Notes under the pieces: model-generated
The model's database searches: none
What the model was told of the DNA's origin: nothing
The model's input: the letters and a program-made list of their open reading frames with translations, nothing else
NCBI GenBank assembly: GCA_024401305.1
Contig: JAKSLI010000028.1
Span: forward strand, 1 to 40,191
DNA from: Bacteroidaceae bacterium
GTDB lineage: Bacteria; Bacteroidota; Bacteroidia; Bacteroidales; Bacteroidaceae
DNA length: 40,191 nt
Direction of reading: 5' to 3'
In this document: in pieces, positions 1 to 40,191 of the stretch
Layout of the letters: every line of letters begins with the position of its first letter
Position numbering within the stretch: position 1 is the stretch's first letter
Translations under genes and position numbers: made by a program

Positions 1-2
1 CT

Positions 3-563
3 TGTACAACTAACTGCTTGGCTCCAATGGCTGCAGCTCTCCACGCTTACGCTCCTATCCAGTCAGGTATCATGTCAACAATCCACGCTTACACTGGCGA
101 CCAGATGATCCTCGACGGTCCTCAGCGCAAGGGTGACCTCCGCCGTTCACGCGCAGGTGCTCAGAACATCGTTCCTAACTCAACTGGTGCTGCTAAGGCT
201 ATCGGTCTCGTAATCCCAGAGCTCAACGGTAAGCTCATCGGTTCTGCTCAGCGTGTTCCAACTCCTACAGGTTCTACAACTATCCTCGTTGCTGTAGTTA
301 AGGGTAAGGACGTAACAGTTGAGGGTATCAACGCTGCAATGAAGGCTGCTGGTACTGAATCATTCGGTTACACTGAGGATCAGATCGTTTCTTCTGACAT
401 CATCGGTATGAAGTTCGGTTCTCTCTTCGACGCAACTCAGACTATGGTTGCTAAGATCGACGAGGATACTTACCAGGTACAGGTTGTTTCTTGGTACGAC
501 AACGAGAACTCTTACACTTCTCAGATGGTTCGCACTATCAAGTACTTCGCAGAGAACGTATAA
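3..563 (+). CDS. gap: Glyceraldehyde-3-phosphate dehydrogenase, C-terminal part (5' end outside window)
   Basis: Cytoplasmic glycolytic enzyme that oxidises glyceraldehyde-3-phosphate with NAD and phosphate. Only the C-terminal 186 residues are present. The first full codon (base 3) is the catalytic cysteine of the conserved CTTNCLAP motif, so the NAD-binding domain lies upstream of the window. The catalytic-domain sequence is intact: the IHAYTGDQ segment holds the active-site histidine, the [20 protein letters not shown] block binds phosphate, and WYDNENSY is near the end. An apparent start at base 18 or 27 is internal and not real. Codon use is strongly biased (many CTC, GGT, GCT, AAG), as expected for a highly expressed gene. 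A strong terminator follows. Confidence 0.97.
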
Positions 564-600
564 TTCTCCGACTTAACTTGGTTCTAAACCATAACCACAA

Positions 601-636
601 GCCACGCTTCTCACTACGAGTTGCGTGGCTTTTTTT
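601..636 (+). terminator. Intrinsic terminator of gap
   Basis: The 7-bp arms GCCACGC (601-607) and GCGTGGC (623-629) are followed at once by a run of seven T (630-636). It lies 38 bases after the gap stop codon. Confidence 0.85.
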
Positions 637-655
637 GTCATGTTAATATTTATGA

Positions 656-803
656 TCAATAAATCAGACTTATTGAACTTATGTCAAAAAGTAAGTCTAA
701 TAAGTTTAATTTATTGACAAAATACTTAAATATACTATCAATGAAATCAGACTTATTGAACTTATAATTATCTGCATCAGTTTAATAAGTTTATTTTATT
801 GAT
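656..803. repeat. Two consecutive copies of an imperfect 26-bp dyad
   Basis: Copy 1 has arms at 656-681 and 692-717 that match at 22 of 26 positions when one is reverse-complemented. Copy 2 has related arms at 738-764 and 778-803. The block CAGACTTATTGAACTTA is shared exactly by the left arms of both copies. All arms contain ACTTATT and are very AT-rich. The pair fills the gap between the gap terminator and the GH127 promoter, so it could be a tandem operator or a small duplicated palindromic element. No ORF is visible here. Confidence 0.7.
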
Positions 804-822
804 AATTTTACATTACTTAATT

Positions 823-852
823 TTGTGATTATCAAAGATTTTGTTAATTTTG
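823..852 (+). promoter_or_regulatory. Bacteroidetes-type promoter of the GH127 gene
   Basis: A -33 TTG lies at 823-825 and a -7 box TAATTTTG at 845-852, with the usual spacing. It is 28 bases upstream of the ATG at 880 and supports that start over an in-frame TTG at 841, which would lie inside the promoter. Confidence 0.7.
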
Positions 853-879
853 CAGTTGAAAACTAAACCTATAAACGCT

Positions 880-3816
880 ATGAACCTTAAAATGACCTTA
901 TTGTCGGTGGCATTGGCTTTCACTGCATCGCTTTCCGCACAAGACAAACTTTACAAAGACGAATTTCCTATCAGTCAGGTGAAACTCCTTGACGGACCTC
1001 TAAAGCACGCACAGGATCTTAACATCAAAGTGCTGCTTCAATATGACTGTGACCGACTGCTTGCACCATATCTCAAGGAAGCTGGACTCACACCAAAGGG
1101 CAAGAGCTATCCGAACTGGGATGGACTTGACGGTCATGTTGGTGGTCATTATCTCACAGCCATGGCTCTCAACGCAGCAGCAGGCAATGCGGAATGTCAG
1201 AAGCGCATGGAATATTTCATCAGTGAACTTGAGAAGTGCGCAGAGGCAAACGCAAAGAACCATCCGGAATGGGGTAAAGGCTATGTGGGCGGTGTGCCTG
1301 GTAGCGATCGCGTGTGGTCTGCATTGAAGAAAGGCGACTTGGGACCTTATCGCGGAACTTGGGTGGCATGGTATAATGTTCATAAGATGTACGCAGGTCT
1401 CCGTGACGCATGGCTTTATTGTGGAAACGAGAAGGCTAAAGCGCTCTATATCGGCTTCTGTGATTGGGCAATTGACATCACAGCCGGTTTCTCTGATGAA
1501 CTTATGGAGCAGATGCTCGGTGAGGAGCATGGCGGTATCAATGAGGTAATCGCAGATGCTTACGCTATAACAAAGGACGAAAAGTATCTCAAGGCAGCAA
1601 AGCGCTTCTCTCACAAATGGCTTCTCAATCCGATGAAGGAGCATAACGGCAAGCACCTGGACCTGATTCACGCAAACACTCAGGTGCCAAAGGTTGTCGG
1701 CTTTGCACGTGTAGCAAAGCTCTCTGGCGATCAGAACTATCTCGAGGCAAGCCGCTTCTTCTGGGACGAGGTTGTTAATCGTCGCAGTCTTTCCGTAGGT
1801 GGTAACAGCCGTCGTGAGCACTTCCCAAGCAAGGAAGCTTGCATCGACTGGACACAGGACATCGACGGTCTTGAGTCATGCAACACAAACAATATGCTCA
1901 AGCTCACGGAGATTCTCTATAGCATGAATCATGACAACGCATTATACGCAGATTTCTTTGAGCGTGCTACATTCAATCATATCCTTTCTACTCAGCATCC
2001 TGAGCATGGTGGCTATGTTTATTTCACATCGGCTCGCCCTCGCCACTATCGCAACTATTCAGTGCCAAACGAGGCTATGTGGTGTTGTGTCGGCACAGGT
2101 ATGGAGAACCATGGCAAGTATGGTCAGTTTATCTATACTCACAACGACGACAAGATGCTCAGCGTAAATCTTTATGCAGCTTCAGAACTCAACTGGAAGG
2201 AAACAGGCTTGCAACTTCGTCAGGAAACGCAGTTCCCTTACGGCGAATCAAGCAAGATCACTATCACAAAGAGCAAGAAGAAGGCTTTCGTTATGCGCTT
2301 CCGCTATCCATCTTGGGTACGTAAGGGCGAGTTTGTTGTCAAGATAAACGGCAAGGTTTGGACAACGGGAACCGAGAAGCCTGGCACATACGTTGATATT
2401 ACGAAGAAATGGAAGAAGGGCGATGTCATTGAAATTGATTTCCCTATGCACGCAAGCATCGAGCACATGCCAAATGTTCCGCAGTATGTCAGCATAATGT
2501 ACGGTCCAATCGTTCTTGGTATGAAGACTGGCACAGAGGATCTCCATCATCTCCTTGCCGACGACAGCCGCTTTGGACAGCTTGCATCTGGCAAGAAACT
2601 TCCTGTTGACAAGGCACCATATCTCATTGCAAACAAGGTGGAGGACATTGCAAACGACCTCGTTCCTGTACCTGGTCATCCGCTTCATTTCACTCTCAAG
2701 ACTCGCATGGAGAACAAGGAGTCAATCGCTTCACAGCCATCATTCAGTGGTCAGCCTGAACTCCAGCCATTCTTTGAAATCCACGACTCTCGCTATATGC
2801 TCTATTGGCTTGCACTCAGCAGCGATGGTTACAAGGAATACATCGACAATCTTGCAAAGGCAGAGCAGGAGCGTCTTGCCCTTGAAGCACGCACAGTGGA
2901 TAAGGTTCAGCCAGGCGAACAGCAGCCAGAAAGCGACCACTTCATGGAGATTGACGGTCAGTCAAACAAGGGCTATACAAACGATGTTCCTTTCCGTGAC
3001 GCTCGTAACGGTGCTTCATTCAGTTACCTCTTGCAGACAAAGGGCGAGAAGGAACTCAGCCTCCGCATCCGTTATTGGGGACAGGACGAATGGCGCACTT
3101 GTGAGTATGACCTCTACGTTGATGATGTTCTCGTGAAGAGTGTCAACAACTCAAGGAAGTGGCGTAGCTCACAGTGGAAGTATGAAACTTACGCAATTCC
3201 ATCTTCTGCACTCGAAGGCAAGAAGCAGGTTCGCGTCAAGTTCGTCTCAAAGCCAGGTCGTCAGGTAGGCGAAATTTATGAGGTTAGACTCCTTCGCCCA
3301 GAGATGAAATATAAGGAAGTTAGTTATTCTACTCCAAACATTGATACTCTGAAAGTAAATGAGGTTCAAGGAGTTATACTCCACCACACAGCTTTGCCAA
3401 CAGTTCAGCAGTCTCTTACTGAACTGTCGGTAGGCGCTCGTGGAGTAGGCACACATGTTGTTATTGACACCGATGGCACAAGATACGTGATGTGTCCACC
3501 AACAGCAGTTACTTTCCACGCCGGGAAGTCAATCTTGAATGGCAGGGAACACTGTAATGATTTCACTATCGGAATTGAGTTCCAGGGCAATACCGTGGAA
3601 AAACCATTGACCGACGACCAGATTCAAAGTGCAATAGAATACCTACTGCCAATAATTCGCGAGCACAATATTCCCCTTGCCAATATCGTGACACACGAAG
3701 CAATCCGCAAGGCATACAAGAAGAAGTATCCAAAGGACAAGGTTGCAGGAAAAGTTGACATCACACCTGCGGAATATGCACGATTCATGGCTGCGATAGG
3801 GCAGTATGTAGATTGA
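880..3816 (+). CDS. Secreted GH127-family glycoside hydrolase fused to an N-acetylmuramoyl-L-alanine amidase (Amidase_2) domain
   Basis: The protein has 978 aa from the ATG at 880; the upstream TTG is rejected because it lies in the promoter. Residues 1-20 form a signal peptide ending in SLSA. Residues about 25-560 are the GH127 (DUF1680, beta-L-arabinofuranosidase type) catalytic fold. By comparison with the characterised HypBA1 enzyme, the ExC pair E332/C334 (LESCNTNN) and the CC pair C402/C403 (MWCCVGTG) match the zinc-cysteine centre, and REHF (E313) is the candidate acid/base. Beta-rich accessory domains follow, including the IHDSRYMLYW motif. Residues about 825-975 are an Amidase_2/AmpD-like domain with plausible zinc ligands H835 (LHHTA), H939 (VTHE) and D960 (GKVDITP). 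The family suggests hydrolysis of beta-L-arabinofuranosides in the periplasm or outside the cell. The added peptidoglycan-amidase domain is unexpected, and whether both halves are active is unknown. Confidence 0.88.
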   Translation: MNLKMTLLSVALAFTASLSAQDKLYKDEFPISQVKLLDGPLKHAQDLNIKVLLQYDCDRLLAPYLKEAGLTPKGKSYPNWDGLDGHVGGHYLTAMALNAAAGNAECQKRMEYFISELEKCAEANAKNHPEWGKGYVGGVPGSDRVWSALKKGDLGPYRGTWVAWYNVHKMYAGLRDAWLYCGNEKAKALYIGFCDWAIDITAGFSDELMEQMLGEEHGGINEVIADAYAITKDEKYLKAAKRFSHKWLLNPMKEHNGKHLDLIHANTQVPKVVGFARVAKLSGDQNYLEASRFFWDEVVNRRSLSVGGNSRREHFPSKEACIDWTQDIDGLESCNTNNMLKLTEILYSMNHDNALYADFFERATFNHILSTQHPEHGGYVYFTSARPRHYRNYSVPNEAMWCCVGTGMENHGKYGQFIYTHNDDKMLSVNLYAASELNWKETGLQLRQETQFPYGESSKITITKSKKKAFVMRFRYPSWVRKGEFVVKINGKVWTTGTEKPGTYVDITKKWKKGDVIEIDFPMHASIEHMPNVPQYVSIMYGPIVLGMKTGTEDLHHLLADDSRFGQLASGKKLPVDKAPYLIANKVEDIANDLVPVPGHPLHFTLKTRMENKESIASQPSFSGQPELQPFFEIHDSRYMLYWLALSSDGYKEYIDNLAKAEQERLALEARTVDKVQPGEQQPESDHFMEIDGQSNKGYTNDVPFRDARNGASFSYLLQTKGEKELSLRIRYWGQDEWRTCEYDLYVDDVLVKSVNNSRKWRSSQWKYETYAIPSSALEGKKQVRVKFVSKPGRQVGEIYEVRLLRPEMKYKEVSYSTPNIDTLKVNEVQGVILHHTALPTVQQSLTELSVGARGVGTHVVIDTDGTRYVMCPPTAVTFHAGKSILNGREHCNDFTIGIEFQGNTVEKPLTDDQIQSAIEYLLPIIREHNIPLANIVTHEAIRKAYKKKYPKDKVAGKVDITPAEYARFMAAIGQYVD

Positions 3817-3867
3817 TGTTAATAAAAATCGACAAGATTAAGCGCTAACAGCAAATCTAGTTACACG

Positions 3868-3967
3868 AATAGCTACTGCAACATTTGCAACATTTGCAAC
3901 AACTGCAACATTTGCAACAAATAAACACGAATCCCGTACTCCACGCGAAATGGAATACGGGATTTTT
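3868..3967 (+). repeat. Nonamer-array repeat with stem-loop, copy 1
   Basis: AATAGCTACT is followed by five 9-bp units of the GCAACATTT type. A short linker (AACACG) leads to a stem with arms 3930-3943 and 3951-3964 (AATCCCGTACTCCA / TGGAATACGGGATT, one internal mismatch), ending in TTTTT. Placed just after GH127, it may act as its terminator. Copies 2 and 3 have the same architecture. Confidence 0.8.
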
Positions 3968-4067
3968 CATGAACCTGACGATTTGAGCAAGTCAATGTAT
4001 AGAGTAAACTGTTTGGCTAATCAAAATAAATGATTTATTGATTTATTGTAAAAATATGCATAAAAAG

Positions 4068-4099
4068 TTGTAAGTAATGAAAAATTATACTTATCTTTG
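4068..4099 (+). promoter_or_regulatory. Promoter of the small ORF/DUF6169 pair
   Basis: TTG at 4068-4070 and TATCTTTG at 4092-4099 fit the Bacteroidetes consensus. The -7 box is 19 bases before the ATG at 4119. Confidence 0.65.
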
Positions 4100-4118
4100 C
4101 AGCACAAAACAATAGAAT

Positions 4119-4274
4119 ATGGTAAAAATCAGACAATTCAACTCAATTGATGAACTCAGGGCTGCATTCGCAGAGTCAGTGAGTCGTAAGAAACGATTAG
4201 AATTGATGCTTCGTTCCGGTGCCAGTGCCGAAGAACTCAAGGCTGCTGGCATAAACATGGTACCTATTTCATAA
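4119..4274 (+). CDS. Small conserved-looking hypothetical protein (51 aa)
   Basis: The ORF starts MVKIRQFNSIDELRAAF and ends INMVPIS. I do not recognise a family. The sequence is probably all helical with a basic stretch in the middle (SRKKRLELM). A consensus promoter lies immediately upstream. The stop is only four bases before the DUF6169 start, so the two genes form one transcription unit. The small-then-larger arrangement resembles a toxin-antitoxin or regulator-effector pair, but nothing in the sequence proves it. Confidence 0.6.
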   Translation: MVKIRQFNSIDELRAAFAESVSRKKRLELMLRSGASAEELKAAGINMVPIS

Positions 4275-4278
4275 GATC

Positions 4279-4776
4279 ATGCAAGGACTCTCATCTGAAC
4301 GCATCAACCAGACATCTCCGTACAAAGTAATTTCTGCGGGGGAAGGCGTTGTGCGCTTTATCACAGACAATGCTTTAGTCTATGAAGCAGGTTTTCTTGA
4401 AGATTATTCCATAGTTGAAGAAGACGGATTTCAATTCTACTTAAAGGAAATTTCAGGAAAGTCAGCTTCTGCTGATGTGAAAATCATGCAGACCATTTGG
4501 GCTGTCTTTGAGGAGTTTTTTGCACAAAACGAATCGGTAGTTCTTTATATCTGTGATGTTTCCGATGGTCATCAGGCAGCAAGAGCCCGTATTTTTGCTA
4601 AGTGGTTCCATACTTTTGAACACGAGGAACGATATACTTTTATTGATAGTAATATTACTTTTGAAGAAATCAGTTATTTTGCAGCAGCAATCATAGCAAA
4701 GTCCAATCCTCATCACGACGAATATCGAGATGCATTCATTGAATTTCAGAAAAGTATTGAGGATAAGTTAAGATGA
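4279..4776 (+). CDS. DUF6169-like protein (165 aa)
   Basis: The ATG start is four bases after the preceding stop. The protein resembles the Bacteroidetes DUF6169 family in length and overall pattern; this assignment is from memory. It opens with a short beta-rich N-terminus (PYKVISAGEGVVRFIT). The central part, ESVVLYICDVSDGHQAARARIFAKWF, has a conserved-looking D-x-x-D-G-H-Q-A-x-x-R core, and the C-terminus is helical. There is no signal peptide or membrane segment, so it should be cytoplasmic. The biochemical function is unknown. It converges on the minus-strand defence operon, with a repeat element between them. Confidence 0.6.
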   Translation: MQGLSSERINQTSPYKVISAGEGVVRFITDNALVYEAGFLEDYSIVEEDGFQFYLKEISGKSASADVKIMQTIWAVFEEFFAQNESVVLYICDVSDGHQAARARIFAKWFHTFEHEERYTFIDSNITFEEISYFAAAIIAKSNPHHDEYRDAFIEFQKSIEDKLR

Positions 4777-4829
4777 GTTTCACACCCATACGATACTTTA
4801 TGTCGTAGTTGAAGATGAAGATATGTCTA

Positions 4830-4919
4830 AATAGCTACTGCAACATTTGCAACAAACGCAACATTGCAACAAATAAAACACGAATCCCGTACTCCACACA
4901 AAATGGAATACGGGATTTG
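4830..4919 (+). repeat. Nonamer-array repeat with stem-loop, copy 2
   Basis: Same design as copy 1: AATAGCTACT, three GCAACA units with slightly irregular spacing, then stem arms 4883-4896 and 4904-4917 that repeat the copy 1 stem exactly, including its single mismatch. It lies between convergent genes (DUF6169 and the HerA-like gene), where it could end both transcripts. Confidence 0.8.
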
Positions 4920-4969
4920 TTCATATTGATCTCAATTCTGATATCATACAGGTAATACTTTAATCCGTA

Positions 4970-6568
4970 TTATATCAGGTGCGTCACCTTTATCTTCTTC
5001 CAATGCTTGCCGATACCAAGTGCCATCGCCTGAGCATCCTTTGTTATCAGTTCCCCCTTCTGCAAACCAGTAATAGCTTGCTTCAGTTCTTGAAGTTGAC
5101 TGCCGTTCACACCAAACAAATCCTTCAGCACGCAGTCGTTCTGCTGCTGTTGGCGCATGATCAAAGGATATTGCGCATTGGCGTAGAAGTCAAAATGCTT
5201 TGACTTGAAGTCATCCATATTCTGACTGGCAAAGATGATGCTCATACCTTTGTTTCTTCCCACCTTTATGAGATTCTTCAAAGGCTGGTTCTCAAAGCCT
5301 AGCATATAGTGAGCCTCGTCTATAATCGTAAAATGTCGTAGTTCCACACGCTCATCGTTTACCTGCTGACTAGGAAGATTGTCGTAGATGTTGTTCAGTT
5401 TAGATATCACGAAATAGACAATAGCCTTCGCCATGATTCCGTCTTTTTCAAACTGTCCGAGATTGATGATGTTGCAAGTGTGAACCAAGTCTATCTTATC
5501 CTCCTCGCTGAAGATATTGTTTCTCACCAACTGGTTGAGCACAGACTTTACACTGTCCGTATCATCCTGCTTCTTTTCCGGCATGAGCAGAGTGTAGTTG
5601 TCAAGCACATCCTTGAATGTTATCGGCTTGAAATGCTTCTTCTTGTAAGCCTCAATGATAGCCTCGCTTAGTCGGTTGTCCATATTAGCACTAATCTTCG
5701 CTGGAGATATAGCGCTCAAGGCATTCGACATTGATGTGGCATATAGGTTCAACTCATTGATAGGCTTTCCTGTGAAGTCCTTGAAAGGCGTGAATGGCAG
5801 CGGCTTCTCCATCGGATTTAGCACAGCAGAACTGTCCGTCTCAAACAGTTGCAGCCAATGCGCATTTGCCGGATCAGAGAATTCACCCTTGTAGTCAAAC
5901 AGAAGGAAGTTCACAGGATAATGGGTATCGGCAGATGCAGAACGTAGTTGCTGAATAAGTACGGCAAGAAGGTTTGACTTGCCCGAGCCAGTCGTTCCAG
6001 CTACAAGCACCTGAGTGTTCGTTATAGCCTTTGAGTTCAGGTCAAGGCGTGCCTCCATCTCATCATCGTACATACCGATAAGCAACTCCAAAGCAGGAAT
6101 ATCCGAAGCCGATTTTCCACCACGAAGAGGCGAGAAGTGAAGCCATTCGTCCATTGTTCCCTCTTGCATCAGAAGGTCATGGCCACGCAGAATCTCCCTA
6201 CCCACAACCTTACTTGCGAAAGCCTTGTGTTTCCAGTCGCCATCAATGTCATGATAGCGCATCTTTATCAAGGACTCAAACAGTTGTCCTATCTGGTTCT
6301 TCGTATAGAAAGTCGTAGCATACGGAGTATTGGAAACCTTTAGCGGGAAATCAGAAAGGTCATCCACTCGGCGTGCAGACTTGTCGCTCAATCCCACAAG
6401 CAGGCAGAATCTCAACACCGTACTCATGGTAAGTGTAACAGGTCTCACCGAGTCCGAATATTCTTTCAGATTGATATGCTGTTCAAGCATGGTCTTAACG
6501 TCTTGTATTCTGTCGTTAAGACCTTCTATCGACACAGCTATGTTTATCTTGAAACTATCTACTTTCAT
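4970..6568 (-). CDS. DndE-like domain fused to a HerA/FtsK-type ATPase
   Basis: This 532-aa cytoplasmic protein is the last gene of the six-gene operon. Residues about 1-140 resemble DndE, with a hydrophobic LRFCLLVGLS helix (52-61) and a late RGHDLL motif (128-133). Residues about 145-510 are a HerA-family ATPase: Walker A GTTGSGKS (191-198), FDYKGEF (224-230), Walker B TIIDEAH (414-420) and a polar ASQN sensor (447-450). HerA-like ATPases form hexameric rings that move DNA; DndE binds DNA in phosphorothioate systems. The start lies seven bases after the upstream DndD-like stop. The ATPase call is secure; the DndE call rests on pattern only. DndE is usually a separate protein of roughly 110-130 aa, so the fusion is notable. 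It may couple DNA engagement to translocation. Confidence 0.8.
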   Translation of the reverse strand: MKVDSFKINIAVSIEGLNDRIQDVKTMLEQHINLKEYSDSVRPVTLTMSTVLRFCLLVGLSDKSARRVDDLSDFPLKVSNTPYATTFYTKNQIGQLFESLIKMRYHDIDGDWKHKAFASKVVGREILRGHDLLMQEGTMDEWLHFSPLRGGKSASDIPALELLIGMYDDEMEARLDLNSKAITNTQVLVAGTTGSGKSNLLAVLIQQLRSASADTHYPVNFLLFDYKGEFSDPANAHWLQLFETDSSAVLNPMEKPLPFTPFKDFTGKPINELNLYATSMSNALSAISPAKISANMDNRLSEAIIEAYKKKHFKPITFKDVLDNYTLLMPEKKQDDTDSVKSVLNQLVRNNIFSEEDKIDLVHTCNIINLGQFEKDGIMAKAIVYFVISKLNNIYDNLPSQQVNDERVELRHFTIIDEAHYMLGFENQPLKNLIKVGRNKGMSIIFASQNMDDFKSKHFDFYANAQYPLIMRQQQQNDCVLKDLFGVNGSQLQELKQAITGLQKGELITKDAQAMALGIGKHWKKIKVTHLI

Positions 6569-6575
6569 AATCCGT

Positions 6576-8588
6576 TCAATCCATTAATTGTTCGCCAAAA
6601 TAGTCTTCGCTCACCGTAGTGCATTGCTGCTCCTTGTCACGATGCAAGGTATAAGTTCTTGCCACATAAGCTTCCACTTTCTTGAAGTCACGCTCTGTCG
6701 TGATTTCCGTATCGGTGCTTAGCAGGATTGTCTGATGCGCAAGATCTGGGAAGTATTGTTCCAGAATCACTTCGCGGCTTTCCTTGTCGAGCACACCCAT
6801 CACAGTGTCTATCATTACCGGTGGGTCGTAGTCACCAAGTTCATAGAGCACCTTCAGCAGCACCTGCATTACCGTCTGCTTTGCTCCAGCATTCAGTTGG
6901 CTAAGGTAAATCTCATTGCCGTTTTTATGGTAAATCTTGAAAGAAATCTCATCAGCATTGCCAGCAGACAGCTCTACCCTACCGATATATCCAGCATAGA
7001 TTACGAGATTGATGTTCAGCTGGTCACGCATCATGCGCTCTATGCTTGCCTTCTTTGCTGCAAGAAGCTTTACTGAGAGCGACTTGAAGAAGTCAGGCAG
7101 TTTGCAGAGCATGTCATACTGAGGGTCAGGCACTTGCGGAATGTCGTAGTCGTAAGTGGCAATCTTCTTGCTCAGGGTTTCAATCTCCTTTGTCAGTTGG
7201 TCGATGGCAAACTTCAGTTCTTTCGTGTTCTTGTCGTTGCTTTCATACATTTCTATTATGCTGTAGTCTGCACCTAGCAGCGTCTGTCGGAACTCGTTCA
7301 GCTGCTTCCTTCTATGTGGAAGTTCGTCTATTTCCAAGTTCAAGCCTGTTCGCTTCTCATCCAGCATAACAAATGGATTCACATACGCAGCCTTCACAAG
7401 ATCGCCAAGCACCTTCACATCCGTATCGGAAAGGTTCGGATACTTGTCATCGCTCTTCTTGCCGTCGTTCTTGTGGGCAATAAGATAGCTCACAATAGCA
7501 GAAACATCAATGCGACCGATGCCGAAATGATGAGTCTTCAAATAATCCACAACATCATTCGTCACTCGCTCTATCTGACTGTTTGTTAGGTCATTGCTAT
7601 GCTCGGCGGCGATTCGGCTCTTTTCGTTCAGTATCAGTTCCACTTCTCCACGAACCATGTCGGCGAGCTTCGGAAAGAGAACTTTCGACTCCAGTTCTCG
7701 CGCTATGCCATCAGCCTCCTGCCTGTAGTCGGCTTCTTTCTTGTCAAAGTCCCTCAGGTTCTGCTCTATCTGACGAATCTTGTCGCGCATCACATCATCG
7801 TCATCCCTACCTTCCTTGGCACGGTTGTACATCTCCCTATGCTCATTGGCGTAGGCAAGAGCCTGGCTGTATTCCTCTTTCTTGCGTAAGAGTTCAGCTT
7901 CCTTCTCTGCTTTCTGTCGCTGAAGGTTCTCGTAGTCCTTGCGTTGCATTTCATTTTCCAGCTTTGCAGCCTTCTTCTCTGCAAGCAAAGCTTCTGACAT
8001 GGAGCGCAGACGACTGTATTTGTTGAAGCCCATCACGGAGTTTATGTTCTTCATGATGAGTTTGTTTATCTGCTCTTCCTTCACCAGTTCCGAAGTCTTC
8101 ATGGCATCGAATAGGAAGTAGTTGCTAAGTTCTCGTGGCAGGTTAGCCGCGATAATCTTGTTTACTATTTCCTCGTTCGTATTGCGTTGGGCAGCCGTAG
8201 AACCGCTGCCATAGATAAAGCGGTTGCCGTCCATGTTCAGTTCCACGCTTTCCCTCACGCTTCCGTCCATCAGCGTATATGATCTTTTCAGCTTGTATGG
8301 AGTAGTCTTTCCGAGCACAACGCCGGTAAAGGTCACTTCCAGAACGATGTTCTTTCGATCCATGCCTTCCTCGTTCTTCACTCCGGCATTGAATATCTCT
8401 TCAAACTGTCGCTTGTTCTTTATCTCCAACCCATAAAGAGCGCTGTAGATGGCATCAAAGAGCGTAGTTTTTCCGCATCCGTTGGCACCACCAATCAGTA
8501 TTATCGGACGGTCGTCAGTAACCTCAAGGTTCAGGTCAAGTTTCCTGTACGTCTTGTAGTTCTCTGCGTATATTCTTCTTATCTTCAT
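6576..8588 (-). CDS. DndD-like SMC/Rad50-type ATPase
   Basis: The protein has 670 aa. The N-terminal ATPase half has Walker A GGANGCGKTT (33-42), and long heptad-rich coiled coils occupy roughly 195-300 and 420-490. The C-terminal half carries the ABC-type signature LNAGAKQ (565-571), Walker B with IDTVMGVLD (593-601) and LLSTDTE (622-628). The arrangement DT-x-x-G-x-LD followed by REVILEQYFP and LLSTDTE is characteristic of DndD rather than RecF or SbcC. I see no CxxC zinc hook between the coils. In Dnd systems DndD is an ATPase of the DNA modification complex, but here no DndC sulfur-transfer partner is present, so it presumably serves the methyltransferase/nuclease genes. Its stop is seven bases before the next gene, and it starts five bases after the small gene. 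Confidence 0.85.
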   Translation of the reverse strand: MKIRRIYAENYKTYRKLDLNLEVTDDRPIILIGGANGCGKTTLFDAIYSALYGLEIKNKRQFEEIFNAGVKNEEGMDRKNIVLEVTFTGVVLGKTTPYKLKRSYTLMDGSVRESVELNMDGNRFIYGSGSTAAQRNTNEEIVNKIIAANLPRELSNYFLFDAMKTSELVKEEQINKLIMKNINSVMGFNKYSRLRSMSEALLAEKKAAKLENEMQRKDYENLQRQKAEKEAELLRKKEEYSQALAYANEHREMYNRAKEGRDDDDVMRDKIRQIEQNLRDFDKKEADYRQEADGIARELESKVLFPKLADMVRGEVELILNEKSRIAAEHSNDLTNSQIERVTNDVVDYLKTHHFGIGRIDVSAIVSYLIAHKNDGKKSDDKYPNLSDTDVKVLGDLVKAAYVNPFVMLDEKRTGLNLEIDELPHRRKQLNEFRQTLLGADYSIIEMYESNDKNTKELKFAIDQLTKEIETLSKKIATYDYDIPQVPDPQYDMLCKLPDFFKSLSVKLLAAKKASIERMMRDQLNINLVIYAGYIGRVELSAGNADEISFKIYHKNGNEIYLSQLNAGAKQTVMQVLLKVLYELGDYDPPVMIDTVMGVLDKESREVILEQYFPDLAHQTILLSTDTEITTERDFKKVEAYVARTYTLHRDKEQQCTTVSEDYFGEQLMD

Positions 8589-8593
8589 AGTAA

Positions 8594-8806
8594 TCAGATT
8601 TCCTTTAACGCTTTCTTCAGAATCCTCGCAAGCTTCTTGTCATCCACAAAGTTCTGGTTATTACGTTCCTCGTGGTAAGGCTTGAGGATGCTTTGCTTCA
8701 TCCATTCTGAATCTATGTCATTGTCTCTGCACGACTGCTCGATGAGAGCCATGTCTTCCTGCCTTACACCATAATGCAGGAAAGTGCTATCAACGCTTTT
8801 CTTCAT
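8594..8806 (-). CDS. DNA-modification-system-associated small protein (70 aa)
   Basis: The sequence opens MKKSVDSTFLHYGV and is helical and charged, ending in a basic helix (KKLARILKKALKEI). It resembles the short proteins annotated next to DndD homologues as DNA modification system-associated small proteins; this is recognition by pattern and position, not proof. It is locked into the operon: nine bases after the nuclease stop and five before the DndD-like start. Likely an adaptor or regulatory subunit; no catalytic residues are apparent. Confidence 0.65.
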   Translation of the reverse strand: MKKSVDSTFLHYGVRQEDMALIEQSCRDNDIDSEWMKQSILKPYHEERNNQNFVDDKKLARILKKALKEI

Positions 8807-8815
8807 ATTCTTGTT

Positions 8816-9766
8816 TTATATATTCCTCAAATCCAACACGCTCCAACCGTCGGTTGTTGCGGTGTCTTCTATAAGTCCGTTAGGATAATACCAGTTGTCG
8901 CCTTGCGCTATCAGCACACCGCCTACCATCTTCTTTCCCTTTGCACAATACTCCTCGCAATATTGGAAGAGGGCGTTGTTCTTCTCTGGTGCATCTTCGT
9001 CGCTGCCTGGAGTCTTTGTATCAAATAGGCAGATGGTTCCGTTTTTCAGTCGGATGATGAAGTCAACATAAAAGCAACGCTTCCTGCCTGTCATATCCGT
9101 ATAAGGTACGGCAAAATGCTGCTTGCCCTCGTCGCCATTCTTGTACCACCAATCTACTTCGTCCGTCCGTTGGTCAAGCCATCGGGCAAAGTTGTATTCT
9201 GGCGCAGATACATTGTTCTGTTCAAAGAAAGGCTGCAAGGCATGATTGAATATCTCGCCATCCCTCGCCTGACTCACTTGAGAGTTGTAGAGTCTTGTCT
9301 CGGGTACTTCCCAAACGCATTCTTTATATTCCGGTTCGGCTGGTTTCTGCTTTTGCAGCTGTCTTTCATACTCCAACAGAGCCTTTCGTATTAAAGACTC
9401 AAAGTGCGGCTTGTTGTCACGCTGCAATACAACCTTTGGCACATCCATTGAGAATATGCCGAGATAGTTTTCCATAACATGTTCCAAGGCACCCATGAGA
9501 ACTGGGGTACTATCAAATTTCGCAAACGATCCGCAATTGTCGCGACAGAACTTCGTGAACATATCCATAAGTTCCGAGCCGTTGCGTGCCAGTCTTGCCT
9601 TCTCCGTAACCTCCGTCGTTCCGTCAAACTTCGTGATTCGAGTGTCTTTCGGAATGTCAACCATGATTCGGGTTACATCGCATCTTACGCCATGCTTCTT
9701 TGCTTGCAGGCGGTTGTATTTTATCTTTTCGTCAAGTTGATCTGTCATCATATTCGCTATTGTCAA
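8816..9766 (-). CDS. Type III restriction Res subunit, separate PD-(D/E)XK nuclease protein
   Basis: This 316-aa protein carries the part usually found at the C-terminus of Res. Residues 1-150 are mostly helical. A PD-(D/E)XK core follows: E203-V-D-W-W, the metal-binding aspartate in CFYVDFII (D235), and FDTK with D249 and K251 on the next strand. The GGVLIAQGDNWY strand comes after it. Its ATG overlaps the end of the helicase gene by four bases, so the two are translationally coupled and probably form one complex. In classical type III enzymes the helicase and nuclease are one polypeptide of about 900-1000 aa; here the domains are divided between two genes, with no frameshift remnant. Expected role: DNA cleavage. 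Confidence 0.8.
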   Translation of the reverse strand: MTIANMMTDQLDEKIKYNRLQAKKHGVRCDVTRIMVDIPKDTRITKFDGTTEVTEKARLARNGSELMDMFTKFCRDNCGSFAKFDSTPVLMGALEHVMENYLGIFSMDVPKVVLQRDNKPHFESLIRKALLEYERQLQKQKPAEPEYKECVWEVPETRLYNSQVSQARDGEIFNHALQPFFEQNNVSAPEYNFARWLDQRTDEVDWWYKNGDEGKQHFAVPYTDMTGRKRCFYVDFIIRLKNGTICLFDTKTPGSDEDAPEKNNALFQYCEEYCAKGKKMVGGVLIAQGDNWYYPNGLIEDTATTDGWSVLDLRNI

Positions 9767-11190
9767 TCGTTACTTTCTTCTACCTCATCTTCATCCTTCT
9801 CAAACAAATCCTCTGTTGAGAACAGCCATAGCGGATTTTGTCCCCACTCTTGCTCCATGACTCTTGCCAATACGCTACGGAAAGTTGAGCCAAGACGGTT
9901 TCGCTTTGCACCGTTCTTGTCCATATAGACAGAGCGAAGCGTGATGTTCTGTAGTTCCTTGCGGCGGTTTGCGTAGATTGTTGAGAGATAGTTCATATCG
10001 TCGCCAACAATCTGGATGATGTCTGCCGAAAGGTTTGTATATACATAGCCGTAGTTCAGCAGGTCGTTCTGATAGAAACGTTGCTCCGGCATACGCAATA
10101 TTCTGCCTACTGTCTGCGTCGTGAAGGTCATGCTCTTAAGGTCGCGGAAGATCAGAAGCACGCTTGCTCGCGGACAGTCCCAGCCCAAAGCTATCGCTTG
10201 CTTGAAGAGAAGCACTTCGGTCATATCGTCAGGCTTGGTAATATCCTGAAGATTAGGCGACTTATCCTTTGAAAGCCAAACAGCCAACTTGCCGTTTTCC
10301 ACGCTGATGTTGCACCGTTGCTCAAGGAAAGACTTCATCTCGTCGGCAATGGTCTTGTCATTGGCGTTCATGGATTCCGAGCTGTCGTTAGGAAGCTGAA
10401 TGAGAAGCAGCGGATTTATACCGTGCTCCTTGTAAGCCTTTGCCAGTTCTTCACGCTTCTTCAAGGCTTGCTTCAGCAGACGCTGGTTAACGGTAAGTTC
10501 ACTCTGCTCCTTACTGCTGTGGATATTCGGATTGAGCTGTATGCCTCGCTTTATCATTTCCTCCTCAACAACATCCTTGCGCTTCACCACTACATTGTAG
10601 TAGCTCTGCGTAACGGGAGTTGCCGAGATGCGAATCTCCACTTTCGGCTGAATGGCATGCAACACCATCTCACTCTTCTTTGCATTCCTGCCACCGAACA
10701 TGTGCTCTTCGTCTATCACCACAACAACAGGCAGATGCTTCTCCACCTTTGTGCGACGGATAAGTTCGTAGAGTGTTCGGTTCTGTTCATTGTCGCGAAT
10801 CATCACGGCATTGTCCTTGTTTATCGACTCCCAGTTGAGGAAGAGCACGTCGCCTTTCTCCAGACCTTCCAAATGGTTGCACTCGTCGAACATCACAGGT
10901 CGCAGGGAGCGTTTCTCCGAAAAGAAGTTCTTCATCGATTTGTACGACTGCTGGTGCAGCTTGTTCGGAGCTATCCACACCCATGCCACCTGAGTGTATT
11001 TGCACTCGCCGTCCATAGGCAGCTCGTATGTCACTTCGTCAAGAAGCTTCGATGCCATGACAGTCTTGCCCGCGCCTGTCGGAGCTTTGAATATAAGCTT
11101 CAAACGGTCTTCGTCATCGTTGAGCAATGATACCAACTGACGCTTCAATTCCCTTACGGCACGCTTCTGGTAGTCTTTCAGTTCTATCAT
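9763..11190 (-). CDS. Type III restriction Res subunit, separate SF2 helicase/translocase protein
   Basis: The protein has 475 aa and a full set of SF2 motifs. DYQKRAV (6-12) is the Q-like motif, APTGAGKT (36-43) Walker A, and IDEEH (159-163) Walker B. SATP (189-192) is motif III. GWDCPRA (336-342) is a hallmark of type III Res proteins, and QTVGRILRMPE (359-369) is motif VI. It ends in an acidic tail (EKDEDEVEESND) just after the helicase core, where other Res proteins continue into the nuclease. It overlaps the mod stop by four bases upstream and the nuclease start by four bases downstream. Expected role: ATP-driven DNA translocation or switching that brings the nuclease to the cleavage site. 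Confidence 0.85.
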   Translation of the reverse strand: MIELKDYQKRAVRELKRQLVSLLNDDEDRLKLIFKAPTGAGKTVMASKLLDEVTYELPMDGECKYTQVAWVWIAPNKLHQQSYKSMKNFFSEKRSLRPVMFDECNHLEGLEKGDVLFLNWESINKDNAVMIRDNEQNRTLYELIRRTKVEKHLPVVVVIDEEHMFGGRNAKKSEMVLHAIQPKVEIRISATPVTQSYYNVVVKRKDVVEEEMIKRGIQLNPNIHSSKEQSELTVNQRLLKQALKKREELAKAYKEHGINPLLLIQLPNDSSESMNANDKTIADEMKSFLEQRCNISVENGKLAVWLSKDKSPNLQDITKPDDMTEVLLFKQAIALGWDCPRASVLLIFRDLKSMTFTTQTVGRILRMPEQRFYQNDLLNYGYVYTNLSADIIQIVGDDMNYLSTIYANRRKELQNITLRSVYMDKNGAKRNRLGSTFRSVLARVMEQEWGQNPLWLFSTEDLFEKDEDEVEESND

Positions 11191-13034
11191 TCTTCGCCTC
11201 CTTCCTCAATAGTAAAGTTGTCATCCTTCTGCGGTGGCAGAATGCTTCTGATGGCTTGGTTCAGGGCATCGGGCATGGCAATCAGTTCCACGCGGTCTTC
11301 CAATCCTTCAAACTCATCGTTGTAGGCGTATGCGCCATCGCTGTAAGCATAGATTATAAGTTTGCATTCTCGTGTTGCAAGCGTCGGATTCTCACGAAGT
11401 TCCTTGGCTATATATTCTATGGCTCTTGGCTCATATACCACGAGCATCTGCTTCTCTGCATTTGCAAAGTATATGGCATAGCGCGGCTTGAACTTCAAGC
11501 TACCGAATTGCTTCTCTTCATCATAAAGGTCGTGCTTAATGCAAAGCATATCCGTAGCCATCTGCATAAGCTTCTGACGGTTAGCAGAACAATTCTCACG
11601 CTCCGTAAACTCTACCTTATAGTAGCGAAGGTTATTATCTTTCAACCCTGCCACCTCAACACCTTTCGGAGTTGTATAGCCATTGATAACACGCTTGTTA
11701 CGCTCGTAGGTTACGTCCTCGCAGATATTATTCTCGTTGTTCGTGACAAGGATACATTTGCGATGACCACCGTCCTCTGCGTTCAATTGCATCGTGGCAT
11801 GGAGGGTTGTGCCTGAGCCTGCGAAGAAGTCGAGGATGAGATTACAATCTTTTATTATGTTTAATAATATTTTTATCAAACCTATTGGCTTCGGATTTGA
11901 GAACGGAGTATTATTCTCAAATATAGATTTCATTTCCAAATTACCTTGCTGATTAATCGGTTCAGTAATTAGATTAGAAAAGGCTCGTCCAGACTGTTCA
12001 CGAATATTACCTTCATTATCTACTTTTTGGTATACTTTATATTTTATTGTATACTGAGAACCTTTGCTCTTTTTTGATTTAACAAACTCAAGAAATTTGT
12101 TCTCTATTCCCCACTTAACTTTGTCTTGTCCCCATTTCCATATCCAACCGTCATTCACAAAAGTATTTCTACCATTTGGATAAATAATTCCGCCATCTGG
12201 AGCTACTATACCATAATTCATAGAATCAGAGTATTGAAGCCCACCACGATCTAAAGTGTCATAATAAAATTTTCCTCTTTCAGACTCATATTCATCAGAA
12301 AATTTGTATCGATTGTTATTTATCGATTCATCGTCTCTATTCCAAATTGATTTTTCTAACGTAATAAGCCTATTCTTTGAATAAAGCAATATACTCTCTG
12401 TAATGACAGCTATGTCTTTAGCATCATTAGCTCCAGTTTTCTTTCTCCAATCAAATTTTGAAACGAAATTATTCTCTCCAAACACCTCATCGCACAACAA
12501 CTTCAAGTTCGCTTGCTCATTGTCATCAATAGAAATAAAGATAACGCCACGGTCAGAGAGAAGTTTCTTTGCTATGCGCAGACGCTTCTCCATAAACGAC
12601 AGCCACTTGCTATGACGGTAGCCGTCTTCCGAATCAACGAAAGAGTCATTATATACAAAGTCCTTATTACCAGTATTGTACGGCGGGTCAATATAGATTA
12701 CGTCCACCTTGCCCTCATGAGTATAGGTCAAAGCTGTCAAGGCGTGAAGGTTATCGCCCTCAATGAGGATGTGGTTTGGGGTTTGTGTCGGCTCAGAAAT
12801 CTTCGCCCTACAATCGTCAGATGCAATAATAGCTTTGCTTTTATCTTCTACGAGTACTGGTATGTTTTCCGAAAGCACTTCCTGCGCTTCCTCCTTATGC
12901 TCTTCCCATACCAGCCCATAACGCTTTTGTTCATTAAGCAACTGAAGCAGGTCTGCTTTCTGTTCGTTGCTCAGTTCCTTCAAATCTCGTATAAGACTGG
13001 CAAGAGCGGCTTTGTCTATTTTCCTTCTTGCCAT
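11187..13034 (-). CDS. mod: Type III restriction-modification adenine methyltransferase (Mod)
   Basis: First gene of the operon, 615 aa. It is an N6-adenine methyltransferase of the beta class: the catalytic DPPY (116-119) precedes the AdoMet-binding FAGSGTT (404-410). The N-terminus is helical, and IEGDNLHAL (91-99) with KVDVIYIDPPYNTG is typical of type III Mod. Between the motifs, residues about 200-395 form the target-recognition domain. Its DNA (about 11840-12490) is much more AT-rich than the flanking coding sequence, as expected if this domain was exchanged by recombination. The C-terminal part (RKCILVTNNENNICEDVTYER) is conserved. Mod modifies one strand of the recognition site and supplies specificity to Res. 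No consensus promoter is evident directly upstream; it may be transcribed from the region to the right. Confidence 0.92.
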   Translation of the reverse strand: MARRKIDKAALASLIRDLKELSNEQKADLLQLLNEQKRYGLVWEEHKEEAQEVLSENIPVLVEDKSKAIIASDDCRAKISEPTQTPNHILIEGDNLHALTALTYTHEGKVDVIYIDPPYNTGNKDFVYNDSFVDSEDGYRHSKWLSFMEKRLRIAKKLLSDRGVIFISIDDNEQANLKLLCDEVFGENNFVSKFDWRKKTGANDAKDIAVITESILLYSKNRLITLEKSIWNRDDESINNNRYKFSDEYESERGKFYYDTLDRGGLQYSDSMNYGIVAPDGGIIYPNGRNTFVNDGWIWKWGQDKVKWGIENKFLEFVKSKKSKGSQYTIKYKVYQKVDNEGNIREQSGRAFSNLITEPINQQGNLEMKSIFENNTPFSNPKPIGLIKILLNIIKDCNLILDFFAGSGTTLHATMQLNAEDGGHRKCILVTNNENNICEDVTYERNKRVINGYTTPKGVEVAGLKDNNLRYYKVEFTERENCSANRQKLMQMATDMLCIKHDLYDEEKQFGSLKFKPRYAIYFANAEKQMLVVYEPRAIEYIAKELRENPTLATRECKLIIYAYSDGAYAYNDEFEGLEDRVELIAMPDALNQAIRSILPPQKDDNFTIEEGGEE

Positions 13035-13113
13035 AATGTGTTAGTTATTAGTTGCAGCACAAATGGTCTATCAACTAATAATTGCTGGCAAGCGCACTTA
13101 TGGACATAAAAGA

Positions 13114-13383
13114 AGGGTGTAAGCCTTCTTACGGTCGTCTGAGGTTGAAGCCTAGGAATGTTCTCTGACCTCCCGAATGAATAAGAAATGCCTACACCCC
13201 TTTCGGGATGCAAGGCATCTTCGTATCGTTATTCATTCGATTGGCTCATTCCATCGGTTCATACCTATACGCGGTAAAACCTCCTTTCATCGGGGAAAGA
13301 AGGGGGGTGTAAGCCAACCATCATCGTCTGTGGCGTGTATCAGAGAAAAATGTAAGTTTCCTAGGCTTCATTTTCTGACGACC
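13114..13383. repeat. Structured intergenic region with two converging inverted copies of a palindromic element
   Basis: This covers most of the 468-bp gap upstream of mod. Copy A (plus) has GGTCGTC (13133-13139) and TGAAGCCTAGGAA (13146-13158), then TCTCTGA and GCCTACACCCC (to 13200). Copy B (minus) has the same order: GGTCGTC (13383-13377), TGAAGCCTAGGAA (13370-13358), TCTCTGA and GGCTTACACCCC (to 13304). The six bases before the conserved loop differ, yet each copy can pair locally: GAGGT with ACCTC in A, CATTTTCTGA with TCAGAGAAAAATG in B. GGGTGTAAGCC recurs at 13114-13124, giving copy A near-perfect terminal inverted repeats. A hairpin with arms GAATGAATAA / TTATTCATTC lies between. Open frames across it look spurious. 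Confidence 0.7.
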
Positions 13384-13465
13384 ACAATGATAGTCTGATG
13401 CTGCTATATTTTTATTATGTTAGTTTTAAGTTATGTTTATTAGTTTGTTTTATTTGGTTTGGTTA
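13380..13465 (-). repeat. Leader repeat, copy 1
   Basis: An 86-bp block starting GACCACAATGATAGTC (plus strand), followed by a TGCTGCTATATTTTT segment and a T/G-rich tract ending TTTGGTTTGGTTA. It is near-identical to 14484-14571. The next minus-strand gene is mod, about 345 bp further on; in the other copies the gene starts within a few dozen bases. Confidence 0.75.
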
Positions 13466-13502
13466 AACATTTATGTTATCAACAAAGTTGTTAACTTCAT
13501 TA

Positions 13503-13781
13503 TTAATCTTCGGCAACATATGCCGTTTCGTATTCCGTTTGAACAGGGTAGAGTCCGAGTTCTTTGATCAGCATGTCATATACATACGCAGGACTTTGGA
13601 CATAGAGTTCACCTTCCTCTATCTGCAGTAGTTCGAGGGTGTGGGATTGATAAACCAAATCCAATGACTTTTCTAGGGAATAGTCATAGTCCTCCATAAG
13701 ATACTTCACCATCTCGCTGATGACATGGTCAGTGAGGAAATTGGCAATCTGTGCGTGGGTGGGATTCAATTTATTTTCCAT
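13503..13781 (-). CDS. DUF3791-like protein, third gene of the DUF3990 cassette (92 aa)
   Basis: The sequence opens MENKLNPTHAQIANFLTDHV. The central VISEMVKYLMEDYDYSLEKSLDLVYQS and the following LYVQSPAYVYDMLIKELG form a helical pattern often found next to DUF3990 and DUF3791 proteins. No catalytic motif is visible. The start overlaps the end of the DUF3990 gene by 16 bases, so the two are coupled. Likely an immunity or antitoxin-type partner of the ADP-ribosyltransferase-like protein. The family name is tentative. Confidence 0.6.
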   Translation of the reverse strand: MENKLNPTHAQIANFLTDHVISEMVKYLMEDYDYSLEKSLDLVYQSHTLELLQIEEGELYVQSPAYVYDMLIKELGLYPVQTEYETAYVAED

Positions 13782-14260
13782 ACATGGGTTTTCTTTAGTA
13801 GTTCCAAAGCCTTCGGAGTTCCGAAGTAATATTGCTGATCCAGGTACTTGTCTTGCAAACGGCTTGCAGCCTCTTCTGGTGTAAGAATCTCATTTTTGTA
13901 GTTTGTTAATTGTACTACAACACCATCATCTGCTATTGGACCTGTGACTATATCGTACTGGTGAGGAGTGGCACCACTATGCCTGTCTCGGTTTCGGTCG
14001 ATGAACCTAATCCATTCGGCATTTGCTTTCTCGGGAAATTTCTTCATTTTGAGTTTTATTTCTTCTGCTTGTTCAGCATTAAACTCGTACTCAAGAATGA
14101 GTGGTTCCCCTCCGAACATTTTTGCTTTCTTTCGCGCCATTCGTTCTGCAGTCGCCTTATTGGGAGTAAGGTAAAAACCTTGGCCAAAATCCTTGAAGCG
14201 TTTACCAGCGGTTAGGTTAATTGTATCTATATCGTAGTTGGTTCCGTGATAAAGTTTCAT
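13766..14260 (-). CDS. DUF3990 protein, ADP-ribosyltransferase-like putative toxin (164 aa)
   Basis: The start is taken as the ATG at 14260, giving MKLYHGTN, because it overlaps the upstream stop as ATGA and follows GGAGGAG; an ATG at 14287 would run deep into the preceding gene. The sequence has the DUF3990 pattern: LYHGTNYDIDTINL, then GKRFKDFGQGFYLT (the H-G-T and G-x-G-F-Y-L-T strands of ART folds), a basic helix (ATAERMARKKAK), and HQYDIVTGPIADDGV. DUF3990 members are predicted mono-ADP-ribosyltransferases. With helical proteins coupled on both sides it looks like the toxin of a three-gene cassette. Target and NAD dependence are not known. Confidence 0.75.
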   Translation of the reverse strand: MKLYHGTNYDIDTINLTAGKRFKDFGQGFYLTPNKATAERMARKKAKMFGGEPLILEYEFNAEQAEEIKLKMKKFPEKANAEWIRFIDRNRDRHSGATPHQYDIVTGPIADDGVVVQLTNYKNEILTPEEAASRLQDKYLDQQYYFGTPKALELLKKTHVWKIN

Positions 14261-14472
14261 GCTAATACTCCTCCATTCTTTTTGCACATTATAATAAGAT
14301 CATCTACCGTCTCTTCAGGGTCTTGCAGGTGCTCCACATCATAATATTCAATGAGGAAATCCAAACCCTTATGTTGCCGCAAGTAGTTGTATGCTGCCTG
14401 CCTTGTCAAGGCAAACCGCTCTGCAAAGGAACGGACGATAAGATTTATGTATGGTATCTCGTATTTGCTCAT
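14257..14472 (-). CDS. DUF3791 family protein (71 aa)
   Basis: MSKYEIPYINLIVRSFAERF opens a small helical protein. The block FALTRQAAYNYLRQHKGLDFLIEYYDVEHLQ matches the DUF3791 pattern (a small-residue helix, then GL-x-FL-x-x-YY-x-x-xH), and it ends DDLIIMCKKNGGVLA. It overlaps the DUF3990 start by four bases (ATGA), with a strong GGAGGAG ribosome-binding site inside its last codons. DUF3791 proteins usually accompany DUF3990; a partner or antitoxin role is inferred from that. Confidence 0.72.
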   Translation of the reverse strand: MSKYEIPYINLIVRSFAERFALTRQAAYNYLRQHKGLDFLIEYYDVEHLQDPEETVDDLIIMCKKNGGVLA

Positions 14473-14483
14473 ATATTCTTTTT

Positions 14484-14571
14484 GACCACAATGATAGTCT
14501 GCACTGCTATATTTTTTTTATGTTTGTTTTAAGTTTCTGTTTTTTTAGTTTGTTTTTATTTGGTTTGGTTA
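14484..14571 (-). repeat. Leader repeat, copy 2
   Basis: Near-identical to 13380-13465. On the minus strand it ends with GACTATCATTGTGGTC only 11 bases before the DUF3791 ATG. Copy 3 (14895-14910) retains just the 16-bp motif. The motif is an imperfect dyad (GAC...GTC outer bases) and contains TATCATTG, one base off a Bacteroidetes -7 box. Confidence 0.75.
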
Positions 14572-14585
14572 TTTTACTCGTAAGC

Positions 14586-14813
14586 TTATCTTTTGAACTT
14601 TACGATGCAATCTATACAAATTGGCTTGTCCGTAAGTGACTCTACAAACACAATTGCTTGGGCTTGTTCCTTTGCTGCTTGAAGCATCGCCACTTGCGCT
14701 AAGGCTTTCTCGCGTGTAGTTACATACGATGAGCGCCCCAATGAGGAGCGGACCAGCCGAGCAGACTCCTGCATGCTCTGGTTGATTAAATTGAGGAAGG
14801 TCTCTTTTGCCAT
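14586..14813 (-). CDS. Small hypothetical protein (75 aa), first gene of the DUF3791/DUF3990 region
   Basis: MAKETFLNLINQSMQESARL leads into an alanine/glutamine-rich helix (EKALAQVAMLQAAKEQAQAI) and a C-terminal strand segment with two cysteines (DKPICIDCIVKFKR). I do not recognise the family. A competing frame begins upstream at 14856 (MNIEEISNNINDILNGKR) and runs to 14569. Its start context (AATCTTATAAAATGAACATT) resembles that of the YopX-like gene at 18535. The upstream frame could be a coupled leader peptide, or the gene may have suffered a frameshift near 14812. I favour the 75-aa frame on protein-like composition. Confidence 0.5.
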   Translation of the reverse strand: MAKETFLNLINQSMQESARLVRSSLGRSSYVTTREKALAQVAMLQAAKEQAQAIVFVESLTDKPICIDCIVKFKR

Positions 14814-14894
14814 TGAGTATGTCGTTTATATTATTACTAATCTCTTCAATGTTCATTTTATAAGATTATTTTGTGGCGATAGTAATCAATATGC

Positions 14895-14910
14895 GACCAC
14901 AATGATAGTC
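14895..14910 (-). promoter_or_regulatory. Leader motif, copy 3
   Basis: The 16-bp GACTATCATTGTGGTC (minus strand) lies in the 5' untranslated region between the promoter at 14940-14970 and the ATG at 14856. Its placement inside the transcript suggests an RNA-level or operator role rather than a promoter. Confidence 0.5.
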
Positions 14911-14939
14911 TATTTACATTTTGTTTGATTATTCGGCGA

Positions 14940-14970
14940 CAAAGTTACGAATAAGCGAGCGAAAAAGCAA
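14940..14970 (-). promoter_or_regulatory. Promoter for the DUF3791/DUF3990 operon
   Basis: On the minus strand, TTG at 14970-14968 and TAACTTTG at 14947-14940 are spaced as in the consensus. A 24-bp block overlapping it (14941-14964) recurs at 15015-15038 with one change (AAAGTTACGAATAAG...), where the -7 box is damaged (TAACTTTA); this may be a duplicated promoter or a regulator site. Confidence 0.65.
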
Positions 14971-15044
14971 ATTTATTTGAGTTTTTCCGAGCGAGAGTAA
15001 CTAAAACTATAGTTAAAGTTACGAATAAGTGAGCGAAATACACA

Positions 15045-15143
15045 AATAGCTACTGCAACATTTGCAACAACTGCAACATCTGCAACATTGCAACAAATTA
15101 ACACGAATCCCGTACTCCACACGAAATGGAATACGGGATTTGT
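15045..15143 (+). repeat. Nonamer-array repeat with stem-loop, copy 3
   Basis: AATAGCTACT is followed by four GCAACA-type 9-bp units and one shortened unit, then stem arms 15106-15119 and 15127-15140, identical in sequence to those of copies 1 and 2. It ends four bases from the 3' end of the DUF3987 gene. Confidence 0.8.
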
Positions 15144-15146
15144 TGG

Positions 15147-17723
15147 TTATGCTGACTGCTTTGGCGTCTCTGGATGCTGTAGGATGAGGACTGGATTCTT
15201 CTCGTAGTGGCCGCGGGAAACTTCCGTTATCATGCCGTAGGATTTCCATCTATTCACATGGCTTCGCAGCGTGTTTTCGTTGCATTTTTCGCCACGCTTC
15301 TGCGCTACTTCTCGCATGATGTCGTAGCCGAAGGTGTCTGGGAGTGCGTCGAAGAACTTGTTGTTTCGCGTCATGCGAACGCCTGACTCATAGATCTTTA
15401 GGGCACTGCGTTCAATGGATGCATTCAGTGCTCCTCCGAAAAGTCTCATCTGCTGGTCGAGACAGTAGTCGGCAAACCATTTCGCGAGAGCAATAGCCTC
15501 GTCGGTTTCCTTGTGACCTTCCAGAATGAAGAATATTACGCCTGCACGAAAGCCCATCACACCGGCACGTCGGCGGAATGTGTCGAGGGCATTGTTGCGC
15601 TCTTTCTGACATTCGTATGCCTTAAGGTTCTGCCAATCCGTCATCGCTTTCTGAAGTTGCGGAAGCGTGTAGGTTACCGTTGGCACCTTGTTGTCGTCAT
15701 CCACATAATGAAGTCGTCCGTCATCGCCTATGGTAGGCTTCTTGCTACGCTGGAACACACCTCCGCATGACTTTGCATAGTCCTCGCTCTCGCCTTCACG
15801 CATCAGCATGTCAACATCCTTCATGACAAGTTCGTACACCTCGGGACTGAAGTTGCCCATCGTCTCGACGCAGCGACCGTAGCTGTCAGGCAGTTGAGCG
15901 AAGCAGAAGCGGCTCACAAGACCACCTTCCACATTGTTCAGATAGCTGTACATGGCAGAAGGAGTGCCGGTCATCATCACATTGATGAACGCAGCGGCAT
16001 TGCTCTTATGGCTGTTTCCAGACATGTAATACTGACCAATGGAGTCGTTGTCGTACGCCTTTCGGAGAATGTCGTCCATCGATGACCACGCATTCTTGTT
16101 GCACTTCGCCATGGAGTCAATCTCCGGAGTAACCTGTATGAGATGCTGTCCGCGTGCATTGTCAAGAAGCAGTGAGAGCGATGTGTTTGAAGTCTTCTCC
16201 GGAATACAGCGAATGCATGCGTGAGGATCGTCCGGCTGAGTGTCGGAATTCTTCGAGCGCTTCAGTTCCTCTTCATACTTGCGCTGCTTCTCCATCTCGA
16301 TGAAGTCGTAGGCTTTCAGTGTACCAAGGAGCATGTCCACAAGACGCTTCACACCACTCTTACCACCAGCCTGTGGCGATGTCACGCATGAAAGGAATGT
16401 CATGGAATGAGGCACATTGTCGATGTAAGGAGAGCGTACGCGAGTGGCAAGAGTACCGAGTGCAGGCATCATGGCTACGAGTGCTGCTGGCTTATAGTCG
16501 TCAGGATATGCATCCAGAATACGGGCTATGCTTGCCGGCATCTTTGTTGGCAATGGATATTGCTCATCAACTTCCGTCTCAGCATCCATAAGTTGCTCAT
16601 TGCATACATACTCCTTCTCGAGTTCACTGAGCGCTTTTTGCAATTTACGAGGGAACGAACTCTTTCCGTGCTCGTAGTTCACATTGCTGTTGATAAGCGC
16701 CTGCACCTCGTGTTCAGGAAGTCCCCAGTCAGGAAGCACAGCCTTGATGAACTTTGCATCCAAGTCGCAGGCATGACGAAGCACAGGAAGAACAGCCTTC
16801 AATGCATTGTGACGATCGCCTACTACCGGACATCCGTTCACAAGCTTAAAGCCATCGTTCTCAAGCAGTTTGCAGATGATGTCATTGTAAGGAATGCCAC
16901 GGTAAGAAGTAGGGTAGGAGACCCCCTCTGGCTCCCCCACAGGGGGAGTATTGCCATCCGGAAGATTTAGCATAGGCTCTGCAACATCTGCAACATTTGC
17001 AACATCCGCAACGTTCTCTGCCACTGTTCCTGAATCGTCAGCTTCTTGCTCTTCTGAAACCTCTGAAACCTTTGAAACCTCTGAAACTTCCCTATTGAAC
17101 AACTGCTCGTCGTCGCGATAGAGGATGTAGTCGGCAGGCACGGCAAAGCTGCAACGAGCGAGGTCTTTCACGCAAGTGTCGAGCTTACCATTGCCAAGCA
17201 CATCCTTAGCGCCAATCTTGTCTGCAAACTGATACATGGCAGTTTCCACATTAAGATATGAAGGGCGCTTGAACACGATGCGCAGACCTTCGCCAGAAGG
17301 AGTGATGTGAGCAAGGATGCAACCGTTCTCCACAGCCTTCTCCTTAAGCTTATCCCATGCAGCAGTGGCATCTCCGATGTGGTCAAGGTCAAGGAAAGCA
17401 AGGTCAGTAGGAGTTGCATTCTCTGCCTTTCTGGCACCACCGTTGAAGCGAGCAAGGAAACAGAATGCAGGGAGTTTCTTCTTCAAGATAGCGACCTTGT
17501 CTTCCTTCTTAAAAGGAGAAAAGAACTGCTCCTTGATACCTACTTCCTCAAGCTCTTCAGAAGATACTTCACTTCCGTCAATAACTCTCTTTATCAAACG
17601 GCAGATGACGGCTGTTCTGCTGCTGTTGATAGCCTTGTTGAAGGACGACAGAGTGCAAGGCTCACTCTGCTTTGACGTACAGCTCTGCTGCATATCAAAG
17701 AGGTAATTAACGTTTTTTTCCAT
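15147..17723 (-). CDS. Primase-helicase-like protein with BT4734/VirE_N-type and DUF3987 domains (858 aa)
   Basis: The N-terminal domain (about 35-205) has FLDLDH (D112, D114), TPSGEGLRIVFK (141-152) and a late DLARCSF, the D-x-D plus S-G-x-G-L layout of archaeo-eukaryotic primase-like VirE_N/BT4734 domains. Residues 211-270 are a low-complexity linker made of DNA repeats (SEVSKVSEVSE, NVADVANVADVAE, then a palindromic insert). The C-terminal part (about 390-800) matches DUF3987 and holds a P-loop, SPQAGGKSGVK, with GGKS at 453-456. Such proteins are common in Bacteroidetes mobile elements and are thought to act in replication initiation. It is downstream of the YopX-like gene (50-base gap) and probably shares its promoter. 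No sign of truncation. Confidence 0.8.
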   Translation of the reverse strand: MEKNVNYLFDMQQSCTSKQSEPCTLSSFNKAINSSRTAVICRLIKRVIDGSEVSSEELEEVGIKEQFFSPFKKEDKVAILKKKLPAFCFLARFNGGARKAENATPTDLAFLDLDHIGDATAAWDKLKEKAVENGCILAHITPSGEGLRIVFKRPSYLNVETAMYQFADKIGAKDVLGNGKLDTCVKDLARCSFAVPADYILYRDDEQLFNREVSEVSKVSEVSEEQEADDSGTVAENVADVANVADVAEPMLNLPDGNTPPVGEPEGVSYPTSYRGIPYNDIICKLLENDGFKLVNGCPVVGDRHNALKAVLPVLRHACDLDAKFIKAVLPDWGLPEHEVQALINSNVNYEHGKSSFPRKLQKALSELEKEYVCNEQLMDAETEVDEQYPLPTKMPASIARILDAYPDDYKPAALVAMMPALGTLATRVRSPYIDNVPHSMTFLSCVTSPQAGGKSGVKRLVDMLLGTLKAYDFIEMEKQRKYEEELKRSKNSDTQPDDPHACIRCIPEKTSNTSLSLLLDNARGQHLIQVTPEIDSMAKCNKNAWSSMDDILRKAYDNDSIGQYYMSGNSHKSNAAAFINVMMTGTPSAMYSYLNNVEGGLVSRFCFAQLPDSYGRCVETMGNFSPEVYELVMKDVDMLMREGESEDYAKSCGGVFQRSKKPTIGDDGRLHYVDDDNKVPTVTYTLPQLQKAMTDWQNLKAYECQKERNNALDTFRRRAGVMGFRAGVIFFILEGHKETDEAIALAKWFADYCLDQQMRLFGGALNASIERSALKIYESGVRMTRNNKFFDALPDTFGYDIMREVAQKRGEKCNENTLRSHVNRWKSYGMITEVSRGHYEKNPVLILQHPETPKQSA
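16920..16948. repeat. GC-rich palindromic insert inside the DUF3987 gene
   Basis: GACCCCCTCT followed by GGCTCCCCCACAGGGGGAG, a 5-6 bp dyad (ACCCCC or CTCCCCC with GGGGGAG). It is about 90% identical to 24697-24724 in the unrelated D-lactate dehydrogenase gene. It is translated in frame within the linker (TPPVGEPEGV). Confidence 0.7.
16981..17013 (+). repeat. Nonamer array inside the DUF3987 coding sequence
   Basis: Four 9-bp units (GCAACATCT, GCAACATTT, GCAACATCC, GCAACGTTC) read in the plus direction. The minus-strand gene translates them as VADVANVADVA. The 9-bp period keeps the frame open. A second 9-bp array, CTCTGAAAC-type, sits just beside it (17057-17091). Confidence 0.75.
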
Positions 17724-17773
17724 TGTTGGAATCCCATTATTGGGCGTTGTTTAAAAAATATATGATTATTGCA

Positions 17774-18535
17774 TTACTGCCAAATCTTGTAGTATCTCTC
17801 GTACTCGTCTTTCCATTTTGGCACGAGCTTCTCGAACTCCGGATGGCGGCGCACGAGGTCAAGGTAATAGTCGCGGTCAAACATACGGCGAATGATGTGC
17901 TTCCTGCGGTTGAATGTACCTATGAACTTGCATGCTTTAGACGCAGCTAACTCGGTCGATGTATAGGCATTCCACACTCTCAAGCCTTTTGTATGGGATC
18001 TGCCCTCTCGCTCTTCCTTACTTATCTCGCGTACGTCCAGCCTTGAGTCAATTCCCGTGTCAAACCATTCGTCATCCACGCGGCCTACGATGTTGTATTC
18101 CAGGCAGTCGAACTGAGATGCAATCTCGTCAAAACCGTCCGAGATACCGCCTTCTTCAACTCCCTGCTGAGTGTGCAGATAGAGTCGCTTGCTGGCACCT
18201 TCCTTTCCAATGACGAGCGGCATGCATATTTCGCCGAGATAGTCATACTCGAAGCTTGGTGCATAGGCATCTATCGTAGTGTCGTTCATCGAGAACAGCT
18301 GTACCACATCGCCTTCGAAGATTCGCTTTTCGGGCGCGATGGCATCTCTCATTCCAGTGAATATTTCTACTGTCATCGGATCCACGAGAACCGTTCTGCG
18401 TATCTCAGGGTTGTAAAGTTTGTAGAAATGTTCGCGTGGAGCATAGTCGTTCACGGTGAGATAGCCCACGACTTCCTTACCATTCAATGCCTTCGCTCTA
18501 GCCAAGACATAGTTGTACATCTGATTAATGTTCAT
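17774..18535 (-). CDS. YopX-like protein (253 aa)
   Basis: Matches the phage-type YopX pattern: an N-terminal segment with GKEVVGYLTVND, then DPMTVEIFTGMRDAIAPEKRIFEGDVVQLF (compare the family's T-V-G-x-x-T-G-L-x-D-x-x-x-x-x-I-F/Y-E-G-D-I-V), and a later YNIVGRVDDEWFD. The last 80 residues are basic and helical (IGTFNRRKHIIRRMFDRDYY). YopX proteins are of unknown function and typical of phages and mobile elements. It lies upstream of the DUF3987 gene, probably in one transcript from the promoter at 18673-18703, leaving a leader of about 130 bases. Confidence 0.7.
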   Translation of the reverse strand: MNINQMYNYVLARAKALNGKEVVGYLTVNDYAPREHFYKLYNPEIRRTVLVDPMTVEIFTGMRDAIAPEKRIFEGDVVQLFSMNDTTIDAYAPSFEYDYLGEICMPLVIGKEGASKRLYLHTQQGVEEGGISDGFDEIASQFDCLEYNIVGRVDDEWFDTGIDSRLDVREISKEEREGRSHTKGLRVWNAYTSTELAASKACKFIGTFNRRKHIIRRMFDRDYYLDLVRRHPEFEKLVPKWKDEYERYYKIWQ

Positions 18536-18672
18536 TTTCTATAAGATTTTTGAATTTGTTTTGCGGGAATTATTTCCCTTCTTATATTAATTAATGTGTA
18601 AATCCACCGTCAGCCTTGACATTTTTGTCTCGCCCCTTTTTGGACGCAGCCAACAACATTGGTTTACGGGTG

Positions 18673-18703
18673 CAAAGTTAAGAAAAAGTATGTGAACGTC
18701 CAA
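18673..18703 (-). promoter_or_regulatory. Promoter of the YopX-like/DUF3987 operon
   Basis: Minus strand TTG at 18703-18701 and TAACTTTG at 18680-18673, with good consensus spacing. A GGGAATTATTTCCC palindrome (18565-18578) lies in the leader, 30 bases before the start codon, and may be an operator or a hairpin. Confidence 0.72.
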
Positions 18704-18753
18704 GAAATTTCGTCTTTTTTTTTCAAGGAAAAATCATGTCGTGTCCGAAGTTT

Positions 18754-18786
18754 GTTGCAAATGTTGCAGATGTTGCAAATGTTGCA
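18754..18786 (-). repeat. Nonamer array, minus orientation
   Basis: Plus strand reads GTTGCAAAT, GTTGCAGAT, GTTGCAAAT, GTTGCAC, followed by CTATGTGAG. It has no stem-loop partner. It is in the non-coding stretch 18536-19029, upstream of the YopX promoter. Confidence 0.7.
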
Positions 18787-18822
18787 CTGCCTATGTGAGT
18801 GTAAGTCCAACAGGGTTCCGTT

Positions 18823-18901
18823 GAGTTTTGCCTCACGTTCCTATGGGTTATGGGTCGTATTCCTATGAGTTTTGCCTCACGTTCCTATGAGTTATTGGTC
18901 G
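18823..18901. repeat. Two direct copies of a 35-bp sequence, 44 bp apart
   Basis: 18823-18857 and 18867-18901 both read GAGTTTTGCCTCACGTTCCT then ATGRGTTATKGGTCG, with two differences. No ORF or known element is visible. The rest of 18536-19029 holds the promoter and two nonamer arrays. Confidence 0.75.
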
Positions 18902-18979
18902 AGTTAGACTATAATTACTTGTGTACTTAATTACAATTACTATACACTATTTTCCTATTTCCAAATGCCAATAGGTACT

Positions 18980-19014
18980 GCAACATCTGCAACATTTGCA
19001 ACATCTGCAACATT
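18980..19014 (+). repeat. Nonamer array after the GH13 gene
   Basis: GCAACATCT, GCAACATTT, GCAACATCT, GCAACATT preceded by GGTACT and followed by CTATGTGA. It ends 16 bases beyond the 3' end of the minus-strand GH13 gene. Confidence 0.72.
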
Positions 19015-19029
19015 TCTATGTGATTTTCG

Positions 19030-20763
19030 TTACTGCAACTTCACGATAGCATAGCTTGTGGCTGGCATGCTGACTGATACCTTGCCGGTCTTCTTGTCAT
19101 GAGTGATCTTGAACTTATCGCCTGCGAGAAGCTTGGTCTTGCTGAACTTGGTGTTAACCTCGAAAGTTGCCTCCGAAGCCTCTGCGCGAGGGTTGAGCAT
19201 GACGAGTACAACATCTTTTCCAGCAGCGCGGGCATAGACGAATGGGTATGTGTTCTTCTCTGCATATACAGGCACGAACTCTGCATAGTTTGCCAAGGCT
19301 GGTTCGCTGTGACGAAGGGCAATGAGCTTGCGTGTGCGGTTGAGCAATGAGTTTGGATCAGCCTCTTCTGCCTCAACATTAGGAGCATCGGCAGCAGGAT
19401 CTACAGGGAGATAAAGCTTAGAAGCATCGCCTGTAGAGAAACCGAGGTTCTTGCCCGAAGTCCACTGCATTGGCGTACGAGCACCATTGCGTGGCTGATA
19501 GGCACCTTCCACCTGTGGCCAAGTCGTAGGCAACTGCTTCATGCCGATCTCGTTACCGTAATAGATGAATGGCAGACCAGGCATCGTGAAGCCGAAAGCA
19601 TAGATGATTTCGAGTTCCTTATCCGTGCGAGTGTTTGCTATACGAGCATTGTCATGATTGCCCAAAGGAAGGCTGATATAGCCCTTGCCAACGGTCTTTT
19701 CGTACTGCTCCATATAGCTTGTGAGGAAGTCTGTGATGTTGCCCTTACCCTCCTTGTCGAAGAAGCTATGACCCTCGCTGCAACCGTTGAGAATACGCCA
19801 ACTTTCCTTTTGGAAGAGGTCGTTGTAGCCATTGAACCAATGGAAGAAATCCACATGGAAACACTTGTCGAGAGCGTCCGATGGGAAAGACCATTCTGCC
19901 ACCATCAGCGAACCCGGATATTCCTTCTCAAGCAACTCTCGGATTTCGCGCCAGAAGAGCTTTGTTGCGTTCTCGTTGGTAGTGAAGAACTGCTCATTGC
20001 CGCGTGTCTGACGAGTTTTTACAAGCGCACCAGCCATGTCTGCACGGAAGCCATCGCAACCCATATCCATCCAGAAACGAAGCACATCCTTGAGATCATT
20101 CTTCATGGCAACAACATCCGGATGATCGGTTGGCAACTGCCATGGCTGGTTAGGGTCAGGATTGGCAAAACCGAAGTTCAATGCAGGCTGACACCAGTAG
20201 AAGTTTCTCATGTACTGACCGTTGCGCTGAGCATAGCCCTTGATGAACTGACCGGCGAACTCGCGTGGTGGGTCAACCCAGTTGGTCTCTGTCCAAATGT
20301 AATAGTTTGAGTATTTGTTAGGCTCCTGCTTGCACGACTCCTTGAACCAAGGGTTGTCGATTGAAGTATAGCTGATTACATAGTCGAAGATGACGTGCAT
20401 CCCGCGCTTGTGAATCTCTTCGAAGAGCTGCTTTGCGTCCTCATTTGTGCCATAGCGTGGTGCAATGCGGTAGTAGTCGCGAATGTCGTAGCCGGCATCA
20501 AGGAACGGAGAGTCGAAGAAAGGATTGAACCAGATGGCATCCACACCGAGGCTCTTCACATAGTCAAGTTTGCTGATGATACCCTTGATATCACCAATGC
20601 CATCGCCGTCAGAATCGCAGAACGTCTGCGGATAGATTTGGTAGAACACGGCGTTCTTCGCCCAATCCGGTACATCAGGCACTTCGTAGTTGCCCGTAAT
20701 CTTCTGCGCATTAGCCGAAAAGCAGAGCGACATCAGGCAGAAAAGAGAAAGTAAATGTTTCAT
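19030..20763 (-). CDS. Exported GH13 alpha-amylase-family enzyme with an altered conserved region I
   Basis: The protein has 577 aa. Residues 1-19 form a signal peptide ending SANA before Q20, so it acts outside the cytoplasm. The GH13 barrel begins at AVFYQIYPQTF. Catalytic residues are the nucleophile D242 (GFRADMAG), the acid/base E290 (VAEWSFP) and D371 (LGNHDNAR). GARTPMQW is typical of alpha-glucosidase/oligo-1,6-glucosidase-type subfamilies. A C-terminal beta domain (about 490-577) follows. Odd point: conserved region I, normally D-x-V-x-N-H, reads FDYVISYTS (127-134), so the Asn-His pair is Ser-Tyr. That histidine normally contacts sugar at subsite -1, so specificity may differ. The gene is monocistronic. 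Likely substrate: alpha-1,4/1,6-glucooligosaccharides. Confidence 0.88.
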   Translation of the reverse strand: MKHLLSLFCLMSLCFSANAQKITGNYEVPDVPDWAKNAVFYQIYPQTFCDSDGDGIGDIKGIISKLDYVKSLGVDAIWFNPFFDSPFLDAGYDIRDYYRIAPRYGTNEDAKQLFEEIHKRGMHVIFDYVISYTSIDNPWFKESCKQEPNKYSNYYIWTETNWVDPPREFAGQFIKGYAQRNGQYMRNFYWCQPALNFGFANPDPNQPWQLPTDHPDVVAMKNDLKDVLRFWMDMGCDGFRADMAGALVKTRQTRGNEQFFTTNENATKLFWREIRELLEKEYPGSLMVAEWSFPSDALDKCFHVDFFHWFNGYNDLFQKESWRILNGCSEGHSFFDKEGKGNITDFLTSYMEQYEKTVGKGYISLPLGNHDNARIANTRTDKELEIIYAFGFTMPGLPFIYYGNEIGMKQLPTTWPQVEGAYQPRNGARTPMQWTSGKNLGFSTGDASKLYLPVDPAADAPNVEAEEADPNSLLNRTRKLIALRHSEPALANYAEFVPVYAEKNTYPFVYARAAGKDVVLVMLNPRAEASEATFEVNTKFSKTKLLAGDKFKITHDKKTGKVSVSMPATSYAIVKLQ

Positions 20764-20832
20764 TGTTAGTATATGAATAAAGGGTTAGATATGATCTGTT
20801 TATTAAGGATTGTAGGGCGAGATTGAGAGTCG

Positions 20833-21135
20833 TTAGAATATACGTGGAGAATGGGTATCTGTGAATATGAAATTGACAATGTAAAGAGCCCTTGAATTAT
20901 ACCAATACTTTATCAAGCACTTCTTGTGTGAGACGAATACCCTATATTCCCGTTTTCCTTTTGTTGGTATAACTCTGCCTATCGTTGGCATTTGTGCAAT
21001 GGAATCAATGTCTTTTGATATATTTTCCGCAAGTGTTTTTGCAAAAGATTTGTCCCTGTTGGAATAATACCACAAGATTTGGTTACTCATTGCTTTGGTC
21101 GCAGCCTTGGACAACCTTACTACAAGTTTTTCCAT
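20833..21135 (-). CDS. RelE/ParE-family toxin (100 aa)
   Basis: The pattern is that of ParE/RelE: a helical first half (ATKAMSNQILWYYSNRDKSFAKTL), then the central IDSIAQMPTIGR turn and beta strands REYRVFVSHKKCLIKYWYN and ALYIVNFIFTDTHSP. The final strand followed by a D-x-x-x-P tail is typical. The start overlaps the upstream gene by 16 bases, as in many toxin-antitoxin operons. Expected action: gyrase poisoning or mRNA cleavage, depending on subgroup, which the sequence does not resolve. Confidence 0.82.
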   Translation of the reverse strand: MEKLVVRLSKAATKAMSNQILWYYSNRDKSFAKTLAENISKDIDSIAQMPTIGRVIPTKGKREYRVFVSHKKCLIKYWYNSRALYIVNFIFTDTHSPRIF

Positions 21136-21449
21136 GCCGCCATAATTTTCGAAGATTCTTCTTCAGACAGGAAATCTTCGTCAGTCATCTTGTCATAACA
21201 GGCAATCTCATCACTCTCTGACACAAAGATACATTGCTCAGGAGCCTCATCAATATAATATGAGTGAGACTTCATTTCCTGGAGATGATCATCGTCGATT
21301 GCAATCTTCCTTGCAACTTCCTCCAAACCATTATCCTCCGAAGATTTTGACAGCATCAAGATAATGAGGTGGCGTTTAACCTCCTCACTAACGCTGTCCA
21401 GATGCATGGAGTTGTAAAGTCTATGTGCGGTAAGTTCTGCGTGACTCAT
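21120..21449 (-). CDS. Probable antitoxin partner of the ParE-like toxin (109 aa)
   Basis: MSHAELTAHRLYNSMHLDSVSEEVKRHLIILMLSK opens a helical, acidic protein with a C-terminal EDFLSEEESSKIMAAWKNL segment. No clear DNA-binding motif is seen at the N-terminus. Position (first gene, overlapping the toxin by 16 bases) and acidity fit an antitoxin. Conserved family not recognised. Confidence 0.65.
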   Translation of the reverse strand: MSHAELTAHRLYNSMHLDSVSEEVKRHLIILMLSKSSEDNGLEEVARKIAIDDDHLQEMKSHSYYIDEAPEQCIFVSESDEIACYDKMTDEDFLSEEESSKIMAAWKNL

Positions 21450-21471
21450 ATATATATTATTTATTCTGCTG

Positions 21472-21479
21472 CAAAATTA
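21472..21479 (-). promoter_or_regulatory. -7 box upstream of the toxin-antitoxin pair
   Basis: Minus strand TAATTTTG at 21479-21472, 23 bases before the ATG. The nearest TTG (21494-21492) is closer than the usual spacing, so the -33 is uncertain. Confidence 0.45.
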
Positions 21480-21552
21480 TAGATAAAATCACAAACCACC
21501 AAACATTTCACAGACTTTTCGTGTCATGCTCCAACATTTCCGCTGTTTTGTT

Positions 21553-21582
21553 TTGGCAGTTCTCGGGATATGTTTACTTTTG
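21553..21582 (+). promoter_or_regulatory. Promoter of the alpha/beta hydrolase gene
   Basis: TTG at 21553-21555 and TACTTTTG at 21575-21582. An inverted pair, CGCAAGCTTTGCTCG...AGAGCTTGCG (21598-21630), lies in the leader before the ATG at 21649. Confidence 0.65.
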
Positions 21583-21648
21583 CACAGGAAAAAGTTTCGC
21601 AAGCTTTGCTCGCTCAACTAGAGCTTGCGAAAGTTGAATAAAAAATCT

Positions 21649-22575
21649 ATGGACATGATTATCAACGAATTCCCTTTGGAATCATCCGACAAGAAGCAAA
21701 CCATAAACTGCGTTGTGTGGAAAGGCGAAGAGCCGCCGAAAGCTGTGCTGCAGATTGTGCACGGCATGGAGGAATATGTCATGCGATACAATGCGCAGGC
21801 TTGCGATTTGGTAAAGCGCGGATGGGCTGTAATAGGTCATGACCATTTGGGACATGGCAAGTCGGGCATTCACCAGCGTGGACATTTCACTGACCGCGAG
21901 GATGGCGATAGGGTAGTGCAAGAGGACATCTATGCCGTTCATCAGTATGCGCGAAAGACATGGCATGATGTGCCGCTATTCATCATGGGACATTCCATGG
22001 GATCGTTCCTCGTAAGGCGTTGGCTGATGACTCACAGCAATGAGGTGCAAGGAGCAATAATCATGGGCTCAGGATGGTACGACAGCTTTACAGCACATGC
22101 AGGTCTCACTGCAATAGCCGTTGCCGAGAAACTTCATGGCACAAGGAGCAAGGTAGGATGGCTGACAAGGTTGCTATCGCCTATGGAGTGGAAGTTCCGA
22201 AGTGAAGGACGCTACGCATGGCTCAGCAAGAACAAGGCTAATGTGGAGGCATTCCAAACCGACCCTCTGCGCGGTTTCGGCTTCACCGTTGGTGCCTACA
22301 GACACTTCTTCCGTAACATTGCTGCCGTAGCAAAGGCTGAGAATGCAGACAAGCTGAATCGTGAACTGCCACTGCTTATCATCTCCGGAAGCGATGACCC
22401 TGTTGGTGGTAAAAAAGCCGTAGCGAAGATAGCCGCTTTCTACCGTGGATTGGGATGCAGTAATGTATCGCAGATAATCATGGAAGGCGACAGGCACGAA
22501 CTTTACTTCGAAGACGACTGCGAGGAGACGATAGCAGCTGTCAGCAATTGGTTGGAAGCGGTGATAAGCAAATGA
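21649..22575 (+). CDS. Alpha/beta hydrolase, serine aminopeptidase S33/monoacylglycerol lipase type (308 aa)
   Basis: The ATG at 21649 (MDMIINEFPLESSD) is preferred to an in-frame TTG at 21625, which lies in the leader hairpin. It shows the S33/Hydrolase_4 fold: LQIVHGMEEY (oxyanion loop), GHDHLGHGKS, and the nucleophile elbow GHSMGS. The acid aspartate is in LIISGSDDPVGG and the catalytic histidine in EGDRHEL. There is no signal peptide, so it is probably cytoplasmic. Members act as lysophospholipases or monoacylglycerol lipases; the true substrate is unknown. It stands alone, with its own promoter and a nonamer array about 140 bases downstream. Confidence 0.85.
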   Translation: MDMIINEFPLESSDKKQTINCVVWKGEEPPKAVLQIVHGMEEYVMRYNAQACDLVKRGWAVIGHDHLGHGKSGIHQRGHFTDREDGDRVVQEDIYAVHQYARKTWHDVPLFIMGHSMGSFLVRRWLMTHSNEVQGAIIMGSGWYDSFTAHAGLTAIAVAEKLHGTRSKVGWLTRLLSPMEWKFRSEGRYAWLSKNKANVEAFQTDPLRGFGFTVGAYRHFFRNIAAVAKAENADKLNRELPLLIISGSDDPVGGKKAVAKIAAFYRGLGCSNVSQIIMEGDRHELYFEDDCEETIAAVSNWLEAVISK

Positions 22576-22718
22576 ACACGATTACTTTTATAACGAACAC
22601 GAATTTACCGAATCTAACGAATAATAAAGATTGGCTTTCTCCTCTGGATAGCTGAACTTCATTTCGTGTGATTAGTTGGATTCGTGTTCAAAAAAAGTGC
22701 CTCCGTGTTTTGTTAAAT

Positions 22719-22756
22719 GTTGCAGATGTTGCAAATGTTGCAGATGTTGCAGTAGC
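22719..22756 (-). repeat. Nonamer array after the hydrolase gene
   Basis: Plus strand GTTGCAGAT, GTTGCAAAT, GTTGCAGAT, GTTGCAGTAGCTATGTGAG. The end GCAGTAGCTAT is the reverse complement of the flank ATAGCTACTGC seen at copies 1-3, so it is the same element inverted and lacking the stem-loop. Confidence 0.72.
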
Positions 22757-22817
22757 TATGTGAGAACAGCATTTGCACAAAATTACGCTCTCTGTGAGAA
22801 AAATAACTGATAATGTT

Positions 22818-22847
22818 TTGCGGATAAAAAAATTATTTGTAATTTTG
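22818..22847 (+). promoter_or_regulatory. Promoter of the FAD/Fe-S oxidoreductase gene
   Basis: TTG at 22818-22820 and TAATTTTG at 22840-22847, an excellent match in sequence and spacing, 36 bases before the ATG. Confidence 0.75.
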
Positions 22848-22882
22848 CCCACAAGATTAAACCCAATAAACCCTAAACTTTC

Positions 22883-25801
22883 ATGGAAAACAATAATATG
22901 AAAAAGTACGAGACTTTTCTTAGCGAAGTAAGGAGAATTCTTCCTGAAGACCGCATATATACAGACGAGTTGCGTCGCCTCGCTTGGGGTACTGATGCCG
23001 GTTTCTATCGCATGATTCCTCAGATTGTCATCCGTAGTGATGGCGAGAAGGAGATTTCACAGTTGCTCAGCATTGCAAGTCGCCTTGAAGTTCCAGTAAC
23101 ATTCCGTGCTGCCGGTACAAGTCTTTCCGGTCAGAGCATCAGTGACTCTGTGCTTATCGTGGCTGGCAAGAACTGGGAGGAATATTCCATCGCAAAGGAT
23201 GGCGAGGAAATCACTCTCCAGCCGGGTATCGTTGGCCAGCGAGTGAACGATATTCTCGCTCCATACAAGCGCAAGATGGGACCTGACCCAGCAAGTATCA
23301 AGAGTGCAATGATAGGCGGTATCGTGATGAACAATGCCTCTGGTATGAACTGCGGTACTCACGCCAACTCCGACAAGATGATGCTCTCTGCCCGCATCGT
23401 ACTTGCCGACGGTACTGTTCTCGACACTGCCGACGAAAGCAGTCGCGAGGCTTTCCGTAAGTCTCATGCTCCAATGCTCAAGGCTATAGAAGATCTCCGC
23501 GACGAGGTTCGTGCAAACAAGGAACTTTCTGAGCGTATCGCACACAAATATGCCATCAAGAACGTGACAGGTCTTAACCTACGACCACTCGTTGCCTACG
23601 ACGATCCATTCGAGATCATGGCACACATGATGGTAGGTTCTGAAGGTACTCTCGCTTTCCTCAGCAGCGTAACCATGAAGACGCTCAAGGACTATCCTTA
23701 CAAGGCTACTGCTATGCTCTACTTCAAGTCGCTTCGTGAGGCTTGCCAAGCTGTCGTCAAGCTCAAGCCTATGCCTGTGCAGAGTGCTGAGTTGCTCGAC
23801 TGGAAGTCACTTTCTTCCGTTGACGATGCCAACTATCTCCGTGTGAAGGAAGAGAGCGGTGCTAAGGCTGCCGAAGGACTCACTGCCGTGCTCACAGAGA
23901 CGATGGCATTCACTCGCGAAGACCTCGACAAGCAGCTGAAGGATGTATGCGCAGCTCTTGAGGAATTTGATACTTATGTGCCAGTGGAATTCACTGAAGA
24001 TCCTGCTATCTACAGCAAGTTCTGGGCAATCCGCTCTGGTATCTTCCCATCTGTAGGTGGTACTCGTGAACCTGGCACAACATGTCTTATCGAGGATATT
24101 GCATTCCAGATAAAGGACCTTCCTGACGCAACTTGCGAACTCCAGGAACTCATCGCTCGTCACGGTTATGACGACGCTTGCATCTACGGACACGCTTTCG
24201 AAGGCAACTACCACTTCATCGTAAACCAGCGCTTCGACAACGAGGCAGAGGTTGCACGCTACGAGGCATTGATGGAAGATGTGAAGAAACTCGTTGTAGA
24301 TAAGTACGACGGTTCGCTCAAGGCAGAGCACGGTACTGGTCGCAACATGGCTCCTTTCGTTTGCCATGAGTGGGGTGGGGAAGCCTACGCCGTAATGCGC
24401 AAGATAAAGGACATCTTCGACCCTAAGCGTCTGCTCAACCCAGGCGTTATCATCAACGACGATCCTCGCTGCTACCTCAAGAACTTCAAGCCGCTGCCAC
24501 TGATGTTCAACGACATGATGGCTCGCGTGCTCCGTGGTGAAAAGCTCGACGAAGAGGAGGAAGCACTCATCAAGGTGAACCGCTGTATAGAATGTGGATT
24601 CTGCGAAGTGAACTGCGTATCATGCGGTTTCACTCTCAGCTCTCGTCAGCGTATTGTCATCCAGCGCGAACTTACACGACTCAAGGAACTCATGAAGACC
24701 CCTTCTAACTCCCCCACAGGGGTCGCCGAGCGTTACAACCTTCTCAAGAAGCAGTTCCAATATCCGGGCAACGAAACATGTGCCGGCGATGGTCTTTGCT
24801 CTACTTCTTGTCCGATGGGCATCAATGTGGCTGACCTCACTCACTGGATTCGTCAGCAGGAACTCCCTGAAGGCAGCACCGGCTATAAGATCGGTAAGTT
24901 TGCCGCTGACCATCTCCATGGCGTGAAGAACGGTCTTCGTCCAATCCTCTCTCTTGCTAATCTTGGCCACAACATCCTTGGCGACAAGCTCATGACTGGT
25001 GTTTGTGCTACACTCCATAAGACAGGCATCCCACTCTGGACACCTGCCATGCCTAAGCCTGTTTACAGCGCACCAAAGGCAACGCTCAAGAGCGAGAAAC
25101 TCAAGGTCGTTTATTTCCCTTCATGTATCAACCAGGCAATGGGTCAGCAGAAGAACTCTCCTTACAAGCAGCCACTTGTAACAGAGATGACTAAACTCCT
25201 CGAGAAGGCTGGCTATGAGGTGATTTATCCAGAGAACATGGACAACCTCTGCTGCGGTACAATTTGGGAGAGCAAGGGTATGCCGGACATTGCTGACCAG
25301 AAGACGAAGGAACTCGAAGCTGCACTCATCAAGGCTTCTGAGAACGGACGCTATCCTGTGCTTTGCGACCAGAGTCCTTGTCTCCACCGCATGCGCAAGA
25401 AGATAAAGTCAATGCAGCTCTACGAACCAGCAGAGTTCATCTATACATTCCTCCGCGAACGCCTCACATTCAAGCCAAAGAACGAACCTGTGGCTATCCA
25501 CATCACTTGCTCTACACGCGAGATGGGACTTGCACAGACCATCATCGACCTTGCCCAGCTCTGCACTACCGAAAAGGTACTCGTGCCAGAAGGCATTGGC
25601 TGCTGTGCATTCGCCGGCGACCGCGGTTTCACTCACCCAGAGCTCAACAAGTATGCTCTCCGCAAGCTCCCTTCACAGGTTCAGAAGGCAGGCGTCGCAG
25701 TAGGTTATTCCAACAGCCGCACATGCGAAATCGGTCTTTCTTCCAACAGTGGCGTGCCATACGTGAGCATCGCTTATCTCGTGAACGAGTGCACAGAATA
25801 A
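22883..25801 (+). CDS. D-lactate dehydrogenase-type FAD-linked oxidase with Fe-S/CCG domains (972 aa)
   Basis: Fused GlcD-like and GlpC-like enzyme of the Dld type. The N-terminal FAD-binding half carries the FRAAGTSLSGQS and MIGGIVMNNASGMNCG motifs; LKAEHGTGRNMAPFV lies near its end. A ferredoxin-like part follows with CIECGFCEVNC (CxxCxxCxxxC) and CAGDGLCSTSCP. Two cysteine-rich CCG-type segments come last: FPSCINQAMG with NLCCGTIW, and CSTREMG with GCCAFAGDRGF. The enzyme probably oxidises D-lactate or a related 2-hydroxyacid and passes electrons through Fe-S centres at the inner face of the membrane. ATG 22883 is used; ATG 22898 is also possible. A small in-frame insert (TPSNSPTG) between the two Fe-S motifs comes from a palindromic DNA repeat. 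No partner genes are adjacent. Confidence 0.92.
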   Translation: MENNNMKKYETFLSEVRRILPEDRIYTDELRRLAWGTDAGFYRMIPQIVIRSDGEKEISQLLSIASRLEVPVTFRAAGTSLSGQSISDSVLIVAGKNWEEYSIAKDGEEITLQPGIVGQRVNDILAPYKRKMGPDPASIKSAMIGGIVMNNASGMNCGTHANSDKMMLSARIVLADGTVLDTADESSREAFRKSHAPMLKAIEDLRDEVRANKELSERIAHKYAIKNVTGLNLRPLVAYDDPFEIMAHMMVGSEGTLAFLSSVTMKTLKDYPYKATAMLYFKSLREACQAVVKLKPMPVQSAELLDWKSLSSVDDANYLRVKEESGAKAAEGLTAVLTETMAFTREDLDKQLKDVCAALEEFDTYVPVEFTEDPAIYSKFWAIRSGIFPSVGGTREPGTTCLIEDIAFQIKDLPDATCELQELIARHGYDDACIYGHAFEGNYHFIVNQRFDNEAEVARYEALMEDVKKLVVDKYDGSLKAEHGTGRNMAPFVCHEWGGEAYAVMRKIKDIFDPKRLLNPGVIINDDPRCYLKNFKPLPLMFNDMMARVLRGEKLDEEEEALIKVNRCIECGFCEVNCVSCGFTLSSRQRIVIQRELTRLKELMKTPSNSPTGVAERYNLLKKQFQYPGNETCAGDGLCSTSCPMGINVADLTHWIRQQELPEGSTGYKIGKFAADHLHGVKNGLRPILSLANLGHNILGDKLMTGVCATLHKTGIPLWTPAMPKPVYSAPKATLKSEKLKVVYFPSCINQAMGQQKNSPYKQPLVTEMTKLLEKAGYEVIYPENMDNLCCGTIWESKGMPDIADQKTKELEAALIKASENGRYPVLCDQSPCLHRMRKKIKSMQLYEPAEFIYTFLRERLTFKPKNEPVAIHITCSTREMGLAQTIIDLAQLCTTEKVLVPEGIGCCAFAGDRGFTHPELNKYALRKLPSQVQKAGVAVGYSNSRTCEIGLSSNSGVPYVSIAYLVNECTE
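24697..24724. repeat. GC-rich palindromic insert inside the oxidoreductase gene
   Basis: GACCCCTTCTAACTCCCCCA then CAGGGGTC; outer dyad GACCCC/GGGGTC. Matches 16920-16948 at 25 of 28 positions. It adds about nine codons in frame (TPSNSPTGV) between the two Fe-S motifs. Confidence 0.75.
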
Positions 25802-25919
25802 TGCGAAAAATGGCAAAAATCGTTTTATGAATATTGCAAAATCGCCCCTTTTGGAATAAAATAAGCAGTAAAACGAAGAAAAACAAATCCCGAATACCCA
25901 AAAGTTGGTATAAATTTGT

Positions 25920-25927
25920 TAACTTTG
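25920..25927 (+). promoter_or_regulatory. -7 box for the NifU-like/GGGtGRT operon
   Basis: TAACTTTG, 49 bases before the ATG; an overlapping TAAATTTG at 25911-25918 is an alternative. No TTG at ideal distance. Confidence 0.5.
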
Positions 25928-25976
25928 CCGCGTAAAAATTACTTATAAACTATAAACTTAAACTATAAACAAAGTT

Positions 25977-26678
25977 ATGGTATATTCACACGAAGTACAG
26001 AACATGTGTTGTGTGGCTAAGGGCCCAAACCATGGACCTGCTCCAATCCCAGAAGAGGGTAAGTGGGTGCAGGCAAAAGAAATCAAAGACATCTCAGGTC
26101 TTACTCACGGTATCGGCTGGTGTGCTCCTCAGCAGGGTGCATGTAAGCTCACTCTCAACGTGAAGGAAGGCGTTATCGAAGAGTGTCTCGTAGAAACAAT
26201 CGGTTGTTCAGGTATGACACACTCAGCAGCTATGGCTTCTGAGATTCTCCCAGGCAAGACAATCCTTGAGGCACTCAACACAGACCTCGTTTGCGACGCT
26301 ATCAACACAGCTATGCGCGAGCTCTTCCTCCAGATCGTTTACGGTCGTACACAGTCAGCTTTCTCAGAGGGCGGTCTTATGATCGGTGCTGGTCTTGAGG
26401 ACCTCGGTAAGGGTCTTATCTCACAGACAGGTACTCTCTACGGTACTAAGGTTAAGGGCACTCGTTACCTCCAGCTCACAGAGGGTTACATCACAAAGAT
26501 GTATCTCGATGCTGACGACCAGGTTTGCGGTTACGAGTTCGTTCACATGGGCAAGTTCATGGACGCTATCAAGAAGGGTGTTCCAGCTGACGAAGCTCTC
26601 AAGAGTGTTACAGGTACTTACGGCCGTACAAAGGAAGAAGACGGTGCTGTTAAGTCTATTGATCCACGTAAAGATTAA
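25977..26678 (+). CDS. NifU-like iron-sulfur cluster scaffold protein partnered with GGGtGRT (233 aa)
   Basis: MVYSHEVQNMCCVAKGPNHG opens a protein with IscU/NifU_N-like cysteines: GIGWCAPQQGACKLTL, then ETIGCSGMTHSAAMASEILPGKTI, the latter matching the G-C-S-x-x-x-A-S segment of scaffold proteins. This family is routinely encoded directly before GGGtGRT proteins in anaerobes and is annotated as an Fe-S cluster assembly scaffold; direct biochemistry is scarce. Codon use is as strongly biased as in gap, so it is probably abundant. The next gene follows after 12 bases with AAGGAGG between them. Confidence 0.8.
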   Translation: MVYSHEVQNMCCVAKGPNHGPAPIPEEGKWVQAKEIKDISGLTHGIGWCAPQQGACKLTLNVKEGVIEECLVETIGCSGMTHSAAMASEILPGKTILEALNTDLVCDAINTAMRELFLQIVYGRTQSAFSEGGLMIGAGLEDLGKGLISQTGTLYGTKVKGTRYLQLTEGYITKMYLDADDQVCGYEFVHMGKFMDAIKKGVPADEALKSVTGTYGRTKEEDGAVKSIDPRKD

Positions 26679-26690
26679 GGAGGACATAAT

Positions 26691-27710
26691 ATGATTAGAG
26701 AAGTAAAATTCGAATCACAGGATCGCCGTATGCCTCAGATTCTCGCTTGTCTCGAGAAGCACGGCATTAAGTCAATCGAAGAAGCTAACGAAATCTGCGA
26801 CAAGGCAGGTCTCGATCCATACATGACATGTGAGGAAACTCAGATGATCTGCTTTGAGAACGCAAAGTGGGCTTACGTAGTAGGTACTGCCATCGCTCTC
26901 AAGGAAGGTGCTAAGGACGCTGTTGAGGCAGCTAACTACATCGGCGAAGGTCTCCAGTCATTCTGTATTCCTGGTTCTGTTGCTGACGACCGTAAGGTAG
27001 GTATCGGCCACGGTGAGCTCGCTGCTCGTCTTCTCCAGGAAGATACTAAGTGTTTCGCATTCCTCGCTGGCCACGAGTCATTCGCTGCTGCTGAGGGTGC
27101 TATCAAGATCGCACAGATGGCTAACAAGTCAAGACCTGCTGACAAGCCTCTCCGTTGTATCCTCAACGGTCTTGGTAAGGACGCAGCCATGATCATCTCT
27201 CGTATCAACGGCTTCACATACGTACAGACACAGTTCGACTACTTCACAGGCGAGCTCAAGGAAGTTAAGCGCACAGCTTACTCTAACGGTCCTCGTGCTG
27301 CTGTAAACTGCTACGGTGCTGACGACGTTCGCGAAGGTGTTGCTATCATGTGGAAGGAAGACGTAGATGTATCTATCACAGGTAACTCTACTAACCCTAC
27401 TCGTTTCCAGCACCCAACAGCTGGTACATACAAGAAGGAGCGTACTCGCGCTGGTAAGCCATACTTCTCAGTAGCTTCTGGTGGTGGTACAGGTCGTACA
27501 CTTCACCCAGATAACATGGCAGCAGGTCCTGCTTCTTACGGTATGACAGATACTCTCGGCCGTATGCACTCAGACGCACAGTTCGCTGGTTCTTCATCAG
27601 TTCCTGCACACGTTGAGATGATGGGCTTCCTCGGTATCGGTAACAACCCAATGGTAGGTTGCTCTGTAGCTTGTGCCGTTAACGTTGACCTCGCTCTCAA
27701 CCACAAGTAA
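26691..27710 (+). CDS. GGGtGRT protein (339 aa)
   Basis: Carries the family signature as VASGGGTGRTLHP near residue 265 and shows the family's typical length. The N-terminus (MIREVKFESQDRRMPQILACLEKHGI) and the GIGHGELAARLLQEDTKCFAFLAGHESFAAAEGA block are characteristic. Function is unproven; constant linkage to the NifU-like gene suggests a role in cluster assembly or redox metabolism in anaerobes. The ATG is preceded by AAGGAGG, an unusually strong Shine-Dalgarno for this phylum. High-expression codon use; terminator downstream. Confidence 0.9.
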   Translation: MIREVKFESQDRRMPQILACLEKHGIKSIEEANEICDKAGLDPYMTCEETQMICFENAKWAYVVGTAIALKEGAKDAVEAANYIGEGLQSFCIPGSVADDRKVGIGHGELAARLLQEDTKCFAFLAGHESFAAAEGAIKIAQMANKSRPADKPLRCILNGLGKDAAMIISRINGFTYVQTQFDYFTGELKEVKRTAYSNGPRAAVNCYGADDVREGVAIMWKEDVDVSITGNSTNPTRFQHPTAGTYKKERTRAGKPYFSVASGGGTGRTLHPDNMAAGPASYGMTDTLGRMHSDAQFAGSSSVPAHVEMMGFLGIGNNPMVGCSVACAVNVDLALNHK

Positions 27711-27744
27711 TAACTGACATTCAGTTAATTACAAATAAATAAAG

Positions 27745-27778
27745 TCTCCTGCAATCGTAATGGTTACAGGAGATTTTT
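27745..27778 (+). terminator. Terminator of the GGGtGRT operon
   Basis: TCTCCTG (27745-27751) pairs with CAGGAGA (27767-27773), followed by TTTTT. This is the last feature of the conserved chromosome before the integrated element. Confidence 0.8.
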
Positions 27779-27896
27779 GTGTTTATATGGCTTTAATGAT
27801 GGTAAGCTAATGATGTGGAATTAGTCAAAAATCTTAGCTCTTCTCCTACTATTAGTTAGAGTTTGTGTAATGCAGAAATGTTTTGCTAAATCAGTT

Positions 27897-27952
27897 TTTC
27901 AGGTGCCAATTAGGTGCCAACTTTGGGCTTTATGAAAAAGTGGCACCTGAAA
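27897..27952. promoter_or_regulatory. Inverted and direct AGGTGCCA sites upstream of the integrase
   Basis: TTTCAGGTGCCA (27897-27908) and TGGCACCTGAAA (27941-27952) form a perfect 12-bp inverted repeat. A further AGGTGCCAA lies between them at 27912-27920, 11 bp from the first. Likely recombinase arm or directionality-factor sites, part of the attachment region, or an operator for the integrase. Confidence 0.55.
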
Positions 27953-28007
27953 TTAGGATAATTAGCTGTGTTTTAATTTGATATGCCTTACACAAACAAA
28001 ACAACAA

Positions 28008-29219
28008 ATGGAGAAACATTGTACATCGGTGTATTTTGTTCTAAAGAAAAGTCGTAAGGACAAAAATGGACTATCACCTATCGTTACTTACATCAATGTT
28101 AATACAGAGCGTGCCTCGTATTATACAGGTAAAAAGATTAAAGCGTCAGATTGGGATGCTGAAAAACAATTAGTCAAAGGGAAGTCGGAAGATGCCAAAC
28201 TAATCAACGAATACCTTTACCAACTCCGTAATAAGGTCTTTCAAAAGGAGATTGAGTTGATGGAGAAAGGATTTATGATAACTGCCAATCTCTTAAAGGA
28301 AGCCGTTAATGACCATGTAGAGGCTGTTAATCAGAAAACGCTAATGGAGGTCTTCAACGATTTTCAGGCAATGCGCAAACCTCTTATAGGAAAGAAGATT
28401 GCAAAAGACACCTATGAGGACAACGATCTGACAGGACGATACATAAAGGAGTTCATGGAGAAGCAGTACCATCGCAGCGACATTTATCTACATGAGGTTA
28501 AGATTGGTTTCATCCAAGGTTTCCATACATTCTTGCTAACTGAAAAGAACAACCGTCAGAACTCATGCTCAAAACACTTGAAGTTCTTGAAGCAACTAAT
28601 GAATATTGCTGTTGCCAACGGTTATGTGCAGTTCAACCCTCTTAATATATATAAGGTGGAGCGTGAGCCTGTTGAAATTGACTTCCTCGATCACAACGAA
28701 CTACAGAAGGTTATTAACTTTGAGACTCCTATCAAGCGATTCGAGAGAACCAGAGACGCTTTCCTATTTGGATGTTTTACAGGTCTTGCATACATTGACA
28801 TCAAGACTCTCCGTAAGGAACACTTTGAAACTGATGAAGAAGGTCGCATCTGGATTAAGAAGAAAAGAGTCAAGACTGGCGTTCTCTCTCGCATCCCTCT
28901 CCTACCTATGGCGAAGTTGCTGCTGGAAAAGTACAAAGATTGGGAAGGTGATATGGTTATGCCTATCCAGGATGCAACCGATGTAAACGAGAACTTGAAA
29001 GATATTGCAACACTCTGCGGCATCAACAAACGAGTAACTTTCCACACCTCACGCCACACCTTTGCATCAACAGTAACGTTGGCAAACAACATCAGTATTG
29101 AAGTTATCTCAAAGATGATGGGACATACAAACACACGCATGACAAGTAGATATGCCAAGCTCGTTGATAAGGCAATCGGTGAACAGATGGATAAGCTTTC
29201 GAGTCAATACGATGTCTAA
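28008..29219 (+). CDS. Tyrosine recombinase/integrase, Bacteroidetes mobile-element type (403 aa)
   Basis: ATG 28008 (MEKHCTSVYFVLKKSRKDKN) is preferred to an in-frame TTG at 27978. An N-terminal arm-binding segment (VTYINVNTERASYYTGKKIKASDWD) and a SAM-like core-binding domain precede the catalytic domain. Catalytic residues: the KKRVKTG lysine near 279, H346-x-x-R349 (HTSRHTF), H373-region (MMGHTNTRM; H363 in this numbering) and the nucleophile tyrosine in TSRYAKL. The usual first arginine in TGL-R is replaced by alanine (TGLAYIDI), as is common in integrases of Bacteroidetes conjugative elements. It marks the left end of the mobile element. A terminator follows. Confidence 0.9.
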   Translation: MEKHCTSVYFVLKKSRKDKNGLSPIVTYINVNTERASYYTGKKIKASDWDAEKQLVKGKSEDAKLINEYLYQLRNKVFQKEIELMEKGFMITANLLKEAVNDHVEAVNQKTLMEVFNDFQAMRKPLIGKKIAKDTYEDNDLTGRYIKEFMEKQYHRSDIYLHEVKIGFIQGFHTFLLTEKNNRQNSCSKHLKFLKQLMNIAVANGYVQFNPLNIYKVEREPVEIDFLDHNELQKVINFETPIKRFERTRDAFLFGCFTGLAYIDIKTLRKEHFETDEEGRIWIKKKRVKTGVLSRIPLLPMAKLLLEKYKDWEGDMVMPIQDATDVNENLKDIATLCGINKRVTFHTSRHTFASTVTLANNISIEVISKMMGHTNTRMTSRYAKLVDKAIGEQMDKLSSQYDV

Positions 29220-29249
29220 GCGCATGTACTTATAACAAGTTCGATTTTT

Positions 29250-29280
29250 AGCAAGCTGGAGTCACTTTCAGCTTGCTTTA
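29250..29280 (+). terminator. Terminator after the integrase
   Basis: AGCAAGCTG (29250-29258) pairs with CAGCTTGCT (29269-29277), followed by a short TTTA. Confidence 0.65.
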
Positions 29281-29355
29281 CTTAGATTTGTGATAAAAAT
29301 TGTTAGCATAATGGAAATAAAAAAATAAGGAGTGCTTATTTCGATATATTTTTTG

Positions 29356-29363
29356 TAATTTTG
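29356..29363 (+). promoter_or_regulatory. -7 box for the small ORF at 29372
   Basis: TAATTTTG nine bases upstream of the ATG. No good -33 TTG at standard distance, so confidence is limited. Confidence 0.4.
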
Positions 29364-29371
29364 CAACCGTT

Positions 29372-29503
29372 ATGAAACACATAAAAACAAATGTGGGTCA
29401 AAAGGTTGCCATTGTCCTTTCTAAAAAACAGGCAGGAGAATTGTTAACGAGCTATGATCTTTGTGTCTGCGGCTCTATTATTAACCACAAAATTATCATA
29501 TAA
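29372..29503 (+). CDS. Possible small protein (43 aa)
   Basis: MKHIKTNVGQKVAIVLSKKQ and further to CVCGSIINHKIII. It lies directly after a -7 box and before the 171-aa gene. No family recognised; only its position and an open frame support it. It could also be a leader peptide. Confidence 0.35.
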   Translation: MKHIKTNVGQKVAIVLSKKQAGELLTSYDLCVCGSIINHKIII

Positions 29504-29556
29504 AAAGGAAGGTATTAATAGATTTAAGTTGGTAAAATAGCGACTGCAATTTACTC

Positions 29557-30072
29557 GTGGAAGATCTTATTAAGATTAACGAGGGTCAAAAATGGGAGCG
29601 TACAATAATTGAACTACCGGATTTCAATAAAACTGGTTTAACCCCAATTATTATTGTATACATTCTTCAAGAAATAACGAATTATCTACTATCTAAATTA
29701 AAGAACAAAATCAAGGAAGATATAAAAATCTCTTTTGAACTTAAGAAATCCAAGGAATTTACAGAGACAACAAAAAACACTATTGTTAATAACGAGAAGT
29801 CTTATGCGAGAACAATTTTCTCTATATTAACAAAATCAAGTGGATATCCCTGTACAAAGCATGACAATGATAAAGTCTATTTTGTTTATTATACCTTGGT
29901 TTATAATTCGTTACAAAACTTAAATTACAGAATATCGGAAAAGAAGATAAGTCAAAGATTATTTTGTCAAACTTTCGGCATATACGAACCACGTCTATCT
30001 AAATATAAAAAAATTGTAGAATCTAATAATTTTAATTGTGTACTTGGGCAAATAGAAAATATTTTATTATAA
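29557..30072 (+). CDS. Hypothetical protein of the mobile element (171 aa)
   Basis: The start is a GTG (MEDLIKINEGQKWERTIIEL); no better ATG is available. The protein is lysine- and isoleucine-rich, probably mostly helical. The C-terminal third (RISEKKISQRLFCQTFGIYEPRLSKYKKIVE) could be a helix-turn-helix, with a recognition-helix-like EPRLSKYKK. I do not recognise a family. It is followed by a clear terminator, so with the 43-aa ORF it forms its own unit. A regulatory role for the element is possible but unproven. Confidence 0.6.
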   Translation: MEDLIKINEGQKWERTIIELPDFNKTGLTPIIIVYILQEITNYLLSKLKNKIKEDIKISFELKKSKEFTETTKNTIVNNEKSYARTIFSILTKSSGYPCTKHDNDKVYFVYYTLVYNSLQNLNYRISEKKISQRLFCQTFGIYEPRLSKYKKIVESNNFNCVLGQIENILL

Positions 30073-30082
30073 CATGGTCACA

Positions 30083-30113
30083 GCATCTAAGTTAACGCTT
30101 AGGTGCTTTTTTT
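30083..30113 (+). terminator. Terminator after the 171-aa gene
   Basis: GCATCTAAG (30083-30091) pairs with CTTAGGTGC (30098-30106; one G-U pair), then seven T. Confidence 0.85.
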
Positions 30114-30118
30114 ATATG

Positions 30119-30154
30119 AGTTGGCGTAAACTTTCAAGTGGTCTTACGCCAACT
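30119..30154. promoter_or_regulatory. Perfect 11-bp inverted repeat next to a promoter
   Basis: AGTTGGCGTAA (30119-30129) and TTACGCCAACT (30144-30154), 14 bases apart, end one base before the -33 of the next promoter. Lacking a T-run, it looks like an operator or replication-protein site rather than a terminator. Confidence 0.6.
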
Positions 30155-30155
30155 T

Positions 30156-30186
30156 TTGCTAGCACCATACATTGTTAGTACCTTTG
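30156..30186 (+). promoter_or_regulatory. Promoter of the small membrane protein/RepA-like operon
   Basis: TTG at 30156-30158 and TACCTTTG at 30179-30186; directly adjoins the 11-bp inverted repeat. It lies 31 bases upstream of the ATG at 30217. Confidence 0.7.
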
Positions 30187-30216
30187 CATCAGTTTATTAA
30201 AAAATAAATAAAAATT

Positions 30217-30384
30217 ATGGAAAATAAAGAACTTAAAATTATGTTCAGTCTTGATGGCTACAAGGCTATCGCAGTAGTGTCACTCGCAGTTATCTCTGTA
30301 TATGCTGCAAAGAAATTCGTGGACAAACTTTATAGTGCGTCCGTAGTTGTTAACGCCGACAATTCTATTATTGAAGGCAAGTAA
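30217..30384 (+). CDS. Small single-span membrane protein (55 aa)
   Basis: MENKELKIMFSLDGYKAIAV opens the sequence. Residues about 15-33 (YKAIAVVSLAVISVYAAKK) form one transmembrane helix; the remaining tail is polar (VVVNADNSIIEGK). A consensus promoter stands upstream, and the next gene begins 15 bases downstream. Function unknown; small membrane proteins in this position are common in phage and plasmid operons. Confidence 0.65.
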   Translation: MENKELKIMFSLDGYKAIAVVSLAVISVYAAKKFVDKLYSASVVVNADNSIIEGK

Positions 30385-30398
30385 AAATAATATAATAT

Positions 30399-30629
30399 AT
30401 GGAAGAAAAATTTATTAAAGATTTTCACAAGTTAATCCCTAAACTGAGTAAGGGAACACAAAAAGAGGTAAGAACCATCCCTATCAACTTTAGTTCTGTT
30501 AGTACATGTGTTATTATTATATGTGCCATAGGAATTGGTGGATATTATTTTGGCTATAATCGTGGCAAGAAGAAATTATTGCCCATCGTTAATGAATTGT
30601 CAGATCGAGTTCTTAAATTAGAGAATTAG
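30399..30629 (+). CDS. Small membrane protein (76 aa)
   Basis: A soluble basic N-terminus (MEEKFIKDFHKLIPKLSKGT) is followed by a membrane helix (about 35-53, CVIIICAIGIGGYYFGY, with a G-rich face), a positive stop-transfer NRGKKK and a short C-terminal helix (VNELSDRVLKLEN). Second gene of the operon. Not recognised as a known family. Confidence 0.65.
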   Translation: MEEKFIKDFHKLIPKLSKGTQKEVRTIPINFSSVSTCVIIICAIGIGGYYFGYNRGKKKLLPIVNELSDRVLKLEN

Positions 30630-30675
30630 TAATCTAATATGCCCTTGGTGAATAACCAGGGGCTTTACAATTATA

Positions 30676-31917
30676 ATGAATAATAGCGTTATAAACAACA
30701 AACTTATATCTTGTGCTTTGGATATTACAGCTACATGGATTAAAGATTACATCCATACTAGAGCACATCGTCAACGCAAGGAAGTCACTTTAACCGAACG
30801 TATTGAGTCATTAAAATCAAGAATTATCAAATTAGAGAAAAAGGCTGCAACTAATAGCACTGAGACGGACAAGAACGTGACAGACAAACTAGAATGGGAA
30901 AGTATTGAAGCTGCTGTAGAAAGAGCAAAGAGTAATCCAGAAGTTAAATGGGTACTACCTGGCATTATAAAGGAGGGCTCTATATGCAATCTTCAGGCAG
31001 TAGAAAAGGTTGGTAAATCAATATTGGTAACACAAATAGCACATGATTGCGCATACGGACTTATTTCTAAGATTATTGAGAACTGTAATGAACAAGTAAA
31101 TAAGCAAGAAGTATTCCTGTATGATGCAGAATTAGATGATGACGATATGATTGAACGTAATATAAATCTCCATGACAACAGAATACGTCGTTGTCGTAAT
31201 GCCGAGTTTGATTCTGTCGAAGCTCTGTTTAATCATGTTGAACTTTCCGTTAAAGGGATAGAATCTAATGCCCTGATTATAGCAGACAACATAAGTGCTA
31301 TTTGTCCTAAATTTACAGAAAAAGATGTAAAATATGCACGAAGCCGTATTAAATATTTGCAAGAGAACTTTCTTAAATCAGGCTATCGTTTAACAATCAT
31401 TCTTGTTCACCATACAAAATCGGGTGTTTTGGGAGTTGATGTACATGATAGCGCAGGTAGTCGATATTGGACACGATTATCTAAACTCAATTTGGCTTTT
31501 TCTGAAACTCGATTCGGAAGCAATATCAAGCTGCTATCGATCGCAAGCGGCAGAAACAAAATCAAAAATCTAAAAGCAGATGAAGGTATTTGTCTTAGAC
31601 TCGCAGATCAGCCTTATCCACATTTTGTTAATAATGGTACTGTCAAAATTAACGAAGCGATACCTGTGAAACATAATAGTCGTTGCACCAAAACTGAATC
31701 GACCTTCAATCAGGTAGCTCAAGCCTCCTCTGTAATCTGGAAGCTACAACCTGATGAAGTGGATTATGTTGCGCAGAAATACGTTCCTAAAGAGTACGGT
31801 CTTGGCAAGTTAGCAATATACCTATTAAACAAAAGAGGACTTGAAGATACTAAAAAATCTCGTAATTTAATGAAAAATGCTGTTGATCGAGCACTGAAAA
31901 GAAAAGGATTGAAATAA
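30676..31917 (+). CDS. RepA-like RecA-fold ATPase/helicase (AAA_25 type, 413 aa)
   Basis: Residues 1-75 are basic and helical with a coiled-coil stretch (RIESLKSRIIKLEKKA). From about 95 the RecA-like core starts: Walker A region LQAVEKVGKS (106-115), acidic FLYDAELDDDD (147-157), Walker B ALIIADN (199-205), and the VHHTKSG motif (244-250) typical of RepA/AAA_25 replicative ATPases. The C-terminus (about 330-413) looks like a DNA-binding helix bundle. The Walker A departs from the GxxGxGKS consensus by having V-E-K-V before GKS, common in this family. Likely a replication helicase or initiator of the mobile element; a phased GCTAC array follows directly downstream. Confidence 0.75.
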   Translation: MNNSVINNKLISCALDITATWIKDYIHTRAHRQRKEVTLTERIESLKSRIIKLEKKAATNSTETDKNVTDKLEWESIEAAVERAKSNPEVKWVLPGIIKEGSICNLQAVEKVGKSILVTQIAHDCAYGLISKIIENCNEQVNKQEVFLYDAELDDDDMIERNINLHDNRIRRCRNAEFDSVEALFNHVELSVKGIESNALIIADNISAICPKFTEKDVKYARSRIKYLQENFLKSGYRLTIILVHHTKSGVLGVDVHDSAGSRYWTRLSKLNLAFSETRFGSNIKLLSIASGRNKIKNLKADEGICLRLADQPYPHFVNNGTVKINEAIPVKHNSRCTKTESTFNQVAQASSVIWKLQPDEVDYVAQKYVPKEYGLGKLAIYLLNKRGLEDTKKSRNLMKNAVDRALKRKGLK

Positions 31918-32003
31918 AGGTAAATGGTGGTCCATTATGACTGCCATTTATTATTTGCAGCAACATAGGCACTTGTATTAAGAGGGTACTTCTACCTCTG
32001 AAG

Positions 32004-32067
32004 GCTACTCTCTTTGCTACTTATCTGCTACCCCATTGCTACTGTATCTGCTACCCCATTGCTACTG
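32004..32067 (+). repeat. Iteron-like array of six phased GCTAC motifs
   Basis: GCTAC begins at 32004, 32016, 32027, 32038, 32050 and 32061, i.e. every 11 or 12 bp, close to one DNA turn. The last four form an exact tandem duplication of 23 bp (32022-32044, 32045-32067) containing CTACCCCATTGCTACTG. A further copy lies at 32102. Located just after the RepA-like gene, it is a candidate origin or protein-binding array. The rest of 31918-32209 has only a terminator. Confidence 0.7.
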
Positions 32068-32163
32068 CAATGATTACTCTGATAATCAACAATATAAACA
32101 TGCTACCCTTATGTGTTGAACAATTAATCTTTACTAGCAAAAGTTGATTATAAAGAAAAAAAC

Positions 32164-32195
32164 AGGAAGGCTTTGATGCTCTTCCTATTCTTTTT
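32164..32195. terminator. Terminator between convergent genes
   Basis: AGGAAG (32164-32169) and CTTCCT (32181-32186) with an inner GC/GC pair, followed by a T-rich ATTCTTTTT; preceded by an A-run, so it may work in both directions. Confidence 0.6.
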
Positions 32196-32209
32196 GTCTA
32201 TGATAATGA

Positions 32210-33460
32210 CTACGCTATTTTAGGTATCTCCCTGAATTTATAGCCATTGTTGCACACACCACCAGACCTGAGATTATTATGGATGCTACCTGCTTTCATG
32301 TTAAGGTCATTGGCTGCATCATTCATGGTATTATACTTAGTCCTGGTTCCATCGGGTGCTATAGCCTCTACAGCACGTCCTCTTTTCTGTTGGGCGGCTT
32401 TCATGTTGTCTCTCATGGATTGTGGGATTGGGTGATTCTTCCAGTATGCCCCATTTGTCTTTACCCACTCCTTTGCGGCATTAGTAGCAGCCTGTGGTAC
32501 TATACCCTTCTGTCTATCGGACTGTGCCTTTCTCATTGCATCGGTACGCTTCTTCCCTAAATTACCCATGCTTATCTTTTGCTTGGTCTTTAAGGATAAG
32601 ACACGACCTTTGTTAGAGGCAGAGATTTTAGCCTTGGTTGCAGCTGTGTGAGTTCTACCTAAAGATGCTGCACCAATCTTTGCCCGGTGTGTCTGACTGA
32701 AATTCCTTCCTTTATTGCCAGTTCCACCCTTGGACTCATTATAGCCTTCAACGATAGTATTATACTTGTCGATGTAGGCTTCTTCAAGTTGATAAAGTTT
32801 GGCTTTCAGATCCTCCACGTCATAATATTTGTCAACGCTTTCAAGGACATGGTAAGTCCAGTTGTTTACACCCCACTTTCGTTTTGCCTCAGTTAGTCTG
32901 CCATTAGCGTATTTGTCATCAGTCTTTCTCCAATTTCGCTTACGGTTCTTTTCATCCATAGTCTCGCCTATATATGACCAACCATATTCATTGCCCTTTA
33001 CCAAGTTGCTGTAGCGATAAACAATACCATGTAAAGGTACGAAGGTGATTGTCATATTGAGTTCAGTATCATTGGCTGTAACATCAATGTCATACTTGTT
33101 CCTGTCTAGTTTGTATCTCTTCCGCATCATTTTTTTATAACGAGGAATAAAGCTACGAATCAAGACAGTTCCTTGACGAATGGATTTAGGACTACAATCG
33201 AAAAATTCAAGAGGTTTGCTATTTGAAACTTCATGACCTGTGATTATTTCTGCGTCTGAAATTCCGATAACCTTCTTTTTTGGCAAATTAAGATTACGCT
33301 TCCAAGTAAATGAAATGGAATGCTGATTTATTCTGGTTACGAAAAAACTCACAACTCCAGTTCCATAAACTTTGTCATATTTTGGTTGTAGTTTTTTCTC
33401 AATGTCGTTGGCAAGTTCTCCCAAAGTACAGACCTTACCAAATATTTCAAAAATTTCCAT
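32210..33460 (-). CDS. Free-standing GIY-YIG homing endonuclease with NUMOD repeats (416 aa)
   Basis: Start set at ATG 33460 (MEIFEIFGKVCTLGELAND); an upstream TTG at 33505 would add 15 residues. Residues 1-135 are an unrecognised N-terminal domain. The GIY-YIG core follows: GIVYRY (145-150), YIGET (163-167), an arginine-rich helix (NRKRNWRK), WGVNNWTYHVLE, and the catalytic glutamate in QLEEAYIDKYNT (near 226). Residues about 255-320 hold NUMOD3-type motifs (SQTHRAKIG, TAATKAKIS, SLKTKQKIS, each followed by a G-K/R pair), and about 365-410 is a NUMOD1-type helix-turn-helix (YNTMNDAANDLN). The gene does not lie in a visible intron; such enzymes spread within phage genomes. The N-terminal domain may add DNA binding. 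Confidence 0.85.
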   Translation of the reverse strand: MEIFEIFGKVCTLGELANDIEKKLQPKYDKVYGTGVVSFFVTRINQHSISFTWKRNLNLPKKKVIGISDAEIITGHEVSNSKPLEFFDCSPKSIRQGTVLIRSFIPRYKKMMRKRYKLDRNKYDIDVTANDTELNMTITFVPLHGIVYRYSNLVKGNEYGWSYIGETMDEKNRKRNWRKTDDKYANGRLTEAKRKWGVNNWTYHVLESVDKYYDVEDLKAKLYQLEEAYIDKYNTIVEGYNESKGGTGNKGRNFSQTHRAKIGAASLGRTHTAATKAKISASNKGRVLSLKTKQKISMGNLGKKRTDAMRKAQSDRQKGIVPQAATNAAKEWVKTNGAYWKNHPIPQSMRDNMKAAQQKRGRAVEAIAPDGTRTKYNTMNDAANDLNMKAGSIHNNLRSGGVCNNGYKFREIPKIA

Positions 33461-33606
33461 GATGAAAATTATTTTATGGTCGTGAGCAAGACTATTCTTA
33501 CTCAAAAATTAGAATTTGAGAGGCTTTGAACAGAGTTTCATGGTATTTATTTGAAGCAACTTGTTCAATAATTTAAGGGGCGAGAATAGCATAAAAATAA
33601 GGTTCA

Positions 33607-33633
33607 GAGCATACTACAGGATTCTATATGCTC
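33607..33633 (-). terminator. Possible terminator of the SF2 helicase gene
   Basis: GAGCATA / TATGCTC arms (33607-33613, 33627-33633) span the helicase stop; on the minus strand they are followed by TTATTTTTATG. The stretch 33461-33613 has no other feature. Confidence 0.4.
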
Positions 33634-35548
33634 GCTTATTATCTTTTTTGACTATTTTACATCCTATCAACTTCTCGATGTCATTTGCCTTTGCTGTTTT
33701 GTTCAGACCAAGAGCTAAATAAACTTCCTGAAGAATCCTCTTGACCTCTTGTTTGCTGTAAATCTGACCAGAAATAAATCTTGATGCAACTATATTTTCG
33801 ATGCCTATAGAATTTCGTGCGTCGATTATTTCTTTGTCAATTTTCCACGGATCAAAGCCACAAGCCACAATTCGATCCATGCTTGTATTCATAAAATAAG
33901 TTCCGATGTCGTTATAACCACCATCCCTGAGTGCTGCAAAAAACTCGTTTTGAAGATGTGGATAAGCCATAAAGTAATCAGAGGCAATCTTTATTCTGTC
34001 TCGTTTGGCTTTATCAGAGAATACAGCATCAAGTAGATTCAATAGTTCTTGAGCTGGTTCACTAAGATTGTTCCTGAAAGTATTGGCAGAACTCATAATC
34101 ATAAGAGATTTATAGTTCTTGATAATATCCTTGCAATAACGCTCATTGGCTATTATCATCGGATTTATCTCAGGTCTGTCGTTAACGATTCTCAGGCAAT
34201 AATCTTTCGGACTTTTCTCTATCGCAATAATCAAATTCTGCAATGCTATGTTCTTTCGTTCTGGACTTGCGTCATTATAAAGTCCGATTTGGTCCAGGCT
34301 TGCATATTCTTTTTTTTTCAGCATTGTATCAAACTCGTTTTCTGTTATATCACTCTTGCTGTCCGTATAGTACATGTGGATGGTAGTACGGAAAAGATTG
34401 TATTTTAGCCTTTGTCTTCCTACGATCTGAGGAAGGTCTGATGCAATATCGAGTGAAAGGCTATCGACATTATAGTTGGCTATCACATAGGTACTGGCGT
34501 TAGAACTACAGAAATCCACACCTTCAAAAGCAGTTCTCGTAACAAAGGTGAATGTATTATGTCGCTCATTCTCCTTAGGGATTCTGCTTTCGATACTAAG
34601 GCTTGTATTGATTCCCTTGATAATCTTTTCATTCTCTGGAGTGTCTGCACATATAATAGTCACGTCGGCAGGATCGATACACTTCTGCTTGGTTATATAC
34701 TTCCTGAGAATCTTTCTTATATCCTGTATGCTATTAAGGAACATAACGGCTTCATAACTATATACAGCACATCCCACCTCGTATATAACATCGAAGAAAT
34801 GCCGTCCTCCCTGGTCTGTGTGCATCTGATAGTATTTGTATATGTCATCAAAGGCACTAACAGGACTTTTACAGCTATGCGTCTTTAAGTTGATTTGTGT
34901 AGTAGCCCCAAACTCCAGTTCGTAATAATCTACCTGATAAATCTGAAATTCTGGTATCTGGCTCATATACTCACAAACAGGAGTAGCAGAAACAAATAGC
35001 AGATTCTCATATCGGAAGAGTGAATGTAGGAATTTTGATAGCACCTGGTTCATGACGTTCTCTTTCATACGCACATCTTTTATAAGACAGTGTGATTCAT
35101 CTATGACAATTCTAAAGACTCTGTTAACATCCAGTCTAAAGAAGTTTTCAAGCATTCCTGATAAACTGTCGAAAGAGTCATAAGTCACGAGTATCTTCAT
35201 CGGCAGGTTATTTTCCTTACAATACTGCTGATACAAACCAAACTCAAACTGTAGGTCTAAAGGAGTCTTATTGCTCTTCTTTTCTCTATTGAAGTAAAAA
35301 CATTTCCCCAAGAACTCAGGTTGACCTATTTTATCCTGAATAAGTCTAAGACGTGGAGATACTAAGATTGTGTGATAGTTGTTGCGTAAACAGTAAGTAG
35401 TAAATCCACATCCTGTTACTTGTTTGTTCAATAAGTATCTTCCTCTACTGAAATAATGGTCTAAAACATACTGACCATTTCCATCAACCCATTTTGTGAT
35501 ATAATCTACATTGGGGTTAACTGTAAGTTTTCCTCTGTTTATAATCAT
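33614..35548 (-). CDS. SF2 DEAD-like helicase with degenerate Walker A (644 aa)
   Basis: Start set at ATG 35548 (MIINRGKLTVNPNVDYITKW); an upstream TTG is rejected. The motif order is that of an SF2 helicase: VTGCGFTT (44-51) at the Walker A position, TILVSPRLRL (motif Ia), VIDESH (148-153, Walker B), SATP (187-190), RTAFEGVDF (motif V) and QIVGRQRLKYN (motif VI). The Walker A lysine is replaced: the G-C-G is followed by F-T-T instead of K-T. The rest is well preserved, so either the enzyme binds ATP without this lysine or it is a non-hydrolysing relative. Such helicases appear in replication modules of phages and mobile elements. A helical C-terminal domain of about 200 aa follows. Confidence 0.78.
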   Translation of the reverse strand: MIINRGKLTVNPNVDYITKWVDGNGQYVLDHYFSRGRYLLNKQVTGCGFTTYCLRNNYHTILVSPRLRLIQDKIGQPEFLGKCFYFNREKKSNKTPLDLQFEFGLYQQYCKENNLPMKILVTYDSFDSLSGMLENFFRLDVNRVFRIVIDESHCLIKDVRMKENVMNQVLSKFLHSLFRYENLLFVSATPVCEYMSQIPEFQIYQVDYYELEFGATTQINLKTHSCKSPVSAFDDIYKYYQMHTDQGGRHFFDVIYEVGCAVYSYEAVMFLNSIQDIRKILRKYITKQKCIDPADVTIICADTPENEKIIKGINTSLSIESRIPKENERHNTFTFVTRTAFEGVDFCSSNASTYVIANYNVDSLSLDIASDLPQIVGRQRLKYNLFRTTIHMYYTDSKSDITENEFDTMLKKKEYASLDQIGLYNDASPERKNIALQNLIIAIEKSPKDYCLRIVNDRPEINPMIIANERYCKDIIKNYKSLMIMSSANTFRNNLSEPAQELLNLLDAVFSDKAKRDRIKIASDYFMAYPHLQNEFFAALRDGGYNDIGTYFMNTSMDRIVACGFDPWKIDKEIIDARNSIGIENIVASRFISGQIYSKQEVKRILQEVYLALGLNKTAKANDIEKLIGCKIVKKDNKRAYRIL

Positions 35549-35661
35549 AGTGTGGTTCAATATATTTATAAGAGTGTGGTGTCTTTTTTTGGAGTAAATC
35601 GCTATATTTCCTATGTAAGTAAGCAATTATTAGTAAAAAAAAGCACCTTATGTTTTTCTTT

Positions 35662-35873
35662 GAGACTAGGCTCCAAGCCAAGCCCTTTTCTTCCACTTTG
35701 TTCCAGAAAAGCCTGCCTAGTCTCTTCTCTTTTATCGCTCCGCTCGAAAAGAGAAAATAGGGAATTAACCATATATCTATTCTCTGTTGGAGCAAAGCGA
35801 CAATAGAGAAACCTGGTGGCTTGACTGACCGAAGGGAAGGAAAGGGTAGGCAGAATTGACGAAGGAAATTCTG
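35662..35873. other. Strongly folded non-coding block with four consecutive hairpins
   Basis: H1: GAGACTAGGC (35662-35671) with GCCTAGTCTC (35715-35724), enclosing a second stem CTTTTCT/AGAAAAG. H2: TTCTCTTTT (35725-35733) with AAAAGAGAA (35747-35755), starting right after H1. H3: TTCTCTGTTG (35780-35789) with CAATAGAGAA (35801-35810), one G-U. H4: CAGAATT (35851-35857) with AATTCTG (35867-35873). It sits upstream of the SF2 helicase, in the 35549-35940 gap. Long frames crossing it look artefactual. Candidates: transfer origin, single-strand origin or structured RNA. Confidence 0.65.
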
Positions 35874-35940
35874 GGGAACAGGTTTAAGGAAAAAGAAAAA
35901 GTGAGGTAATGTTTTCATTATTTTAACCTCACTCTTACAA

Positions 35941-36471
35941 TTATTTCTGATTCTCGTATAATCCATCAAACATTTCCTTTATCTCATTGTAAGCTTTCAT
36001 GACATAATCTTTCTTCTGGTCAATGAATACTTTCTTTAGCTCACAAAGATAATCATGTAAGTCAATAATTCTTTCAACATCATATCCGCAATACACTTTG
36101 GTTATTCCCCAAAATAAGAGTTCTTTTTCTGCAAGTTCAATTTTGTCATCATCACAAAATACCAACAAATCTACAAAGTCTCTTCGTATTGCATTCGGAT
36201 GACCAGGCATAGTACAAGCATCAAAAGAGTCGATGTCATTGTCAATTATATCACACATGCCAAAAGATGCCTGGACTACTAATTTATCACACCTCATTGT
36301 ATAAGGATTATATAAATACTTCATTACCTTAACCAGCCCCATATATTTGTCGTTGTAATAGGTAGGTAAGTCAGGGATAATTTCATAATAATCCTTCACA
36401 CTGTTAATTTCACTTTGAGCCATTTCATTAAATTCTGGCTCTCTCTTTTTGTCATAATCTAATTTACACAT
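35941..36471 (-). CDS. Hypothetical protein (176 aa), second of a coupled pair
   Basis: The ATG at 36471 (MCKLDYDKKREPEFNEMAQS) overlaps the upstream stop by eight bases (ATGTGTAA) and is preferred to ATG 36510, which lies inside that gene. The protein is acidic, mixed alpha/beta, with DFVDLLVFCDDDKIELAEKELLFWGI and TKVYCGYDVERIIDLHDY in its second half. No family recognised. Probably a soluble phage- or element-encoded protein acting with its partner. Confidence 0.6.
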   Translation of the reverse strand: MCKLDYDKKREPEFNEMAQSEINSVKDYYEIIPDLPTYYNDKYMGLVKVMKYLYNPYTMRCDKLVVQASFGMCDIIDNDIDSFDACTMPGHPNAIRRDFVDLLVFCDDDKIELAEKELLFWGITKVYCGYDVERIIDLHDYLCELKKVFIDQKKDYVMKAYNEIKEMFDGLYENQK

Positions 36472-37021
36472 ATAATTCTTCGTCTTGTAAATATTCAGCA
36501 ATATCGTCATCGGTTATGTTGCCTCCAAGTTCTTTCTTTAGTTCTTTGGCGACTCGGATAGCATCTTTACATATACCTTTGAAATCATGTATGGCAGATA
36601 GTTCCTTAAATATATCCCACTGTCGATTACTCCAAAGATTTACATGGTCATCCTTGAACTCCATACGCGATGTATAAAACTTTCTTGAAAAAGATGACCA
36701 GTAGAAAAAGTTGAAGTCCACAAGATAATCAGATACCGTATTAGATACTAGCAAAGCTCTGTCGTGCACTTCTTTGTCAAAAGTACCCATAAGATACGAA
36801 GCTGCCATAATGATAGCCCTTCTTTTGATTATCTTAGGGAAAGTGTCATCATCCAGAATAATTATATCTCTTTCTTGGTCTGGAGCTGACTCGTCCCATT
36901 CACCTCTCATTACTTCCCATGCTTCTGATGGATCACTAAAACTTTGGATTCCATAATACTCTTCATCGTCATTGACATTTTTTTCAGTTAAGATAAGTTC
37001 TTTGATAATTTTTTTATTCAT
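36464..37021 (-). CDS. Hypothetical acidic protein (185 aa), first of a coupled pair
   Basis: MNKKIIKELILTEKNVNDDE opens the protein; it has an acidic N-terminal third (DESAPDQERDIIILDDD), a middle section rich in aromatic residues (DFNFFYWSSFSRKFY) and a helical C-terminus with NITDDDIAEYLQDEELYV. No motif or family recognised. It is coupled by overlap to the following gene. 37022-37130 upstream is non-coding. Confidence 0.6.
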   Translation of the reverse strand: MNKKIIKELILTEKNVNDDEEYYGIQSFSDPSEAWEVMRGEWDESAPDQERDIIILDDDTFPKIIKRRAIIMAASYLMGTFDKEVHDRALLVSNTVSDYLVDFNFFYWSSFSRKFYTSRMEFKDDHVNLWSNRQWDIFKELSAIHDFKGICKDAIRVAKELKKELGGNITDDDIAEYLQDEELYV

Positions 37022-37130
37022 ATTATATTTGTTTTCAAGTTAAGTCTCTTAGCAAATACCTATACTCTGGCACTGCTATTAACTTCCCTCTATGAGTAAA
37101 GTTTTAAGGTTTAGAGAAGAGCATTTTGCA

Positions 37131-37568
37131 TCATTTCTCTTCTCCAATAACCGTAATCGTTAACGTCTCTTGCCAAGGAAAGAACTGTATATCCTTTACT
37201 CCCTCAATGGCTTGGGAGCACATGAACGCTCTTTTTATTTCGTCCTCAGATACATAATAAGAACCAGCATATCCAAGAAGCATGAAGGACGGCTTTACGC
37301 CAGGTTGCAGAAAAAAATAATCCTCTGGCAAGCCTGTTATAAACTCACAATCTATATCCTTCAATACCTCTCCTTGCATATAGTATTTTGTATCTCGACG
37401 GAAGTAAATCTTGGCTATGTTCTTGTTTTTGTCATATCTATAGCCAACCCCGATTGCTCCCATTTCAGGGTAATAGTTCATAGTCAGGTACGCCAATATA
37501 TCACCTAACTCATTCTCATTTTTTACTGTGTCCGTATCAATCTCCAGACCTTGCATTAAAAATTTCAT
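37131..37568 (-). CDS. Hypothetical protein (145 aa), second of a coupled pair
   Basis: MKFLMQGLEIDTDTVKNENE, then beta-rich segments (IGVGYRYDKNKNIAKIYFRR, DYFFLQPGVKPSFMLLGYAG) and a final strand (ETLTITVIGEEK). It overlaps the upstream gene by four bases (ATGA). A weak hairpin, GAGAAGAG/CTCTTCTC (37114-37144), overlaps its end. Function unknown. Confidence 0.6.
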   Translation of the reverse strand: MKFLMQGLEIDTDTVKNENELGDILAYLTMNYYPEMGAIGVGYRYDKNKNIAKIYFRRDTKYYMQGEVLKDIDCEFITGLPEDYFFLQPGVKPSFMLLGYAGSYYVSEDEIKRAFMCSQAIEGVKDIQFFPWQETLTITVIGEEK

Positions 37569-37894
37569 ACGTTGTCCTCCTTTTTTGTTTTTTGTGAAAT
37601 GATATAAAGACTACAATCGAACTCGTCATTAAGATATTTGACAAGGGAATTGTAGGCATCAACTCTTTTTCTGTCTCGTGGGCATATCATAAGTATCTCT
37701 TGCAGCCCGATTTTAATTTTACTGCCAGGGTTGAGAGAGAAGCCGTTATCTCTTAGTGCTTCGAGGTCTCTTATAAACTTACCCTTAACTATCTTTTCAG
37801 CTTTATTCTGTTCCTCGGAGTGCTGATTATTCTCCTGTCCTTCGCCGACTACTCTAAATTCATCGGTAACAAAGGAAAACTGATATTCAAACAT
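37565..37894 (-). CDS. Hypothetical protein (109 aa), first of a coupled pair
   Basis: The sequence opens with MFEYQFSFVTDEFRVVGEGQ. A polar, low-complexity section (ENNQHSEEQNKAEKIVKG) precedes a compact domain (FSLNPGSKIKIGLQEILMICPRDRKRVDAYNSLVKYLNDEF). No recognised family. With the next gene it forms a minus-strand unit pointing away from the DUF3871 operon; no clear promoter box was found in front of it. Confidence 0.6.
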   Translation of the reverse strand: MFEYQFSFVTDEFRVVGEGQENNQHSEEQNKAEKIVKGKFIRDLEALRDNGFSLNPGSKIKIGLQEILMICPRDRKRVDAYNSLVKYLNDEFDCSLYIISQKTKKEDNV

Positions 37895-38072
37895 ATCGTC
37901 AAAACTTACTATTATTCTTACATATCTAAGGGTTTCTGTTCATTTTCGACCTTTTTTGTGGGTGGTATAAATATGGACAGTTGAGATCGTTTGATAACCT
38001 TAGAATTGAAAGTAGTATAATCTACGTGTACCGGGGAATAAACTGGTACAATCTGCCTGCAAAAGATATTCA

Positions 38073-38102
38073 TTGCCTAAAGATGATTTGGGAATAACTT
38101 TG
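38073..38102 (+). promoter_or_regulatory. Strong consensus promoter in the divergent region
   Basis: TTG at 38073-38075 and TAACTTTG at 38095-38102, ideal spacing. It stands in the 431-bp gap 37895-38325; no ORF of note follows before the terminator at 38189. Confidence 0.7.
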
Positions 38103-38108
38103 AATATT

Positions 38109-38225
38109 GGTTATTGCTCTGCTTATATAGTCGCTCATGGTATCGACAAAATAAGGTGGGTGATAATCGTGGAGGTAGAATTTATAGAGAAGAGTCGGAC
38201 TAAGAGTGTCTGACCTTCTTTTTTT
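38109..38225 (+). ncRNA. Predicted small RNA (about 115 nt) with intrinsic terminator
   Basis: The span runs from the expected start of the consensus promoter to a clear terminator: GAAG-AG-TCGGAC (38189-38200) pairs with GTCTGAC-CTTC (38208-38218), then seven T (38219-38225). Inside there is only a five-codon ATG frame. It may instead be an attenuated leader for the operon at 38326. No known RNA family recognised. Confidence 0.5.
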
Positions 38226-38325
38226 GTCCTAAAATCAAACTAGGATGCCACAGAATCTGAACGCCTTATATATGTATAGAAATCAATTACTTAACAATTT
38301 CATAATAACTTAAAACGTGTAAAAA

Positions 38326-38514
38326 ATGAACAAATTCAAGACAATTTTCAAGGGTGTGGTAGCATTCACAACCCTTGCAGTAGGACTCATTGACGTGTAT
38401 AACTTTACAAGAGGTCATGTATGTCCTGCTATCAAAAACTATTCTAATCGTCGTTCTGGCACTACAGAGGATGTTGTTGAACTCCAGGACGCAGAAACTA
38501 TCACCGAGGAATAA
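38326..38514 (+). CDS. Small membrane protein (62 aa)
   Basis: MNKFKTIFKGVVAFTTLAVG opens with a basic start followed by one membrane helix (about 10-28); the C-terminal half is polar and acidic (EDVVELQDAETITEE). Similar in layout to the 55-aa protein at 30217, though not homologous by eye. First gene of the operon leading to DUF3871. Function unknown. Confidence 0.6.
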   Translation: MNKFKTIFKGVVAFTTLAVGLIDVYNFTRGHVCPAIKNYSNRRSGTTEDVVELQDAETITEE

Positions 38515-38658
38515 TATGGGAAACGCCAAAGCCTCGATGTAACAATCCTGGTACTCGACACAATAGTCCATGTACTAAAGAACGTGAAGAAGCTGATTGA
38601 AATTTATGACAAATGCAATAAGGCTAAATCTAAATCAGCAAGTAGTAAACCTCCGTAA
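38515..38658 (+). other. Open, protein-like frame continuing in phase after the 38326 gene's TAA
   Basis: Directly after the stop, the same frame stays open for 47 codons to a TAA at 38656. It encodes the protein-like SLDVTILVLDTIVHVLKNVK, then KLIEIYDKCNKAKSK. It lacks an ATG, GTG or TTG near its beginning; the only nearby ATG (38516) is in another frame and ends after eight codons. Possible explanations: stop readthrough, an unusual start codon, a frameshift-linked gene or a decayed gene. Confidence 0.4.
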
Positions 38659-38672
38659 AACAGCAATGTAAT

Positions 38673-38792
38673 ATGGAAAAGAGAAATCTCATAATCAGAG
38701 CCGAAAATCGGAACGGCAATGTGAGGCTTATTTTCATGGGAAGACGCAGAATATCCCTAAAGCCAAAGAGTATTTTCCGAGCAGTATGTTAA
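38673..38792 (+). CDS. Small basic protein (39 aa)
   Basis: MEKRNLIIRAENRNGNVRLI then FMGRRRISLKPKSIF and a short end. Highly basic; could bind nucleic acid. It is 21 bases before the DUF3871 start and in the same operon. Support is limited to position and composition. Confidence 0.45.
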   Translation: MEKRNLIIRAENRNGNVRLIFMGRRRISLKPKSIFRAVC

Positions 38793-38813
38793 CTCCTTAA
38801 ACCTAAAAAGAAT

Positions 38814-39866
38814 ATGGAGAAGAACAACAAACCAACTATGACCATAGAACCTATAGAGGCTCAGGTCGTATCGGAAGTAACATTAGGTCTCGACGATCCA
38901 GAAATCATAGAGGCAGAAGTTATCGAAGAAGAAGATTGGGGTGACAATCATCCTAACTTCATAGAGTCAAACACTCAGGCTATCACGCTTGAAGAATTGA
39001 CCACAAAGAATGTTATTCCAACTTTCAGCGATAATACACTTACCATAAGTCACCAGAATTTTATCGGTGCGGTATGCAAAATGGCTGAACAAGTATTTGG
39101 AGAATTAACACCTGTTGAGATTCGTGTATCACATCCAATTATCGGACGTGTACCATCGGCTCAACACAAGAAAGCAAGTGAACTTCTTGACGAAGAAAAG
39201 ACAGTATTCTATCAGCGTATGGCTTGGGTATGTCATGTCAAGAACTTAACTCGTGCAATCAACGGACAAACCGTACATTTATGTATTGGAGGTGTCCGAA
39301 GTTACCACCAAGACAAGCTCTATAATCGCCAAAGTCCTTCAAAGTTCGTATGCTTTGTTTCTTGGCAGGTGAGAGTTTGCTCGAATTTAATGGTTCAGTG
39401 TTCAGGAACAAGTGGAACAATAGAGTGTCAAACAGAGGCTGACATCATGCAGAAGTCTCTTGAACTTTTCCGCAGTTTCGATCCACACAAAGAAGAGAAC
39501 CTACGTCTCTTGGAGAACCTTCATAACACTCCTATCACAGAGACACAATTCTGTAACATTATCGGAAGATTACGCTTACTGCAAAATCTACCTGTAACCG
39601 AACAGAAACTACATCCATCATGCACTATCGGCGATCAGGCTGTTAATGCTATGGTGAAAAACTATGTATCAGACCCTAACTTCGGCAAGAAGGAAGGAGA
39701 AGAATACACATGCTGGAATCTTTTACAGAACTCTACGGAAGCAATAAAGTCATCTTATATTGACCGTTGGCTCGACCGTAATCAGAACTGTACTGATTTC
39801 GCAATCGGAATCCAGAAAGCCCTCAATGGTGAAGACACAGAAGGTTACGACTGGTTCCTCAACTAA
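38814..39866 (+). CDS. DUF3871 family protein (350 aa)
   Basis: After an acidic N-terminal tail (about 1-45) the sequence follows the DUF3871 pattern: NFIESNTQAITLEEL, NVIPTFSDNTLTISHQNFIG, the near-invariant IRVSHPIIGRVPSAQHKKASELLDEEKTVFYQRM, and GGVRSYHQDKLY. Then comes a domain with VCSNLMVQCSG and a C-terminal module ending GYDWFLN. The family is widespread in Bacteroidetes mobile elements and phages; its function is unknown, though its neighbourhood often includes recombination genes, as here (annealing-protein-like gene next). No truncation. Confidence 0.82.
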   Translation: MEKNNKPTMTIEPIEAQVVSEVTLGLDDPEIIEAEVIEEEDWGDNHPNFIESNTQAITLEELTTKNVIPTFSDNTLTISHQNFIGAVCKMAEQVFGELTPVEIRVSHPIIGRVPSAQHKKASELLDEEKTVFYQRMAWVCHVKNLTRAINGQTVHLCIGGVRSYHQDKLYNRQSPSKFVCFVSWQVRVCSNLMVQCSGTSGTIECQTEADIMQKSLELFRSFDPHKEENLRLLENLHNTPITETQFCNIIGRLRLLQNLPVTEQKLHPSCTIGDQAVNAMVKNYVSDPNFGKKEGEEYTCWNLLQNSTEAIKSSYIDRWLDRNQNCTDFAIGIQKALNGEDTEGYDWFLN

Positions 39867-39909
39867 CATCCATTTCACTCGCTCTGGTAGCTAATCATAG
39901 GAATGGACG

Positions 39910-39972
39910 GGAAGGTATAACAATATCAATATCAACGAAAGAAGATAAAGATGGAGTTGTACCTTCCTTTTT
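39910..39972 (+). terminator. Long hairpin with T-run after DUF3871
   Basis: GGAAGGTATAAC (39910-39921) pairs with GTTGTACCTTCC (39956-39967) over 12 bp with one G-U, followed by TTTTT. The 34-base loop is unusually long for a terminator; it may instead control the next gene, which starts 48 bases on. Confidence 0.6.
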
Positions 39973-40019
39973 GTATGTAATCAACCTTATTTATTCACAA
40001 ATTAAATTTTATCACAACT

Positions 40020-40191
40020 ATGTGTAAAATCCAAATCAATCTGCCTGTTATTCCAGAAGGAGCAACAGACAACGAAAGAAGAACTATCATGTTCGAGTAT
40101 CTTTCAAACCTCGACCTTTCAGAGGTTCTTGAAAAGCGTGACAAACTCAGTTATCTCTCATGGGCTAACTGTCTGGAGTTGCTGTATAAGG
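40020..40191 (+). CDS. Sak/DUF1071-like single-strand annealing protein, N-terminal part (3' end outside window)
   Basis: MCKIQINLPVIPEGATDNER opens the frame; 57 codons are present before the window ends. The stretch EVLEKRDKLSYLSWANCLELLYK matches the start of DUF1071/Sak-type annealing proteins, whose hallmark is Y-L-S-W-A followed by a helix. Such proteins promote single-strand annealing in phage recombination. The call rests on this short motif only, so it is moderate. Confidence 0.55.
   Translation, partial: MCKIQINLPVIPEGATDNERRTIMFEYLSNLDLSEVLEKRDKLSYLSWANCLELLYK

What the first reader, a model, noticed from the sequence alone, without database searches (positions are those of the whole stretch)
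4970..13034. Six-gene operon joining a type III methyltransferase and a split Res to DndD- and DndE/HerA-like proteins
Seen: six minus-strand genes with overlaps of 4 bases or gaps of 5-9 bases: Mod, SF2 helicase, PD-(D/E)XK nuclease, 70-aa protein, DndD-like ATPase, DndE-HerA fusion. Known: DndD and DndE normally work with DndA/B/C in phosphorothioate modification, and type III systems need only Mod and Res. Inference: the Dnd-type DNA-handling ATPases serve here a methylation-based restriction module, giving a hybrid defence system. It may relate to reported helicase-methylase-ATPase (Hma) candidates, so novelty must be checked. It lies beside an ART-type cassette and repeats, as in a defence island.
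Basis: partly seen in the sequence, partly recalled or inferred. Interest (0 to 1): 0.88.

Follow-up and report, generated by a model that had tools for sequence, protein, structure and literature searches.

The report
Type III restriction joined to Dnd motors
A bacterium of the Bacteroidota carries a restriction-modification system that is joined to DNA-handling motors known from a different defence family, and this gene set recurs in the same order in many related bacteria, which swap mainly the part that chooses the DNA target.

Summary
Of the 80 best relatives returned (of 184), 59 carry all six genes in the same order and strand; in 19 of the other 21 the first gene found starts within 680 bases of the locus end. 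The set is a type III-style Mod-Res pair followed by SP, a DndD-type ABC ATPase and a HerA ATPase with a DndE-like front end. The "split Res" is not the family norm: Res is one ORF in 64 of 65 other loci; the 65th, L086, is interrupted elsewhere. DndC and DndB were not found in the 80 loci; DndC passes its cut-off in 2 of 50 carrier genomes, not in the window's own. In 10 of 11 locus pairs whose helicase, DndD and HerA proteins are at least 90% identical, the Mod target region is under 35% identical: target choice sits in Mod and the motors look target-agnostic. It is not Hma. The DndD/DndE-HerA pair is in print; I found no description of its union with a type III pair, but one key 2020 paper is not held. 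New variant of a known kind.

The parts
11187..13034 (-). mod: type III-style DNA methyltransferase (615 aa), target-recognition region about residues 205-390
   Evidence: Pfam/PADLOC; DPPY in 61 of 61 and FAG[ST]G in 61 of 61 aligned Mods, window included
9763..11190 (-). res, helicase part (475 aa), SF2; a separate ORF in this window
   Evidence: ResIII 3.3e-17; in one ORF with the nuclease in 64 of 65 other loci
8816..9766 (-). res, nuclease part (316 aa, TTG start), PD-(D/E)XK-like by motif
   Evidence: YVDF...FDTK-type motif in 71 of 71, window included; no Pfam hit; fold not testable here
8594..8806 (-). SP: 70-aa small protein, likely relative of Sp-DndD/PbeB
   Evidence: PF20306 E=0.0014, under its cut-off; aligned with the small proteins of L105 (PF20306 2e-10, over its cut-off) and L106, 13-14% identity
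6576..8588 (-). DndD/PbeC-type ABC ATPase (670 aa)
   Evidence: PADLOC DndD 1.2e-67, PbeC 5.2e-59; TIGR03185 198 bits, under cut-off
4970..6568 (-). HerA/FtsK ATPase with DndE-like N-terminus (532 aa)
   Evidence: DUF87 4.9e-11; DndH C-terminal domain 9.7e-28; subfamily profile to PDB 7es4 DptH 1.2e-14; Walker A and B intact in 81 of 81, window included
4883..4917 (-). terminator-like hairpin 3' of the operon (15-pair stem, T-rich tail)
   Evidence: 11 sites found in the region, 6.8 +/- 2.3 expected by shuffling; this is the longest stem listed

Best explanation
It is an ATP-dependent restriction-modification system of type III style whose Mod-Res enzyme has been stably joined to an SP-DndD-HerA motor block. 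Proposed action: Mod methylates host sites set by its target-recognition region and, as a Mod-Res complex, finds unmethylated copies on incoming DNA; the DndD coiled-coil ATPase with the DndE-like/HerA protein grips, scans or pumps that DNA without regard to sequence and brings it to the Res helicase-nuclease, or holds Res in check until a site is found; SP bridges or gates the ATPases. Shown: gene order, intact catalytic motifs, target region exchanged while the rest stays nearly fixed, two evolutionary blocks, no DndC or DndB in the loci. Inferred: defence function, methylated base (m6A likely, m4C not excluded), physical contact between blocks, pumping, role of SP.
For: Order and strand conserved in 59 of 80 loci. 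Mod target region: mean pairwise identity 0.17 against 0.73 for its catalytic part, 61 sequences; under 35% identical in 10 of 11 pairs with helicase, DndD and HerA protein all at least 90% identical, including window/L025 (0.21 against 0.98-0.99); conversely the window's target region is 77% identical to that of L093/L095, whose DndD is 40% identical. L075 has two full-length Mod ORFs before one Res. Pairwise identities correlate within {Mod C-terminus, helicase} (0.68) and within {SP, DndD, HerA protein} (0.67-0.76) but 0.31-0.39 between the blocks. Two-gene Mod-Res loci exist: 4 fetched, 3 with 7.7-8.7 kb of DNA 3' of Res and no SP, DndD or HerA match; the fourth (L133) ends 230 bases after Res. 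All 66 coupled Res rows lie on one side of a branch, support 100/97. Genes inserted at the block borders in some loci include, in the representatives tested, Abi_2, YhcG, RhuM, GmrSD, AAA+HNH and AlbA_2 proteins, as expected of a defence locus.
Against: No experiment; no structure. Defence role is by family and neighbours only. The blocks exchange partners (7 of 21 pairs with DndD at least 0.84 and HerA protein at least 0.90 identical have helicases under 0.60), which fits a loose or DNA-mediated link as well as a complex. HerA proteins of this subfamily also occur without the rest of the set (L109, L110). The DndD signature motif departs from the ABC consensus (LNAGAKQ, LNAASKQ and the like; consensus recalled), so ATPase cycling is not assured. 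Only four two-gene relatives were compared.
Confidence: 0.55

Rival explanations
1. Two defence units share one operon: an ordinary type III Mod-Res pair and a Pbe-like SP-DndD-HerA unit that acts as a back-up when phage proteins block Res, without taking part in Res cleavage.
For: The two blocks evolve and recombine separately; window against L025 DNA is 98.2% identical from the end of Res through SP-DndD-HerA and 92.6% over the end of Mod and Res; two-gene pairs exist; SP-DndD-DndE-HerA also exists with a different partner, a 734-aa protein with a helicase-associated domain (L105).
Against: Among the 80 loci I saw none that keeps SP-DndD-HerA with upstream sequence available but no Res; the 66 coupled Res rows lie on one side of a branch; no nuclease domain was recognised in the block's three proteins.
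Confidence: 0.25
2. The SP-DndD-HerA block is needed for modification, scanning DNA for Mod as DndD and DndE do in PT systems, with Res working alone.
For: DndD and DndE belong to the modification module of PT systems (PMC10853773, sections read), and distant relatives occur with DndC in L016, L107, L108.
Against: Two-gene Mod-Res relatives lack the block; the block does not change when the Mod target region changes.
Confidence: 0.12
3. In this window the system is decaying: the Res ORF break makes a dead enzyme, leaving an orphan Mod with motors.
For: One continuous Res ORF in 64 of 65 other loci, and L086, whose Res is interrupted inside the nuclease, shows that Res can be lost. The assembly is a 115-contig draft, so an assembly error is also possible.
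Against: The break lies in the acidic linker between the domains, the two ORFs overlap by 4 bases, and the motifs checked remain in both; CglI is a working enzyme made of separate helicase and nuclease proteins (PMC5737866, abstract).
Confidence: 0.2

Closest known systems
Type III restriction-modification (EcoP15I kind)
   Same: Mod with DPPY before FAGSG motifs and a variable region between; Res with SF2 helicase and PD-(D/E)XK-like nuclease; adjacent mod-res genes
   Different: Res is compact (median 782 aa over 66 sequences) and only weakly matched by PADLOC REase_III models (58 bits); three further conserved genes follow
PbeABCD / CxC ABC ATPase-DndE systems (PMC10853773)
   Same: SP, DndD/PbeC-type ATPase and DndE-like protein next to an SF2 helicase-nuclease, sometimes with a methylase
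   Different: Nuclease is PD-(D/E)XK-like rather than HKD; methylase is type III-style rather than cytosine-5 or permuted N4 cytosine; the DndE-like part is joined to HerA. A CxC/CxxC pair in DndD residues 201-480 was seen in 1 of 79, but also in none of five comparators, so that test had no positive control
DndC-DndD-(DndE-HerA) phosphorothioate loci (L016, L107, L108 here; HerA 'clade-3' of PMC10853773)
   Same: DndD with a HerA protein that has an N-terminal DndE region
   Different: Those have DndC (L016 and L107 also DndB) and a PF08870-positive DndE; these were not found here
Hma / DUF499 BREX-related systems
   Same: Helicase, methylase and ATPase genes together
   Different: Hma has a DUF499 ATPase and an m5C methylase; no DUF499 or C5-methylase match here
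m4C type III systems with an extra helicase-like ATPase (PMC8259958, passages)
   Same: Type III pair with an added conserved ATPase gene
   Different: The extra gene there is one SF2-like ATPase 5' of mod, not an ABC ATPase plus HerA 3' of res
CglI (PMC5737866, abstract)
   Same: Helicase and nuclease as two proteins, like the divided Res of this window
   Different: The abstract mentions only these two subunits, no DndD or HerA

Membership tests
Type III restriction-modification | Beta-class Mod with motif IV before motif I and a target region between them | tested here: met
   DPPY at residue 116 and FAGSG region at 402; 61 of 61 Mods; variable region between
Type III restriction-modification | Res with SF2 helicase and PD-(D/E)XK nuclease in one subunit | tested here: inconclusive
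   One ORF in 64 of 65 other loci, two ORFs in the window; nuclease by motif only
Type III restriction-modification | Cleavage needing two head-to-head unmethylated sites (feature recalled) | not testable with these tools
   Needs biochemistry
Dnd phosphorothioate modification (DndABCDE) | DndC (and DndA/DndB) with DndD and DndE | tested here: not met
   No DndC or DndB match in 80 loci at E 1e-3; DndC not in own genome, 86% complete; over cut-off in 2 of 50 carrier genomes, on other contigs, with 3 more weak matches. DndA not searched
DndE family | PF08870 domain (two RHH units) | tested here: inconclusive
   No PF08870 in window, at most 2 of 38 subfamily members (not among the 25 families listed), none in own genome. 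Full-length profile aligns colinearly with PF08870-positive DndE-HerA, probability 99.8, from residue 51 on. N-terminus alone: score below 6 of 8 shuffled or reversed controls; E=0.04 in a second try without controls
PbeABCD | PbeA = HKD nuclease fused to SF2 helicase | tested here: not met
   No PLD/HKD Pfam hit among the six and no PbeA hit for helicase or nuclease (full lists for these two)
PbeABCD | PbeB-like SP and PbeC-like ABC ATPase | tested here: inconclusive
   PbeC 5.2e-59, though DndD scores higher; SP only by PF20306 E=0.0014 below cut-off plus a 13-14% identity alignment
Hma | DUF499 ATPase (HmaC) and m5C methylase (HmaB) | tested here: not met
   Neither in the Pfam lists of the six; definition
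MADS | Co-occurring mad1-mad8 genes (definition recalled) | tested here: not met
   Only superfamily-level hits in the lists shown: mad8 to HerA 63 bits, mad2 to Mod 23 bits
BREX | PglZ and BrxC/PglY (definition recalled) | tested here: not met
   No such hit in the lists; the lists for Mod (25 of 30) and DndD (25 of 74) were capped

The most novel reading that the evidence does not exclude
SP-DndD-DndE/HerA is a portable, target-agnostic DNA-capture chassis that can serve different chemistries of self-marking: sulphur modification in some loci, type III-style methylation here. Because Mod target regions turn over almost completely while the chassis stays 90-99% identical, the chassis is unlikely to read the methylation motif, so in these systems DndD and HerA would work on DNA in general (capture, loop or pump) and hand it to Res. 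That would make them a motor-assisted class of type III enzyme, possibly freed from the rule that two head-to-head sites are needed.
Probability: 0.45. Interest if true: 0.75.

Novelty: new variant of a known kind. Interest (0 to 1): 0.62.

Why it matters
What DndD and HerA-type motors add in Dnd-like immunity is unsettled, because in PT systems modification, recognition and restriction are hard to separate (my reading of PMC10853773). Here the same kind of motors sits on an enzyme whose logic is understood (type III Mod-Res), and natural variants already provide the control: the specificity region is exchanged, the motors are not. It offers a clean system in which to ask what the motors do, and gives annotators a rule for recognising a conserved gene set that PADLOC models hit only piecemeal.

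Tried and rejected
Hma membership: rejected on components. Canonical Dnd membership: rejected for this subfamily. Independent proof of DndE in the N-terminus by profile comparison: the first attempt scored below 6 of 8 shuffled or reversed controls; the second gave E=0.04 and was run without controls. CxC zinc hook in DndD: seen in 1 of 79, but none of the five comparators had one, so the test says little. 'Pbe-like' for L105/L106 is my label: PADLOC gave no PbeA hit for L105's 734-aa protein. Plasmid spread: 191 records matched, none over 80% of the query; the 15 rows listed are TraC at about 24%. Phage spread: 3 records; one unannotated, 'UNVERIFIED' faecal 'Bacteriophage sp.' record (MT835906) holds all six genes in order; I suspect a bacterial contig but did not test it. 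Rfam at gathering thresholds: nothing in the window. PDB profile search for the nuclease: one chance-level ferritin hit; for the helicase: only weak hits to spliceosomal helicases. tRNA scan: none.

Rows left out of counts: of 184 relatives only the best 80 were returned. Of these, 21 lack at least one gene: in 19 the first gene found starts within 680 bases of the locus end; L036 shows no Mod in the 1.6 kb held before its helicase (the contig goes on beyond the locus); L086 has its Res ORF interrupted inside the nuclease. The pair statistics used 61 sequences (60 loci and the window), the tree 66 coupled rows (65 loci and the window). DndC was searched in 50 of the 80 carrier genomes and in G000. 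Inserted genes: one representative per cluster, 10 proteins, went to Pfam; L026's had no hit.
Full report
OBSERVATION. A 15-pair hairpin with a T-rich tail follows the last gene. Mod is a type III methyltransferase by PADLOC (1.6e-105) and N6_N4_Mtase by Pfam; the helicase carries ResIII; the ATPase is DndD/PbeC-like; the last protein matches DUF87/HerA and the C-terminal HerA domain of DndH, and its subfamily profile matches PDB chain 7es4, DptH (1.2e-14). The 70-aa protein matches Sp-DndD (PF20306) at E=0.0014, below its cut-off, and was aligned, at 13-14% identity, with the small proteins of L105 and L106, of which L105's passes that cut-off.

CONSERVATION. A scan of genome contigs with a five-member alignment of the HerA protein gave 184 relatives, of which the best 80 were returned. 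By my reading of the record titles 77 of 80 are Bacteroidota; L100 is labelled Ignavibacteriales, L079 Alphaproteobacteria (a MAG; I did not test for mis-binning) and L097 has no assignment. All six genes lie in the same order and strand in 59 of 80. In 19 of the other 21 the first gene found begins within 680 bases of the locus end; L036 and L086 are the exceptions. The set is uncommon: in a sample of 395 genomes of the phylum, 7 had a HerA match at E 1e-10, and only the own genome, G334 and G342 had one over 50% identical; G334 and G342 show no DndD, Mod or Res match in the 19 kb fetched around it. Among 60 relatives (own genome included) 9 had a DndD match, 4 of them at least 43% identical.

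RES IS NORMALLY FUSED. Of 65 other loci with a helicase ORF, 64 have helicase and nuclease in one ORF; in the 65th, L086, the ORF is interrupted inside the nuclease region. L015 and L134, outside that set, also have one ORF. Median length over 66 sequences is 782 aa. Only the window is divided at the acidic linker, with a 4-base overlap of the two ORFs. Whether this is a working fission, decay or an assembly error cannot be told from the sequence. CglI shows that separate helicase and nuclease subunits can work (PMC5737866, abstract).

CATALYTIC RESIDUES. Counts include the window. DPPY and FAG[ST]G are kept in 61 of 61 Mods; HerA Walker A and Walker B in 81 of 81; helicase DE[EA]H in 66 of 66; the nuclease D...D-x-K motif in 71 of 71 with small variations around it; DndD Walker A in 76 of 76 sequences that cover it, with a signature (LNAGAKQ, LNAASKQ and the like) that departs from the ABC consensus as I recall it. 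DPPY alone does not prove m6A: m4C type III Mods also have it (PMC8259958, passages).

SPECIFICITY MOVES, CHASSIS STAYS. Mod residues 205-390 average 0.17 pairwise identity over 61 sequences, its catalytic part 0.73. Of 1,830 pairs, 11 have helicase, DndD and HerA protein all at least 90% identical; in 10 the target region is under 35% identical, and the eleventh is a pair of near copies (L093/L095). Window and L025 are the clearest case: helicase, DndD and HerA protein 0.98-0.99, SP 0.96, Mod C-terminus 0.95, target region 0.21. In reverse, 18 of 25 pairs with target regions at least 60% identical have DndD under 60%. Pairs share members and are not independent. L075 carries two full-length Mod ORFs before one Res, L061 one full-length and one broken copy.

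TWO BLOCKS. Spearman correlations of pairwise identity are 0.68 between Mod C-terminus and helicase, 0.67-0.76 among SP, DndD and HerA protein, and 0.31-0.39 across. In 7 of 21 pairs with DndD at least 0.84 and HerA protein at least 0.90 identical, helicases are under 0.60, e.g. window/L026. Window against L025 DNA is 98.2% identical from the end of Res through SP-DndD-HerA, 92.6% over the end of Mod and Res, 91.7% over the start of Mod, with no match in the target region. So Mod-Res units seem to be exchanged on an SP-DndD-HerA unit. Relatedness inflates such correlations; I take the contrast, not the values.

ORIGIN. Res homologues at E at most 1e-20 were found in 5 of 395 phylum genomes, own included. 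The four others are adjacent Mod-Res pairs (4-base overlap in three, 2-base gap in L131). Three have 7.7-8.7 kb of DNA 3' of Res without SP, DndD or HerA match; L133's contig ends 230 bases after Res and cannot tell. All four genomes bear handles first issued in the sample, which reported no HerA match for them. In a tree of 70 helicases the 66 coupled ones lie on one side of a branch (100/97; in all of 200 bootstrap trees). The program warned of long branches, coupled loci were chosen through HerA, and only four two-gene rows were used, so this agrees with one origin but does not prove it.

NOT A PT SYSTEM BY ITS LOCI. tblastn with three DndC and one DndB found nothing in the 80 loci at E 1e-3, while finding their kin in the control loci; DndA was not searched. 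DndC (TIGR03183) matched at E 0.001 in 5 of 50 carrier genomes and passed its cut-off in 2 (those of L025 and L080), both on contigs other than the operon's as judged by position against contig length; none in the own genome, which is 86% complete. More distant DndE-HerA proteins do sit in PT loci (L016 and L107: DndC, DndD, DndE-HerA, DndB or a DndB-like match; L108: DndC, DndD, two genes, DndE-HerA) and in loci with SP and DndD but no DndC (L105, L106; which I call Pbe-like, though PADLOC found no PbeA there). All five of those carry PF08870; the window does not, and at most 2 of 38 of its subfamily can. Profile alignment over the full length puts the window's N-terminus on theirs colinearly (probability 99.8), but the N-terminus alone is not significant. 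I therefore write 'DndE-like'.

ACCESSORY GENES. In 18 of 59 complete loci there is a gap over 200 bases between Mod and Res (in L061 it is the broken second Mod), and in 9 of 59 between Res and SP. Genes found at these borders, there and in the incomplete loci L036 and L086, include by one representative each Abi_2, YhcG nuclease, RhuM, GmrSD, an AAA+HNH pair, a SocA/MqsA-like protein and an AlbA_2 protein; L026's had no Pfam hit. This fits the exchange picture and a defence role.

LITERATURE. PMC10853773 (abstract, sections 13, 14, 16, 17, 22 and passages; [quoted passage not shown] The phrase 'type III' occurs once in its main text and 'Bacteroid' not at all. PMC12839542 (passages) places Hma among DUF499 BREX-related systems. 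Searches (searches showed 20 of 49 and 10 of 18 papers; one search found none) listed no paper that, by title and start of abstract, describes the present set. The 2020 survey of ABC ATPases on which PMC10853773 leans is recalled to be doi 10.1093/nar/gkaa726; it is not held, and supplements could not be read, so prior mention there is possible.

MECHANISM. What is shown is a type III-style enzyme with exchangeable targets that, in this clade, comes with one kind of DNA motor block. What follows by inference is that the block acts on DNA without sequence choice. The most likely use is to capture or move DNA for Res; the main rival is a back-up unit that shares the operon.

Noticed in passing
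window 13503-14472: DUF3791 + DUF3990 (ART-like) + small protein cassette, all three matching PADLOC's candidate PDC-M13; found in only 1 of the 80 other loci, L025.
   Followed up: partly
window 14569-14856: Short overlapping ORFs that match pieces of longer sequence in L044 and L038; may be a remnant gene.
   Followed up: no
window 4279-4776: DUF6169 gene on the opposite strand just 3' of the operon; relatives lie antisense between Mod and Res in L027 and L038.
   Followed up: partly
window 3877-3919, 15053-15095, 16978-17012, 18753-18786, 18978-19015, 22715-22752: Several short tandem arrays of a 9-base unit like TGCAACATT, scattered over the window; the one at 16978 lies inside the ORF 15147-17723.
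   Followed up: no
window 27978-31917: Phage-type integrase and an AAA_25 ATPase, with a BT4734-like protein at 15147-17723: possible signs of mobile elements near the operon.
   Followed up: no
L109 9767-11497, L110 7718-9427: HerA proteins about 50% identical to the window's, with no DndD, Mod or Res match in the 19 kb fetched; a lineage that may use the protein alone.
   Followed up: partly
L075 1592-5425, L061 1761-5360: Tandem Mod copies before one Res; both full length in L075, second broken in L061.
   Followed up: partly
L134 (MT835906, human faeces): A record labelled 'Bacteriophage sp.', unverified and unannotated, holds all six genes in order, with Res as one ORF.
   Followed up: partly
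L086 5281-7572: Res ORF interrupted inside the nuclease region, in a complete Flavobacterium chromosome; described only.
   Followed up: partly
window 13100-13390: Upstream region with two similar stretches (each with GGCTTACACCC and CTTCTTT) before Mod (by eye); no Rfam match at gathering thresholds.
   Followed up: no
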